Origin: Rhizophagus irregularis
Taxonomy: Eukaryota; Glomeromycota; Glomeromycetes; Glomerales; Glomeraceae
Direction of reading: 5' to 3'
Assembly: GCF_026210795.1 (NCBI RefSeq)
Contig: NC_089457.1
Span: 1,612,001-1,676,000, forward strand
DNA length: 64,000 bases
A program made the position numbers and the translations under genes. Each line of letters opens with the position of its first letter. Positions within the stretch are counted from its first letter, which is position 1. This document shows, piece by piece, positions 1 to 64,000 of the stretch. The notes beneath the pieces were generated by a model. That model saw only the letters and a program-made list of their open reading frames with translations, was not told the DNA's origin and searched no databases.

Positions 1-1
1 A

Positions 2-241
2 TTTGTCAAATGGTATAAACCAGCACCAAACCAGCAAACTCGATTTTATACAAAAATTGATAATGAAAAAAGCTCAAATATTGAACTTTGGCGGAATGAA
101 TTTTATGATATAGCACGGAATTGTATAATTCCAATTCATTACTTATATAGCCGATTTGTATCTACTAAATTTTTAATTGGTAAAAAGAATCCCATCGCAT
201 ATAATGCTGTAATCCCAATAAATAGACAATTTCACTTATAA
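2..241 (+). CDS. C-terminal part of an uncharacterised fungal protein (5' end outside window)
   Basis: Frame 2 is open from the window edge to a TAA at 239-241 and gives 79 residues. The peptide contains FVKWYKPAPNQQ near its start, the segment CIIPIHYLYSRFVSTKF in the middle, and ends in a basic PINRQFHL tail. The style resembles a family of lineage-specific proteins common in Glomeromycotina, judged from memory and not checked. No catalytic motif is visible and no function is proposed. The start and upstream domains lie outside the window. Confidence 0.5.
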   Translation, partial: FVKWYKPAPNQQTRFYTKIDNEKSSNIELWRNEFYDIARNCIIPIHYLYSRFVSTKFLIGKKNPIAYNAVIPINRQFHL

Positions 242-1452
242 AATTATTTCTATTTTTAAATTTTAAATTTTTATAATTTATTTTGCAGCAATTCCAAATT
301 TTACAGTATTTACTGGATGATTAAACAATTTAATACTGAAGACTCTTTTTTTCAACATTAATTGCCAAACCAATTTATTAATATTTATCAAAATATATCG
401 AATAATAGAAAATTGGACATGCAAATATGAAATTTTACGTATGTTTTCATTATAGCAAATTTCATAAGTTGCGTAACATCTTTTTTACCCTTGCTGTGCC
501 CAAACAAATCTAACGATATAGTTTTTACCTTATTTTGAGCTTTACCGAGTTTTACAAAGCGTGTTAAAATAATTGAAAATTGTCAAAAGTTTAAAATTAA
601 TGAAAATAATCGATTTAAAAAACATAAAAGACTGACTTCTATTATTGTATTATATTTTTTTTATACTTTGGTTTTTTCGTTTTTTAAACGTATGAATATG
701 AACAAGGATAAAGAGAATATTGAATTATTAGATAAGTTGATCGGCAAACGGCAGATGTTTAACTTCAATCCAATTAATCGGATAATAAATCATCGAGTTT
801 CTGGTTTTGCATTATGTATGATATGTAAGAACGAATCTACCAGTGAAAATCTGATGTCCCCTCGCAATTATTCGGATGAAGAAATTTAATTCCCTATTGT
901 AATTAAATTAGAAAGTTTAAAATTTAGCTTGTATTGATTGGCGTTAAATTTAAAATAAATAAAAATTGTAGAAAATTTTTCTCGAATTCAATTTATTAAT
1001 AATAATATTTCAATTGGGAATGGTGCATCACTTGATTTACTAATAAATATTTGAATATCAGTAACTTGATTGAAAAACGGTTCAAATTGTGCCAGTTAGA
1101 AAATGCCATTAATTACATTACAGCTGATTTCATAATGTACGGGACACTTAGCAAATTCTAAAGAACGGAAGTATTCAGTAAAGCTCAAAATAAGATAAAA
1201 TTATAACACCACTCTCGGAACAATATTTCAAAATTAGCGTATAATTAGTCTAAAGTGTGTAATGAAGGACTATATATTATTAATCGTATCAGTTTCACAA
1301 ATGTCCCGTTTTACTAATAATATCCTATTTTCGCCTACAATATATTTTTTCAGCCTACATTATAATATATCATCTTCAGTACCCATTAAATTTTAAACAA
1401 AATAAGCGTTTTAATTTAATAAAATTATATCGAAATAAACCAAGTATATAAC
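242..1452. other. AT-rich intergenic stretch with one doubtful small ORF
   Basis: No convincing gene is seen. A 73-codon plus-strand ORF lies at 668-889, with an internal ATG giving a peptide that starts MNMNKDKENIELLDKL and ends SPRNYSDEEI. It has a CMIC pair but no recognised domain, and could be a single exon of a gene whose other exons cannot be placed. The rest is A/T-rich with homopolymer runs. Confidence 0.3.
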
Positions 1453-2412
1453 CTATTGTAGTGTATTTTTTGGAGGTTCGACGTCAAGATGCTGTAATGT
1501 ATAATTATAAGACCTTGCTCTTGTCAGCTTTGCATTTTGGATCGCAAGTGAATGATCTAAATTACCGATAAATATTAGTACAAAACCACTAAAAAAAATA
1601 TATATATATTACTGACCCTTGCGGCTTTTCGTTCATTTATTATCTGACATTTTTTCTTCATATTCTCTTTTATATTCATCTGACCTAACATCGGTAAATA
1701 AGGGTAATTATGCAAATGTTTTTTAAAACTAATAAAATTCATATGATGATACCTCGCATGTTTACGGGTGCTTTTTCCTTTCTCCACAATACTTGGTTTG
1801 CGAAGGTTTTTGTATATTTCTAACTTTTTATAGAGATCATCATTTTTTTTTCTGAATTCTTCGTTGATCGCTATTAATGTTTCGTTTAGATCTTGGGTTT
1901 CCTTTAATTCTAGGAAAATTTTATTTAATTTCGTTTCTAACTCTTCAACATGAGCCTTTAATTTTTCGTTTTCGACCTTTAAATCTGAAAGTTAATATAA
2001 AGATAAACCGGTTTTCAAATGTATATCATAAAATATTCGTTAATAAACAATTAAGAATCAGTATTAATATACCTCTCTCAGTTTCATCTAATGGTTGCCG
2101 ACTCAATTTTGGCAAATTTGCTACCGATTTTGGTAAGTGGATTTTAGGAATAGATTGAGAAATTTGTGGGATTTTTGATGATGAAGTGTTAATAGTATTT
2201 TGTTTAATATTTGATGATATATTACGCGATGGATATTTTAGATACCTTTGTATCAAATTCGATCGTGACGATGTACTAGATGAAGTTCGTGAAGTATTTG
2301 GTGATAATGGGACAACTTATGAGCCGTCTTCATTTAAATCATCAGGAAGTACGAGGTAAAAAGGACCCTCGCCATCTTCAATTTTTTTAATATTTTTTGT
2401 ATTCTTTGACAT
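1453..2412 (-). pseudogene. Three-exon coiled-coil protein gene with one in-frame stop
   Basis: Three minus-strand exons (2412-2073, 1984-1613, 1556-1453) join in consistent phase through GTATAT...TTTCAG and GTAATA...TTTAG introns; the second has a TACTAAT branch site. The product starts MSKNTKNIKKIEDGEG, has a Ser/Thr/Pro-rich segment (about residues 32-110), then a Leu/Glu/Lys heptad region (about 115-185, with LKVENEKLKAHVEELETKL) predicted to form a coiled coil, a basic stretch, and a tail ending PPKNTLQ. Codon 32 is TAA (2319-2317). Everything after it stays open and spliceable, so the gene either died recently, is read from a downstream start, or has an assembly error. Function unknown; it may be a structural or DNA-associated protein of a lineage-specific family. 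Confidence 0.5.
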
Positions 2413-2834
2413 TGCAGAAGAAATTTGAAAAAAAAATTATAAACACGATAAAATCAAACCTTGAGAAAATAGTTTATTTTATAACTTAAAAATTTGATCA
2501 TGTAATATTTCAGAAGTATATTCTTCCGAAGTTCAATTAATCTTAATTTAGTTTAAGTTGATGTAAATTATTTAAATTATTTGATGACAAACTTCGATAA
2601 ATCACATAAATTCAATGCGAAATTTCGATAAATTATTTTCTTAATATTGATATCAAATTCGACAAATTACTTAAATCATTAAAATTGATGGGCAATTCGA
2701 TAAATCAATTAAAGTTAAAGATATATGTATGATGTTTTGGGAGGGAGATACTAATAGAATGCAAATTTTAAAGAACTCAGAAATATTCGGATAATTTGGG
2801 TTTAATAATCATAACCAAAAAATTTTATTAACAA
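2413..2834. other. AT-rich intergenic spacer
   Basis: Between two minus-strand genes. Contains loosely repeated TTCGATAAATCA-like words and no ORF of note. Confidence 0.4.
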
Positions 2835-3931
2835 TTAATTAATTTTATATTTTTTTATTATTGGCTTTTCCAATTTTCCTAATGATATTTTAATGATGCC
2901 GCAAAGCAATTCAACTTTTGTTTCTTTTTCCGGATCAAACCTTTTAGGAAAATTATTAAAAAATTGTTTAAATTTTCTTAAAAATTAAAAAAAGAATTTA
3001 CCTTTTTGGAAGGTGTATTGAAATTTCGATCTCATCTTTCAGTATATGGAAACTTCCTTTTTTACATTGAAGACCTGCTTCAATTTCCTGGTTATACTTG
3101 AATTTGACGTATATGTTCCTTGCTTCAAAATTATTTGTTTCTATTTCAATGCTGTTTTTTTCAACAGTAATCGCTTGAATATAGACGATTAATTCATCGC
3201 TATATTAAAATATAATAAATAAAACTTTAATCAATGCTAAATAATTATATTTAACTTAATAAAATAAAAATTTCAATACCTTGATTCAAAAATATTATAT
3301 TGCGGCGAAGTTTGTAACTGCGACTGCGAAGTTTGTGACTGCGAGGTTTGTGAGGTTTGCAACTGCAACTGCAACTGCATCTGCGAGGTTTGTGACTGCG
3401 AGGTTTGTGACTGCAAGGTTTCCGATTGTGACTGAGACGGAATGTGCAATAACGGTTGCACTTCAATCTGAATTTGAAAATAATCTTAAATTATTAATAC
3501 AGAATACATCTAATAATTACTAAAAAGTAACTTACATCATCGTCTCTATAATGCACTTTTTTTGCTTTTGCTCTGTTAAAATTTAATATTTTTCCACGTG
3601 ATCCTGTAAAAGATTGTTCTTTTACATAATTAAAAAAATTATCTCTCTCCACTTCGTTCTCAAAGTGCACGAACCCAAACCTATAAATAAATAATAATAA
3701 TAGAATATTGTTAGAATTACTATAAATTAAATAAACTACACCAATAACATTGTTTATTTTTTATTTACCCCCAATCATCCTTTTTTTTTATGTGTTTAAA
3801 GGGGAATTGCAATGTATTTTTAAGAAAATCAGCAATAGTTATTGCCTTTATTTCCTCTAATTCATCTGAATATTCTCCTCCAAAAAAAATGGACAACTTA
3901 GTTGTATAACAACATGGATATGAACTTCTTC
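2835..3931 (-). CDS. RRM plus glutamine-rich linker plus Hsp20-like domain protein (5' end not found)
   Basis: Five minus-strand exons (3931-3769, 3680-3536, 3467-3280, 3199-3002, 2940-2835) splice in consistent phase to a TAA at 2835. Exons 1-2 encode an RNA recognition motif: RNP2-like KLSIFFGGEY, then RNP1-like WGFGFVHFE created exactly across the first splice junction. Exon 3 is a low-complexity linker of Q/S/T repeats from a CAAACCTCGCAGT-type microsatellite. Exons 4-5 read IYVKFKYNQEIEAGLQ, then HLPKRFDPEKETKVELLCG and IIKISLGKLEKP, matching the last strands of an alpha-crystallin/Hsp20 (or p23-like) fold, where F-x-LP-x-x-x-D and a central G with alternating hydrophobics are typical. 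An RNA-binding partner of a chaperone-like domain would fit a role in RNP granules, but that is inference. No start codon was found in phase; the upstream minisatellite may have displaced exon 1. Confidence 0.6.
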
Positions 3932-4019
3932 CTGTTTATATAAAAAAATTTACATTGAAGAATAAATAAATACCTCAGTAACAGAAGGAAAAAAAACACC
4001 CAAAAACAGCCAAAAACAA

Positions 4020-4250
4020 AAAAGCCTCCGTGAAGGAAGGAAAAAAATCAGCCTTCCGTGAAGGAAGGAAAAAAAAAATCAGCCTTCCTGAATGAAGGAA
4101 GGAAGAAAAAATAGCCTCTCGTGAAAAGAAGGGAAAAAAAAATAGCCTCCTGTGAAGGAAGGAAGAAAAAATAACCTCCTGTAAAAGAAGGAAAAAATAC
4201 AGTACTTCCTAAGGAAAAAAAAATAAGGAAAAAAAATAAGGAAAAAAATA
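4020..4250. repeat. Minisatellite, about 29-bp unit, six degenerate copies
   Basis: Repeats of the form AGCCTCCTGTGAAGGAAGGA plus an A-rich tail, 27 to 32 bp each. The long hydrophobic minus-strand ORFs here are artefacts of the repeat (Phe/Leu-rich in every copy). Confidence 0.7.
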
Positions 4251-4403
4251 AGGTAGAAAGAAGATATAAAAAAGTTGGAAAAATAAACCATATATATACC
4301 CATCTTTGATCTAGCGAAGCTGAAAGAATGATAGTAGGCTTAGTGGGTTTGGCGGGCTTGACTATATATAAAGAAATTAATAAATACATGTTATATAAAT
4401 AAA

Positions 4404-4627
4404 CAAGGACTGCGTTGATGAAGTTTCGCAGTTGGGCTGAGCGTTGACGCGTTAAGAAGAATAAACAAGGACCGTGTTGATGAAGTTTCGCAATTGGGCT
4501 AAGCGTTGACGTGTTAAGAAGAATAAATAAGGACCGCGTTGACGAAGTTTTGCGATTGGGCTGAGCGTTGACGCGTTAAGAAGAATAAACAAGAACCGCA
4601 TTGATAAAGTTTCACGGTTGGGCTGAT
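4404..4627. repeat. 61-bp tandem repeat, about 3.7 copies
   Basis: Unit begins AACAAGGACYGCGTTGATGA and ends GTTAAGAAGAAT. Copies begin near 4404, 4465, 4527 and 4588 and differ by a few transitions. No coding sense. Confidence 0.8.
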
Positions 4628-4639
4628 CATATTGTGCAA

Positions 4640-5283
4640 CGTGACAAGAACAAAAAAATATAGGATTTTTTTTATCAGTCCACATAGTTTCTAAATACTG
4701 TACTGTAATGATGTAAGCTTTTTTTAAAAAAAGAAAATAAAGGATATTAAAGTAAATTGATCAAATGCCGACTTACAATTTGTTGCAGTTAATTTGGCAA
4801 ATAATCATACACCGGTCACCTATCACACCTATCATATGCCGATTAGTGACTAATTGGTAACTGGAAAGAATAGAATACTAAAAATCGGTAAAAATTAGGA
4901 GATTCTTACTATCTCCTTTTTATTATTACAATAAATGATCAGATCTATGAAATATAATTTTAATAAAATATCGTTGGTTGTGTGACATAAAATTTTATAT
5001 AACTCTATTTGCATTTAATTTTTTATTTATTTTTGATTTGCAATATCAGATCGGTCAGTTCAGTTATTTAATTTCAAAACTAATTATGATGGTTGGTGAC
5101 CGTTAGGTCGATAGTGAATTTGATGTACTTATGAAGTTTAAAGTTCACATCATATCATTATAGCTACAATTTAATGGATTATCAGTAATTCAAAAACCAC
5201 TTGCACGCTAAAATTTCTCTATACCGATTAATGAATCTCAATTATTATTACACGTAAAATTCGCAAAAAAAGTTTCAAGATTC
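4640..5283. other. AT-rich spacer without a recognisable gene
   Basis: Contains scattered CCGATTAGTGAC / ACCGGTCACC-type words similar to the repeats at 18.8-19.1 kb, but no ORF, TIR pair or RNA gene that I can support. Confidence 0.3.
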
Positions 5284-5560
5284 CTGAATTTTGTTGATCA
5301 GTAGTAAAACTGTTTCTTCCACTTTCTTTTCCTTTTCGTCATCTTTCTTCTCTTCCTCATTTTTCTTCTCATCTTCCTGATCCTCCTCACCTAATATTGA
5401 AACGAATATTATACAAATGTACCGTACTGTCAATTACTCAGTCATGATGCTGGCCGTTTGAATGTTTTCTTTTTTCTTGGATTTTCCTTTCAGAAGATGA
5501 ACGGCTCTTCTTTAGGTATTCCTCTCTACGATGGTGATGAAGCGAATGAATTATATCGTA
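5284..5560 (-). other. Acidic/basic coding remnants
   Basis: Two minus-strand open stretches: 5393-5284 reads EEDQEDEKKNEEEKKDD and ends LLLINKIQES-stop after a TTAG acceptor; 5560-5450 reads REEYLKKSRSSSERK. They look like charged exons of one gene, but no donor/acceptor pair joins them in phase, so this is probably a decayed gene. No function can be given. Confidence 0.25.
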
Positions 5561-5821
5561 AATGATTCCATAAGTAAGGTGGTGTTAATGGATTTCATTA
5601 TGCCAGGTATGACATTGTTGTTAACGAGACTCCGCTACTTAAAGAAAGTTTGTTGTACATTATTAACTTGCTTATTTTCTGGCAAAGAATCGTATTTCTG
5701 AATAACCTCTTTCTATATATAAAAATAATATTAGAAAATAATTAAAATTTACAATAAAATTGATAGGTGATATCCTTATTTACCTCAACGCCTCTCTTAG
5801 GCTCTTTGGCATGTTCTCCTT

Positions 5822-6170
5822 TTTAAAATAAAAGAGGACGCTTGAATTGTCTGAGCTGCTTGGGCTGTATGAGCTGCTCGAACTGCTTGATGTTCGGCAG
5901 GACTGCCTTAGCAGCTTTTTTACTGAGCGTTTATATGATGGATTTTTTTGTATGTTTATTTTTATCAGATTTTGGTAGGTTTGGTCGGTTTACGCTGTCG
6001 ATTTCCATTTCACTAGTGGCGGATTTTTTACTTTTTTTTATATCTTCATCCGAACTTAAGATAATTGGTTCTTCTTGAGAACTGAAGAGGCTCGGTATCC
6101 TGTAAGGCAAACTTTCATTAATTGGCGACCTTTGCAAATTGTTCGTTAATTTTCTACACATTTCCGACAA
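5822..6170 (-). pseudogene. Remnant of a Ser/Asp-rich, Lys-rich (nuclear-type) protein
   Basis: Minus-strand reading gives MSEMCRKLTNNLQRSPINES, then EEPIILSSDEDIKKSKKSA (a casein-kinase-like acidic patch next to lysines), then an in-frame TAA near 5929, after which the same frame stays open as KKAAKAVLPNIKQFEQLIQP up to a final TAA. The continuation after the stop suggests a single exon broken by one nonsense change. No known domain recognised. Confidence 0.35.
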
Positions 6171-6179
6171 GATACTTGA

Positions 6180-7035
6180 CCGAAGGTTAAATTTTTTTTT
6201 TGGTTATTTAAAGCATTGTTAACCGATTCGATACGTCGAATAGATTAACTATGATTTGCAACAGAGATTAAGACGTTTAACTACGACTGAAATCCAATCA
6301 AACAAGACACGCTTAAAATAGGGAGTTCGTTTATAGTGTAAAAGGTTATACTTTTATTATAGAACTTTATAATTGGCGTTAACAAGAACTAATAGGAACT
6401 AAGCGGTTAACTAATTCGAACTGAATAACTAAACTTATAACGAAGGAAAATACCAACGTTATTTATATAAAAGTTACTACATATAAAGATATAATAAATA
6501 TAATAGATATAATAAATATAAGAAATATAACTAATATAATAAATATAACTAATAAATTAAATATAATAAATAAAATAATTATATCGATTATATTAAATAT
6601 AATTAATATAATAAATATAATAAAAATAATAGGCTAAGTAGGCTGCGGCTAGGTCGGCTTGGCACAGTTGGGCACAGTAGATCCTAATTTTCCACATGAT
6701 CTTCTGGCGCAGTAAGTTGTAACTCTACACGTGACTAGGGGTAACAGCATGCATCAGCTGATTGCCCAATTTTAATTCATCGGCATTATCAATAACCATA
6801 TTAGATTTGTTAATTATTGTTATATCATTCTGTTGTTTCTTACTGATACTGGAACAAAAACGAAAGAAAAAGAAAGAAATCGGTCTTTTCTTAACCATTA
6901 GACCGTATGCTATGATCATATTGATATATTTATTTTATTAACTATTTTGTAATGATCAAATAAATAATCGATATTAAAAATATATAATGAGTTAATGACA
7001 GATTTCTTTCTTTCGTTAAATGTAAAGAAAAAAAA
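6180..7035. repeat. AT-rich spacer with ATAATAAATATA-type simple repeats
   Basis: 6470-6620 is a degenerate (ATAATAAAT)n tract; the remainder has no gene that can be supported. Confidence 0.5.
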
Positions 7036-7039
7036 AAAT

Positions 7040-7452
7040 ATCGTTAATATACCAATAAATCTAATAAATCTAATAAGGATATTGAAAACGTTGATGAAAT
7101 AGTTGGTAAGACCGGCAATTGCAGATCATGCTTTTTTTTCCTTTTTTTTCAATAACTAAAAATTTTTTTAGTAACAGGTTAAATACCTGGCACAATGTAT
7201 AGAAAAACTGACTAATCACAAGAGTCGCAAGGTCGGCAGATTTGCCCTACGGAATTTCCACGAGGATGTAAAATAAAAGTGGAAAAAAGTGTTATTAAAA
7301 AAATCTGCCGACAAAAAGATATCAAAAAAAAGTTTCTAATAAAAAAAGAAAACCGGTTTAATCGTCAAGTAGTTCGTCAAGTAGTTCGTGCGATTCAAGC
7401 GGTTCAGAGAGTGAAAGTAGTTCAAGTTTTTTATTTAATAAGGAATGATATG
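7040..7452 (+). pseudogene. 5' part of a host gene split by two hAT transposons
   Basis: A plus-strand reading contains NKSNKSNKDIENVDEIV followed by a GTAAGA donor, then KYLAQCIEKLTNHKSRKVGR and a Ser-rich stretch (SSSSSSSCDSSGSESESSSS, 7366-7430). Frames are broken by stops (for example the TAA after FHEDVK near 7272). The reading stops at the hAT insertion and coding style resumes at 17115, so the two parts probably belonged to one gene. Function unknown. Confidence 0.35.
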
Positions 7453-7469
7453 CCAATAAGCAGTGCTCC

Positions 7470-7690
7470 TAACAGATCAGATCAGATCAGATTTTACTTA
7501 AATTCAATCTGATCTGAAATTAATTAAATCTGATCTGATCTGATCTGATCTGAATCGATCGGTTTTAAATTTAATCTGAATCGATCAGATCGACTCGGTC
7601 TGAATCTGATCTGATCTGATTTGAATCTGACCAAATCTGATCTGATCTGAATCCAATCTGATCTGATCTGAATCTGATCTGAATCTGAAA
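7470..7690. repeat. Left subterminal (TCTGA)n repeats of hAT 1
   Basis: Dense runs of GATCTGATCTGAATC on both strands, matched by a similar block at the other end of the element. In hAT elements such subterminal motifs usually bind transposase; here that role is inferred from position only. Confidence 0.75.
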
Positions 7691-7697
7691 TAAATAT

Positions 7698-7969
7698 AAG
7701 ACCCCAGACAACTTTTTGCAAATTGACTCTAAATTTCAAAAAAAATCAGTTTTTTGCGATTATCTTGGTATCTAGTGATCCGATTCATGCGAACTTTTTT
7801 TTATTTTGTAGCTCTCATCGAGCTCTACAAAATAAAAAAAATCTGCATGAATTGGATTACTGGATACCAAGATAATCGCAAAAAATCGAAAATAAAAAAA
7901 GAGCAAATTGGGTCTTTTTTGGCAAAAAGGTAGTTAGTTATGAATTATATAAGAGATGTCCAGGGTCCT
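7698..7969. mobile_element. hAT-type MITE copy A, 272 bp, target duplication ATAAATAT
   Basis: Ends AAGACCCCAG and inverted CAGGGTCCT; ATAAATAT flanks both sides (7690-7697 and 7970-7977). The centre is a long hairpin around TAGCTCTCATCGAGCTCTAC. Diverged relative of copies B and C (shared ACCCC ends and the GATATCTTGG-like arms). Non-coding. Confidence 0.8.
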
Positions 7970-8247
7970 ATAAATATATTATAAAATTAAAAAAAAAATA
8001 CATTTTATTAAATATCTTACTATTTAGTAATTTTAAAAGTTGAAATACTGTCCATTTAAATCTTAATAAAATGAGTTAAATGGTAATAGTTTTGTATTTT
8101 TAAATGTAATAAATAGTGAGTTATTTAATAACTATTATTTTACAATTAATTAAACTAAAAATTACCTAATTTATTTAACTTTAATTTTGAAGTTAAAGTT
8201 TATTTTATTTAAAATTTTAAAATTTTAAAAAAGTAATAATATATATG

Positions 8248-10972
8248 TTATTCACTTAAGAAAGTAGTCCACCAAGACTGTAAACACATACAAATTCTTA
8301 TTGTTTTAACTGCTAAACAATTTCGTTTATCTGTAATTAAATTTTTTCCTACTGAAAAACTTTGTTCAAAAGGAACACTAGTAGCAGGTATTGGTAAGTA
8401 ATCTCGAGCCATTTGTGAAAGATGAGGAAATTGTGATTCATTAACTTTCCACCATTCCAATGGATCTGTTTCTTCATTCATTAAAGATAAGGAAAGGTAT
8501 GTTTGAATTTCATCAATATATTCTATATTACGCCATTTAAATACACGTGACATAACTGATTTTTCTTTAATTTCAGAAGTATTATTAAGAACTTCAGGTT
8601 TAGTAAAAGCATAAAATTTGTTGTAAATATTAACAAATCTAAAAAAAATAATAATAAAATTAATATATTATATTAAAAAAAAAAAAAAATATTAAATTTA
8701 TATTTACTTTTGATAAATAGTATTAACTAATGTTTCTTCCCAATTATGATCTTTGTAATATTTTAATTTCAATCTTGGATCCAAAATTGTTGAAATTAAA
8801 TATGTATCATTAATTTTGTTATAATACTCAAGTAATTTTACTTTACACTTTTTTGCTGTTTTTTTTACTATTTGATTCCATTTTTCATCATCATCATTTT
8901 CTCCATCATTTTCTTCATCATTTTCTTCATTTTCTTCATCATCATCTTCATCATCATCATCTTCTTAGGACCCCGGATATCTCCAAAACAGGTCATAAGT
9001 CACACTTTCGGCAGATTGGCCCATTTTTCAGGGAATTTCGAAAAAAATCGTTTTTTGTAAATATCTCGGCATCCAGTGGTCCAATTTTGATGAACATTTT
9101 TTTAAATTGTAGAGCTAAATGAGGGCTACAAAATAAAAAAAAGTTCATTAAAATTGAATTACTGGATGCTGAGATATTTACAAAAAACGATTTTTTGAGT
9201 TTCAGCAAAAAGGGGTGTTTTTGGCCAAAAGTCCATTATGACCTTTATATTAGATATCCGGGGTCCTATCTTCTTTATCATTACCAATAACATCTTCAAC
9301 ATGATCAATAAGTATATTATATAAAGGTACAGTTAATGAAAGAGTTGGATAATGACTTCCTGTTATAATTACAGTAACTTCTTTAAAAATTTCAAGAAAA
9401 TTTTTGATTTGTTCAAATATAGCCCATTTTTCTTCTGAAAATGTATATTTTTTAAGATCTTTATCATGAAATACAATATATTCAAGTGCCTATTAAATTT
9501 AAATTTATAATAATTAATATTTAAAATTATTTAAAATATTAAAAATACAATAAAACTTACAACTTTTAATTGTAAAGCTCTCTTTATCATGTCAAAAGTT
9601 GAGTTCCATCTTGTAGGAACATCCAAGATGGGCTTTAAATCATTAATATCATTATTTTTGCAGGCATTACTTAATTTTTCTCTTCTTAAAGAAGAAGCAC
9701 GAATTTTAACAATTAGTTCTCTAAGCTAAATAACATGAATGAAATTTTATTTTAATTATTAAAAAAATTCAATAAAAAAACAAATTAATAAAAATAATTA
9801 ATAAATTTACCAAAGAAATTTCACCATCCAAACAACCTAATGCTTCTTTTACACTTAAATTAATTGAGTGAGCAAAATACCTAATATACTGTTCTTTTTT
9901 ATTAAAATTAACAACATTTTCTGCTGCCCAAATTGATAAAGAAGTCATAAATGTTGAATTATTAGAAGCATTATCTGTTGTTATTCCCATAATCTAAATA
10001 AAATAAAATAAATAAATATTAATATAATTAATTAATCTATTTTTAATAAAAAAATAAATAAAATAAACATTAATTTACCTTACTTTCAAGTGACATATTA
10101 CTTATACCTAATAAAAATGCATCCTTTATATTACTTCCCGTATGTGAATCTTGTGTTTGAATAAAATCAATTATAATATTTTGTAAGTTCCATTCTTTAT
10201 TGATAAAATGTGCAGTTATTGATAAAAATGATTTGGTTGAAGGGCTGGTCCAACAATCCATGGTAAAAGAAACTTTACCAGGAAGATCCTTAAGAAGTGC
10301 TTTCATTTTTACTTTATCTTCCTCATAATAAGTCATAATTTTATTTTTTATTGTATCAGCACTAGGAATTTTTGCTGATGGATGAAGGGAATGTACAAAA
10401 TTAATAAAATAATTTTCTTCAACAATTGTAAATAAATGCTGATGAATAACAATCCATTTAATAAGAATCTTCATCATTATATCTTTATCATATGACCACT
10501 AGTTACAATATAAATTTGTTATTAAAATTATTAAAATAATTTTTTTATAAAATAAAAAAATGGTGTATTTACCTTTGATTCATTTAACTATCTAAAATAC
10601 TTTTATTGACTTTTTGATTACCTTCAGTTAGTAATTTTGTAACGTGAAACTTCTTTAAATGCTTTGAAATTCCAGAAGTAGTACATAAGAACATATATAT
10701 GTTTTATGGCAGTAATTACAATTAGCTTTTTTATTATTTTTATAATCTGGATCTTTTGTAAAATGATTCCAAACATAACTTCCTGAACTTGCTGTAATTT
10801 CTGACAATTGCAATTCCATGACATCACTTAACCTTCTAGGGGTTGTAGCTTTTGATTGATCTACTTCATTATCTGAAGTATGTTGACTTTCACCATTATC
10901 TGAATCTATAATATCTTTAAACGAACAATTAAAAGTATATTTAGAGTTAATTAAAAAAGAATAAAGGATCAA
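8248..10972 (-). pseudogene. hAT transposase of hAT 1 (BED finger to hATC), disrupted
   Basis: Minus-strand exons in order: BED-type finger (GSYVWNHFTKDPDYK, CNYCHKTY, then HLKKFHVTK in another frame, so a frameshift near 10670); core start SFTMDCWTSPSTKSFLSI (10297-10200); ITTDNASNNSTF (9990-9950), where D is a catalytic candidate; VPTRWNSTFDMI (about 9610); ISTILDPRLKLKYY (about 8790); and the C-terminal hATC dimerisation domain IPATSVPFEQSFSVG, KNLITDKRN (8553-8248). Exons are separated by short GTAAAT...TAG introns. Defects: the frameshift, a TAA near 10585, and MITE copy B inside an Asp/Glu-rich exon. Transposase for DNA cut-and-paste in the nucleus; this copy is unlikely to be active. 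Confidence 0.8.
8967..9267. mobile_element. hAT-type MITE copy B, 301 bp, target duplication ATCTTCTT
   Basis: Ends AGGACCCCGGATATCT and its inverse AGATATCCGGGGTCCT; ATCTTCTT at 8959-8966 and 9268-9275. Nearly identical to copy C at 29976-30268. It sits in the acidic-repeat exon of the hAT 1 transposase. Element plus duplication is 309 bp, so the surrounding frame is kept in register if it is removed. Confidence 0.9.
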
Positions 10973-12360
10973 AATGAAAAAAAAAATAAATTTTTTTTTT
11001 AAGAATGAAAAGATGGAATGAAGATCAATCTGAAAAAAAAAATTTTTTTTTTTAAAAGATAAAGGGAAAACGAAAAAAATATATATAAAGTATATTTTTA
11101 AAGATAAGAAAAAAAAATAAAACGAAATGAGAAAAAAAAAATTTTTTAAAAATTTTTAAAGAAAAAATGAAAAAAAAAATAAAATATTTTTTTTTAATGA
11201 TACTGATGAGAGAAAGAAAAATGAAATAAAATATTTTTTTTTAATGATACTGATGAGAGAAAGAAAAACGGAATAAAAAAAATGAAATTAAAATAAAAGA
11301 AAAAAAATAAAACTTTTTTTTTTAAGAAAAGGTAAACCGAAAAAAAATATTTTTTTTTTAAGAAAATTTTTTAACGAATGGAGAGGAACTACTGCAAAGG
11401 AAAAATAAAAAAAATAAAAAAAAAATATATATATATTTTAAGAATACTGATGAAATAAAACCAATTTTTTTTTTAAGAATGAGAAAGAGATCAATAAAAT
11501 GAAAAAAAATATATATATATTTTAAGATGAAAGAAAAAGATAAACGAAATGAGAAAAAAAAATTATTTTTTAAATTTTTAAAGGATGAAGGGAAAAAATG
11601 AAAAAAAATAAAAATATTTTTTAAGAATACTGATAAGAGAAAAAAATAAAATGAAAAAAAAATAAGAAAAAAAAATAAGAAAAAAAAATTTTAAAATTTT
11701 TAACAAATGGGGGAATTGTAAAGGGAAAAACGAAATTAAAGTAAAAGAAAAAAAATAAAAAATGTTTTTTTTTAAGAAAGGAACTGCAAAGGAAAAATAA
11801 AAAAAATAAAATATATGTATATATATATATATATTTTAAGAATACTAACAAAATAAAGGGAAAAAACGAAAAAAAAATAAAAATATTTTTTTTTTAAGAG
11901 AAAAAAATAAAACGAAAAAAAAATAAAAAAAAAATTTTTTTTAAATTTTTTAACGAATGGAGGGAATTGTAAAGGGAAAAACGAAATTAAAAAGAAAAAA
12001 AATATATATTTTTTTAAGAAAGGAACTGCAAAGGAAAAAAAATAAAATAAAATATATGTATATATATATTTTTTTAATACTGATGATGAGAGAAAAAAAT
12101 AAAACGAAAAAAAAATAAGAAAAAAAATATTTTTTTAAAAAATTTTTTAACGAATGGAGGGAATTGCAAAAAGAAAAAACAAAATTAAAGTAAAAGGAAA
12201 AAAATAAAACTTTTTTAAGGAATAAAGAGAAACCCGAAAAAAAATATATTTTTTTTAAGAAAATTTTTTAACGAATGGAGAGAAACTGCAAAGGAAAAAT
12301 AAAAAAAACAATATATATTTTTTTAAAAATACCAATATAACTACACTCCGGACTAATAAA
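10973..12360. repeat. A-rich degenerate satellite inside hAT 1
   Basis: About 1.4 kb of GAAAAAAAATAAAA / TTTTTTTTAAGAA words with recurring AATACTGATGAGAGAAAG and ACGAATGGAGGGAATTGC modules. Homopolymer-rich; ORFs read from it are meaningless. Confidence 0.75.
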
Positions 12361-12469
12361 AAAACAATATATAAAATTTCTTTTTAAAAAAAGTTGGTGT
12401 TTAGACGAAAAAAAAAAACCTGATATATTAGGTGGAGCCCGTGGCCAGAAATAAAAGTCACAAAAGCCA

Positions 12470-12700
12470 AATCCGAGATCTGAATCAGATCTGTCAGATC
12501 TGATCTGAACAGATTTAGATTTAAGTAAGTCTGATCCGAATCTAATCTGACATGATCAGATTTGATTTGAAGCTAGTCCGATCTGTTCAGATCAAAAATT
12601 TTTTGATCGAATCTGAATTGCAGATCAAATACAATTAATCTGATCCGAGTCTGACGGATCAGATTTGGATCAAATCTGATCAGATCAGATTTTTTCGGAG
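12470..12700. repeat. Right subterminal GATCTGA repeats of hAT 1
   Basis: Counterpart of 7470-7690; AGATCTGATCTGAACAG-type words in both orientations up to the TIR. Confidence 0.75.
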
Positions 12701-12717
12701 CACTACCAATAAGGTTA

Positions 12718-12870
12718 CTTGCCGAAACCTGTTTGGCCTAATGCCGAAAGGTGAAACCTCTTATATAATGCTGAAACACCGAAACGCCAAAACTGCGAAA
12801 CCTGTCAAAATTGCGAAACTGCCGAAACATGCTGAAACCTCAATAATAGGTTTCTCCGTAGTTTCGGCAT
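12718..12870. repeat. Left subterminal GCCGAAAC repeats of hAT 2
   Basis: At least eight copies of TGCCGAAAC / TGCGAAACC variants, with one inverted GTTTCGGCAT near 12860. Confidence 0.75.
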
Positions 12871-13216
12871 AATTGATCATAAGATTTGCATATAGTTACG
12901 CCAAGTTACACCAATTAATAATATAATTTAGATGATCAAATAATTTACAGATAAAAGATTAAACTTCAATATTTTACCATCGTCTTAGTTCTTTTAAGCT
13001 TTATCTAGTGTTAGAATTTTTATTTCTAACTTCCATATTAATATTATGATATTACACGTTTTTGCAGTTTTTTTTAAGGGGCTTATATTCATTAAAGGAA
13101 AATGCGTAACATGCATTTAATAAACCCAATTCCGTCATCTCCTTTAACACTGAACTAAAGTTTCTTTTACTTTCTTCTGTTTTCTTAATAATAAAATTGA
13201 TAATAAACTGTTTCAA

Positions 13217-15540
13217 ATGACTGATCACATAGAAGATTCACCCATTAAAAAGAAAAATAGAGGAGGTCGGCCACCTAATAGTATTTGGGAAGATATTAAT
13301 AAAGGAGAAGCTGTTGGTTCTGGCAAATTTGCCGCCTCCTGCAAGTATTGTAAGAATACATGGTCACGCGGTGAAGTTTCAAAGCTCAAAGAGCATCTTT
13401 CAAACCATTGTCCAGATGCGCCAGCAGCAGTTGTTAGAAGGTATATGAGTAAAGTAATGGAACGGCAAGATAAGTCCAAATCATCCAAAAAAAGAAAATA
13501 CTCTGAAGGTCAAAGTAACATGGATGATTACCATTATTCAACAGAACTTAATGAACAAAGATGTACACGAATTAATCGTGCATTAGTTAAATTTTTTATT
13601 GCGTGCGGAATTGCGTTTAGAGTAGTGGAACATCTTTTTTTTATCAATTTTATAAAAGAGCTTAATGCCGAGTACAATACACCAACAAGGGAAGTATTAG
13701 TAAATCAACTACTTGAATGTGAATTAGCTCAAGTGAACTTCAAAGTTAATTCTGAGCTTGAAAAGGAAATGAATTTAACGTTAGGTTTGTTAAATTAAAT
13801 AGGCTATCATACGTGATTTTTATTTAATCTTACTTACTATATAATATTAATTTATAATTTAGCCTTTAATGGTTGGACGTCTAGTACACATCGTTCAATT
13901 TGGAACTTCATTGTAATGACTCCGTCGCGTAAAGAATATCTTTATCAACTTTCTGATTTGTCTGAAAATTCGCACACTGCAGAATATTTAGTTACAGTAA
14001 TTGAAAAGGTTATAGAAGGTATTGAAGAAGATTGAATATGTGCTGTAGTTTCTGATAATGCGGCCAATGTTCGTAATGCACGAAAAATTATACATGAGAA
14101 TCATCCAAAGATTGAGAATGTGCGATGCGTTACACATTCTATCAATTTAATTGCATGCGACATCGTCAAGGAGAAGTTTGGGAAACGTTTATTAAAACGT
14201 GTTAATATTTTAACAATCTTTTTTAGAAGTTCTCATCAGGCTAATGCAAAACTTACTCAAATAATTAAAGAAAAAGGAATTAGTGGAGGAGGATTAAAAT
14301 TATATTGCAAGACACGCTGAACTACTGCTAGTGAATCCGTAAATTCAGTAATAAATTTGGAATCAGCACTAGAAGAAATGGCCAGCGATCATGATAAAGT
14401 GCTAACAAATGATAAAATAAAACCAATTATTCAATCGAGAAATTTTTTTCAAATTTACGAGTTCTTGGATTTGTTCTGGATCCTCTAAGAAAAGCGGTAC
14501 TTTCATTAGAATCGAGAAGAGCTACACTTGCAGATTGTTTCCTGAGCTTGGCAAGACTTGCAGCTACATTAAAAAAGTTACCCAAATCATTAAATCCTGC
14601 ATTCCGAAGTCATTGTATCAAAGTAATAAATGAAAGATTTGATGAGTTCGATGATGATAAGTATATTACTTGTTTTTTTATGGATCCCAGATTTAGAAAC
14701 GCGCCACTTAAAAAATGCGCCCTCATGAGAATTATCAAATGTGCAGCTTCAATCGGGAAAAATTTAGGTTTCAACCGTTACGAAGCTGAAACTTTATGTG
14801 ATCAAATACAGAAATATATTAATGAGCAAGAGCTATTTGACCTAGATATCAGTTTTGCTAAATATAATCCCGTGAATTGGTGAAAATATATTAATACCGA
14901 ACCAGAATCAGATGTCCTGCCAAGAATTGCAAGTTATCTATTTGCAATATGTCCTAACTCAGCAACTTGTGAACGTGGATTTTCGACTTTAAGATGGCTA
15001 TTTCATAAACGTCGCTTAAATCTTAATGTGGATAAACTAGAATCCATGTGCAAATTAATTTTGTATTGGAAATCCAATTCAAAAATTGAACTTGGATTTT
15101 ATGGAATTGATCAAAAAAAGAATACTCGTCTTAGTGATGATGAGATCAATATACATATTGCAGAAGCTTTTGCAGAAGATGACGATGAGGAATATAATGA
15201 GGAGCAAGCTTCTACTCAGAGATTAACTACAAGCGGCGAAACAATACCCGAAGACAATTGCCGTGTAGTAATTGAAAGTCTATGGATTGATCAATTTGTT
15301 AATTTATCGCATGATTCAATTACTAGTGAAATCGGCGATATTCCAAGAAATATATTGGATGATTCAAATGAAAATAATGCAGAAGATGATGAAGTTGATG
15401 ATAGTGGTAATAACAAGAGACCTGGAGAAGGTGACTATGATTATGATATAGATGATGTATTAGGTATGGAATTATGGATGACGGTGATAATAATGACGAT
15501 AATTATGATGATAATAAGGAATGATAATAATGAGAAATAA
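13217..15540 (+). pseudogene. hAT transposase of hAT 2 (BED finger to hATC), four disabling changes
   Basis: Exon 1 (13217 to about 13783) has the basic GGRPPNSIWEDI segment and a BED finger (C42, C45, H60, H64/C65). After an intron ending TTTAG at 13862 the core continues: FNGWTSSTHRSIWNF, VVSDNAANVRNARK, GGGLKLYCKTR, DPRFRNAPLKKC, and hATC CPNSATCERGFSTLRWLFHK. Stops: TGA 14033-14035 (before ICAVVSDNAA), TGA 14318-14320 (in place of the Trp of the TRWTT motif kept in the hAT 3 copy), TGA 14881-14883; plus a frameshift in a T-run near 14445. The acidic C-terminal tail (15130-15540) is rich in D/E/N. Closest relative in the window is the transposase at 43254-50658. Confidence 0.8.
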
Positions 15541-16122
15541 TTACAATAGTTAATCCAATAAGAATTAATTCTAATATCATGTGATTTAAATAATGATACT
15601 ATTTAGGAAATAAATGATGTAATTATGCAGGGCAAAATATTCGCGATCAAAGTCCAGTTAACATATAATTATGCAGGAATTGTAATTTTATATTATATTT
15701 TAAACATTGTAATTTAATTAAGGAATAAGGATAAGCATATTATATTTTAAAAATAGTGCAATTTAATTAAGGAATAAGGATAAACAATTATATTAGAATC
15801 AATAAGTTTTAAGGGCTTCGTTAATTAAATTTATTACATTAGATCAATAAATTTTAAAAACTGCGTTACAAAAAAAAATTTAGAACTGCGTTAATTAAAT
15901 TTATTACATTAGAATCAAAACTGTGTTTATTTTATTACAAATATTTTAATTATGTAGAATGTTATTATGTTCATCAGTTCATGTTTTAAATATTATAAGT
16001 TATAACAAATTTTAAAATTAGTATAAATATTATGAAATTTGAAGTATATAGGATTTTTTTTTCGCAATTTAAAACCAAATTGTATTTTAATTTTTGTTAC
16101 GAAAAAATTATAAAAATAAAAA
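15541..16122. other. AT-rich spacer between the two genes of hAT 2
   Basis: Contains two near-duplicate 60-bp segments (ATTTAATTAAGGAATAAGGA at about 15713 and 15765) and no ORF. Confidence 0.5.
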
Positions 16123-16798
16123 ATGGCAGCATTAGTACCTTTTGTTCTATCACCACCACCAGTATTCCAATGGACGATTAACGCTGCTAGGCAATTAATC
16201 GCGGAGCAAAGAAACTTGCACCAGCAATTCGAAAGAATTGCAAACCGTCATCATGTAAATGCATAGACAATAATAGCAAATAGGGTGTTCGTTGCAACGG
16301 GATTTGCAGCGACACCCAGGCAGTGCTATACAAAATGGAATGCCCTCAAACGAGGTTATGCAAAACCTCAGTAGGATAATAAATAATAATGATGATGACA
16401 TTCCTATTATAAGCCCAAATAGTTTCGATAAAGCGTATTTTGCTGATATGAACGATGAATTCTGGTTACAAACCGGTAATTATTATTAATTATTATTTTA
16501 AATTAATTTTATTTAGGCAATTCATTCAATTCATTAATATTTTTATTGGATTTTAGATCTGTTTAGACAAGAGTATCGACGGCAGCATGCTGCGCATGAT
16601 CGACGTCGATATGAATATAGATTGCGAAGGGAAAGAAGAAGGTCGCGATCTAGGTCTCGATCAAAAAGTAGATCAAAAAGTAGAGATAGAAGACGAGATA
16701 GAAGTAGAGATAGAAGACGAGATAGAAGTAGAGATAGAAGACGGGACAGAAGTAGAGATAGAAAAAGAGGAAGAAGCAGGTCGCCACATAGAAGATAG
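16123..16798 (+). pseudogene. Second gene of hAT 2: Myb/SANT-like segment plus Arg/Ser repeat domain
   Basis: Starts MAALVPFVLSPPPVFQW, a helix rich in Gln/Arg, then an in-frame TAG (16264-16266), then NRVFVATGFAATPRQCYTKW with NALKRGY, which matches the third helix region of Myb/SANT DNA-binding domains. A +1 frameshift near 16355 leads to NLSRIINNN and SFDKAYFADMNDEFWLQTG, then an intron (GTAATT...TTTTAG, 16472-16556) and a final exon DLFRQEYRRQHAAHDRRRYE followed by SRSRSRSKSRSK and RDRRRDRS repeats. The acidic 75-aa reading of this RS block in another frame is a shadow. Two-gene elements with a Myb-like helper protein are known in Harbinger transposons; in hAT this is unusual. Helper role is inference. 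Confidence 0.55.
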
Positions 16799-16919
16799 AG
16801 ATATTAAATTTTAATTTTTATTATATTTTTAATCGTATATTTTATTAGTTTAATATTAAATATTATAAAATAAATATTTACATACAAAAAATATATTGTT
16901 TTTATTCTTATAAATTATT

Positions 16920-17112
16920 TAAATGCCGAAACTCTAATTAAATCATATAGAAAGTATTGCCGAAACGTTGAAACAGTTTCGGCAAGTTACGGCAGTTTCG
17001 CGATTTTGATAGATTTTGCAGTTTTGGCATTTCTTGATGATTTCGCGAAACTAGTTTCGGCAGTTTCACGTACGCCATTCTGCCAAAACCCTCTAGTTTT
17101 GGCAAGCAACCT
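16920..17112. repeat. Right subterminal GCCGAAAC/GTTTCGGC repeats of hAT 2
   Basis: Mostly inverted copies (GTTTCGGCA, TTTTGGCA) leading into the right TIR. Confidence 0.75.
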
Positions 17113-17114
17113 TA

Positions 17115-18073
17115 CATGCTAAAAGAACTTGACGAGGCTTTAAGGGTAAATAAGGATATTCGATCTGATTCATTTTGACGGAAATGACTATTAATTGCTA
17201 ATATTTATATATTTATTAACTGGCATTATTAATTTCATATAGAAGGAAGTTATTCGGCATTACAATGCCCTGCCGGAAAGCCAACGAATAGATTTAAGAC
17301 AAACTTTCATTCAGCAGCGAGAGCTCGTTAATAGTTCTATTATACCTAGTATAATGAATAATATTAACAATAATGTTTTTCCTGTTACTGACGAAATAAT
17401 TTATAATATACTTTCTTCTCTCCATCGTCATCGCCGTGAAGAGTATCTTAAAAAGAACCTTCCACTTTTTGAAAAAAAATTTCAAAGAAAAAGAAAACAT
17501 CAAATTCTCGACATTATGATGTGAGTAAAAAGTTTGGTACATTATAAATATTTGCTTTAATACTAACAACATAAAACAAAAACGAAAAAGAAATAAGCGT
17601 GCGACAATCAAACATTTACAACTTATAGAAGATCCTTTAATCAAAAAGTTTGATTTACAGTCAATTATTTGTATCTCGTTAAATCTTGAAATAACGAAAG
17701 AATCGGATTCTTAAAACTGAAAAATAATAAAATTGATATAAAAGATCTAAAATGAGGATCATCAACTGTGAGTATTTCTTTATTTTTAATTAAGCTACGT
17801 TCATTGCTATGCGATTATATCGACCGACTGAGAGCAGAATGGCCAAATCATAAGAAAAAACGTGAAAGAATTATCGATCCAATAATTTTAGTGAAAATAA
17901 AGTTTCAGCGCCTTTACCGATACCAGCAGCCAGAACAACCAAAACAGCCAGATCCAAATAATGAATTGGTTGATAATGGTTTATCTATTTTATCAAGAAT
18001 TTACAATGAAGAAGAGGTGGAGAAAGAAGAAAAAGAGGTAGGGGAAGTTATGTTAACTAGTAGCGATAACTGA
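17115..18073 (+). pseudogene. 3' part of the host gene split by the hAT insertions
   Basis: Exon pieces: MLKELDEALRVNKDIRSDSF, with TGA following at 17175; after a TTTCATATAG acceptor, 17243-17519 reads EVIRHYNALPESQRIDLRQT and later HRHRREEYLKKNLPLFEKKF up to a GTGAGT donor; then NKRATIKHLQLIEDPLIKKF to a TAA at 17712. A further exon (about 17791-18073) reads LRSLLCDYIDRLRAEWPNHK and ends in Glu-rich EEEVEKEEKEVGEV. The exons are helical and charged, with no domain I can name. Confidence 0.4.
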
Positions 18074-18499
18074 ATTATTAATCAACATTCTGATGATAAT
18101 TATTTGGAAATTGATGATTGATTTTTTGAAATGTTAATTTTTTTGCGAATTGGTACTAGTAATAAACTACTTGAAGTCCAAAAGATAATTTTGAAGATGA
18201 AGTTTTACTGATGTGGTAGAAGAAGTTTCAATAAGTTTTTGCATCCGTAAAAAATAAAAATAAAAATAGTCAAACGTATGACATATTTTTACAACTAATT
18301 CAAACCCACGTTAAAACCTATACTAATCGGCAATATCATCAATCGGTAAAGTCCAATAAGCAACATAAAGTCCAAATTCCACGTATGATACCCATGTCTT
18401 GATACCCATGTATGTTTATTCATGTGATTTATATCACAAAAAATAATATATAAAGACTCCACTTTCTTTAATTATTTTATTTAATTTTTTTTTTGTTTT

Positions 18500-18662
18500 T
18501 CTTGGACACCTGAAAGTAAGGTATGTGGTGTTAATTGGTAGAGGTCATGCATCTTCAGACGACCTAAGGGACAAGCCATTGCTGTAGTCTCTGCCATATA
18601 CACCTCACCATGGTTAATAGACCGCCACAATCCATTAGGGTTGTTTTTAATCCCCCCTTTTT
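18500..18662 (+). ncRNA. Candidate Pol III transcript or SINE
   Basis: TGGTGTTAATTGG (18526-18538) fits an A-box, GGTTAATAGACC (18612-18623) is a poor B-box match about 75 bp downstream, and a T5 run follows at 18658-18662. GGTATGTGG and CCATATACACC near the two ends can pair. It is less AT-rich than its surroundings. It could equally be an old SINE or chance; no known snRNA or tRNA was recognised. Confidence 0.25.
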
Positions 18663-18779
18663 ATTCCTTTTATATGTTATATAAAATCGTGTATGTCGGT
18701 TTGGTGCTCACCTGATGTCAGTATCATTTTTTAAATGTATCATCATAAATTTTTCTAAATAATAAATTGTTGATCCAAA

Positions 18780-19130
18780 CCATGACCGATTGGTGACTGA
18801 TTTTTTTATATTTCAACCTGCAATCAATTGGTCACATGCTAGCCAATGACTGGTTGATGGCCGCTTGTTGATATAGTATCAATCGGCTATCTAACTTCAA
18901 ATCTGTCATCAACCGGACATGTGTCCGGTTGATGACCGGTCAATCACATTTCATTAATTGGTAATCAACTATGCAGAAATAAGGTATTAATAGGTATGTG
19001 GTTGGTCAATGGTCGGTTGAAATTAGATAGTCGATTGATGCCATTTGGCCAAATGTCATCAATCGGTCATCAATATATTATCAGCCAGTCATCATTCAAC
19101 ATGTGACCGATTGATACCCGATTATCAAGA
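18780..19130. repeat. Degenerate GTCATCAATCGG / CCGATTGATGAC repeats
   Basis: About ten short copies in both orientations (for example ATGACCGATTGGTGAC, TGTGACCGATTGATACCC). The style matches the subterminal repeats of the hAT elements here, so it may mark one end of another transposon, but no TIR pair was found. Confidence 0.5.
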
Positions 19131-19141
19131 ATTCAACCTGT

Positions 19142-19500
19142 GTTGTGTTCTTTATTTTTGGGATGTGATTACCTTGATCTTATCCTTAATTTTCACGTTT
19201 TTTATTGATCTTTGTGTTCTTTATTTTTGAGATGTGATTACCTTGATCTTATCCTCAATTTTCGCATTTTTTTATTGATCTTTGTGTTCTTTATCTTTGG
19301 GATGTGGTTACCCTTTGATCTTATCCTTGATTTTCACGTTTTTTATTGATCTTTGTGTTCTTATCTTTGGGATGTAATTACCCTTTGATCTTATCCTTAA
19401 TTTTCGCATTTTTTATTGATCTTTGTATTCTTTATCTTTGGGATGTGATTACCCTTTAACCTTATCCTTAATTTTTGCGTTTTTATTGATCTTTATGTTA
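19142..19500. repeat. About 68-bp tandem repeat, five copies
   Basis: Unit contains TTCTTTATCTTTGGGATGTG, ATTACCCTTTGATCTTATCC and TTTTTTATTGATCTTTGTG. Copies differ at scattered sites and by 1-3 bp indels. Confidence 0.8.
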
Positions 19501-20210
19501 TTAGGCAAAAAATAAAAGAACCATCACTAAAAAATAAAAATTGTGTCATAATGCAAAAAATTAACCAATAAAATTTACGTATAGTGAAAATCACCACTGG
19601 TGATCTTTAGCAAAACCCAAAAAATAAATAAAAAATAATTTTTTTTTTTAAGAATTGTTAAATAATAAAATTGAAAAGTGCGTATTACTATAAATATACG
19701 GAATTGTTATACAGATTGTAAGCAGATTTACCCCTAACTATTAACGTAGTTAACAGGTGAATACTAGTCTATATGGAGACCCGCACAGCAAAAGCTGGGG
19801 TTACATCAATCATGTGATTTCGAGAAAATCAAGGTTTAAGTTAACCAATCAATTTTGACGATCATTGCGAAAAAAAAACATTTTTTTCAAAAACGGTCTT
19901 TATAACATAGAACGAAATTTTGCAGGTATATAATTGAAACACTAAGCTTCCATTTCCTTCTTTTGGTGCACTTTTTTTTTATTTGATAATAAAGTTTATA
20001 TAATACATACTTTTTAAAAAAATTAGAAATTATTTTGTAAAAAATGGACATTCCAAAATCTTTATTTTTTTGAGATTTTAACGTTTGGAAGTATTTAAAA
20101 AAATAATAATTATAAAATGGCAATATCAGTAACAATAAGTAAGCAAAAAAATAGTCTTATTTTATTTGATTATTGTAGAATTTTGAATATAATTACAATA
20201 ATTTAACTTA
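19501..20210. other. AT-rich spacer, no gene seen
   Basis: Homopolymer-rich; 19740-19830 is slightly less AT-rich, without an ORF or RNA fold I can support. Confidence 0.35.
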
Positions 20211-20418
20211 ATTTGTTTCGTGTTCCTTTGGCTTAGGACAAGTAATATCACGAAAGGGTGTATCAACATAAGGTGCGATTTCTTTATACAATTCCTCCTG
20301 TCTCTTCAATGAAAGTGGTTTAATGTCAATTGTAAAAGGTAGTATATCAAAATCAAAAGGAAAGTTACGAACAGTAGCTTTTTTATAATCATCTTCGAGT
20401 TTATCTTTGTAAAAAACT
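20211..20418 (-). CDS. C-terminal exon of an unrecognised protein (remnant)
   Basis: Minus-strand reading of about 66 codons ending in TAA: FYKDKLEDDYKKATVRNF, then FDFDILPFTIDIKPLSLKRQ and later YVDTPFRDITCPKPKEHETN. Composition and lack of low complexity indicate genuine coding sequence. Upstream the same frame crosses a TGA at about 20421-20423 into a more GC-rich stretch of different character, so the exon may start at a TAG acceptor there or be truncated by an insertion. No homolog recognised. Confidence 0.4.
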
Positions 20419-20870
20419 AGTCATCGGGCTGGATGTGGAAGGTGCAAGTACCACCCACCTCTGGGTCTACGACCTGTCGCAGTACCTATATGGCCCCTAC
20501 GGGGCTCAGGAATCCCCATATATTCGCCACAATCTGGGACAACATCTGGAACAAGTATATATACCAAATAACTAGAAAATAATAGAAAAGGAAGCAAAAA
20601 CGGATATAATGAGAGGGTTGTCCCGGATGTGGCAGATGTAGCAGATGTTTCAGAAAAAATATGAGAGGACATCCCCCCAGAAAAAGTTTTATTTTTACCC
20701 CTCCAGATTCGCTACATCTGGAACATCTGGAACAAGTCAGGATTCCGTATAATAATCTGTTAGGGCAGGTGAGATAGCAAATAAGGTTAGTTAGCAGGTA
20801 AGCGCTAGAAGGTCTATAGAGCCAGTAAGTAACTTCCGTTCAGGCCCCGTCAGAAAAAATAAGTAATTGA
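20419..20870. other. GC-richer stretch with CATCTGGAACA / GATGTAGCAGATG words
   Basis: Contains repeated TCTGGGACAACATCTGGAAC, ACATCTGGAACATCTGGAAC and GGCAGATGTAGCAGATGTTT motifs and a small palindrome GGCCCCTACGGGGC-like site at 20502. Possibly part of an inserted element or the edge of the virus-like block; no boundaries found. The 83-aa minus ORF here is not convincing. Confidence 0.3.
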
Positions 20871-20978
20871 ACAATGGGTATATTAAGACGATTCAGATGA
20901 TAAAGAATACTTTTAGAAGGCAGTATAAATCCGTCTTCCCCTCTTTTTGCCTCCTTAAGGCATTTATCAATACGCTGT

Positions 20979-21243
20979 TTACGTGTCGTCAGAATCTAAG
21001 ATTTTCTGTTTAAGTTTTTTGCATTGCCGATTGTAAACCGTCTGATGTCTGCTTAGCAGCGGTTTCTTTCTTTTTCTCCTTAGTCTTCTTTTGATTACCC
21101 AGTCTATTCCAGTAAAAAGATTCTTATGCATACCACAAATTGTGCAGTCAACGCAGCCGGTAACGCCCATTTGTAGTCGTATGCTTGTATTTCACTAACG
21201 TCTCAGTTTCCTTCTTGCACTTTAAGCAGTAAAAACGTGTCAT
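20979..21243 (-). pseudogene. Small viral-type zinc-ribbon protein, frameshifted
   Basis: Starts at ATG 21243 with MTRFYCLKCKKETETLVKY and TTTNGRYR; a frameshift near 21165 moves to GCVDCTICGMHKNLF, then a Lys/Arg-rich tail (KRRLRRKRKK). Two Cys pairs (CLKC and CVDC/CTIC) with an NGR between them match the layout of short zinc-ribbon proteins encoded by large DNA viruses and some Polinton-like elements (DUF5679 type), recognised from memory. It is the first gene of the virus-like block. Role unknown; nucleic-acid binding is a guess. Confidence 0.45.
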
Positions 21244-21635
21244 CTTAAGATTTGAAGTCGAAAACCATTCCTTTAATTTGTCGTAATATGTCGCGCCCTT
21301 AGAGAATTACTATAGGAAATCTTACTGTCTCGGAGTATCGGCACGAATTCTAAAAGGTGAAGAAGCTCTATAACCGCATCTAAAAAAGCGCAAGGAAAAG
21401 TCGACGAGAACGCCCGAGGTAATTGTATGGAAACCGAATGCGAATACGTCAGGGCGATCTTGCGAGAGATGCCCCGGAGATTGCCCCAAAGGATTCCACT
21501 ACTTTTGCCATGGTGGTGAAAGTTGCGAAAGAGAGTCGATGCGAAAGGCACAAGGATAAGAAGGCGCAAATAGGGTTCTCGAATGGATTTGTTAAAATCT
21601 ACAGAAAAAATCGTATTAAGCGCAACACGTCGTAG

Positions 21636-21741
21636 AGACGATGGCTAGGATCAGAATTCAGCTTAACGACCAGGTACGTGATTTTTTCCTGAACAGCTTT
21701 TAGGGGTAATAATGAGGTTTGGAGAGCCAGGTAGACGTAAA
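21636..21741 (+). pseudogene. Integrase core fragment (before the inserted element)
   Basis: Reading in three frames gives GSEF (about 21654), QLNDQVRDFFLNSF, then GVIMRFGEPGRRK, which runs straight into the other half of the gene at 28106. The spacing from the GSEF segment to the Glu of YAERAIQ is about 35 residues, as in DDE integrases of the retroviral/Polinton type. Two one-base frame changes and the loss of a clear upstream catalytic Asp show decay. The 70-aa ORF at 21423-21635 does not resemble an integrase core. Confidence 0.5.
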
Positions 21742-22109
21742 CCCTATAAAAAATATATATACGGTTAGTATACTGTATTTTCGTATTTTGCGAACAGTAT
21801 ATTTATAGTATTATTACCGTATGATTACAGTATTTTCACATACTGTATATATTCGGTATTCTGCACACCGTATCATATATATGGTTTGCGTACAGTATAT
21901 TTTTCCAGTTTTACCCGTATGTTTTATACTTGTAAACAGTATATTGTTTTATATTTTATATTGCGAACAGTATGCTTTTCCAGGATAAACCGTATATTTT
22001 ATACTGACAAACAGTACTTTTTTCCAGTTTAAACTGCATATTTTGTACTGATAAATAGTATATATTATTCAATTAAATCGTATATTTTATATTTGCAAAC
22101 AGAATTTAA

Positions 22110-22980
22110 AATGCATTTATAATCAATAAAATTTTTATTAAATAATATTAAATATACAAATATTTTTTATAAATAATATAAATAAAAAACTAGTATAAAA
22201 TAATATACTATTTGTAAAAAAAATAATATTAGCAAAATATAAACAAAAAAAAAAGAAATTTAATTAGTAATATTATCATTATTTTAAATATAAAAAAGGA
22301 ATAATAAAAGGTTAGTAAAAAAAAGAAAGCTTAATTAGTAATATTATCATTATTTTAAATATAAAAAAGAAATAATAAAAAGTTAGTAATATTATTAATA
22401 TATTAGTTAGATATAAAAAAGTAATAAAACGATAGTAGTAATGTTAGTAATATATTAAAAAAATTAAATAAAATACATAAAAGTAAAAAAAAAATATAAT
22501 TAATATATGTTAACATATAATATTAATATAAAAATAAAAACATAAAAAGGTGTACATATAGTTGTTTAATTAATATTGTTAAAATTCACCATTACAATTC
22601 TAGAGAGATATTAGCGAAAGTAATTGTTAATTGATATACGTGCGTATCACTTTTTGTATAATTAGTAGTTTAGTACAAATATATATATTGTATATTATCA
22701 AAATAAGTTTTTTATTTAATTTTTATTATTATATGTTAAAATAGTTTTGGTATTCATTTTTATTGTCTTTTTTTTTCTAAAAAAAAAGAAGAGAAAAGAA
22801 TATTTTTGAAAAAATAAACAAAAAATAAACAATAACGTGTTATTAATGCATGTGATCAGCGATCAGCTGAATTTTAATTGGTTAAATATAGAAATGCGAA
22901 AATTAAAAAGCAGAAGTATTTTTTTAAAATTTAAATCATACAGATTGTTTTTAAAGTTCAATTAGTAATTTAAAAGTTCT
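22110..22980. other. AT-rich interior of the 6.4-kb element
   Basis: A near-duplicate of about 70 bp (TTAATTAGTAATATTATCATTATTTTAAATATAA-type) occurs at about 22260 and 22330. No gene. Confidence 0.5.
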
Positions 22981-22989
22981 TTTTTTTAA

Positions 22990-23215
22990 TAAGAAAATTT
23001 GTAAAAATTTTTTTTAATACTGCTTAATTTTTAAATTAAAGCCTTAATACTAAATTAGTTAAATTAGAATTAAGAAAAATTTGTAAGAATTTTCTTTGAT
23101 ACTGCTTAATTTTTAAATTAAAGCCTTAATATTAAATTAGTTAATTTAACTATTAAGCAGTATTAAGAAAAATTCGCAAGAATTTTCCTTAATACTGCTT
23201 AATAGTTAAATTAGA
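22990..23215. repeat. Palindromic AAGCAGTATTAAG...ATACTGCTT repeats, first cluster
   Basis: AGCAGTATTAAGAAAAATTC pairs with GAATTTTCCTTGATACTGCT to make a 20-bp stem hairpin. The same unit recurs at 24535-24910. Confidence 0.75.
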
Positions 23216-23219
23216 ATTA

Positions 23220-23400
23220 GGGAGGCTTACACATATTATGTAATTATTATAGGGGGAGGGAGGTAGTTAAAATTTTACGTTACACTTATTTAAATCATAT
23301 GATTTATAAATATTATAATTTGATTGGTTATGAAATCTAACAGGGAGGGGGGGGTAAGGTTTATAATAAAATGAATATTACGTGATATGTGTAACTCCCC
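23220..23400. mobile_element. Tourist-like MITE, 181 bp, TTA target duplication
   Basis: Ends GGGAGGCTTACACATATTAT and the inverse of GGGGAGTTACACATATCACG are imperfect TIRs (about 20 of 24 alike), and TTA flanks both sides (23217-23219, 23401-23403). This fits a PIF/Harbinger MITE. Interior contains G-runs on one strand. Confidence 0.6.
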
Positions 23401-23403
23401 TTA

Positions 23404-24530
23404 ACATATAGGCTGATTTATGGAATTAAGTTTTTATATTCAAAAAACTAACTTTATTAAGCAAATGCAAATACAAGTTACATGAAAATGATAGATTCAC
23501 ACCAGCTGACATAAATAAAATTGATTTGATTATATTATTTTTTGATTTTTTTTAATAATATCATTAAAATTAAAAAATTTAAATATAATTGTCATGACAA
23601 AATATTGAATAACTTAATGTGTATCTGTGCTAGATGAATGAATTTATATTCATTAGAAAGAGGTAATCAAGAGCTATCTATAAACCAAATATCGCATGAA
23701 TTGAATCACAAGTTGCTGAATAATTACGTTTAATGTATTTGTTTTTAACTTTTGACTTTGATCGTTAATATCTTCACATCTAGTAATTCAATTTGAATGA
23801 ACTTTTTTCGTTCAGGTAGTTTAGGTTCTGGCCTTTCATATGAATATAAATATATGTGTTTAGCATGTATTTATGCTGATATATTAACAATTTTGTTAAT
23901 TGAATAAAACTCTGATACAAAAATTTTTAAAATTATAATTCTTACCAAAAGATGATCTTTACAGGTATTATTGAGCTCTTTTTACTTTACTTAATAAGGT
24001 TTTATTTGCTATTTCTGTTTTAAATTGAATAAATTAATAAAATCAATTTTAAAAAGTAATTAACAAGTAGAATAAAATCAGTATAGTAAAAACAAAAAAA
24101 AACATCTCAAAAACTCTAAAGCATAACTCACATTTTTATTTTGTATATTTTTACTAAAAAAAAGAAGGAACTAAGGTTAAAAATAAATGAAAAAAGATTT
24201 TTCTTATTAATATAAATTATTAATATTTGTTTTTTTAATTATTGATTAAAAAAAACCTGCTATATATGCCTATAAACTTTTCTAAGTCACCTAATAAAAA
24301 TCTGATTGAAAAGTGATTGAAAAGTGATTGAAAAGTGATTAAAAAAGAAAGTAGTTGCCATTGTTATTTTTGAATAAACGTTAAAAAATTTTTTTTTATT
24401 TTTTGATAGATTTAGATCATCTGATTATGTAACACATATAATTTAAGCTTGTGAAACATAATTCTTGTTAAAATGTGCAAATCTTTATGAAAATCTTAAT
24501 TTTGGCTAATTCCACAAATTGGCGAATATA
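23404..24530. other. AT-rich interior of the 6.4-kb element, no gene
   Basis: Only simple features, such as a short (GATTGAAAAGT)n triplet at 24300-24345. Confidence 0.5.
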
Positions 24531-24534
24531 AGCA

Positions 24535-24910
24535 GTATTAAGAAAAATTCTTGCGAATTTTCCTTGATACTGCTTAATTTTTAAACTAAAGCCTTAATAC
24601 TACTAAATTAGTTAAATTAGAATTAAGCAGTATTAAGAAAAATTCGCAAGAATTTTCCTTGATACTGCTTAATTTTTAAATTAAAGCCTTAATACTAAAT
24701 TAGTTAAATTAGAATTAAGCAGTATTAAGAAAAATTCGCAAGAATTTTCCTTGATACTGCTTAATTTTTAAATTAAAGCCTTAATACTAAATTAGTTAAA
24801 TTAGAATTAAAGCTTTAATACTAAATTAGTTAAATTAGAATTAAGCAGTATTAAGAAAAATTCGCAAGAATTTTCCTTGATACTGCTTAATTTTTTAAAT
24901 TAAAATCTTA
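24535..24910. repeat. About 108-bp tandem repeat built of hairpins, about 3.5 copies
   Basis: Each unit has the AAGCAGTATTAAGAAAAATT hairpin followed by TTTTTAAATTAAAGCCTTAA and TAAATTAGTTAAATTAGAAT. Copies are nearly identical, so the expansion is recent. Confidence 0.8.
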
Positions 24911-25110
24911 ATACTAATTTATAAAAATGATTTATAATTGAGTTTTGAATTTAGTATTATCAATCAGACTTTGAACTTAAAAATTAAACAGTATTAACAA
25001 AAATTCTTGCAAATTTTTAATAATTGTGATTTTACATCAGTGAGTTTTTGGGTAGTATATATTAGTGGATACTAGTATTGTTTGATGCTTTAAAGTGTAG
25101 AAAAACTTAC

Positions 25111-27023
25111 GTCAAATAAATAAAAACTGGCAAAAAAATCAGATAGCCAATTTTTGGCTATATTTGTCCGATTTGTAATTTTTTGTAGCTGATTTTTTAG
25201 TACGAATTGACAAAAATTGGATATGCCAATTTTTAAATTGCATATTCAAATCGGATTGCTGATTTTAGCTATATTTGTCTGATTTGTGACTTTTTACAAC
25301 CGTATTACCAATTCTTAACTACATTTTTCAGTTTTTTCACTATACAAAAAAATTGTATATACTGTACATTATGAAATATATATTTTTATAAAAAATTATA
25401 TTGTAATATTGAATTAAATTTTAAAAAATATTTTATTAAGCAATATTAAATAAAAAACTAATCTTAAATAATTAAATTTTAAACAAAATACATTTAAGAA
25501 TATAAATTTACTTGTAATTCAATGTAATATGCACAATTATAAAAATTAATAATTCCACAAATATTAACTGTACCTTCATTAAAATAAATATTCAAGTAGA
25601 TTCTAAGCTGCTGAACAATTTTCAATTAATAAATGAAGTCGATTTGCTTTGGCTAAAGTGCTCAAAATACGCTCTGAATTGACAAAATGGAAAAAATAAA
25701 ATTCGTGAATGAGTACCGTTGTGAAAATCGTGAATAACTCATCAAGTATTAACTGTACCTTCGTAAAAATTAATATCCAAGTAGATATTGACATGCTGAA
25801 CAACTTTTAATTAATATAAGAAGTCGATTTACTTTGGCTAAAGTGCTCAAAATACGCTCTGAAGTGACAAAATAGAAAAAATAAAATTCGTGAATGAGTA
25901 CCGTTGTGAAAATCGTGAATAACTCATCAAGTATTAACTGTACCTTCGTAAAAATTAATATCCAAGTAGATTTTGACATGATGAACAACTTTCAATTAAT
26001 ATAAGAAGTCGATTTACTTTGGCTAAAGTGCTCAAAATACGCTCTGAAGTGACAAAACGGAAAAAAATAAAATTTGTGAATGAGTACCGTTGTGAAAATC
26101 GTGAATAACTCATAAAGTATTAACTGTACCTTCGTGAAAATTAATATTCAAGTAGATTTTGACATGCTGAACAACATTCTATTAATATAAAAAGTTAGTT
26201 TACTTTGGATAAAGTGCTCAAAATACGCTCTGAAGTGACAAAACAGAAAAAAATAAAATTCGTGAATGAGTACCGTTGTGAAAATCGTGAATAACTCATC
26301 AAGTATTAACTGTACCTTCGTGAAAATTAATATTCAAGTAGATTTTGACATGCTAAACAACTTACAATTAATATAAGAAGTTGATTTACTTTGGCTAAAG
26401 ATCTCAAAATACGTTCTGAAGGTAAAAAAATTTGTAACTTAATACTACTGTATTATATAAAAAATGTAAATAATTCCAAAAATATTAACTGTACTTTTAT
26501 GAAGATTAATATCTTAACAGTTTTAAACTTACTGAACTACTTTTAATTAAAAGAATAAGATTTACTTTAACCAAAATGCTCAAACCATACTTTGAAATAT
26601 GTGTAAAAAAAATATAATATTTGTTTATATTTTAAATTATGAGTTATTTAATTTAAATGTGTTTATATTTAAGAAAAAAAATATTTTAATTCTATTTTAT
26701 AAAGTATTTAAAAAGTATTTTAGTAAAGTTTTTGAGGCAAAAAAATAATTATAACTGAAATAAAAAAAAAAAAATCTAAGTTAATAAATAAATATTAAAC
26801 CGTAATACATAATCACATGTTATATATTAAAATTAGAAATTTTATATTAAAATTGAAAAATCCTACTACAAATAGCCAAAAATCGGCAATTTCATGTTAA
26901 AAATCAGAAATATTATATTAAAATCAAAAATATTTATTAAAATCGGAAATATTATATTAAAATTGCCAAAAAATCAGATAGCCATATTAAAACGGGCAAA
27001 AATCTGATTTTTATTTATTTGAC
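25111..27023. mobile_element. Inner element with GTCAAATAAATAAAAA ends
   Basis: GTCAAATAAATAAAAA at 25111 and its inverse ending at 27023 are identical over 16 bp; both are followed inside by AATCAGATAGCCA / GGCAAAAATC words. No clear target duplication was seen. The interior is mostly the 185-bp tandem repeat. Non-coding. Confidence 0.5.
25560..26480. repeat. About 185-bp tandem repeat, five copies
   Basis: Unit includes ATTAACTGTACCTTCGTGAA, TTTACTTTGGCTAAAGTGCT, CAAAATACGCTCTGAAGTGA and GAATGAGTACCGTTGTGAAA. Copies start near 25564, 25748, 25933, 26117 and 26304; a diverged one follows at about 26482. The overlapping 66- and 72-aa minus ORFs are the same unit read twice. Confidence 0.85.
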
Positions 27024-27278
27024 CTGTGTATATCTGTAGAAAATACGTTATAAACGTATGAATTTTAATATACTGTAGAATAATACGTATACCGTATCCT
27101 TCATTTACAATATTTTTGTGAACCGTATACAAAATACTGATATACAGTAGAAATGGTATACGTTATAGACGTATGAATTTAATATACCGTATCACACAGT
27201 ATGTTTACCATATACTTTATTGTATTTTTTACTAAACACATTTTGCAAACAGTATACATTATACTGATATGCCGTATG

Positions 27279-28026
27279 TAGAGCTCCAAACAGGTCAGCC
27301 AAATTCAGGTAACCTGACCTGACCTGACCTGAAATTCAGGTCAGGTATGAAGATTGACCTGACCTGATTGACCTGTTGACCTGAAATTATTGATTCTACT
27401 ATATAATAAAAGTGAGTTGCAGTATTGCGATTCACTTTTTTATATTGATTTTATATAATAAAAGTGAGTTGCAGTATTGCGATTCACTTTTTTATATTGA
27501 TTTTATATAATAAAAGTGAGTTGCGGTATTGCGATTCACTTTTTTATATTGATTTTATATAAAAAAAGTGAGTTGCGGTATTGCGATTCACTTTTTTATA
27601 TTAATTCTATATAAAAAAAGTGAATCGCAATACCGCAACTCACTTTTTTTATATAGAATCTATATAAAAAAGTGAATCGCAATACCGCAACTCACTTTTA
27701 TTATATAAAATCAATATAAAAAAGTGAATCGCAATACCGCAACTCACTTTTTTTATATTAATTCTATATAAAAAAAGTGAATTGCAGTATTGCGATTCAC
27801 CTTTTTATATGATTTTAATATGAAAAAGTAAATCGCAATATTTTCAAAAAAAATGTTTTATACCATTTTATTGATATTTTAATAAAAATCCTGAAAATTT
27901 TCAGGTTTCAGTTCAGGTCAGGTCAAACAGATAACCTGATATAACCTGACCTGACCTGACCTGAAAAAAAATTTCAGGTCAGGTTTATCAATTAACCTGA
28001 CCTGACCTGACCCATTCGGAACTCTA
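27279..28026. mobile_element. hAT-type element with AGGTCAGG subterminal repeats, 748 bp
   Basis: Ends TAGAGCTCC... and the inverse of TAGAGTTCC...; GCCGTATG flanks both sides exactly (27271-27278 and 28027-28034). Both ends hold ACCTGACCTGACCTG runs. No ORF. The middle is occupied by a large palindromic array. A related fragment lies at 41477-41600. Confidence 0.9.
27391..27842. repeat. Array of short palindromes that reverses direction midway
   Basis: Unit (about 60 bp) contains AAAAGTGAGTTGCAGTATTG followed by CGATTCACTTTTTTATAT, itself an imperfect hairpin. About four copies run one way, then at about 27605 the array flips and runs back (AAAAGTGAATCGCAATACCG), so the whole is a roughly 220-bp-arm inverted repeat. 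Confidence 0.85.
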
Positions 28027-28102
28027 GCCGTATGTAAAAATGCGAACTGTATCAAAAATACGTATATACAGTGTAAAAACCGTATACATATTTTTTATAG
28101 GG

Positions 28103-28753
28103 AAACAGCAATCATATGCTGAAAGAGCTATCCAAGCCATCCAAGAACCCCTTCTCAAAAGAATGGTGGCACAGGAGTTGAAAACCGGGGTGACATCCGT
28201 GGAATGGTCAGAAGATTTCCATAATATAGTAAGTAAAGTAAATGAACTCTGGCAGAGAAATCCCCCAGATATTCTGACAGGGTCACCCAAAGTGTTAAAA
28301 AAGACAGACCTCCTCTTTGAAGGAACACGTGTCAGAGTCAAGTTAGATGAACCTATTTCTGTACTTGGTAACAAACTTCACGGAAAATTCCGTACAGGAG
28401 ATATAAGATGGAACCCAAACATTCGTGTAATCAAAAAAATGATACTCTCACCTGAACAGCCTCCTACATATCTCCTTAACGGACCACATGGTCGATTAGG
28501 TATATCCAGATGTGCATATACCCGAAAGGAATTGCAAGTAGTTCCTATTAATGAAAAGCCTCCACCTGACTCTGTGATAAGAGGACAACCTGAAAGATTT
28601 GTTCCTGAACAGATACTTCGGCATCGGATTAGAAAAGGTCAACATCAGTACTTGGTCAAGTGGAAGTGATACCCAGATACAGAAGCCACTTGGGAACCTG
28701 CTGACCGGTTGGAGGAGGATGTCCCTAACTTAATTCGCAAATTTTGGGAATAA
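28103..28753 (+). pseudogene. Integrase C-terminal half with chromodomain
   Basis: Open from the element edge: QQSYAERAIQAIQEPLLKRM (the E is the likely third catalytic residue of the DDE triad), a helical linker, then RTGDIRWNPNIRVIKKMIL, QPPTYLLNGPHG and AYTRKELQVV, the SH3-like C-terminal part in the form seen in Polinton/Maverick integrases. A chromodomain follows (ILRHRIRKGQHQYLVKWK, then YPDTEATWEPADRLEED, ending KFWE-stop). A TGA at 28667-28669 stands where chromodomains have Gly, splitting the domain; otherwise this half is intact. It inserts element DNA into the nuclear genome. It converges on the protease ORF with 23 bp between stops. Confidence 0.7.
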
Positions 28754-28776
28754 AAAAATAGAAGAATTAAAGGGTC

Positions 28777-29526
28777 TTATTTTTTGTCTCCTCGATTAAC
28801 ATCAGGAACTATTGGGATAAAAACATTCTTCCCATCACAGGTAAGGGCTATATGTTCACGTGATTCATGGACATCATAATTGTAACGTTTCAGACACGTT
28901 CGGTTTAACCCAATCTCCCTATGCTTGTATCCATCTAAAACTGCAAGATCCTCAGTGATAGCATAATCAGGGGTAAGTTTGATTGACACTCCCTTTACCA
29001 TACCGAATGTCCTACCTGTTCCTGGAGCACCAGATATGTTGTATGTAATACTCTTGTCGATATCCAACCCTAATTCCTCAGCAGCTTCTCTCTGAATAAA
29101 AGACGCATTAGCACAAGTGTCTGCTAAACACTGAATTGCTATCCCATTAACCTCTCCATCCAGTGCTAAAAGATCTTTAGTATTCTCCAAACGAGCTATA
29201 TCAATATCCATAGGATCGTCTTTCCTGATATCCTCTTCTTGTTCCTCCTCAGCTAAGTCATCTGAAATTTCTGTGACTTTTCTAGCAGACATCATCTCCT
29301 CCTGAAGAATCTCACGAAGTAATTTCCTAAAGTCTGCAGACCTTAACAGGCTTAATAAGTCATTCTTAGTAACAGCTTTTGCAGGTGTAGTCTTACTACC
29401 AGTAACTTTCACAGGAATCTTAACAGGGGTTGCTTTGCCTTTTAAGGGCACACTAGAAGAGCTAATTGCTGTCTTATTCAGGGACGACTTAAGAAGTTTT
29501 GAGATACTCGAACCTACTTTTTTTTT
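28777..29526 (-). CDS. Retropepsin-like protease, apparently made by -1 frameshift from gag
   Basis: The frame is open from the A9 run at 29518-29526 to a stop at 28777; there is no good ATG, and the first in-frame alternative is GTG at 29451. A basic/Pro-Lys N-terminus and a Glu-rich linker precede GIAIQCLADTCANASFIQ, where strand-DT-C-A matches the retropepsin active site but with DTC in place of the usual DTG (D111 counted from the GTG). REIGLNRTCLKRYNYDV matches the second conserved hydrophobic-G-x-x-x-L segment. Role: cleavage of the polyprotein during capsid maturation, by analogy. It lies directly after gag in the -1 frame. Confidence 0.65.
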   Translation of the reverse strand, partial: KKKVGSSISKLLKSSLNKTAISSSSVPLKGKATPVKIPVKVTGSKTTPAKAVTKNDLLSLLRSADFRKLLREILQEEMMSARKVTEISDDLAEEEQEEDIRKDDPMDIDIARLENTKDLLALDGEVNGIAIQCLADTCANASFIQREAAEELGLDIDKSITYNISGAPGTGRTFGMVKGVSIKLTPDYAITEDLAVLDGYKHREIGLNRTCLKRYNYDVHESREHIALTCDGKNVFIPIVPDVNRGDKK

Positions 29527-31270
29527 GACCCAACACGAACCATATAGACATCACCATCTTTTTCTCTCAATTCTATCTTTTCACCAAAACTCACAGTATC
29601 AATGTCCATAGCATCATCGTTAAGATCGAGGTTTTTTATTGCTCGGGCCAAATCCAGATCATTACGTCTATCTTTAGCCTTCTGAAGTTGATTAGTAAGT
29701 ATTTTAGACGTCCCACGTTTATATTCCATAATAAGATCAATAGCATTTTGATGATCATCTAAAGTCCAAGCAGGAGCATCAGGATCATCACCAACATCAG
29801 GTTCTACATAACTATCATCCCAATCAGGATCCTGATGATCCTGAATAACACGTCTCTGTGGTTTTGGTCGAACAGGTTTAATCTGCTGTCTATAGACTGG
29901 TAGATTACGAACTGGCCGAGCCTGTAATTGTTTAAATTGCACCTGAAAATTCTTGGTAAGTTCCTCAGCTTGAGCAGGACCCCGGATATCTCCAAAACAG
30001 GTCATAAGTCACACTTTCGGCAGATTGGCCCATTTTTTCAGCTCAAAAAATCGTTTTTTGTAAATATCTCGGCATCCAGTGGTCCAATTTGATGAACTTT
30101 TTTTTAAATTGTAGAGCTAAATGAGGGCTACAAAATAAAAAAAGTTCATTAAAATTGAATTACTGGATGCTGAGATATTTACAAAAAACGATTTTTTGAG
30201 TTTCAGCAAAAAGGGGTGTTTTTGGCCAAAAGTCCATTATGACCTTTATATTAGATATCCGGGGTCCTGCTTGAGCCTTAAGTAACTCTTGTAATTGTTC
30301 TTGAGTAACCCCAGATGACTTTGATGTCAGTATGACAGGTTCCTGTTTTCCTAACGGAGGTTGAGTTACATCACTGTAATCTGCTTGAAGTCGTCGATTT
30401 CTATCTTGTAACCCCAAGCGCATTTCAGCCCTTCTCCGTTCTAAATTTCTCAGATGTTTAACCAAGTCATCAGGATTAAGATTACTAAACCTTTCTGCTT
30501 CAAAAATATTATCAGCCGAAAGACCTCTAAAGAACTGGTCGATAATAAGATCATCAGTTAGTTTTAGTAATTTTCCAGCCCTCTTTACAGTTCTATAAAA
30601 TGCATCAACTGGCTCATTTTCCTGGTAAAGACTGTTAAAACAGATACGTTTCTTTTCATCTAAAATAGTTGGAAATTGTGTTCTAAGCCAATAAAGTGCC
30701 TGGTTAGGTTTAATACCTAGAAAAACTATAGGATGATTATTAGCAGCAGCAACACCAGCATCTGCAGTAGCTGGAGCAGCTCTATCTGTCGGACAAGCAC
30801 CAGCTCTTCCCCAAGCTTTATCTCCACCCATTAAATCATGAGTAGGAATAAATGTTGTTCTAATAGTTGCTAATGCATTATTTATATCTCTTGAATAGAT
30901 TTGTGCTTCAGACCCATTTACATAGGTACCTGCATTTGGTCCTCCTGCACCTTCTGGTATTACTAATGCTACAAAAGCAGCTAAATTAGCTCCACCAGCT
31001 GAATTGATACTAGAAAGTTCCCAATTTTTTCCTGTAATTTCTCGATCAAACCATTCAGCCGCTTCACCGGCCATGCAGCTTCTAAGTATACCTATAGCTC
31101 TTTTCCAAGACTCTGGTGGCCCTCCAGCAGCGTATGGATTAAGATTGATAGTATCAAGATAACCCATATAAAGCCTAGCAAATGTATCAACATCATCAGT
31201 AGCTTTACCCTCAAAAATCGGCAATCCTATCGCAGTGGTAGCCATATCGTCTCTAGTGAATTGTTTAAAA
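29514..31270 (-). CDS. Gag-like capsid protein, interrupted by a MITE
   Basis: Reading runs from the slip site near 31266 (first ATG 31245, MATTAIGLPIFEGKATDDVD) to TAG at 29514. LPIFEGKATDDVDTFARLYM, SWKRAIGILRSC, AAEWFDREITG, then ENEPVDAFYRTVKRAGKLLK and IIDQFFRGLSADN are the pattern of retrotransposon Gag capsid helices, including the major-homology-like Q/G-x-x-E-F region. A 293-bp MITE (29976-30268) splits it; element plus duplication is 301 bp, which explains exactly the change of reading frame on its two sides, so no other damage is present. The C-terminal part is acidic and then basic, ending VGSKKK before the stop. No zinc knuckle. It would form the particle shell. Confidence 0.65.
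29517..29526 (-). promoter_or_regulatory. Putative -1 frameshift site 2 (A AAA AAG, gag to protease)
   Basis: Minus strand reads TCA AAA AAA AAG TAG in the gag frame: the heptamer A AAA AAG is in slippery phase and the gag stop follows at once. A -1 slip enters the protease frame, which is open. This is the arrangement used by retroviruses at gag/pro. No downstream stem-loop was worked out. Confidence 0.6.
29976..30268. mobile_element. hAT-type MITE copy C, 293 bp, target duplication GCTTGAGC
   Basis: Same ends as copy B (AGGACCCCGGATATCT and inverse). GCTTGAGC at 29968-29975 and 30269-30276. Inserted in the gag ORF. Close identity to copy B, 21 kb away, indicates recent activity of the family. 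Confidence 0.95.
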
Positions 31271-32024
31271 GAGGTGGAGGAGGGTTTAATTGTCTAATTC
31301 GAAACCATTGTACCTGAATTCTAAGAGCAGCTATCTGTTGGAAAAGTCTATTCCTAAGTCTCCCTAATGTCTGAATCCCAAAACGCACCCTATTATTAGC
31401 ATGTACAAGTTGTGCATTAACCTGTCCAAGTTGTGCATTAGCTAATATAAGTTGTCCTCCAGTCTGAGTAGCCCTCAGCCGCCAATGATTCAAAAGGATA
31501 TTACCACGATTCACAGCATTTTGAGCCTCATTACGATCCCTTACTGCTTGAGTATAATCTGCTTGTAATACATTACGTTCATGTCGTGCCTGATTACGTT
31601 CACCTATAGCCTGTCGACGAAGCTCTACCATAGTATCATAATCTCTTTGCAGGTTATAGTTTTCTTCTATGAAATTATCATTGGCAGCACGTATAATAAC
31701 TAATTGTCGTTCTAAATTAGTAAACGTTTCATCAAATGCATTTATCTTATCTTGTGCAAAAACTAACAAATCTTTTGTAATACCAAGTTCTTTATGTTTT
31801 GCTTTACAGCGATACATTAATATATTAATAATATGTTTGATTTGATTATTTGCCTCCTGTATTTCTGAATCAACAGTTAAACGACCCCTGGTAGTCAATA
31901 AATTTGCATGAGCCTTAAGTATTCTAACTAACTCATCATCATTTTCTTCATTGGTCAAGTGTGCAGGAGGCAGTCCAGTAGGTTCTGAAGGAGTATAAAC
32001 TGGAATTGGTGTTGATGTCGACAT
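31227..32024 (-). CDS. Coiled-coil protein at the head of the gag-pro polyprotein
   Basis: 265 codons from ATG 32024 (MSTSTPIPVYTPSEPTGLPP) to TAG 31227. After a Pro-rich start the chain is almost wholly helical: ELVRILKAHANLLTTRGRL, RQAIGERNQARHERNVLQAD, then repeated QLGQVNAQLVHANNRV, ending in a PPPPLLNN tail. No catalytic motif. It overlaps gag, which lies in the -1 frame, and has a U UUA AAC slip site in phase near its end, so it is likely the N-terminal part of a Gag precursor. Its start is 52 bp from the divergently read ATPase gene, suggesting a shared promoter. Confidence 0.65.
   Translation of the reverse strand: MSTSTPIPVYTPSEPTGLPPAHLTNEENDDELVRILKAHANLLTTRGRLTVDSEIQEANNQIKHIINILMYRCKAKHKELGITKDLLVFAQDKINAFDETFTNLERQLVIIRAANDNFIEENYNLQRDYDTMVELRRQAIGERNQARHERNVLQADYTQAVRDRNEAQNAVNRGNILLNHWRLRATQTGGQLILANAQLGQVNAQLVHANNRVRFGIQTLGRLRNRLFQQIAALRIQVQWFRIRQLNPPPPLLNNSLETIWLPLR
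31263..31269 (-). promoter_or_regulatory. Putative -1 frameshift site 1 (T TTA AAC, coiled-coil ORF to gag)
   Basis: Zero-frame codons are CTT TTA AAC, so the heptamer T TTA AAC is in the correct phase. The -1 frame is open through FTRDDMATTAIGLP into gag, while the zero frame ends 12 codons later at TAG 31227. U UUA AAC is a well known efficient slippery sequence. Internal initiation at ATG 31245 is the alternative. Confidence 0.55.
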
Positions 32025-32076
32025 AGTATTTAAACTAAGTTAGAATAAAATTCAAATAGATCTTTATGTATACAAT

Positions 32077-33279
32077 TTGGACGAGTATACGACCGACTCA
32101 AGACAAGGCAATGAGTTTGCTCCATCATGGCCCTTTCGATTAGCCGTAGCAGGTAGCTCAGACTCAGGTAAGACAACTATGATCATTAATTTGTTAATGG
32201 GTGACAAGAAAGCAAAGGAGGATGGTAATCGGTATGTACTATGTGATGCAGTACTTTTAGTTGGCAGATATTTTGACGAGCCGAAGTGGGCAGTTGTACA
32301 TGATTTTTTCGAAGAGGAGAAGATCCCATTCACTGCAGTAACCCATAGTGAGATTCCAGAGATTGACTCTTTCGACCCTACTCAAGCTACTGTAGTAATC
32401 TTTGAGGATCTGATGGATGCACCTAAAAAAATCCAGGATCTCATTACTGGTTACTTTACACATGGACGACACAAAAATATTTCATGTATTTATGTAGCCC
32501 AAAGATTCTTTGCCATTCCTAAGGCTATTCGAGAAAATATTAACTACATTTCACTGCATGGAGGTCATGGGAGCCTTACAGATACTAAGAGAATCATCCG
32601 CCTATATACAGAAGAATCTGAGTCATTAGTTCCAGTGATTGATGATCTTACTCTGCAATGTGAATTTGTAGTGTTTGATCTTAGACGGTCCAAAAGTGAT
32701 CCACTGTCCATTCGAGTAAGATGGGATACTAGTCTCAGTTCGATCACAGAGCAATCTCAGTTCAATCCTAGTTCGATCTCAGTTCAATCTCAGTTTAATC
32801 CAAGTTTGAATCCAGTTCGATCTCAGTCTGAATCCAGTTCAATCACAGTTCGATCCAAGTTTAGTCCCTATGGTCAGAAAGCTGTATCTGAAGCAAAAAA
32901 AGGTGGACACTTGATTGAATTTGCTCGGGTATTTCCATTCCCTAAAGAACGTCAACATTTACTTGTACCTGGTGTCTTAGCCAAGAATACAGATACCTGG
33001 ATTAAATATGTCTTTCGGGAAGCTTATGGACTCTCTGGTAAGACCCTAGGAGCTGACTTTCAGGACTTCTTAGCAAAAGTACAGGGTAGGACTGCAAAGA
33101 CTGAAACTCTGAAAACTGAGAATGTGAAGGAGTTATTCTTCCGATATGAAGCCCTGAAGTCTAGTCGCCCTCTGGATAATAAAAAAATAATAGAAGGTAT
33201 TGAAGTCCTTCTACAGATCTTTTCTAAGAGCCACATGGACTGTCGAGCATTACAAGTAGGGATTAATAGTATCTTGTGA
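32077..33279 (+). CDS. A32-like (FtsK/HerA superfamily) genome-packaging ATPase
   Basis: About 400 codons. N-terminal P-loop domain: FRLAVAGSSDSGKTTMI (Walker A G26-x4-GKT), ATVVIFEDLMD (Walker B, about 105-114), and YFTHGRHKNISCIYVAQRF (about 126-144), the GRH...sensor-Q signature of poxvirus A32 and Polinton packaging ATPases, followed by AIRENINYISL. Residues about 225-270 are a low-complexity Q/S/N insert from a TCAGTTCAATC microsatellite. A second, unrecognised alpha-helical domain (about 275-400) begins YGQKAVSEAKKGGHLIEFAR. There is no in-frame ATG before Walker A: the only nearby ATG (32066) is in another frame, so a one-base change near the start is likely. It would pump DNA into a capsid. 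Converges with the next gene, 5 bp between stops. Confidence 0.8.
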   Translation: MDEYTTDSRQGNEFAPSWPFRLAVAGSSDSGKTTMIINLLMGDKKAKEDGNRYVLCDAVLLVGRYFDEPKWAVVHDFFEEEKIPFTAVTHSEIPEIDSFDPTQATVVIFEDLMDAPKKIQDLITGYFTHGRHKNISCIYVAQRFFAIPKAIRENINYISLHGGHGSLTDTKRIIRLYTEESESLVPVIDDLTLQCEFVVFDLRRSKSDPLSIRVRWDTSLSSITEQSQFNPSSISVQSQFNPSLNPVRSQSESSSITVRSKFSPYGQKAVSEAKKGGHLIEFARVFPFPKERQHLLVPGVLAKNTDTWIKYVFREAYGLSGKTLGADFQDFLAKVQGRTAKTETLKTENVKELFFRYEALKSSRPLDNKKIIEGIEVLLQIFSKSHMDCRALQVGINSIL

Positions 33280-33284
33280 GAATA

Positions 33285-33805
33285 TCAAGTAATTCGTCTG
33301 CACTCAAGAATATAGCACTTTTTACGGCCTTCAAAGTCAATCCTTAATATCTTAGCCTTCAACCCTATTGCTCCTAAAGCAAAGTTCTTAGTCATTGGAT
33401 TACTTATATGATTTACATAGTTCTCATAGAATGTAGTGAAAGGCTCGTCAATACCATCTGGATATGTATCCCTTAGAAATTGATACAAAGCAATTTCTCC
33501 ACTGTCACAACCTATGGCTATAAGCTGTTCGAGAAGCCACTTCCTAATATCTTCATATGGCTCTCCATCCATAATTTTCATATCCAGTCTTTGTGTAAAC
33601 AATTGTGTAAAGTCCACATTACTTCCCCGACGAATGATCTGAACTAACTTATCCTAGCAAGTCCCAAGGCTTGTAGAGGGTCATTCTCATCACTAATCTT
33701 CTTTATAATCTGTCTGTATAATACACTGTATAATCCTCTATGTGCTGTTTTTGGAGTGATTACTCTACAGTTTTGGCACTGGTTTATTACGATTGATGTT
33801 GACAT
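33285..33805 (-). pseudogene. Unrecognised protein of the virus-like block, one frameshift
   Basis: Starts at ATG 33805 (MSTSIVINQCQNCRVITPKT, with a CxxC pair) and is open to TAG at 33644. The reading continues in another frame from about 33655 (KLVQIIRRGSNVDFTQLFTQ, then MKIMDGEPYEDIRKWLLEQL) to a TAA at 33285, ending KKCYILECRRIT. Together about 173 residues, mixed alpha/beta. The join needs one missing base. No family recognised. It lies tail to tail with the ATPase gene and head to tail with the gene at 33851-34429. Confidence 0.45.
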
Positions 33806-33850
33806 GGCTATCTTTCTTTATGTAAAAAAGAATTATTCAAAATTAAGTAA

Positions 33851-34429
33851 CTATTCAGAGCAGTCCTTGCACAACTTGTCCGTTAAGTCACTTGGGCTTA
33901 CAGGCATGAGACATTCCCTACACAACTCAATATTAAGCTCTGCAAGTCTTGGGGCATGGTCCTTCAAAGTTCGTGGATGACCGGAAGGACCGATAGTTGT
34001 CATATCAGTCGTATCCTGCTGTAAGATAAAATCATCATATTCATCTTGGTCAGCCTGAATAGCAGCCCTGATTTCTTGTATATCATTGAAAGTTAACCGC
34101 TAACCATCAAGATTTTCCTCATTATAGCGTGTTTCATTAATGATTTCCTCTATAAGCTCCTCTTCTTCATAATGGACAAGGTAGTAGTCCTCAACTACCT
34201 CATAGTCACTCTCAATCAGTCTATGATATGTTCTAGTACCACATCGAACATAACGTCCTGTATCTGTATTTAAATATACAGGTTGCTCCTCAGGTGGAGG
34301 TGCAGTTTGTCTACGGATAAGCCTTCCGTCAATATAATCATGGGATTTCATAACTATTCGATTAAAGGTATCTCCACCGATAATAATTGGACGTCCAGTT
34401 ATAGGGTTAGCTATATAAGGGTAAGACAT
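33851..34429 (-). pseudogene. Protein with two NPxTGR motifs (viral 2-cysteine-adaptor style) and a zinc-ribbon tail
   Basis: From ATG 34429: NPITGRPIIIGGDTFNRIV (about residues 7-26) and a second copy LNTDTGRYVRCGTRTYHRLI (about 52-71), then an acidic tail. The pattern N-x-x-TGR-x-I-x-x-G-x-T-[FY]-x-x-[IL] is common in proteins of iridoviruses, mimiviruses and similar DNA viruses (2-cysteine adaptor domain, recalled, unverified). An in-frame TAG (34102-34100) is followed in the same frame by TFNDIQEIRAAIQADQDEYD and a CRECLMP...CKDC zinc pair ending at 33851. Role unknown. It supports a DNA-virus origin of the block. Confidence 0.5.
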
Positions 34430-34464
34430 ATCTTTTTTCTGTATGTGTCTACATTAAGGATGGT

Positions 34465-34600
34465 GCCGTAATTGGGCAATTGCGGATTAATTGCGGATCC
34501 GCAATATTGCGGATTTGCAGATTTCAGAAGTCCAAATATCCGCAAATCTGCAAACCGCAATTATCCGCAAATCCGTAAAAAATCCGCAAATTAGCCAATT
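34465..34600. repeat. Left subterminal GCGGATTTGC repeats of hAT 3
   Basis: About ten copies of TTGCGGAT / ATCCGCAA in both orientations next to the TIR. Confidence 0.8.
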
Positions 34601-34776
34601 AAATACTGTATCACGATCATTACTCAATCTATATATTTATATAGAATCATCAAATTTAGTATTATTACTCACTCTATTATAATATAATCAATTTATAATG
34701 CATCAAAACATCAAAACAATTGTATCTAAATTCTTCTTTTTCTATTTACTTTTTTCAACAATTTATTAGTATTAAA

Positions 34777-36653
34777 ATGTCAAAAACACCTTCTTCGGCT
34801 CTTAATTTAAAGATTCGTGGAAAAAAAGTTGAGCTATTGCCTGAAGACGAAGAATTAATTTCGTTAGCACTGTCAATTATTTGGACTAAGTCTAATAAAA
34901 AAATTGAATCATGTAATTTTGACCAAGATAAAGTAAGATTATCTTTCAAAAAGAATGAGGGACGCGTTTATTTTGACTTGCAAGAATCGGCTTTAGATTT
35001 TACATTCATCAATAAGGTATTCCATAAGGCCCTTTTTAAATGATTTTGATTTCGCTTATAATTTTTTTTTTCAGTCCACCTTTTTCCCTTGAATTTTCGT
35101 TTCTGGACAATTTTGTCTACTTTTTTTGTCTCGTTTCTGGACAATTTTGTACACTTTTTTTTTGTTCTACCTTTTTCTCATTTCTGGACAATTTTGTCCA
35201 CTTTTTTCTGTTCTACCTTTTTCTCGTTTCTGGACAATTTTGTCCATTTTTTTTTGTTCCACTTTTTTCCCTTGAATTTCCGTTTCTGGACAATTTTGTC
35301 CACTTTTCGTTTCTGGACCACTTTTTTCTCTTGGTATCAGAACCATTTCATTTTAGAACAAATGATTTCATTTCTGAACAAAATTTATTACTTTTTAGGG
35401 TAATTTGGCTGAACTTAAACGCTACAAATCGCTATATGAATTATATAAAGGTAGATACGAAGTAATTCGTTTACAGGTAAATATGTGAATGAATTTTAAT
35501 ATTTATATCTTAATTTTGTTTATATTTTATTTGTTTATTTATATATTTTCTAATAATAGCCAGAAAATACACATTCAACTACATCTGGTACAACTGGTAG
35601 CGTGAATGAATCATTAAGAGAATTGTTACAATATTCAACACCCAAACACACGTGCCTAGAATCCTCTCCCAGCTCATCATTATATCTTAAACCCAACGAT
35701 TCAGAACTTGCCCGTGTGTTAAACAGTGATTTATCCATAAATAATCTTTCTACTTCTGACACTGAAACAAAAATTTGGTCAAATTTGAATATACGCTGTA
35801 TCGAAAAATTTGGCGGACAAGATCACATAAAAAATGATGTTTCTATTTCTGACATAATGTGGGCCAGTACAACCTTACCTGCGTACCGCAGCTGGAACAC
35901 AATGAAGAATTATTATGATGACATTGATGAATGGATCGCAAAAATTAGTAGCTTCTGTAAGTTAAATTTATCAAATTCTGAAATTGTTCTTGATTATTAT
36001 ATTTTTCTTATAATATTTATATCTAAATTTTCTAGGTACTGCTAATGATGATGAGGATAACAATTTCCAACCTACTGAAGCTGCAAATTCAAGTTCTACT
36101 AGGGATGAATCTGGCAACAGTGAAATTAATGAATTTAACCCACCTTCACAATACAAAGTAGTTCCAGCATCAGCACGAGCATCAACCACGGAAGTTGAAA
36201 CATCGATGAAACCACTAACAAGATCAATAACATCTAAAGTAAAATTAGCAACACAAGTGCCAACTAGAGAAGTGATAGTATCTATAGAACCACGGGTACC
36301 AACTTCAGAAATGAAGTCATCGGCGGAGGTACCTCCAGAAATGACATTGGCGAAATCAGCGAAATCAAGTGTGGCAGAATCACAAGTACCTTCAGAAATG
36401 GCAGTGGAGGAATCAGCAGAATCAGCAGAATCACAAGCACTAGCTTCAGAAATGGAGGAATCAGAAGAATTAGAAGCATCAACATCTGTGTCGTTATCAA
36501 AATCCGCTGTACGAAAATGTAATTTCTCAGATGATGATGACGACGACGATGATAAAGCCAAATTATTAAATTCTATCCAATTGTTATTATTCAAAAAGGG
36601 AAAGAAACTTCACGATATTTTGTTAGCAGATTCATCGTTTAATGGCGAACTCA
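34777..36653 (+). pseudogene. Passenger gene of hAT 3, exons 1-4 (5' part)
   Basis: Exons 34777-35016, 35399-35476, 35560-35956 and 36036-36653 join in phase (GT...AG). The protein starts MSKTPSSALNLKIRGKKVEL, includes LAELKRYKSLYELYKGRYEV and RCIEKFGGQDHIKNDVSISD, then a Ser/Glu-rich repeat region (SEMEESEELEAS) and an Asp run (DDDDDDDD). Intron 1 carries the GGACAA array. The reading is cut at 36653 by a CACTA-like element and resumes at 42183 (next part). No recognised domain, but a related two-gene layout in hAT 2 suggests a helper protein for transposition. Confidence 0.6.
35085..35335. repeat. TTTCTGGACAATTTTGTCCA array 1 (in intron 1 of the passenger gene)
   Basis: Five to six copies about 35-60 bp apart of the near-palindrome GGACAATTTTGTCC. 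The same motif forms arrays at 43000-43140 and 50815-51075. Confidence 0.8.
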
Positions 36654-36969
36654 CACTGGTCAAAATTGGTGCTATTGGGTACATATCGGGTACCTGATAT
36701 GTGTATGATATATGTAATATATGTGTATGATATTTAACAATACTACACATATCGGGTACCTGATATGTGTAGTATAAATGCAGAAAAACGGTGACACATC
36801 ATGTAAACATCATATACACATCTTACACATATCGGGTAGTCAAATATCATTGACATATCTTATAGATATCATACATTTAACACACACATATCGGGTAGTA
36901 AAATATCAGTGATATATATTATAGATATCATACATTTAACACACATATATTGGGTAGTAAAATATGTAA

Positions 36970-38030
36970 AATATTGGTAATATATATTTTTATTGTATAC
37001 GTTTGACAATTTCATATTAAAACTAATAGATTTATATCTCTTTTTTTTTATTTTAATTTGGGCTAAATGAAATTCAATTTTATTAAAATTTATAAATTTA
37101 TTTACATAAAAGCAATAATACAAATCTTACACTATCTGTTACGTAAAAATCAAATAAAGTTGAACATAATTATACTATGTAATATGTAAAGTTCTACTGA
37201 AAGTAGCAATGATAATAAAATTACCTCTTTGCTTGCTTTTGTTATATCTGTTTATTATTTAAAAGAAATATTAGCGAAAATATTAGTAAGTGTATTAATT
37301 AATAAGAGAAAAAAGGAAATGTTAATAAAAACGTTAGTGGTAAATATAGAAAATATTAGTAAAATGTTAGTAGGAAAAAAGAAAAGTTAGTAAAATAGAA
37401 AATATTAATAGGAGAACGTTAATAAAAACATTAGTAGTATTTAATATTAATAGAAAATGTTAGTAATAGAAAACATTAGTGGGAGAAAAGAAAAAAATAT
37501 TAGAACGTCAATAGAAAATATATATATAAAAAGAAAAAAACAAGTATAATGAAAATATACCTTTATGTTTATTTCTAAATATAAAAATAAAATAAAAAAT
37601 ATTAATAATATTATTTCATAATAACTAAGTAAAGAGTTTGTTTAGTTTGTTTTAAATAATAAAAAAGTTTAAGAGAAAGGTTTTTACGACGGAAAGAAAA
37701 AAAAATAAACACAGTGCGAAATATAAACACTTAAATCATGTGATCAATCGCCTGATTACAATAACAAATTCTGATTGGGCGATTGGGCCATAGATTTTAT
37801 GTCAATCTGGATTAATAAAAATGTATTTAACGTTCATGCAAACTTTGTACTACTCACTATACTATTTATACTAGAATTACACTGCAAGTTAAACTCTTTA
37901 TCACTTTAAATAATACAAAACCCTACTTATATATACCATTACACCCATCCACTAACCATTTAATTTAGGTTTTTTATTAATTTAAAACCTATAATAATGC
38001 ATAAGATATAATCCTTTATAATTCAGTTAA
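36970..38030. other. AT-rich interior of the CACTA-like element
   Basis: Degenerate GAAAATATTAGTAA words at 37250-37520; no gene. Confidence 0.5.
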
Positions 38031-38039
38031 CAATTAATA

Positions 38040-39885
38040 ATTTTATGATGGAAAAGAAATGAATATGTGAAAAAGGGATGAAGTGAATGAAAGTGAATTA
38101 AAAGGACAATGTGAAAAATGAAATTGGAGTGAAAGGATGATGAAAATGAAATAGAAGTGAAGAGATGACGAAAAACGAAATAGGATGACAAAAAACAAAA
38201 TGGGAGTGAAATGGAATGATGTAAAACAAAATGGAACGATGGAAAATAAAATGGAATTGAAGGAGATAATGAAAAAATAAAATGGGAGTGAAATGGGATG
38301 ATGAAAACAAAATGGAAAAGAAATGAAATGATGTAAAACAAAATGAAACAATATAAAGCGAATTGAGATGATAAAAAATGAAGTGGAATGTTGCAAAACG
38401 ATATGGAGTAATAAAAAACGATATGGAATGATATGGAGCGATATGGAGTGATGAAAAACGATATGGAGCAATATGGAGTGATGAAAAATGATGTGGAGCG
38501 ATATGGAGTGATGAAAAATGATATGGAGTAATATGGAGTGATGAAAAATGATATGGAGCAATATGGAATAATGAAAAACGATATGGAGTGATATGGAGTA
38601 ATGAAAAATGTTATGGAGCGATGTGGAGTGATGAAAACGATATGGAGCGATGTGGAGTGATAAAAAACGATATGGAGCAATATGGAGTGATGAAAAACGA
38701 TATGGAGCAATATGGAGTGATGAAAAATGATATGGAGCGATGTGGAGTGATGAAAAATGATATGAAGCGATATGGAGTGATGAAAAACGATATGGAGTGA
38801 TATGGAGTGATGAAAAATGATATGGAGCGATATGGAGTAATGAAAAATGTTATGGAGCGATGTGGAATGATGAAAAATGATATGAAGCGATATGGAGTGA
38901 TGAAAAACGATATGGAGCGATATGGAGTGATAAAAATGATATGGAGCAGTATGGAGTGATGAAAAACAATATGGAGCGATGTGGAGTGATAAAAAATGAT
39001 ATGGAGCGATATGGAGTGATGAAAAACGATATGGAGCGATATGGAGTGATGAAAAACGATATGGAGCGATATGGAGTGATGAAAAATGATATGGAGTGAT
39101 GTGGAGTGATGAAAAATGATATGAAGCAATGTGGAGTGATGGAAAACAATATGGAGCGATGTGGAGTGATGAAAAATGATATGGAGCGATATGGAGTGAT
39201 AAAAAATGATATGGAGCGATATGGAGTGATGAAAAACGATATGGAGCGATATGGAGTGATGAAAAATGATATGGAGCGATATGGAGTGATGAAAAATGAT
39301 ATGGAGCGATATGGAGTGATGAAAAACGATATGGAGTGATATGGAGTGATGAAAAATGATATGGAGCGATATGGAGTAATGAAAAATGTTATGGAGCGAT
39401 GTGGAATGATGAAAAATGATATGAAGCGATGTGAAGTGATGGAAAATAATATGGAGCAATGTGGAGTGATGAAAAATGATATGGAGCGATATGGAGTGAT
39501 AAAAAACGATATGGAGCAATATGGAGTGATGAAAAACGATATGGAGCGATATGGAGTGATGAAAAATGATATGGAGTGATGTGGAGTGATGAAAAATGAT
39601 ATGAAGCGATGTGGAGTGATGGAAAACAATATGGAGCGATGTGGAGTGATGAAAAATGATATGGAGCGATATGGAGTGATGAAAAATGATATGGAGCAAT
39701 ATGGAGTGATGAAAAACGATATGGAGCAATATGGAGTGATGAAAAATGATATGGAGCGATGTGGAGTGATGAAAAATGATATGAAGCGATGTGGAGTGAT
39801 GGAAAACAATATGGAGCGATGTGGAGTGATGAAAAACGATATGGAGCGATATGGAGTGATGAAAAACGATATGGAAGCAAAAGGG
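38040..39885. repeat. 30-bp satellite, about 50 copies
   Basis: Unit ATATGGAGCGATATGGAGTG ATGAAAAATG; copies before about 38390 are degenerate, later ones almost uniform, with a higher-order rhythm (every few units a GTTATGGAGCGATGTGGA variant). Because 30 is divisible by three, several frames stay open (a 442-codon minus ORF, MERYGVMKND repeats on plus); these are not genes. Confidence 0.9.
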
Positions 39886-40399
39886 ATGATGATAAATGAA
39901 AAGGATAATTAAAAACAAAATAAGAACAAAGGGAATCATGATAGAAAAATAAAATGAAGGCGAAGGGAATAATGAAATAATAAAAACAAAAGGAGCGAAA
40001 AAAATAATAGAAAATAAATGAAAATAGAGTGAAATGGATATAGAAAATGAAAAGGGAATAAAGTGGATGATAGAAAATAAAAGAAACTGTTAGTATCATT
40101 TTCAATAAAGAAAACAATAAAATAGCAAAATACTAGTAATAAAAGTGAGTCTTACCTTAAACTCTTTGAAGTTATTTGAAATTGTTGTTTTCTGAAAAAC
40201 AAGTTAACAAGTTAGCATAAAGAAAAAGAACATTAAACTAGCGAAGTAATAAGAAAATAAAAAAATCTTACCTTAAGAAATTCCAGAAAAAGCTGGCCAT
40301 TTTGGAAATAATACTACAAGAAAGCAAAAAACAAAATATGTGCTACGCATTTGTGTAATATGAAATCATCTGGTGAATTTTACTGGGATAAATTTAAAA

Positions 40400-41225
40400 A
40401 TTTTGATTAAGGTGAAATTCACCGGAGTCCGGAGGGGCAACGCGAAACTAGGTTCGGTAAGCAACTGAAATCGACACTGCTATATTCGGTTTATCATCAT
40501 ATAAAAAAAAATTCATTTTTTTTTATATTTTCTTTTATTTTTTTTTGTAGGTCAGACTCTTATTTTTTGTAAAACGTCGGACCCTTAGAGACCAGGACGA
40601 ACTGTACCTACACAATAAAGGTAATGTGGGAGAAGGAGGCCGGGGTTACTGTTTTGTAATTAAGAAACATTTTTAACGTTTCTTTATTTTTTTTGTAAAA
40701 CTAGGACGCCGGACTCTTGAAAATAAACTCAGATTTGGATAATGTAAGGAATAGGGAATGGGAATTTTTTCTTTAATATTAAAGAAACGTACTAACGTTT
40801 CTTTCTTTATTTTTTTTTGTAGGACTAGGACGCCAGATTCTTGAAAATGAACCCGGACTTGGATAATGTAAGGAATAGGGAATGGGGAATTTTTCTTTAA
40901 TATTAAAGAAACGTACTAACGTTTCTTTCTTTATTTTTTTTGTAGGATTAGGAGTTAGGACGCCGGACTCTTGGAAACAAATCGAACCCGGACTTTGAAT
41001 GTAAGGAATAAGGGAAGGGGAGAGTGGTGTTTTGTAATTATGAAACATTTTTAACGCTTCTTTCCTTTTTCTCTTGTAGGACGCTGGACTCTTACGAATC
41101 TGAACTTATGCAGCAAAGGTACCGGGAGAAGGGGAATTCTTTTGATATTAAAGATGGAAACATACTAATGTTTCTTTTTTTTGATCCTTGTAGGTTTTGG
41201 CTTGCTGGAACGACACTTTGAATAG
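40400..41225 (+). repeat. Tandem exon-intron units (39-42-nt exons, 80-85-nt introns)
   Basis: Units of about 124 bp. Exons 40705-40743, 40829-40867, 40959-41000 and 41080-41118 start GACGCCGGACTCTTG (first copies end GGATAAT) and are each flanked by an ...TAG acceptor and a GTAAGG-type donor. Introns contain TTTAATATTAAAG and AGAAACGTACTAACGTTTCT, whose TACTAAC branch sequence sits in the loop of a perfect 8-bp stem, then a T-rich tract and TTTGTAG. Exons are phase 0 and read DAGLLKINSDLDN, DARFLKMNPDLDN, DAGLLETNRTRTLN; the fourth meets TGA. Either part of a real repeat-protein gene or an expanding splice-ready repeat. Confidence 0.65.
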
Positions 41226-41476
41226 GCAAACATTTCTTTAAGGGTGGCGTTTGAAATTGACTTTGAGAAACATTTTAACGTTTCTTTTTTTTTCTCTATT
41301 AAGTTTTAATAGTTGTTTATTGGAATCGAACCAACTGGAACATTGTTCCAAACCATTAACAACAAATTAATGTAAAATAATAAATGTATTCAAAAATAAA
41401 ATGTATTTAAAATAAATATAAATAATTTTATAAATTGTATACATAAATAACATACTATTGGAGTTTTTTTTCATGT

Positions 41477-41600
41477 AAAAATTTCAGGTTACCTGATTAC
41501 CCGAAGTGATCTGAATTAACCTGAATATTTTCGGGTCAGACGGGTCAGGTCAGGTCAGAATAGGTTACCCGACCTGACCTGACCCGTTCGGAGCTCTCGC
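41477..41600. mobile_element. Fragment (right end) of an AGGTCAGG hAT element
   Basis: TTTCAGGTTACCTGA... to GGTCAGGTCAGG...CCGTTCGGAGCTCTC, matching the right end of the element at 27279-28026. No left TIR or duplication found. It lies between the two exon-intron arrays. Confidence 0.6.
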
Positions 41601-41865
41601 TCACTCCAAGGAGTCCGGCAACCTAAAAAAACAAGAGAAAGAAACATTAGTAACGTTTCTTTAATATTAAAATAATTACCTTTCCAACTTACATTCTAAA
41701 GTTTGAGATAGTCCAAGGAGTCCAGAACCTAAAAAAACAAGAGAAAGAAACATTAGTAACGTTTCTTTAATATTAAAATAATCCGCATCTTTCCAACTTA
41801 CATTCCAAAGCCCGGGTTCGTTCAAAGAGTCTGGCAACTTAAAAAAATAGAGGTAAGGATATAAA
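41601..41865 (-). repeat. Inverted exon-intron array, 36-nt exons and 70-73-nt introns
   Basis: On the minus strand, exons at 41837-41802 and 41728-41693 (36 nt each, with GCCAGACTCTTTG / TCTGGACTCCTTG) are bounded by TTTTTTTAG or TTTAAG acceptors and GTAAGTTGG donors. Introns 41801-41729 and 41692-41623 contain AGAAACGTTACTAATGTTTC with the branch site in a hairpin loop. It is the same module as 40400-41225 in opposite orientation. Confidence 0.65.
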
Positions 41866-42182
41866 AGGAATATGAAATTTTTTTTTATTAAAAATAGATT
41901 GATCGACCGGTATGACGGTTAATCAAATTTAGATTATTTCTACTAATAGAATATCGATATCGATATATCAAAATGTATCATACAAATATTAGTACCCGAT
42001 ATATATTAGAAATATATATATATCTGATTATATAGGTGCCCGAAATATACCAGTATATATCGGTGACATATTGGGTACCCGATATGTACCCGATATATGT
42101 AAATACCCGATATATATCTGATTAGTCACCGATATATAGGTGCCCGATATATACCCGATAACATAGATTTTGACCAGTGTCA

Positions 42183-42799
42183 TTGCTTCTGAAGAATTAA
42201 AAGTATCAGATATATCCAATGACTTAAATGAAATGCTGAAAGATGACCCAGTCAAAATCGTTGATGAGAAATCCGCTAAAGATCGAATCGATCAATGGCG
42301 AAGGCAAGAATTACAATGTGAAAATTTTGTTATAGCCGCTGAGTCTTTTAATTTATTACATTTGGTGTCCTTGGTCCAAATTTATGATGATCTATTTAAA
42401 CTTGGAGAAAAATTAAGAACTGACCCTAATAATAATATAAAAACTACAAAATCTTGGGTTATTCAGTTCATGCGGTCTGTACTTAAAATTGGCGACAAAA
42501 TGGAACAAAGGAATAGGGTAGGATGTGATCGATTACGAAGGTTATTTAATGAAGGAATCACGAGTACGCAACTTGCGAAAGCTGGGTGCCATAAGTGCGA
42601 TTTTTTCGTTAAACAAGAATATTATGAAGTATTTTTGTCCCAAGTTTCTACATTAGAAACTCGTCGATCAATTTCAAGTTTGTCGAACGAACGTCTTTCT
42701 GAAATCTTGTCTACTGCTAATCCAGATAGTACTGCACAAAAAAAAAAGAGAAGAGTTGAATTTATGGGGGAGGAATTCATTAATATAGCGGATAAATAA
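42183..42799 (+). pseudogene. Passenger gene of hAT 3, 3' part
   Basis: Continues directly from 36653: IASEELKVSDISNDLNEMLK, then RIDQWRRQELQCENFVIAAE, QFMRSVLKIGDKMEQRNRVG and CDRLRRLFNEGITSTQLAKA, ending with a basic KKKRRVEF and TAA at 42797. The long helical part is well preserved, so only the CACTA-like insertion disrupts the gene. Function unknown. Confidence 0.6.
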
Positions 42800-42959
42800 A
42801 AAAAATAGTGAATACATTGAATATGTTGGTTAGTGGGTAATATCATTATCAACAAAGAAGCATGTATTTTATATTGGCATAAGTTATACGCGTTAGATAG
42901 ATAATTAAATGTATAGATAATTAAACGTAACATTTACATATTTTCAAATTGCACGGGAA

Positions 42960-43150
42960 AGCTTCTGTCCAAAGTTTCTAAAGCAAAAAAAAGTAAAGTT
43001 TTCTGATTATAAAGTGGACAATTTTGTCCAAAATAAAAAATAAAGTTTTCTGAATACAAAAGTGGACAATTTTGTCCAAAATAAATAATAAAGTTTTCTG
43101 AATACAAAAGTGGACAATTTTGTCCAAAAATAAAAGGGAGGACAAAATTG
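42960..43150. repeat. GTGGACAATTTTGTCCAAAA array 2 (between the two hAT 3 genes)
   Basis: Three copies, about 49 bp apart, with AATAAAGTTTTCTGAATAC between. Same core motif as arrays 1 and 3. Confidence 0.8.
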
Positions 43151-43253
43151 TTGATATGCATTATAAAATACTATCAAATTTATTAGATATTAAATGTTCA
43201 CAATAAGTACAAATATGAATATTATATAGGCAAAATAAAAGTCAAAAAAAGAA

Positions 43254-45547
43254 TTAGTTTAATTGTTCCGGATCCCATTCCTCTTCGCCATCACTATCAT
43301 ATCTTTGAGTAATAGTTGGAAGTATAGAATTATCAATAAAGAGCCCATGGTCCTAGATCTACCGTGCTTTCAATATCTAATGTTTCATCATTCATATTTG
43401 TTTCATCAGATTGATGTTCATTAAAACTATCATCATCATTCTCACTCATAATTTCTTCTTCTTCTTCAAATACTGTATTCAGCATGAGTTGAATATCATC
43501 ATCTAACTTTGAACTGCTATCACCGTTACTTGTATAATTTAAGTCTTTTTTAGCATGTTTGAGAGAATAAAGATATATTTTCGCCATTGTCTCTATAGTT
43601 TCTGGTTGCAAATTTATACGTCTCTTACCAAAGAGCCATCCCATGGCTGAAAATAATCTTTCACAACTTGCCGAGTGTGGGGTTATTGAAAATATTACTT
43701 TAGCTAGCCGCGAAAGAGAAGAAAATTTCCCATCAACTATGGAATTCCACCAATGGTAAGCTGTGTTATGAACTGAATAAGACGTGTTATATGGTTCAGA
43801 ATTATCAAAGTATGCACGAAGTTGTGCATCAAGTTCTAATCCAGAATTTTTTTTATGCCCAAGGTTTTTCCAGATTCAAAGGGCACACTTTCTAAGACGC
43901 TCAAATTGATTATCACGCATTTCATGTCCTAACAAATTTGCAAATTTATATTATTAAATGAATTTAAATAACAATAAAAAAAATAATTACCTCGGTATTT
44001 AGGATGAAGGAAGAAACCTAACAAATAGATATCCTCGTCAAACTCTTGATATCTATTAAAAAAATATTTAAAATTAAACATTAATTTTGAATCTTCTATT
44101 AAAGATACTAACCTAATACATTACCGCTTATTAAAAATGCTAATACAAGAGTTTCTTAACTCTTTATAATCATCAGTTGGCATTGACTTAAAAAATGCTG
44201 CGATATGAAGAAGATGCAGATAACAATCTGCTAAAGTTACATTACTTCCTTCTAACATGAGAATTGCTTTTTTTATCGGCTCCAAAATATCCGATAAAAT
44301 ACGAATGTCATCAAAAAACCCTTTTTTTTCAAAATTGCTTTTACAGCTTCATTAGAGATTTCGCGTTCATGATTGTCCAGGACCTAATTGAATAAACATT
44401 TTTGTATTAGGTTTTAAGTATTAGGTTTTAATTATGATTAATTTAAATATAAAGTATACGTACATGTAATAAAGCATCTTTTAATCTGTACACCGAAGAT
44501 GTACATTCATGGACTGTCGTCCATCTTGTTTCGATGTACGTTTTCAGCCCTCCACCTGCAATATTTTTTGCATCAATCGCTTCTTTAAGCCAAGTGCTGG
44601 CAAGGGTTGAATTTTTGAAGTATCTTGTTAAAATATTTGCTCGTTTTACAAGACATTTAACTTGATCTACTTTGACAATATCACTACTTATCAGATTGAT
44701 GCAATGGGCGATGCATCGTATATTGATAATGGATGGATATTCATTCGTGATTATTCGACGGGCACCTGCGACATTGGCAGCATTGTCACTGACAATAGCG
44801 ACAATTTTACTTATACCCACTTTACAAATTATATCATTTATAACTTTTGATAAATATTCAGCGGTATGTGAATTTTTAGAAAGGTCTTCAAGTTGTAATA
44901 GATATTCCTTTCTCGATGGTGTCAGCAAAATAAACGCCCATAAGCTATTCCCTCGAGGGTCTGTCCAACCATCAAGAGCTAATAAAAATATATGGATAGT
45001 TATTTTTTTAATAAAATATTTTGAAGCAATTATAGAAATTATAGATTTACCAATAGTAAAATTAGACTCTTTTTCTAATTCATTGTTGACTCGTGCATTG
45101 ACTCTGGATAATTCCGCCTCCAATAAAGTACCGTTTAGTACTCGTCACGAAGGTGGATCGTATCCTGGCTCCAGCACCTTTATCATGTCGATAAACCAAG
45201 GATTATCTGTTGTGCTAAAGGGTATGTTGCACATCACGTAGGCTTTCGTTATCACCCGGTCTAATTCATCACTCCGTCCTTTTTCTATTTTACCTCCTCC
45301 GTAAAAATTCTTAATTCCCGTTTGTCAAACCCTTTTGTTAGGATAATCTGATTCATCTTCATCTGCGCTTTCTTCCTCTTCTTTAGCAAGATTTTTCCTG
45401 ACAATTTTGGCAAAATACAATGAAACATCATTGGGGCATTTTTTACAGTAGTTTGCCAAATGTGCACTGAGGACTTGGGGCCTTCCTTGTCTCCAGTATT
45501 GTCGACAGTAACTACACGTTGCTGAATAGTGTCCTCTCGACTGCATG
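43254..45547 (-). pseudogene. hAT transposase of hAT 3, main part
   Basis: Minus-strand reading: end of a BED finger (CSYCRQYWRQGRPQVLSAHL, then NYCKKCPNDV), acidic linker, ELSRVNARVNNELEKESNFT, intron, LDGWTDPRGNSLWAFIL, KIVAIVSDNAANVAGARR (D is a catalytic candidate), CIAHCINLISSDIVK, GGGLKTYIETRWTTVHE, then hATC HSASCERLFSAMGWLFGKRR (about 43680-43610) and an acidic tail ending YDSDGEEEWDPEQLN. Defects: TGA at 45327-45325 and 45147-45145 and a +1 frameshift near 43352. The first exon is displaced to 50658 by the MULE-like insertion. Confidence 0.8.
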
Positions 45548-48500
45548 CAGTAAATTGTTATTTATTACGACTACAGCAGGCTAGTGAGTACGACTACGTG
45601 TGAGTACGCATTACATAGATATGTAATCACGTATTATGTAGTTATATGACTTGAAATGATTACACAAGTACGCAATACAATCTTTGTACTCACTGTACTC
45701 ACGTACTCACGTACCAATCATTAATTGTATAACGACCAGTTTCGGCAAATTTTTTTTTAATTTTTTCAAAAGGCAATTCATCGCGCTTTTTTTTTAATTT
45801 ATTTAAACCAGCTATTTTTCTTTATTTACAGAAATGCTGGCATTTTTTGGACTCTTAACTGATCTTAAAGTAATTCAACTTTTTTTAAAATTTATTTAAC
45901 ATTGTCTTTTATTTACCTTATTTAATAAGAATGTCGTGCTTGAATTTTTAAAGGTAAACTCATTGAGCTAAACTTAATAAAAGGGAATTTGTTTTATGTA
46001 ATTTTAACTGGTTTGAATTACAGAATAAAAATACGAAGAGCTGATAACTAGCATTTGAATAAGAACTAGTAAACCAACAAGAAAATAAAATAAATACACC
46101 ACTACAATTACCAACAAAGTAGAATTTTCTCATTATGAATGAGAGACTTTTTACGCCATTATAACTACCATATTAAAATAAAGCATTAAAGTAAGAATTT
46201 CAATATATTACTAGTCACTTTTTTTTTATTGTTTAATATTTATTCTTTTTTTTTGCTTTCTGTTTTTAAAACATAAATAATGTAAATGAAAACTAAAAGA
46301 AATCTCATTATTTAGATCATTTATATATTAGCAAAAAAATTTATTTGTATTTTTATACGATCATTTAATAACTGAAGTAAATTACATCATTGTGGATTCT
46401 TGATTGACCATTACACTTTTTTTGGTTAGTCAATTTTCAATTTAGGTGAGTTGAATACTTCTCAGTAAAAGTAAATTAGTTATTTTTTAGAATTTTAACA
46501 TTTAATTATATTTAATTATGGAAATAACCTTGACGATTTTATAATTAATAAATCTATAAAAATTATTTTCAATAACTTTTTTAGAAATTGTGTAATCATG
46601 TTTATACCAACTTTTTACAATAAAGTTTTATTTCAAACGCGTTCAAAATTTTTTCAATTTTACTTTTAATCGCGTTTTTTATATTCTGTTTTATTTTTGT
46701 AACTACAAAAACCAAATTAAAATTTTCAAACAAACTAAAATGTCTGATTTAAAAATCATTAACATTAGTTCTGATTCATCAGAGGTAAAACAATTTATTA
46801 ATATTTTAATATTATAATACAAAATTTTAAAGTTTTCATTATTTTAGAGTGAAGATCAAGAATTCTCATTGCCACAGGAACTTGCTTATAATGAAGAGAG
46901 ACTGGAAAAAACATTAGCTTTAATTAATACTATATATCATATAACTGATATTCGCCATTCTTTATTTCCCATTGAGTATCCTGATAGTTCAAATGATGGA
47001 ATTGCATATGTTTTTCATGTTGAAAACTGGGCTGATAAAAAAGCTGTATTTGGTGATGTAAGTGATGGAGTTTTATTTTTAATTATTTTGTCTTTTAATA
47101 TTAATTAATGAATTATTTTTCCTATCATTTATTTTAAGATTCAGTATAGTCTTGGAAAACCTAGTGGTGCTCATTCTAATACTTTTTGCCCGTATTTGGG
47201 AGTAAAATGCAAAGACGAAAAAAAAACATGTCAAGGGTTAAAGCTCTGCAGTATTGCTGCTTCTGATCTTACTATAAACACGACTCATACTATAGTAGAT
47301 CCTGATGTTGACCTTCTTTCAAGAAATCCCAGCTTTTTTACATTATCTTCTTTACATCAAATTCGATTAAATACACAAGAGTAATTATTTATTATTACAA
47401 TTTTTATTTATTTCTTATTGAATATTTACAAATAACAATTTAATTAAATTTCTTTTAATTTTAAGGGAATATCTTGCTGCAATTAAAACTAAATGTTGTT
47501 ATAACAATTATACATGTAATGGAAAACCTGTGGTAAGATATCACAAAGCCAATAGAAGTGATGCCAATCAGTACTTTATTGGTTGCAGTTTGTATACCTT
47601 TGGCACGCGACATAGATATATAAGTGGTAAACCTAATATTGATGAAGATCTTTTAAAAGAATTATTTAGAAATGAAGGACGAATTAGTACTATTGAGGTA
47701 ATTTAATATTTTTTCAGTTTTATTATTTTATAATAAATTTTAATATTCATTTATTTATTTATATAGGATGATAAAAAATGTTTTACCACTATTCCTAGTG
47801 CATCTAGAAAAAAAGAGTGTCGTAAGTAATTATTTATATGATTAACAAATTAATGTTTAATTTTTTTTAAATAGTAATTTTCCTATTTTTATATAGCAAT
47901 CCCTCATGTTAAAGATGGAAAAATTGAACTATTACCACTTGTAAAAATTGGATGTAATGTTATATTTCATAAATATGAACCATTAGATTTAAAATCATGT
48001 CCATATATAGTCATGGTTGTAAAAAACACTCACTCACATCCACCACCTCCTCCTCATCGAATACCTGGCCATTTACAAGAAAATGTAAAAAATTTAATTA
48101 AAAATTCAAATGATCTTTTAAGTGATACTACTCCACGAAAATTAATTTCAGGTATAAATTGTTGATTTTTTTCTTTATTTTATTTTATTTTATTTTTAAT
48201 AACTTTTGATTTTCAAAAAAGGTCCATTAATAAAAGCAGTTTTTGGAGAAGTTGTTTTATCAGATATTCATGCTTCAATGAATAATATTGATAAACTTCG
48301 TAATATTGTAATGAAAGAACAGAAATTATTACATCCACATGGACAGGGAATTATGGGAGTGGTTCATGCTTTTAATCAAAATGAAGCAAATTTACGTGAT
48401 TATATTCAAAGAATTAGTAAGTATTAATAAAAAAAGTTTAATAAATTTATTTTAAAGATAATAATACAATTATCATTATTTTTTAGTATTTACAGATAGT

Positions 48501-50570
48501 GGAAATGTTATTATTTTATGTATGATTAAATTACAAGCTATTCATATGTCGAAATTTAAATATTTTATGGTAGATATGTCCTATAAACGTGTATTTGGAG
48601 AAATGAATGAATTTGAGTTTAATGCTTATGATGAAGATAATCATAGTAGTAAGTAGTTAAGATTCTCAAACTTTGATTTTAATTATAACATAAATTAATT
48701 TTTTTTTTATTTAGTTGTAACATTTTGTAGAATTTTTACAAATGGAAGTGATTCTAAAATTTATCAATGCATGTTTACAACTTTCTTTGAAGTTTATGAA
48801 GATTTAACAGGAGAAAAGCCATCTTTTTATCATTTTAATTCAGAAAAAAAAGGATGGGCTGCTATAATTGTAGATCTTGACAAAGGTCAAGCTAAAGGAT
48901 TGTCTTTAGCTTTAAATTCTTTATGTAATTCTATAAGTGCTGAGCAACATTTACTTTATATTTTAAAGTCTTGTTCAGTTCATTTTGAAAGGTAAAAATG
49001 AAGTTTTTTGATTATTTACAAATAAATTGCTAATAATTATTTTATTTATATTAATATAGAAATGTAAGAAATTCTAAATATTCAGATGAAAGCAAATTTT
49101 TAATGCGTCAGCTTCTAAAAGCCAAAACTAAAGATGATGTAGATTTTATATTTGAGCAGTTAGAAACTATTGGTGATGAGAAAATACATGGTAAATAGGT
49201 TAATTTTATTAGAATTTGTATTATTTATATTGTTATTAACGTGATTGCTAATAAATAGATTGGATAACTGAATACCAAACACCATGGATATTAGCATCAT
49301 TGAATCATAATTATTCTTTGATGGATTATGATATTTGGATGACTACCCCTTTTGATACTAATGTATCTGAATGTTCACACGCGAATGTAAATAGAGAAGG
49401 GACGCGATTGAGATTAAAAACTGCAATATTTCAGTAAGCTATTCTAATTATATAATTATTTAATATATTTTATAATTATTAACAAAGTTATTTTTTAGTT
49501 CATGGAACTATGATCTAACATTGTATAGGCGGTTTCATAATTACCAGAAATATAATATTCCTATGTCAAGCAAGAATAAAAGTGGTACAAAACGAAAAAT
49601 AGATGCTAATAAGCGAAAAGGTAATTAATAATTTATTTATTTATTAAATTTAATTCTTATTACTTATCTATTATTATTTATCTTTAGAAAAACGAAAGAA
49701 TATCCAAATTCAAAAATTACCAAACAAAAGGCAGAAAGTGAGTGTTAAGGAAAATGACTCAGAATTTCAAAAAAGAATTCAGGAGTTGGAATATGAAGAA
49801 CGTAAGGAAGAACTAGAAAGAAAAAGATTGGATAACCAATTGAAGAAATTGGAAATTGCACAGAAGGAAAAGGAGTTAAAGGAGTTAAATGAATAAGTAT
49901 TATATAATGAACTTATTTTAAGTTATAGCTTTTAATTGTTATGTGCCTAAACTAAATAAAATATAAGCTGTGACGTTAATTACTGATAATTAAAAAATTA
50001 TTTTAAAGAGACGTATAGGTTGTTTATTAGAATTAACAATATTTATATAACTATGATCGCTTTTTTATTATTTTACACAGGTTGTACATCCTGTAAGGAT
50101 GTTAGTAGATAAAACATAAAACAATTCGTCTTTTACCAATCACTAAAATTAAAAAAAAGTAGAAAACAATAATCTGTCTAACATTTTTTATAGAAATTCG
50201 CCCTTTTTATTTCATTTGTATTCTTTTTTTTATAACATGTATTTTAGAAGAGTTTAATTACAAAAAAGAAAATTGCAATTTTTTCTTTTATATGTACAGT
50301 TGTTTATGTTTTATTAATTTCGTGTTTCATACGTTATATTGTAATATGGTAAAAATAAAACTTAATATATAAGCTCTTCAGGAATGTAAAAATGAAGTAG
50401 TGTAGTACTGTAGTTCAACGGTGTAATAATATTTCACTTAAAAAATAATTTAAAGTTCGTCAAATATATTGAGAATACATGTGAGTACATGTGAGTACAT
50501 GAGTACAAGATATTCAATTCACGTACTCGTACTCACAGCTGCGTTGTAGTCGTAATAATTAACTATATAA
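45548..50570. mobile_element. MULE-like transposon, 5.0 kb, 11-bp target duplication TCGACTGCATG
   Basis: TCGACTGCATG lies at 45537-45547 and 50571-50581. The ends share TATTACGACTACA followed by GTGAGTACGACTACGTG-type sequence in inverted orientation over roughly 45 bp; GAGTAC/GTACTC words repeat further in. A 9-11-bp duplication and longer TIR fit Mutator-like elements. It carries one plus-strand gene of 13 exons with no disabling change seen (46740-49896), so it may be an autonomous and fairly recent insertion. Confidence 0.75.
46740..49896 (+). CDS. Putative MULE-like transposase, 13 exons, apparently intact (769 aa)
   Basis: Exons 46740-46784, 46848-47057, 47139-47380, 47466-47697, 47767-47821, 47897-48151, 48222-48416, 48487-48648, 48715-48991, 49060-49190, 49259-49433, 49499-49620 and 49688-49896 all have GT-AG borders and matching phases and sum to 770 codons. 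N-terminal half: Cys-rich zinc-binding style (CPYLGVKCKDEKKTCQGLKL, KTKCCYNNYTC...YFIGC), CPYIVMVVKNTHSHPPPPPH. Core: YFMVDMSYKRVFGEMNEFEF and AIIVDLDKGQAKGLSLAL supply candidate catalytic Asp residues, with CSVHFERN later, a pattern seen in MULE cores. C-terminus: basic KRKIDANKRK and a Glu/Lys coiled coil. Resembles an expanded Glomeromycotina family from memory; the transposase role is inferred mainly from its place alone between TIRs. Confidence 0.65.
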
Positions 50571-50581
50571 TCGACTGCATG

Positions 50582-50658
50582 TTACCTTATATCATATGAT
50601 TACACCATACATCTGATGGTGGTCGACCTTTGCTTACCTTAAAAGGACCGCTTGACAT
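50582..50658 (-). pseudogene. First exon of the hAT 3 transposase, separated by the MULE-like element
   Basis: MSSGPFKVSKGRPPSDVW from ATG 50658, parallel to the GGRPPNSIWEDI start of the hAT 2 transposase. An in-frame TAA (50589-50587) precedes the junction, after which GN-MQSRGHYSATCSYC continues at 45547. Confidence 0.7.
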
Positions 50659-50814
50659 GACGTTATAAAGAGCAAAACTTGAAATTAAAAGAGTTTGTCA
50701 TCAATATCGTTTTAAAGTTTGATTTAGTAGTACAAGATGTTGATTGATTAAGATCACGCCTAATTGTAAATTGTGAAGTTTAAATTTCAATAATGTGAAA
50801 ATTTGTAAATTTAA

Positions 50815-51075
50815 CTGGACAAAGAGAAAAATTGAACAAAATTGTCCAGAAACAATACGAGGAATAAGGTGACCAGAAATAATACAAGAAAAAAAAGTGG
50901 ACAAAATTGTCCAGAAGCGATGGATGTCCAAAAATGATAGAAAAAAAAGTGGACAAAATTGTCCAGAAGCGATGGATGTCCAAAAATGATAGAAAAAAAA
51001 GTGGACAAAATTGTCCAGAAGTGATGGATATCCAAAAATGATAGAAAAAAAGTGGACAAAATTGTCCAGAAATAT
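50815..51075. repeat. GTGGACAAAATTGTCCAGAA array 3
   Basis: Five copies, about 57 bp apart (with GCGATGGATGTCCAAAAATG between). Overlapping hydrophobic minus ORFs here are repeat artefacts. Confidence 0.85.
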
Positions 51076-51289
51076 TACGAGTAAAAAGTGTATAAAATTG
51101 AATCAAAGAAGTCTTGGTATAGCATGATATCATCATCAGACGAAGTTGATTGTGATGAATAAATAGTATGTTTAATTCAGTATAATAACTTTGACAAAAA
51201 AAAAATTATAAAAATAACACTTCTAATTTCAACAATTTTTAATATGTCGGGATGACGAATTCTTTATTTTGAATTGATGGTTTTTTACT

Positions 51290-51590
51290 TGATATTATTT
51301 TATTTAACATTGCGGATTTGCAATACAGTATTGATTTACGGATTCATTGCGGATTTGCGATACAGTATTGATTTGCGGATTCATTGCGAACTTGCGGATT
51401 CATTGCGGATTTGCAATATAGTATTGATTTGCGGATTCATTACGGACTTGCGGATTCATTGCGGATTTGCGATACAGTATTGATTTGCGGATTCATTGCG
51501 GACTTGTGGATTCATTGCGGATATGCGGATTCATATGCGCAATTCAATTCTTAAATCCGCAATACTGCAGATTTGGAAAAGCAATTTTGG
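51290..51590. repeat. Right subterminal GCGGATTTGC repeats of hAT 3
   Basis: TTGCGGATTCATTGCGGATT and ACAGTATTGATTTGCGGATT tandem words leading to the right TIR. Confidence 0.85.
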
Positions 51591-51609
51591 CACCATCCTT
51601 AGTCTACAT

Positions 51610-51705
51610 ACCTAATAGTTTTCTTCAATTTACAATAACCAAGTGACATGGTTATCAGTCCTTATCAAAAAATACAAGAATACCTGATGATAAGATTACA
51701 TGGTC
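51610..51705. other. Flank of hAT 3 (continuation of the virus-like block) up to the LINE
   Basis: Joins the sequence at 34446 if hAT 3 is removed. ACATGGTTATCAGTCCTTAT (51651) and ACATGGTCATCAGTCCTTAT (51702) are near-copies, so a LINE-tail duplication is present here. No ORF. Confidence 0.4.
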
Positions 51706-51988
51706 ATCAGTCCTTATCAAGGCAAACATGGCATAGTAGCCTTTATCTTTATTAAATTTATTTAACGAACTTACAAAAATAAAATAAAATTTTCAAAGTA
51801 CAAAAAAGAAAAATAAAATTAACTAAAAACAAAACTATATAGTCTCCAAAACAGTAATAAAGCTATAAAATTAATTCGAAAAGGAAAAAATCGCATAACA
51901 CTAAAACTATCCTGATCCCCCGCCTAGATATATTCCAACCTAAGAAGAAGCAACTATGCAAACAAACCAACGAACAATGCGCCCATTA

Positions 51989-54900
51989 TTAAAATCGACA
52001 CACCACCCTGCTAAAGCTGTTAGTAAATTGCACCGTTAGACGACTCATAAAACCTGAATAGTGATTAAACCAAGGCAAACCATATTTCATCGAGTTCTTT
52101 AAATAGTCAATGTCGGAGTCACGTGCGGCGCCGGAAAGGGTCAGAGGAGGTAAAGTTGAGAAAGGTAAGTACGAGGACTTTGGCAAATTAGAAGGCCGAG
52201 AAAGTTTGAGTTTTTGAGTAATATTCATCGCGTCTTCCCATTTAGATTTATCATAGGAGCGCGGTAGCCAAATTCTTTTTCTGATCTTTTAGATAAAGTG
52301 ATTGTGGATAGCAGAGATGACCTTCATCGCTGAGTTTCGTGGAGTGGAAAGTTCTTCAAAAAATTCAACGAAAGATTTTGGAAGGCAGCCACGGACAAGA
52401 CTATATGAGGCCCAATTTGAAGAAGAAAAGGACCAACAAGGAAGAGATGTAAATTTGTTAATGATTAGAGAGGGATCCTTTTTAACGAGATCACCAGCTT
52501 CTTGGAGTTTTGTGATAAAGTGTTTTTGATAGGCAAGGAGAATCTGTTCCATAGCGATGCGTCTACATTTGCACATAAACAAGTGCATGAAATCTTCCTT
52601 GGAGTCGAGGCATGAACGACATGTTAAAATGTCGATATACAAGTCCGGGCGAATTCTTTTAAGATGTTCCAAGGTAGGTAAATCTTCCAAAAAGAGTTTG
52701 AATTTGAAGGTGCGATGAAAGGAAGCATGAGCATGAGTAAAGGAGGCATCATGCTGAAATTCAGAATTTAACAAGAACCAGGTGAGATTCCAATCAATCA
52801 CGAAATCTGAAATGGAAGATAAAATACTGGCAAAGTTAAAACGCGATAAACGCGTTAATCTATGCATCCACAGCATCTGCGAATATTGTTTGAATAAACG
52901 TCGAGAATTAGATTCGCATAAAATATCATCATATTTTAATAAGAAATCATAAGGAGATACATGATCCAGATCAGAAAGAAGGATTGCGGAAGGAGAAGAA
53001 TGCGCAGAATTGGCCAAAGAGTCCGTGTAGTCATTGTAGAAATTACCAGAGTGACCTTTCACTTTAACAGCCGTGACGGATAAAGATTTGGATGAAATAA
53101 GATGTTCAATGTTAGTCCAGAGTTCAAAATTGGTGGTCTTGTAATAAAGCCTACTATTGGAATAAGAAAAGGTAGCACATAGACGAAGACCATCTATGGC
53201 AGATTGAGAGTCAGTATAAATAGTGACCGTTGAAGAAGGAGGAGTAACTGTCAGGGCAGCATGTATAGCGGCAATTTCAGCTCTTGTAGAAGAAGGCCAA
53301 TTGTGAATTATTCCATGAGCGTGGGCAGCGATAGATTGGAAAAAACCAGCGCCATCGAGGACTTGAACCCAAGACCAACCCATTGAAACGTCAGGAGTGC
53401 CAAGGTTAATTAAGGAACCATCGGTGTAAAAACAATAATGGTTGTCAGGAGCAGTCGCTAACGGAGAGGTAGCAAAAGCAAGAGGAGTAGCCGAGCCCAA
53501 AGAGGGAGGAAGAGAAGGAGAAGGAGGAGTAATCACATCTACTTGTGAAAAATTAGGTTGAAAGTCCAGACGACCATGGTATGTTCTTACAGTCTCGTCA
53601 AGGTCTGCCCAAGTAAAAGACGAAGTAATAATGGTGGTGTCATGTCTAATACGCTCCTGCGTTGTTGGGAGAATTAAAGATCTGAGGGGAGAAAGTTTTG
53701 GGATGATACATAAAGGAGTAACATCTGTTAGATTGCGTTTAGTATGGGTAACCGGGACATGTTTAGAACAACCAGGACAAGGAGTGAGCGTAATAACATC
53801 ATTAGGTCGAGTCACACAATCAGAGGTCCAATGGACAATCTTGCAGGAATATTGTTGTTTGCTGAGTTGTTTTCCAAAAAGAGGAGAGCCATCTTCATCC
53901 AAAGTCACGATCCATTTCATGGATTTTCTAGAGGAACCGAAGGCTGGAACCAAGTCAATGTTTGAAGGGATAGCATCAGAAGAGAATTGATCCAAGAGCA
54001 GAGAATTGGAATTTGGAACAGTGACGCAATGTTGAATGTCATTGAACCATTTATGTGGGAGGACTCGATGACCTTTCCTACTTGATAAATTGGATAAATA
54101 AACATTCCAAGTGATCATATGGGTTCCTTGAGACGTGATAAATTAAGATAGGTAATAAAGTTGCAAACTTCTAAGACGTCGGAAGTAAGAAATAAAAATT
54201 TTTGGAGTCATAACGTCAAATAAAGGCGTATGACCATCAGATATAGTGAGGTCAGGCAAAGTTGAAAGTCGTGAACGCGACAACTTGAAGGGAGTGGTGG
54301 TTAGGAGAGCAATAGTGCATGCGATATAATCCTGTTTAAAAGCAAAAAGTTTAGTCCATATAGTCCAATCTTTAACTAACAATGGGGAAATAGAAATCAA
54401 AAAAGAAAATTGAATTAAACGTAATCTATATAAAAACAAATATTTCATAAAAGAAGAAGAAGAATTAGCTAACAAAAATAAATTAGTTAAATGTGTTTGT
54501 GATTGGTGAAAAAATAAATTAATTAATCCCAGGCCTTGAGACAAAAACAAAATAGAATCAGGGAGTACTCGTGAAAAGTTGGCCTTATGTTTAACCAAGG
54601 AACGGATACTACTAGTTGCCGAAGCACATTTAGATTCGGAGAGGTGAGTGACTTGCATACGGTATTCCAATTTCGGAATAAGAACGGTATTGTGCAGGTA
54701 AACAACTTGTTTAGCAGATAATTTGGCAGGGCGAACGATAGCCGCGAAGGAATTGCATTCACGAGCAACTTGTTTCTTGACAAAATCACTAGAACCAGTG
54801 ACATTAAACCAAACGCCCAGGAAGCGGAAGGAGCTATTCATGGAGATAGGCACAATAGAAATAGAAGGAACTTTGTTCAGTCCAGATAATTGCAAGTCAA

Positions 54901-57900
54901 ACACGACTGGAGAAGGTGAAGAAACTGAAGTGGAAGGCAATGAATTAGTAATTAAAACATATTTGTTGTGATTAGCGGAAGTATTATTGATTTGGTAAAA
55001 TTCTTCCGTAATAGAAAGCATCAATTCCATTCCAGTTTTGGATGATGAAATTAAAGTGGAATCATCCATAAAGACCAAGTTGTTGATTCGTAGTCCACCT
55101 GAATTAGTCTCAGCCAAGGGATTAGATAAAGAGGGAGCGTGGAGTATATATGGATCCATCATTTCATTCTTAAGGACAGTCAATAAAGGGTCGATATATA
55201 TAACCAAAGTAAAGGAGAGATAACTTCGCCTTGATCTATACCAATGCGGACGCGGTAAGAAGGAGTAGTTCCATGAGCAGTGAAAACGCGATTAGAGCGT
55301 TTCATAAAAAGGGATAAGATAAATTTGGTAGCAGAAGCAGGAAGTTTAATGCGTTCTAAAGCGAAACGCAACATCTTGAGATCGACCGAGTCGAAAGCCT
55401 TTGAAATATCTTGTGAAAAGATCCAAAGCGGTGATTTGTTGACATGAGCATCATGGATAATAGATTCAAGAACGACAATAGGGTCGCGACAAGAACCACC
55501 AGGGAGACTGGCGAAGTTTCCTCCTTTAAGGACTTCATTTGAAGTCAAAATGGAAGCGAGACGATTATAAAAAAGTTTGACCAAAGATTTCCTAATTACT
55601 TCAAGTAGAGTAATAGGTCTGGTATTCTTGAGTTGACATTTCCATTCGTGAGGTTTCGGGATAGGGAAAACCATGGCTTGGCGCCACAAATCAGGAATAT
55701 CTGCAGTGCGAAGGCATGATTGGACCAGGATTAGAACCAAAGCGGAGGTGTTGGAACCCAAATGCTTAAGCATCTCATAAGTGATCGATAGAAGGACCAG
55801 GAGCTTTATCATTTGGCATCGAGGAGACCGTAGACAACCATTCTTCAAGGGTAGGAGGATCCAGTAAGGAATTGTAGATAGAAGAATCTACATCGTCCAT
55901 AGGACGATAAGCAGAAAACCATCTTTCAGGGAGAGCAAAAATATTATCAGGAGGAGATGATTTAACAGGTACAGAAGTCTGGAAGTGTTTAATAACAGCA
56001 TCATTGATATCGTGTGGGTCCGTCAATAGCTTGGGTTGTGTAGGGTGGTCAATAAAGACACGATCCAAAGTAATACGACGTCTTGTTCGTGAAAGGGCAG
56101 AATCAATAAATGTAGAAATGTCAGTTTCAAAATTATTATCCCTATCATCCAATTTAGCACGAATGGAGGAATCTTGAAAATCTTTTTCTTTAAGGAGAAG
56201 GAGGCCGTGCAGGGCACAGGAGATAGTCTTTAAGGATACTAATAAACATTTAAAATCGTCTTGCCTACATGTGGATAAAGAAGTAGGTAAAATAGAGGGA
56301 GAAGGAATAACCTTCTTATAAAGGTGAAGAATTTTTTGAAGTCGAATAAAATGAGTGGACCAAGTACGTTCATATCTATTATAATATGTGGAAGGATATT
56401 TGCACAATAAGCGTATCGAATGCAAAAGACAGCTGAGGAAACGATAATGTTGAGTTAAAGCTTCCAAATCCTTGGGCATCGTAGGTGTATGTTGATTACC
56501 AATCGTGACAGATGGAAGAGAAGCATTAGCAGCTTTCACAATACGGGAATGTAAATATTCGCATTGTTGATTGATGTGCCATGTTGAGAAGGTTGAAGGA
56601 GGAACGTCGCATAAGGAGTCAGTACGGGTAGAGAAGGAATCCCATTGTTGAGCAGTGACTGAATCAAATTTAAAAATGCGGCGAGTCCGTCGTTGAAGTT
56701 GTTTAGCATGAGCAACCTTGATAGACGCAACCAAGAGTGAATCATCAAAATATGTGATGACAGGATTATGGTCAGAAGAGCAGGTGTCGTGGGCGTCAAA
56801 TATGTAGGAAGTGAGAGCAAAGCTTTTTAACATCGGGCAAGACCAAATATAGTCTATACGAGTAACTTGGTCATCACGGTGAAAGGTGCCTAAGGAATCA
56901 GAAGCGTTAACAGGAATAGTTTCTTCATAACCATAAGATAAGAGGTGATATAGCAAACGATAAGCACGTTGAGAAGCAATGGAAGGACGATTAAAATAAA
57001 TAGGATAAAAAGTGTCTAGATGCATATTAAAATCGCCACAAATGGCATGATAAAAATTTTGTTGTCTAGTTTGCATCAACAATTGTAGAAGAAGGTCAAT
57101 AGATTCTGAGCGTAATTTAGAATCAGAAATAGGAGGAATGTATATAACAAAAATGCGTAGTTTAACGTTGCCTTTAAAATAAAGGTCAACAGATAAAATA
57201 CGCGAAGAATGTGAAACAAAATCTTGTACATGAGAAGCAAGGGATTTTTCAATAAAAAGGGACACGCCACCAGTAGATTTGACTTGTTTGGTGTTATCCA
57301 AATCAGATGAAAAGACAGTATAATTAGGAAGGCGTTTAGATAGAAAGTGAATTTGTTTAGGGGATAAATGGGTTAGAGGTACGATCCGAATTCTAAAAGA
57401 CCATCCGGATTGAATTCGGATGCTCATTAGCACATCCGGATTCAATCCGGATCGTCAAACTAATCTTAATTCTGGCCGAAATTGTAATTTTGGGCGAAAT
57501 TGAACGAGAGTTAGCTCTGCCTAAACTTTTAGTACTGGCCCAAGCTAACTATAATGCTGGTCAGAATTAAAAATCGGATCAATCCGTCAAAAATAATCGG
57601 ATACGGATATCCGATTTCAATTCGGATGAACGGATCAATCCGAATTGACCGGATTACGGATCGTAGCACTAAAATGGGTATCTACGATACCACCAAATGA
57701 AATATGTTTAAGATGGAAAAAATTTGAAATTTGTTCAATCTTAACTTGACTATTATGACGGAGACCATTAACATTAAAGGATGAAATATTAAAAGAATTG
57801 GGGAGAGGAGAAGAATTTAAAGTAGTAAACAAAGATTCATGTTCTGAAAATTTATAAATGTCTACAGGATTGGGTGGGTTGCGAACGAATATATCATTAT

Positions 57901-57916
57901 TAAAATTGTTTAACAT
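51989..57916 (-). pseudogene. LINE ORF2: endonuclease, reverse transcriptase, RNase H
   Basis: Endonuclease: NISSFNVNGLRHNSQVK near the start and SSDHNPVITYF (about 56760) hold the Asn and SDH motifs. RT: PIPKPHEWKCQLKNTRPITL, SQDISKAFDSVD, IDQGEVISPLLW and FMDDSTLISSS (catalytic DD). RNase H: CFYTDGSL, EIAAIHAAL, IYTDSQSAIDGL and KVKGHSGNFYNDYTDSLAN. A Cys motif near the end (LTCRSCLDSKEDFMHLFMCK, CxxC...H...C) is typical of LINE C-termini. Damage: MITE 57374-57671 (in frame as 306 bp with its duplication), a +1 frameshift near 55795, a -1 near 55200, TAA at 54143 and TAA at 52289; copy 2 has CAA at both stop positions. Confidence 0.85.
57374..57671. mobile_element. hAT-type MITE with ATCCGGAT repeats in LINE ORF2, 298 bp, duplication AAATGGGT
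   Basis: Ends TAGAGGTACGATCCG and the inverse of TAGTGCTACGATCCG; AAATGGGT at 57366-57373 and 57672-57679. ATCCGGATT / AATCCGGAT words are repeated near both ends. No ORF. Confidence 0.9.
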
Positions 57917-57963
57917 AAGAACACAATGATGATAAAGAATGGGGAAAAGAGTTCAGGAGTCAG

Positions 57964-60117
57964 TTAATGAGAAGGAGCTGAACCATCAGCTCGAGCGGAG
58001 GGAGATCCGCCAAGAGAAGCAATAAAACCTTGAATGGATCCTGTGAGCGATTGTAAAGTATCTTTGATCGCTTTTTGATCTTTGATAACTGAGTCCAATT
58101 CGTCTTGCGGGGAAGGGTTAAAGGTGGAAGCGGGAACAGAGTGCGAAGCTTTGGTAGGTGTAGATTGAGGGGAAGAGGATTCCTTTGGGCCAGATGACAA
58201 GGGAGCATTAGGATGCGGAATTAAGGTGCCAGTAGGTTCAGGAAAGTCTTCTTCCATTCGATTAGGATCGGAACTGACAACCGGTGTGGAGGGAGGATTG
58301 ATGCCTAAATGGGCTTCTATAGCAGAAAGCCGTTGGTTGTTTAGCTCAAGGGACGAAATGCGGGATTCGACACGAGCAACATCGTGTTGTAGAGTTTTCA
58401 AAACATTGAGAATTTTGAGAGCAGCCTCAAGGGCATTAGAAGAATTTGGGTCGGGGAGTGGAGCGCGAGCATTGGACGAAAACGAAACAGATCGATCTTT
58501 GCCTTTTTGATTGTTGGAGGACGTGCGTCCATGAGCAGAAGAAGAGGAACCAGCTGAACCAGAGGAGGAAGGGTTGTTATGCTTGTTATGATTATTATTA
58601 TTATTAGTGTTATTATTATTAGAACCATTGAAGCTGGAATTAGAACGTTGAGCAGAGGCAGAACAATCCCGAGATTTAAATCGAGATCAAGACCGAGAAT
58701 TATTACGCGGGATTCTTTGTTGAGCAGGTCTTTGGCCAATGTTGAAACGTTCTTTAAGGGCAGCAACAGGATCACGTGTACGTGAGCGACCACGATGCTG
58801 ATTGAGCGGGCAAGAGGTAAGAGCACAACCGAGTTTACCACATCTGTGGCAAAGAGCTTTCGAGTCATTGGATGTACCCCATTTAAGAGTATGACCTTGG
58901 AAACCAATAGTTTGTTCCATGGCGGCATCCATTGTAGCTTGGGAGTTGAAAGTAACGTAAGCCCAGGGCTTGGGTTTATATGAATTAAGGGAAAGAGGGA
59001 TGTTAATAGCTTTGGCCCCGTGTTCTTTAACCAAAGGAGCGAGATGGATATCTTTAGTATTAGCAGGGAGACCGGAGAGAATAGCAATGAATTCACGGCG
59101 AGCAGCCTTTTGATCCAAAGAGTAATGACATGGAGTTACACACAAACAAGTGGAAAAACAGTAGACTGCCCATTGGGTTGTAAAACGGGAGATAGCATCG
59201 GCATGATCATAGACAATGCGGGCTTGTTGCATCTTAGCACCTTTTCTTGAATAGAGATGAAGGGAGAGCAGATTGCCGAATTTCTTGAAGTAGGATTGGA
59301 GTTGAAGTTTCGTGATGAAGAACGGTATATCGGTGACTTGAATAGTATGGAGATCTTCATCAGATCGGAGTTGTTTGGGGTCGTACAAGTGGAATTGTAG
59401 GTCCGGAAATTCAGAGTGCGTACTGCCAACACACAAGTCACGAGCCTCCGCAGTGTGAAAATGAATGATAAGACGTTTAGCGTCCTTTGAACCAGTCATA
59501 CGAGCCCGACCAGTATATGATTTATAAGTTTCTAAGAACAGATTATTGACGGCATCAATGATTGCCTTATTAGTTTTAAGTTTCTCTAGAGTTTGGGGAG
59601 CGAAGTTGGGCGCAGCTGCAGCCAGGAAATCTTGACGATTAATGGTAATGGTGGGTGAGGGATCGACAGCCTGATCGGGCGATGTACCATCATTTACGTC
59701 CATATTAAGGGACGCGTTAGGGGATGAGTTATTTTCTTTGTTTCGAGGTGCATGAATAGACATGTTAGCTCCAGAGGACACGTCTTGGCCGGGCGCAGTA
59801 GGCGCAGCAGAATTATTCAGGGTAGAAGCTTGAGTATTTTCTTGGGCGGTGCTGCAGAAATTATTTTGTTGAGGAATAGCAATCGAAGTTGAACTAACTA
59901 AACCACCATCAGCCGGCGCGTCGGCAACGAAATCTTTATAGTCTTCATCCATAGAGTCTTTTGTAATAATACGGTAACATTTTTGAGAAGTGTTATCACT
60001 ATCAGAACCAGAGTTATCGGAGAGTTGTTTTTTGTTATTTTTCTTTTCTTGACGAGCAGCCTTATTACTATTAGGATTATAGCTGCCGCCACCTCTTCTA
60101 GCAAGGTTTCTAGACAT
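57964..60117 (-). pseudogene. LINE ORF1: RRM-like domains and zinc knuckle, one TGA
   Basis: About 717 codons from MSRNLARRGGGSYNPNSNKA. N-terminal 150 residues are polar and disordered. RRM-like segments: HTIQVTDIPFFITKLQLQSY ... KMQQARIVYDHADAI (about 255-320) and REFIAILSGLPANTKDIHLA ... PWAYVTFNSQATMDAAM (about 340-405). Zinc knuckle CHRCGKLGCALTSC (about 425-440). The reading stops at TGA 58689-58687 (Arg-rich context, so CGA is the likely ancestor) and stays open after it through Asn/Ser-rich repeats and a short coiled coil (DVARVESRISSLELNNQRLS) to TAA at 57964. It would bind LINE RNA to form the transposition RNP. Confidence 0.75.
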
Positions 60118-60230
60118 GTTAGAAGGTATGAGTTGGGTAAAATATAAGAATTATTAGTACGAAGATATATAAATTTTCTTTCCGAAAATTTTTGGTCAAT
60201 GGATCGGCGGTAAGAGTAGGCAGATCCTTA

Positions 60231-63200
60231 TCAGTCCTTATCAAGGCAAACATGGCATAGTAGCCTTTATCTTTATTAAATTTATTTAACGAACTTACAA
60301 AAATAAAATAAAATTTTCAAAGTACAAAAAAGAAAAATAAAATTAACTAAAAACAAAACTATATAGTCTCCAAAACAGTAATAAAGCTATAAAATTAATT
60401 CGAAAAGGAAAAAAATCGCATAACACTAAAACTATCCTGATCCCCCGCCTAGATATATTCCAACCTAAGAAGAAGCAACTATGCAAGCAAACCAACGAAC
60501 AATGCGCCCATTATTAAAATTGACACACCACCCTGCTAAAGCTGTTAGTAAGTTGCACCGTTAGACGACCCATAAAACCTGAATAGTGATTAAACTAAGG
60601 CAAACCATATTTCATCGAGTTCTTCAAATAATCAACGTCGGAGTCACGTGCGGTGTCGGAAAGGGTCGGAAGAGGTAAAGTTGAGAAAGGTAAATACGTG
60701 GACTTTGGCAAATTAGAAGGCCGAGAAAGTTTAAGTTTTTGAGTGATATTCATCGCGTCTTCCCATTTAGATTTATCATAGGAGCGCGGTAGCCAAATTC
60801 TTTTTCTGATCTTTTGGATAAAGTGATTGTGGATAGCAGAGATGACCTTTATCGCTGAGTTTCGTGAAATCAAAAGTTCTTTAAAAATTTCGACAAAGGA
60901 TTTTGGAAGGCAGCCACGGACAAGACTATATGAGGCCCAATTTGAAGAAGAAAAGGACCAACAAGGAAGAGATTTAAATTTGTTAATAATTATAGATGGA
61001 TCTTTTTTAACAAGATCACCAGCTTCTTGGAGTTTATCGATAAAGTGAGTTTGGTAGGAGAGGAGAATCTGTTCCATAGTGATTCATCTAAATTTGCACA
61101 TAAACAAGTGCATGAAATCTTCCTTGGAGTCGAGGCATGAACGACATGATAAAATGTCGATATACAAGTCCGGGCGAATTCTTTTAAGGTGTTCCAATGT
61201 AGGTAAATCTTCCAAAAAGAGTTTGAATTTGAAGGTGCGATGAGAGGAAGCATGAGCACGAGTAAAGGAGGCATCATGCTGAGGTTCAGAATTTAGTGAG
61301 AACCAGGTAAGATCCCAATCGATTATAAAATCTGAAATGGAAGATAAAGTAATGGTAAAATTAAAACGCAATAAACGCGTTAATCTATGCATCCACAGCA
61401 TCTGCGAATATTGCTTGAATAGGCGTCGAGGGTTGGATTCGCATAAAACATCATCATATTTTAATATAAAATCATGAGGAGAAACTTGATTCAGATCGGA
61501 AAGAAGAATTGCTGAAGAAGAAGTATGCGCAGAATTAGCCAAAGAGTCTGCGTAGTCATTATAGAAATTACCAGAGTGACCTTTCACTTTAACAGCTGTG
61601 ACGGATAAAGATTTTGATGAAATAAGATGTTCAATAATGGCCCAGAGTTCGAAATTGGTGGTCTTGTAATAAAGCCTACTATTGGAATAAGAAAAGGTAG
61701 CACATAGACGAAGACCATCTATGGCAGATTGAGAATCAGTATAAATAGTGACCGTTGAAGAAGGAGGAGTGACTGTCAGGGCAGCATGTATAGCGGCAAT
61801 TTCAGCTCTTGTAGAGGAAGGCCAATTGTGAATTATTCTATGAGCGTGGGCAGCGATAGATTGGAAAAAACCAGCGCCATTGAGGACTTGAACCCAAGAC
61901 CAACCCATTGAAACGTTAGGAGTGCCAAGGTTAATTAATGAACCATCGGTGTAAAAACAATAATGGTTGTCAGGAGGAGTCGCTAACGGAGAAGCAGCAA
62001 AAGCAAGAGGAGTAGCCGAGCCCAAAGAGGGAGGAAGAGAAGGAGAAGGAAGAGTAATCACATCTACTGGTGAAAAATTAGGTTGAAAGTCCAGACGACC
62101 ATGGTATGTTCTTACAGTCTCGTCAAGGTCCGCCCAAGTAAAAGGAGAAGTAATAATGGTAATGTCATGTCTAATACGCTCCTGCGTTGTTGGAAGAATT
62201 AAAGATCTAAGAGGAGAAAGTTTTGGGATGATACATAAAGGAGTAACATCTGTTGGATTGCGTTTAGTATGGGCAACCGGAACATGTTTAGAACAACCAG
62301 GGCAAGGAGTGAGCGTAATAACATCATTAGGTCGAGTCACACAATCAGAGGTCCAATGGACAATCTTGCAGGAATATTGTTGTTTGTTGAGTTGTTTTCC
62401 AAAAAGAGGAGAGCCATCTTCATCCAAAGTCACGATCCATTTCATGGATTTTCTAGAGGAACCGAAGGCTGGAACCAAGTCAATGTTTGAAGGGATAGCA
62501 TCAGAAGAGAATTGATCCAAGAGCAGAGAATTGGAATTTGGAACAGTGACGCATTGGTGAATGTCGTTGAACCATTTATGCGGGAAAACACGATGACCTT
62601 TCCTACTTGATAGATTGGATAGATAAACATTCCAAGTAATCATATGGGTTCCTTGAGGCGTAATAAATTGAGATAGGTAATAGAGTTGCAAACTTCTTAG
62701 ACGTCGGAAGTAAGACAAAAAAATTTTTGGAGTCATCACTTCAAACAAAGGCGTATGACCGTCAGATATAGTAAGGTCAGGCAAAGTTGAAAGTTGAGAA
62801 CGCGACAACTTGAAAGGAGTGGTGGTCAGGAGAGCAATAGTGTAAGCGATATAATCCTGTTTAAAAGCAAAAAGTTTAGACCATATAGTCCAATCTTTAA
62901 CTATCAAAGGGGAGATAGGAATTAAAAAAGAAAATTGAATTAAACGTAATCTATATAAAAACAAATTTTTCATAAAAAAAGAAGAAGAATTAGCTAATAA
63001 AAATAAATTAGTTAAATGCGTTTGTGATTGATGAAAAAATAAACTAATCAATCCCAAGCCTTGAGACAGAAACAAAATAGAATCAGGGAGTACGTGTGAA
63101 AAATTGGCCTTATGTTTAACCAAGGAACGGATACTACTAGTTGCCGAAGCACATTCAGATTCGGAGAGGTGGGTGACTTGCATACGGTATTCCAATTTTG

Positions 63201-64000
63201 GAATAAGGATGGTGTTGTGCAGATAAACAACTTGTTTTGCAGATAATTTGGCTGGGCGAACGGTGGTAGCGAAGGAATTGCATTCACGGGCAACTTGCTT
63301 CTTGACAAAATCACGAGAACCAGCGACATTGAACCAGACGCCCAAAAATCGGAAAGAGCTGTTCATGGAGATAGGCACAATAGAAATGGAAGGAACTTTG
63401 TTCAATCCAGATAATTGCAAGTCAAACACGACTGGAGAAGGCGAAGAAACTGAAGTGGGAGGCAATGAATTAGTAATCAAAACATATTTGTTGTGATTAG
63501 CGGAAGTATTATTAATTTAATAAAATTCTTCCGTAATAGAGAGCATTGATTCCATTCCAGATTTGGAGGACGAAATTAAAGTCGAATCATCCATAAAGAC
63601 CAAGTTGTTGATTCGTAATCCGTTTGAACTTGTCTCAGCCAAGGAATTAGATAAAGAAGGAGCATGAGATATATATGGATCCATCATTTCATTCTTAAGT
63701 ACAGTCAATAAAGGGTCTATATATATAACCCAAAGTAAAGGAGAGATAACTTCGCCTTGATCTATACCAATGCGAACACGGTAAGCAGGAGTAGTTCCAT
63801 GAGCAGTAAAAACGCGATTAGAGCGTTTCATAAAGAGGGATAAAATAAACTTAATAGCAGAAGCAGGAAGTTTAACGCGTTCTAAAGCGAAATGTAACAT
63901 CTTGAGATCAACCGAGTTGAAAGCCTTCGAAATGTCTTGCGAAAGGATCCAAAGCGGCGATTTGTTGACATGAGCATCATGGATAATAGATTCCAGAACG
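60231..64000 (-). mobile_element. LINE copy 2 (3' part; 5' end beyond the window)
   Basis: Same family as copy 1, about 95 percent alike by eye, same orientation, its 3' end (ATCAGTCCTTATCAAGG on plus) abutting the 5' end of copy 1. The visible part covers the 3' UTR, RNase H and most of RT. Confidence 0.85.
60540..64000 (-). pseudogene. LINE copy 2 ORF2 (partial), three nonsense changes
   Basis: One reading frame runs from the window edge (RT, SVDLKMLHFALERVKLP) to the end with no frameshift, unlike copy 1. RT DD motif FMDDSTLISSS, RNase H CFYTDGSL, IYTDSQSAIDGL and KVKGHSGNFYNDYADSL are present. Stops: TAA 63519-63517 (copy 1 CAA), TGA 61086-61084 (copy 1 CGC) and TAG 60597-60595 (copy 1 TGG). 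Confidence 0.8.

Follow-up and report, generated by a model that had tools for sequence, protein, structure and literature searches.

A Polinton-like DNA element of Rhizophagus irregularis encodes a predicted Ty3-type Gag and protease beside an A32-type packaging ATPase

The genome of the mycorrhizal fungus Rhizophagus irregularis holds about 100 copies of a large Polinton-like DNA element in which genes for a predicted Ty3-type Gag and a retropepsin-like protease are read away from the gene for an A32-type packaging ATPase, and this association is far above chance. One damaged copy lies in the 64,000-nucleotide stretch analysed here (the window; contig NC_089457.1, positions 1,612,001 to 1,676,000, assembly GCF_026210795.1), for which a sequence-only reading had proposed a single mobile element combining Gag, retropepsin, chromodomain integrase and A32-type ATPase; co-occurrence and divergent orientation of the genes bear that proposal out. 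We lean towards an explanation in which a self-replicating, Polinton-like element has exchanged the major capsid protein, penton and adenovirus-type protease of a jelly-roll coat for a Ty3-type Gag-Pro while keeping its A32-type pump.

Anatomy of the element and of the copy in the window

Intact copies are about 14.35 kb long and end in terminal inverted repeats of 460–488 bp (98.4–100% identical, in six of the seven copies tested); no LTRs were found. The target duplication is 5 bp in all five copies with both ends read, rather than the 6 bp typical of Polintons according to PMC12220804. On the side missing from the window copy, intact copies carry a family-B DNA polymerase (PolB), an SF3/D5-like helicase and small genes, and the presence of polymerase and helicase indicates that the element is Polinton-like and self-replicating. 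The polymerase was assigned to family B on a DNA_pol_B_2 match (1.7e-7 in an intact copy) and the motifs DVTSLYPS, KRVLNTLWG and HTDG, while a PDB search with it gave no match. Clusters of PolB, ATPase and gag share one order and strand pattern in 50 of 51 cases.

BLASTN against 10 other copies places the window copy at 20420..34454, truncated on the right and carrying two later insertions. Its left terminus, set by comparison with the intact copy c11, reads GTCATCGGG against GTCGTCGG in c11, and its left terminal inverted repeat (20420..20882) matches both ends of complete copies, the right repeat being missing here. Next comes a remnant of a 106-aa DUF5679 zinc-ribbon gene (20979..21243, minus strand, 5' limit read by eye) that is intact in c11 (L016:4160-4480; DUF5679 3.6e-17), where the zinc ribbon noticed earlier is best seen. 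A 6.4-kb transposon (21742-28102) splits the integrase gene into a degraded 5' part (21288..21741, plus strand, start read by eye) and a 3' part with the chromodomain (28103..28753, plus strand), the latter bearing an in-frame stop at 28667-28669; the homologous c11 integrase is intact at 363 aa (rve 5.2e-9, Chromo 4.1e-17). The protease frame runs from stop to stop at 28777..29550 on the minus strand, followed by gag (29514..31245, minus strand; 476 aa in c11), which is interrupted by a 293-bp MITE at 29976-30268. The coiled-coil protein gene (31227..32024, minus strand) holds a conserved position between gag and the ATPase gene (32077..33279, plus strand). Beyond the ATPase lie p186 (33285..33823, minus strand, with an approximate upper limit set by aligning c11), whose frame is broken here and intact in c11 (L015:8254-8814), and p193 (33851..34429, minus strand), a 2-cysteine-adaptor gene with an in-frame stop at 34100-34102. 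The product of p193 combines an NPITGR motif with a C-terminal CxxC pair (2C_adapt 0.0056 in the window copy and 8.1e-4 in c11); of the two NPxTGR motifs reported earlier, this one is exact, and the second reads NTDTGR. Rfam gave no match at 19900-36000.

These results confirm much of what the sequence-only reading had described and correct it in some respects. The ATPase, the protease, the Gag-like and coiled-coil proteins and the chromodomain-bearing C-terminus of the integrase lie where it had placed them, the gene spacings are as it gave them (23 bp between integrase and protease stops, 5 bp between the ATPase and the next gene, 52 bp between ATPase and coiled-coil starts), and it was right that the element has no LTRs. 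The block it described as compact and intronless belongs to a truncated copy, cut at 34454, that is interrupted by a 6.4-kb transposon and a 293-bp MITE and has two in-frame stops. Likewise, PolB appeared to be absent because the right side is missing from the window copy.

Pfam matches in the ORFs scanned from the window copy and c11 include no RT, as had been claimed, and likewise no double jelly-roll MCP, penton or adenovirus-type cysteine protease. The largest c11 ORF left without assignment is 241 aa, and by their predicted lengths all such ORFs are too small for a jelly-roll major capsid protein. A small jelly-roll penton lacking sequence similarity may nonetheless be present among p156, p186 and p193, a possibility that we count against coat exchange. 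In a PF04451 search for a jelly-roll capsid at other places in the host, the control itself gave no match, and we give that search no weight. Scans of IMG/VR with gag, helicase, ATPase and integrase recovered no relative among viral contigs.

Gag, protease and ATPase assignments

Three sequence tests agree in pointing to a Ty3-type Gag, while two others are weak or negative. Retrotrans_gag was matched in 17 of 23 Gag homologs, any other family in at most two. The Gag profile, searched against 177,635 PDB sequences, found as its best match the capsid domain of PEG10 (7lga, E 0.0078), over the C-terminal CA lobe. With a profile of host LTR Gags, 11 of the 23 element Gags ranked above all 11,500 decoys (best 7.8e-7). 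The reverse search, an element-Gag profile against host LTR Gags, gave no match above decoys, and in hhalign the element and host Gags scored 144.8, the highest of 100 column shuffles 144.2; although every shuffle fell below the true alignment, the margin is so small that we do not rely on this result for homology. The earlier assignment of a Gag-like capsid protein is thus upheld as predicted Ty3-type CA homology. No CCHC zinc knuckle, a feature of most though not every Ty3-type Gag, was found in any of 25 element Gags, compared with five of six host LTR Gags that have one. Gag identity between the two subfamilies of the element is about 54%.

The protease matches Asp_protease_2 (4.1e-8) and, at 0.003–0.05, DDI1-type structures, in keeping with the retropepsin-like protease proposed for this frame, though its motif is D-T-C instead of DTG or DSG. 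DTC was found in 10 of 11 sources, c24b being the one in which the string did not turn up, and every one of 88 protease-motif occurrences among 280 fetched proteins has it. In the window, gag ends in an A9-G-TAG run (29514..29526, minus strand), and pro overlaps it in the -1 frame at the A9 run, a candidate slippage site. Of 19 sources, 16 have this site, at 17 gag ends in total and in both subfamilies. No stimulatory RNA fold was found downstream of the slip site, and in the NCBI gene models it is introns that connect the two genes.

The ATPase assignment, with Walker A, Walker B and GRH...Q signatures, is confirmed: the protein matches Pox_A32 at 1.2e-9 (38.5 bits, cut-off 22.8), and the SS.SGKTT, FED, GRH and Q columns are invariant across 22 aligned homologs. 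It also matches the phage terminase family phrog_2666 (3.8e-8), whereas a PDB search with it returned irrelevant weak matches only.

Genomic linkage and selection

A gag-pro pair beside a packaging ATPase could arise by chance, as a Ty3 fragment lying inside or next to a Polinton, and the setting lends itself to this: Ty3-type gags are common in the host genome (150 scored PF03732 matches), and the window copy itself contains nested insertions. The distribution of the genes argues otherwise. Of 91 gag matches, 85 have an ATPase match no more than 10 kb away, in every case in divergent orientation. By the same measure, 20 of the genome's 109 scored ATPase matches seemed to stand without gag; ten of these were fetched, and all ten have gag upstream, several with frame breaks and two with gag cut short (first 63 aa in L031, first 145 aa in L036), so that ATPase copies without gag were rejected as a class among those checked. 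The place and orientation of gag-pro are common to both subfamilies, despite the divergence of their Gags, and among the best 40 of the 150 PF03732 places, only two have an ATPase match at 15 kb or less. The sequence-only reading had named two patterns as grounds for abandoning it, and neither was found when they were looked for: gag of this type occurs outside RT- and LTR-bearing Ty3 elements, and the ATPase does occur together with gag.

Comparison of c11 with c13a gave dN/dS values of 0.06 for the integrase, 0.07 for PolB, 0.09 for both the ATPase and p186, 0.15 for Pro, 0.41 for Gag and 0.59 for the coiled-coil protein. These values indicate that Gag, Pro and the ATPase are under purifying selection, with gag and the coiled-coil gene the fastest evolving of the element. 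Co-occurrence, orientation and selection, together with the absence of LTRs and RT from the element, lead us to reject an accidental meeting of the genes, including the nesting of a Ty3 fragment, whose remaining probability is very slight.

A possible Gag coat in a DNA element

The element resembles the Polinton/Maverick group (Polintoviricetes), as described in PMC4028283, in its size of about 15 kb, its large inverted repeats and its set of a family-B DNA polymerase, a chromodomain-bearing rve integrase and an A32/FtsK-like packaging ATPase; members of that group have been reported from Glomus intraradices (= R. irregularis). It departs from that group in that Gag and a retropepsin-like protease stand where no jelly-roll MCP or adenovirus-type protease is recognised. 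With Ty3/gypsy (Metaviridae) Gag-Pro it shares a two-lobed CA region, the Gag-Pro order and the -1 overlap with an A run. It differs in lacking RT, RNase H, LTRs and a CCHC knuckle and in the spacing of the CA lobes, which are separated by about 85 more residues; moreover, its Gag-Pro is encoded by a DNA element that brings a DNA polymerase of its own. PEG10, whose Ty3-derived capsid domain gave the best PDB match, is a domesticated animal gene outside any DNA element, whereas the element Gag is encoded within one. The ATPase is like poxvirus A32 and NCLDV-type enzymes in its above-cut-off Pox_A32 score and its Walker A, FED and GRH...Q columns. To our knowledge, such packaging ATPases serve jelly-roll or related viral capsids; here, unlike in known members, the gene adjoins a Gag gene. 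Among open-licence PMC papers, judged by the titles and the openings of the abstracts retrieved, none describes a Gag-bearing Polinton.

We infer that Gag forms a shell into which the ATPase pumps DNA. Under coat exchange, the element would replicate as linear DNA by its own polymerase; Gag would be produced in excess, with Gag-Pro arising by -1 slippage at the A9 run; a shell assembled from Gag would be matured by Pro; and the ATPase would fill it with double-stranded DNA, replacing the zinc-knuckle RNA-binding route that the element Gag lacks. In the coenocytic hypha, with its many nuclei, the particle could then bring DNA from one nucleus to another, and perhaps from one fungus to another; insertion of that DNA into chromatin would fall to the chromodomain integrase. 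We tentatively suggest, at somewhat under an even chance, that the element is a double-stranded DNA virus-like entity whose retroviral-type Gag shell, built of Gag and slippage-derived Gag-Pro, is filled with DNA by an A32-type pump. On that view, held with the same reserve, coats would have been exchanged between viral realms, and a Gag particle could do without an RNA genome and without reverse transcriptase. Against coat exchange we count the DTC motif, the missing RNA fold and intron-joined gene models, and the lack of an IMG/VR relative together with the negative reverse Gag search and narrow hhalign result.

Gag-Pro may instead have been kept for a role other than packaging, such as carriage of RNA or protein, nuclear import or interference with retroelements, with the virion lost, a transposon existence for the element and the ATPase otherwise employed. 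PMC7805220 lists R. irregularis Polintons among those without a detectable capsid gene and suggests that some capsid-less Polintons gave up the capsid for a transposon life. The rapid evolution of gag and the coiled-coil gene and the unusual protease motif would also fit. However, nine MCP-less Polintons in the set of PMC4028283 had also lost ATPase and protease, whereas the ATPase of this element is under strong selection, and expression of Gag and Gag-Pro by a slip would suggest a structural ratio. We think this role less likely than coat exchange.

Gag could also form the shell while a different DNA-binding protein of the element brings the DNA in by co-assembly, leaving the ATPase to act in, for example, segregation or DNA release. 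Immature Gag shells of retroelements assemble around nucleic acid, and p156, p186, p193 and the coiled-coil protein are available for such a part. The ATPase matches to packaging families, Pox_A32 and the phage terminase family, speak against co-assembly, which we consider improbable.

Returning to coat exchange, a conserved Gag-Pro beside a packaging ATPase offers a specific candidate for the coat that R. irregularis Polintons had seemed to lack and makes the question testable. If this explanation is true, a DNA element can trade its coat module for a retroelement's, A32-type pumps can serve capsids other than jelly-roll ones, and Gag shells in nature are able to carry long double-stranded DNA. 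It would also bear on the possible movement of DNA between nuclei in coenocytic mycorrhizal fungi.

Structure and gene content of the element

The ATPase at 32077–33279 (+) has at least 109 scored matches in the genome (146.7 Mb, 32 contigs), and we compared the window with 10 copies, each taken with 10 kb on either side of the ATPase start. Segments 20452–21742, 28103–29975, and 30269–34454 are common to the window copy and the other copies; its left end was read at 20420 and the common sequence stops at 34454. A nested, AT-rich transposon of 6.4 kb (21742–28102) interrupts the integrase gene; its inverted ends read CCCTATAAAAAATATATA, and it is flanked by the 3-bp repeat AAA. In gag sits a 293-bp MITE (29976–30268) whose termini are AGGACCCCGGATATC and whose 8-bp duplication, GCTTGAGC, is hAT-like in size. 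A second copy of this MITE lies near element copy c8. Elsewhere in the window, short tandem repeats at 35040–35465 read as LDNFVHFF-type peptides, and a long low-complexity tandem array occupies 38027–39939, where the minus-strand frames translate as repeats of HSISLHIIFHHS.

The intact reference copy, c11, spans ∼14.35 kb, 86% of it coding. Apart from its two ends, it has a single non-coding stretch above 250 bp, at +2375..+2646 from the ATPase start. In order, c11 encodes a DUF5679 zinc ribbon (106 aa; Pfam match 3.6e-17), a 363-aa integrase (rve core plus chromodomain), the protease, Gag (476 aa), a coiled-coil protein (241 aa), the ATPase, p186, p193 (2-cysteine adaptor, 8.1e-4), p138 (L015:6938-7354; weak F-box match, 0.0084), p156, a 626-aa family-B DNA polymerase (PolB; DNA_pol_B_2, 1.7e-7), an 864-aa helicase (DUF5906, 1.6e-17; phage primase-helicases, 3.5e-16), and p119 (L015:1122-1481). 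All unassigned c11 ORFs are 241 aa or shorter. The start of p119 appears F-box-like by eye, and its 35% identity between subfamilies marks strong divergence; p138 and p119 could possibly act as degraders of host factors. Because intact copies carry PolB, the sequence-only reading's statement that the polymerase is missing fits the truncated window copy only and not the element. Its companion statement, that reverse transcriptase is missing, agrees with the Pfam matches, which include none among the scanned ORFs of the window copy and c11.

Inverted repeats of 460–488 bp, 98.4–100% identical, bound six of seven copies tested; the retrieved stretch of c12 showed none. Each of the five copies with both ends read is flanked by a 5-bp direct duplication (CCATT, ACACT, ATGTA, TCGCC, or AGTGC), whereas the portion of PMC12220804 available gives 6-bp duplications as typical of rve integrases. 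Several copies retain near-identical repeats and intact duplications, a sign that the element has moved recently.

gag as a fixed component under constraint

Of the 91 scored Gag matches in the genome, 85 have an ATPase match no more than 10 kb away (for 79 it is within 2 kb), and in all 85 the two are divergent on opposite strands; six have no ATPase match nearby. Conversely, 89 of 109 ATPase matches have a gag match within 10 kb. We inspected 2.5 kb upstream of 10 of the other 20, and each of the 10 has a second-subfamily gag at the expected position; two of these genes are shortened and several have frame breaks. At one locus (L031), gag ends after 63 residues, and flanking sequence places copy c24a (L013/L014) inside the gag gene of another element copy. 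PolB gives 71 matches. An ATPase match lies no more than 12 kb from 59 of them and near none of the other 12; 51 of the 59 also have gag within 20 kb, and in 50 of these order and strands are canonical. Thus gag is a fixed part of the element. The search for further copies in this genome recovered the same gene order together with terminal repeats, and the proposed union of Gag, protease, integrase, and ATPase in one element is almost certainly a real, conserved chimera.

The element forms two subfamilies, represented by c11 and c13a, which share 54% identity in Gag and 86% in the ATPase. In this single pair, Nei-Gojobori dN/dS is below 1 for every gene, gag and pro included: zinc ribbon 0.05, integrase 0.06, PolB 0.07, ATPase and p186 0.09, protease and p156 0.15, p193 0.18, helicase 0.19, p119 0.24, Gag 0.41, p138 0.45, and coiled coil 0.59.

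Identity of Gag and expression of the protease

Across 96% of its length, the c11 Gag (L016:832-2259) matches NCBI proteins of Rhizophagus irregularis DAOM 181602=DAOM 197198 with 100% identity. As a single sequence it matches Retrotrans_gag weakly (0.056). We therefore assembled 23 homologs chosen for spread (probably metagenomic, from jgi, ena, and lgn; 34–93% identical to the first). With E values up to 1 allowed, Retrotrans_gag is matched by 17 of them (best 2.6e-4), and any other family by at most two. Searched against 177,635 PDB sequences, the 23-homolog profile ranks the PEG10 capsid domain first, over the same region (E 0.0078). A profile built from four host LTR-type Gags was searched against the 23 element Gags and 11,500 shuffled decoys; it placed 11 element Gags ahead of the first decoy (best E 7.8e-7). 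The alignments show both lobes in their proper order, N-terminal (F.Gked.D ... G.aadWyd) before C-terminal (dqf..GLsP), and element Gag has ∼85 additional residues between them. The reverse search, from the element-Gag profile to host LTR Gags, gave no match above decoys, and hhalign set the real score only narrowly apart from shuffled ones. Host LTR-type Gags mostly carry a CCHC knuckle (5 of 6 translations; 6 of 12 LTR loci gave a frame), in contrast to element Gags (0 of 25). On balance, homology to Gag is very likely.

Capsid (CA) lobes and tails occur in differing combinations in homologs P0019, P0061, and P0144 relative to c11, as if swapped by recombination. P0019 is 97–99% identical to c11 in the lobes versus 47% in the tail, P0061 40–54% versus 71%, and the two subfamilies within this genome differ in the latter direction (42–50% versus 68%). 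CA and tail thus seem to assort independently, though metagenomic sequences could be chimeric assemblies; such mosaicism fits a fast-evolving structural protein.

The gag gene ends in AAA AAA AAG TAG; pro, in the -1 frame, stays open throughout a 37-nt overlap. This A9-G-stop string closes 17 gag genes drawn from 16 of 19 sources, and both subfamilies have it despite differing flanking codons. The search pattern required an A run before the stop, and the misses (c1, c13b, L033) may have another sequence at that point. In L030, a break interrupts the pro frame a little farther on. Among the 23 homologs, compared as proteins, 21 end in or a few residues from a lysine run and two stop earlier. 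We infer a -1 slip, ribosomal or by transcript slippage, that would yield abundant Gag and scarce Gag-Pro. Splicing is a rival route to Gag-Pro, implied by NCBI gene models such as P0001, and direct fusion is possible in two Gag matches that have a 737-aa open frame. For the slip, no unusually stable RNA fold was detected 3' of the site in the window copy (z 0.17). By profile the protease is retropepsin/DDI1-like. Its motif reads ADTCANAS in 10 of 11 sources (no match in c24b), as it does at each of 88 occurrences in a set of 280 proteins; the motif retains the aspartate and replaces glycine with cysteine in this predicted protease.

A candidate Gag shell in a Polinton

Mavericks are described among the recently expanded families of R. 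irregularis, with numerous low-methylation copies (PMC8647823, in part), and a curated library for the species includes Maverick (PMC11075540, in part). The accessible text of PMC7805220 states that no major capsid protein (MCP) was detectable in Glomus intraradices (R. irregularis) Polintons, either before or in that study. Excerpts of PMC4028283 report a full-length jelly-roll MCP in 46 of 72 Polintons and a split MCP in 13; nine MCP-less Polintons are also without ATPase and protease. Two fungal Gypsy-like integrase lineages group with Polinton and retrovirus clusters (PMC2836005, in part). Term searches within the available text of PMC11071308, PMC10120064, PMC8547959, PMC3671162, PMC5294986, and PMC4409740 returned no Gag-bearing Polinton, and the open-licence PMC literature surveyed, mostly titles and abstracts, yielded no description of a Polinton with Gag or retropepsin. 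The Polinton of R. irregularis is already known; within that literature, its Gag-Pro module appears to be unreported.

Gene content, termini, copy number, and conservation come directly from the sequence; beyond these, we lean slightly toward a model in which Gag would form the shell for element DNA and an A32-type pump would fill it. The element would be replicated as linear DNA, the protease would mature the Gag shell, the DNA would be pumped in, and the resulting particle may move between nuclei.
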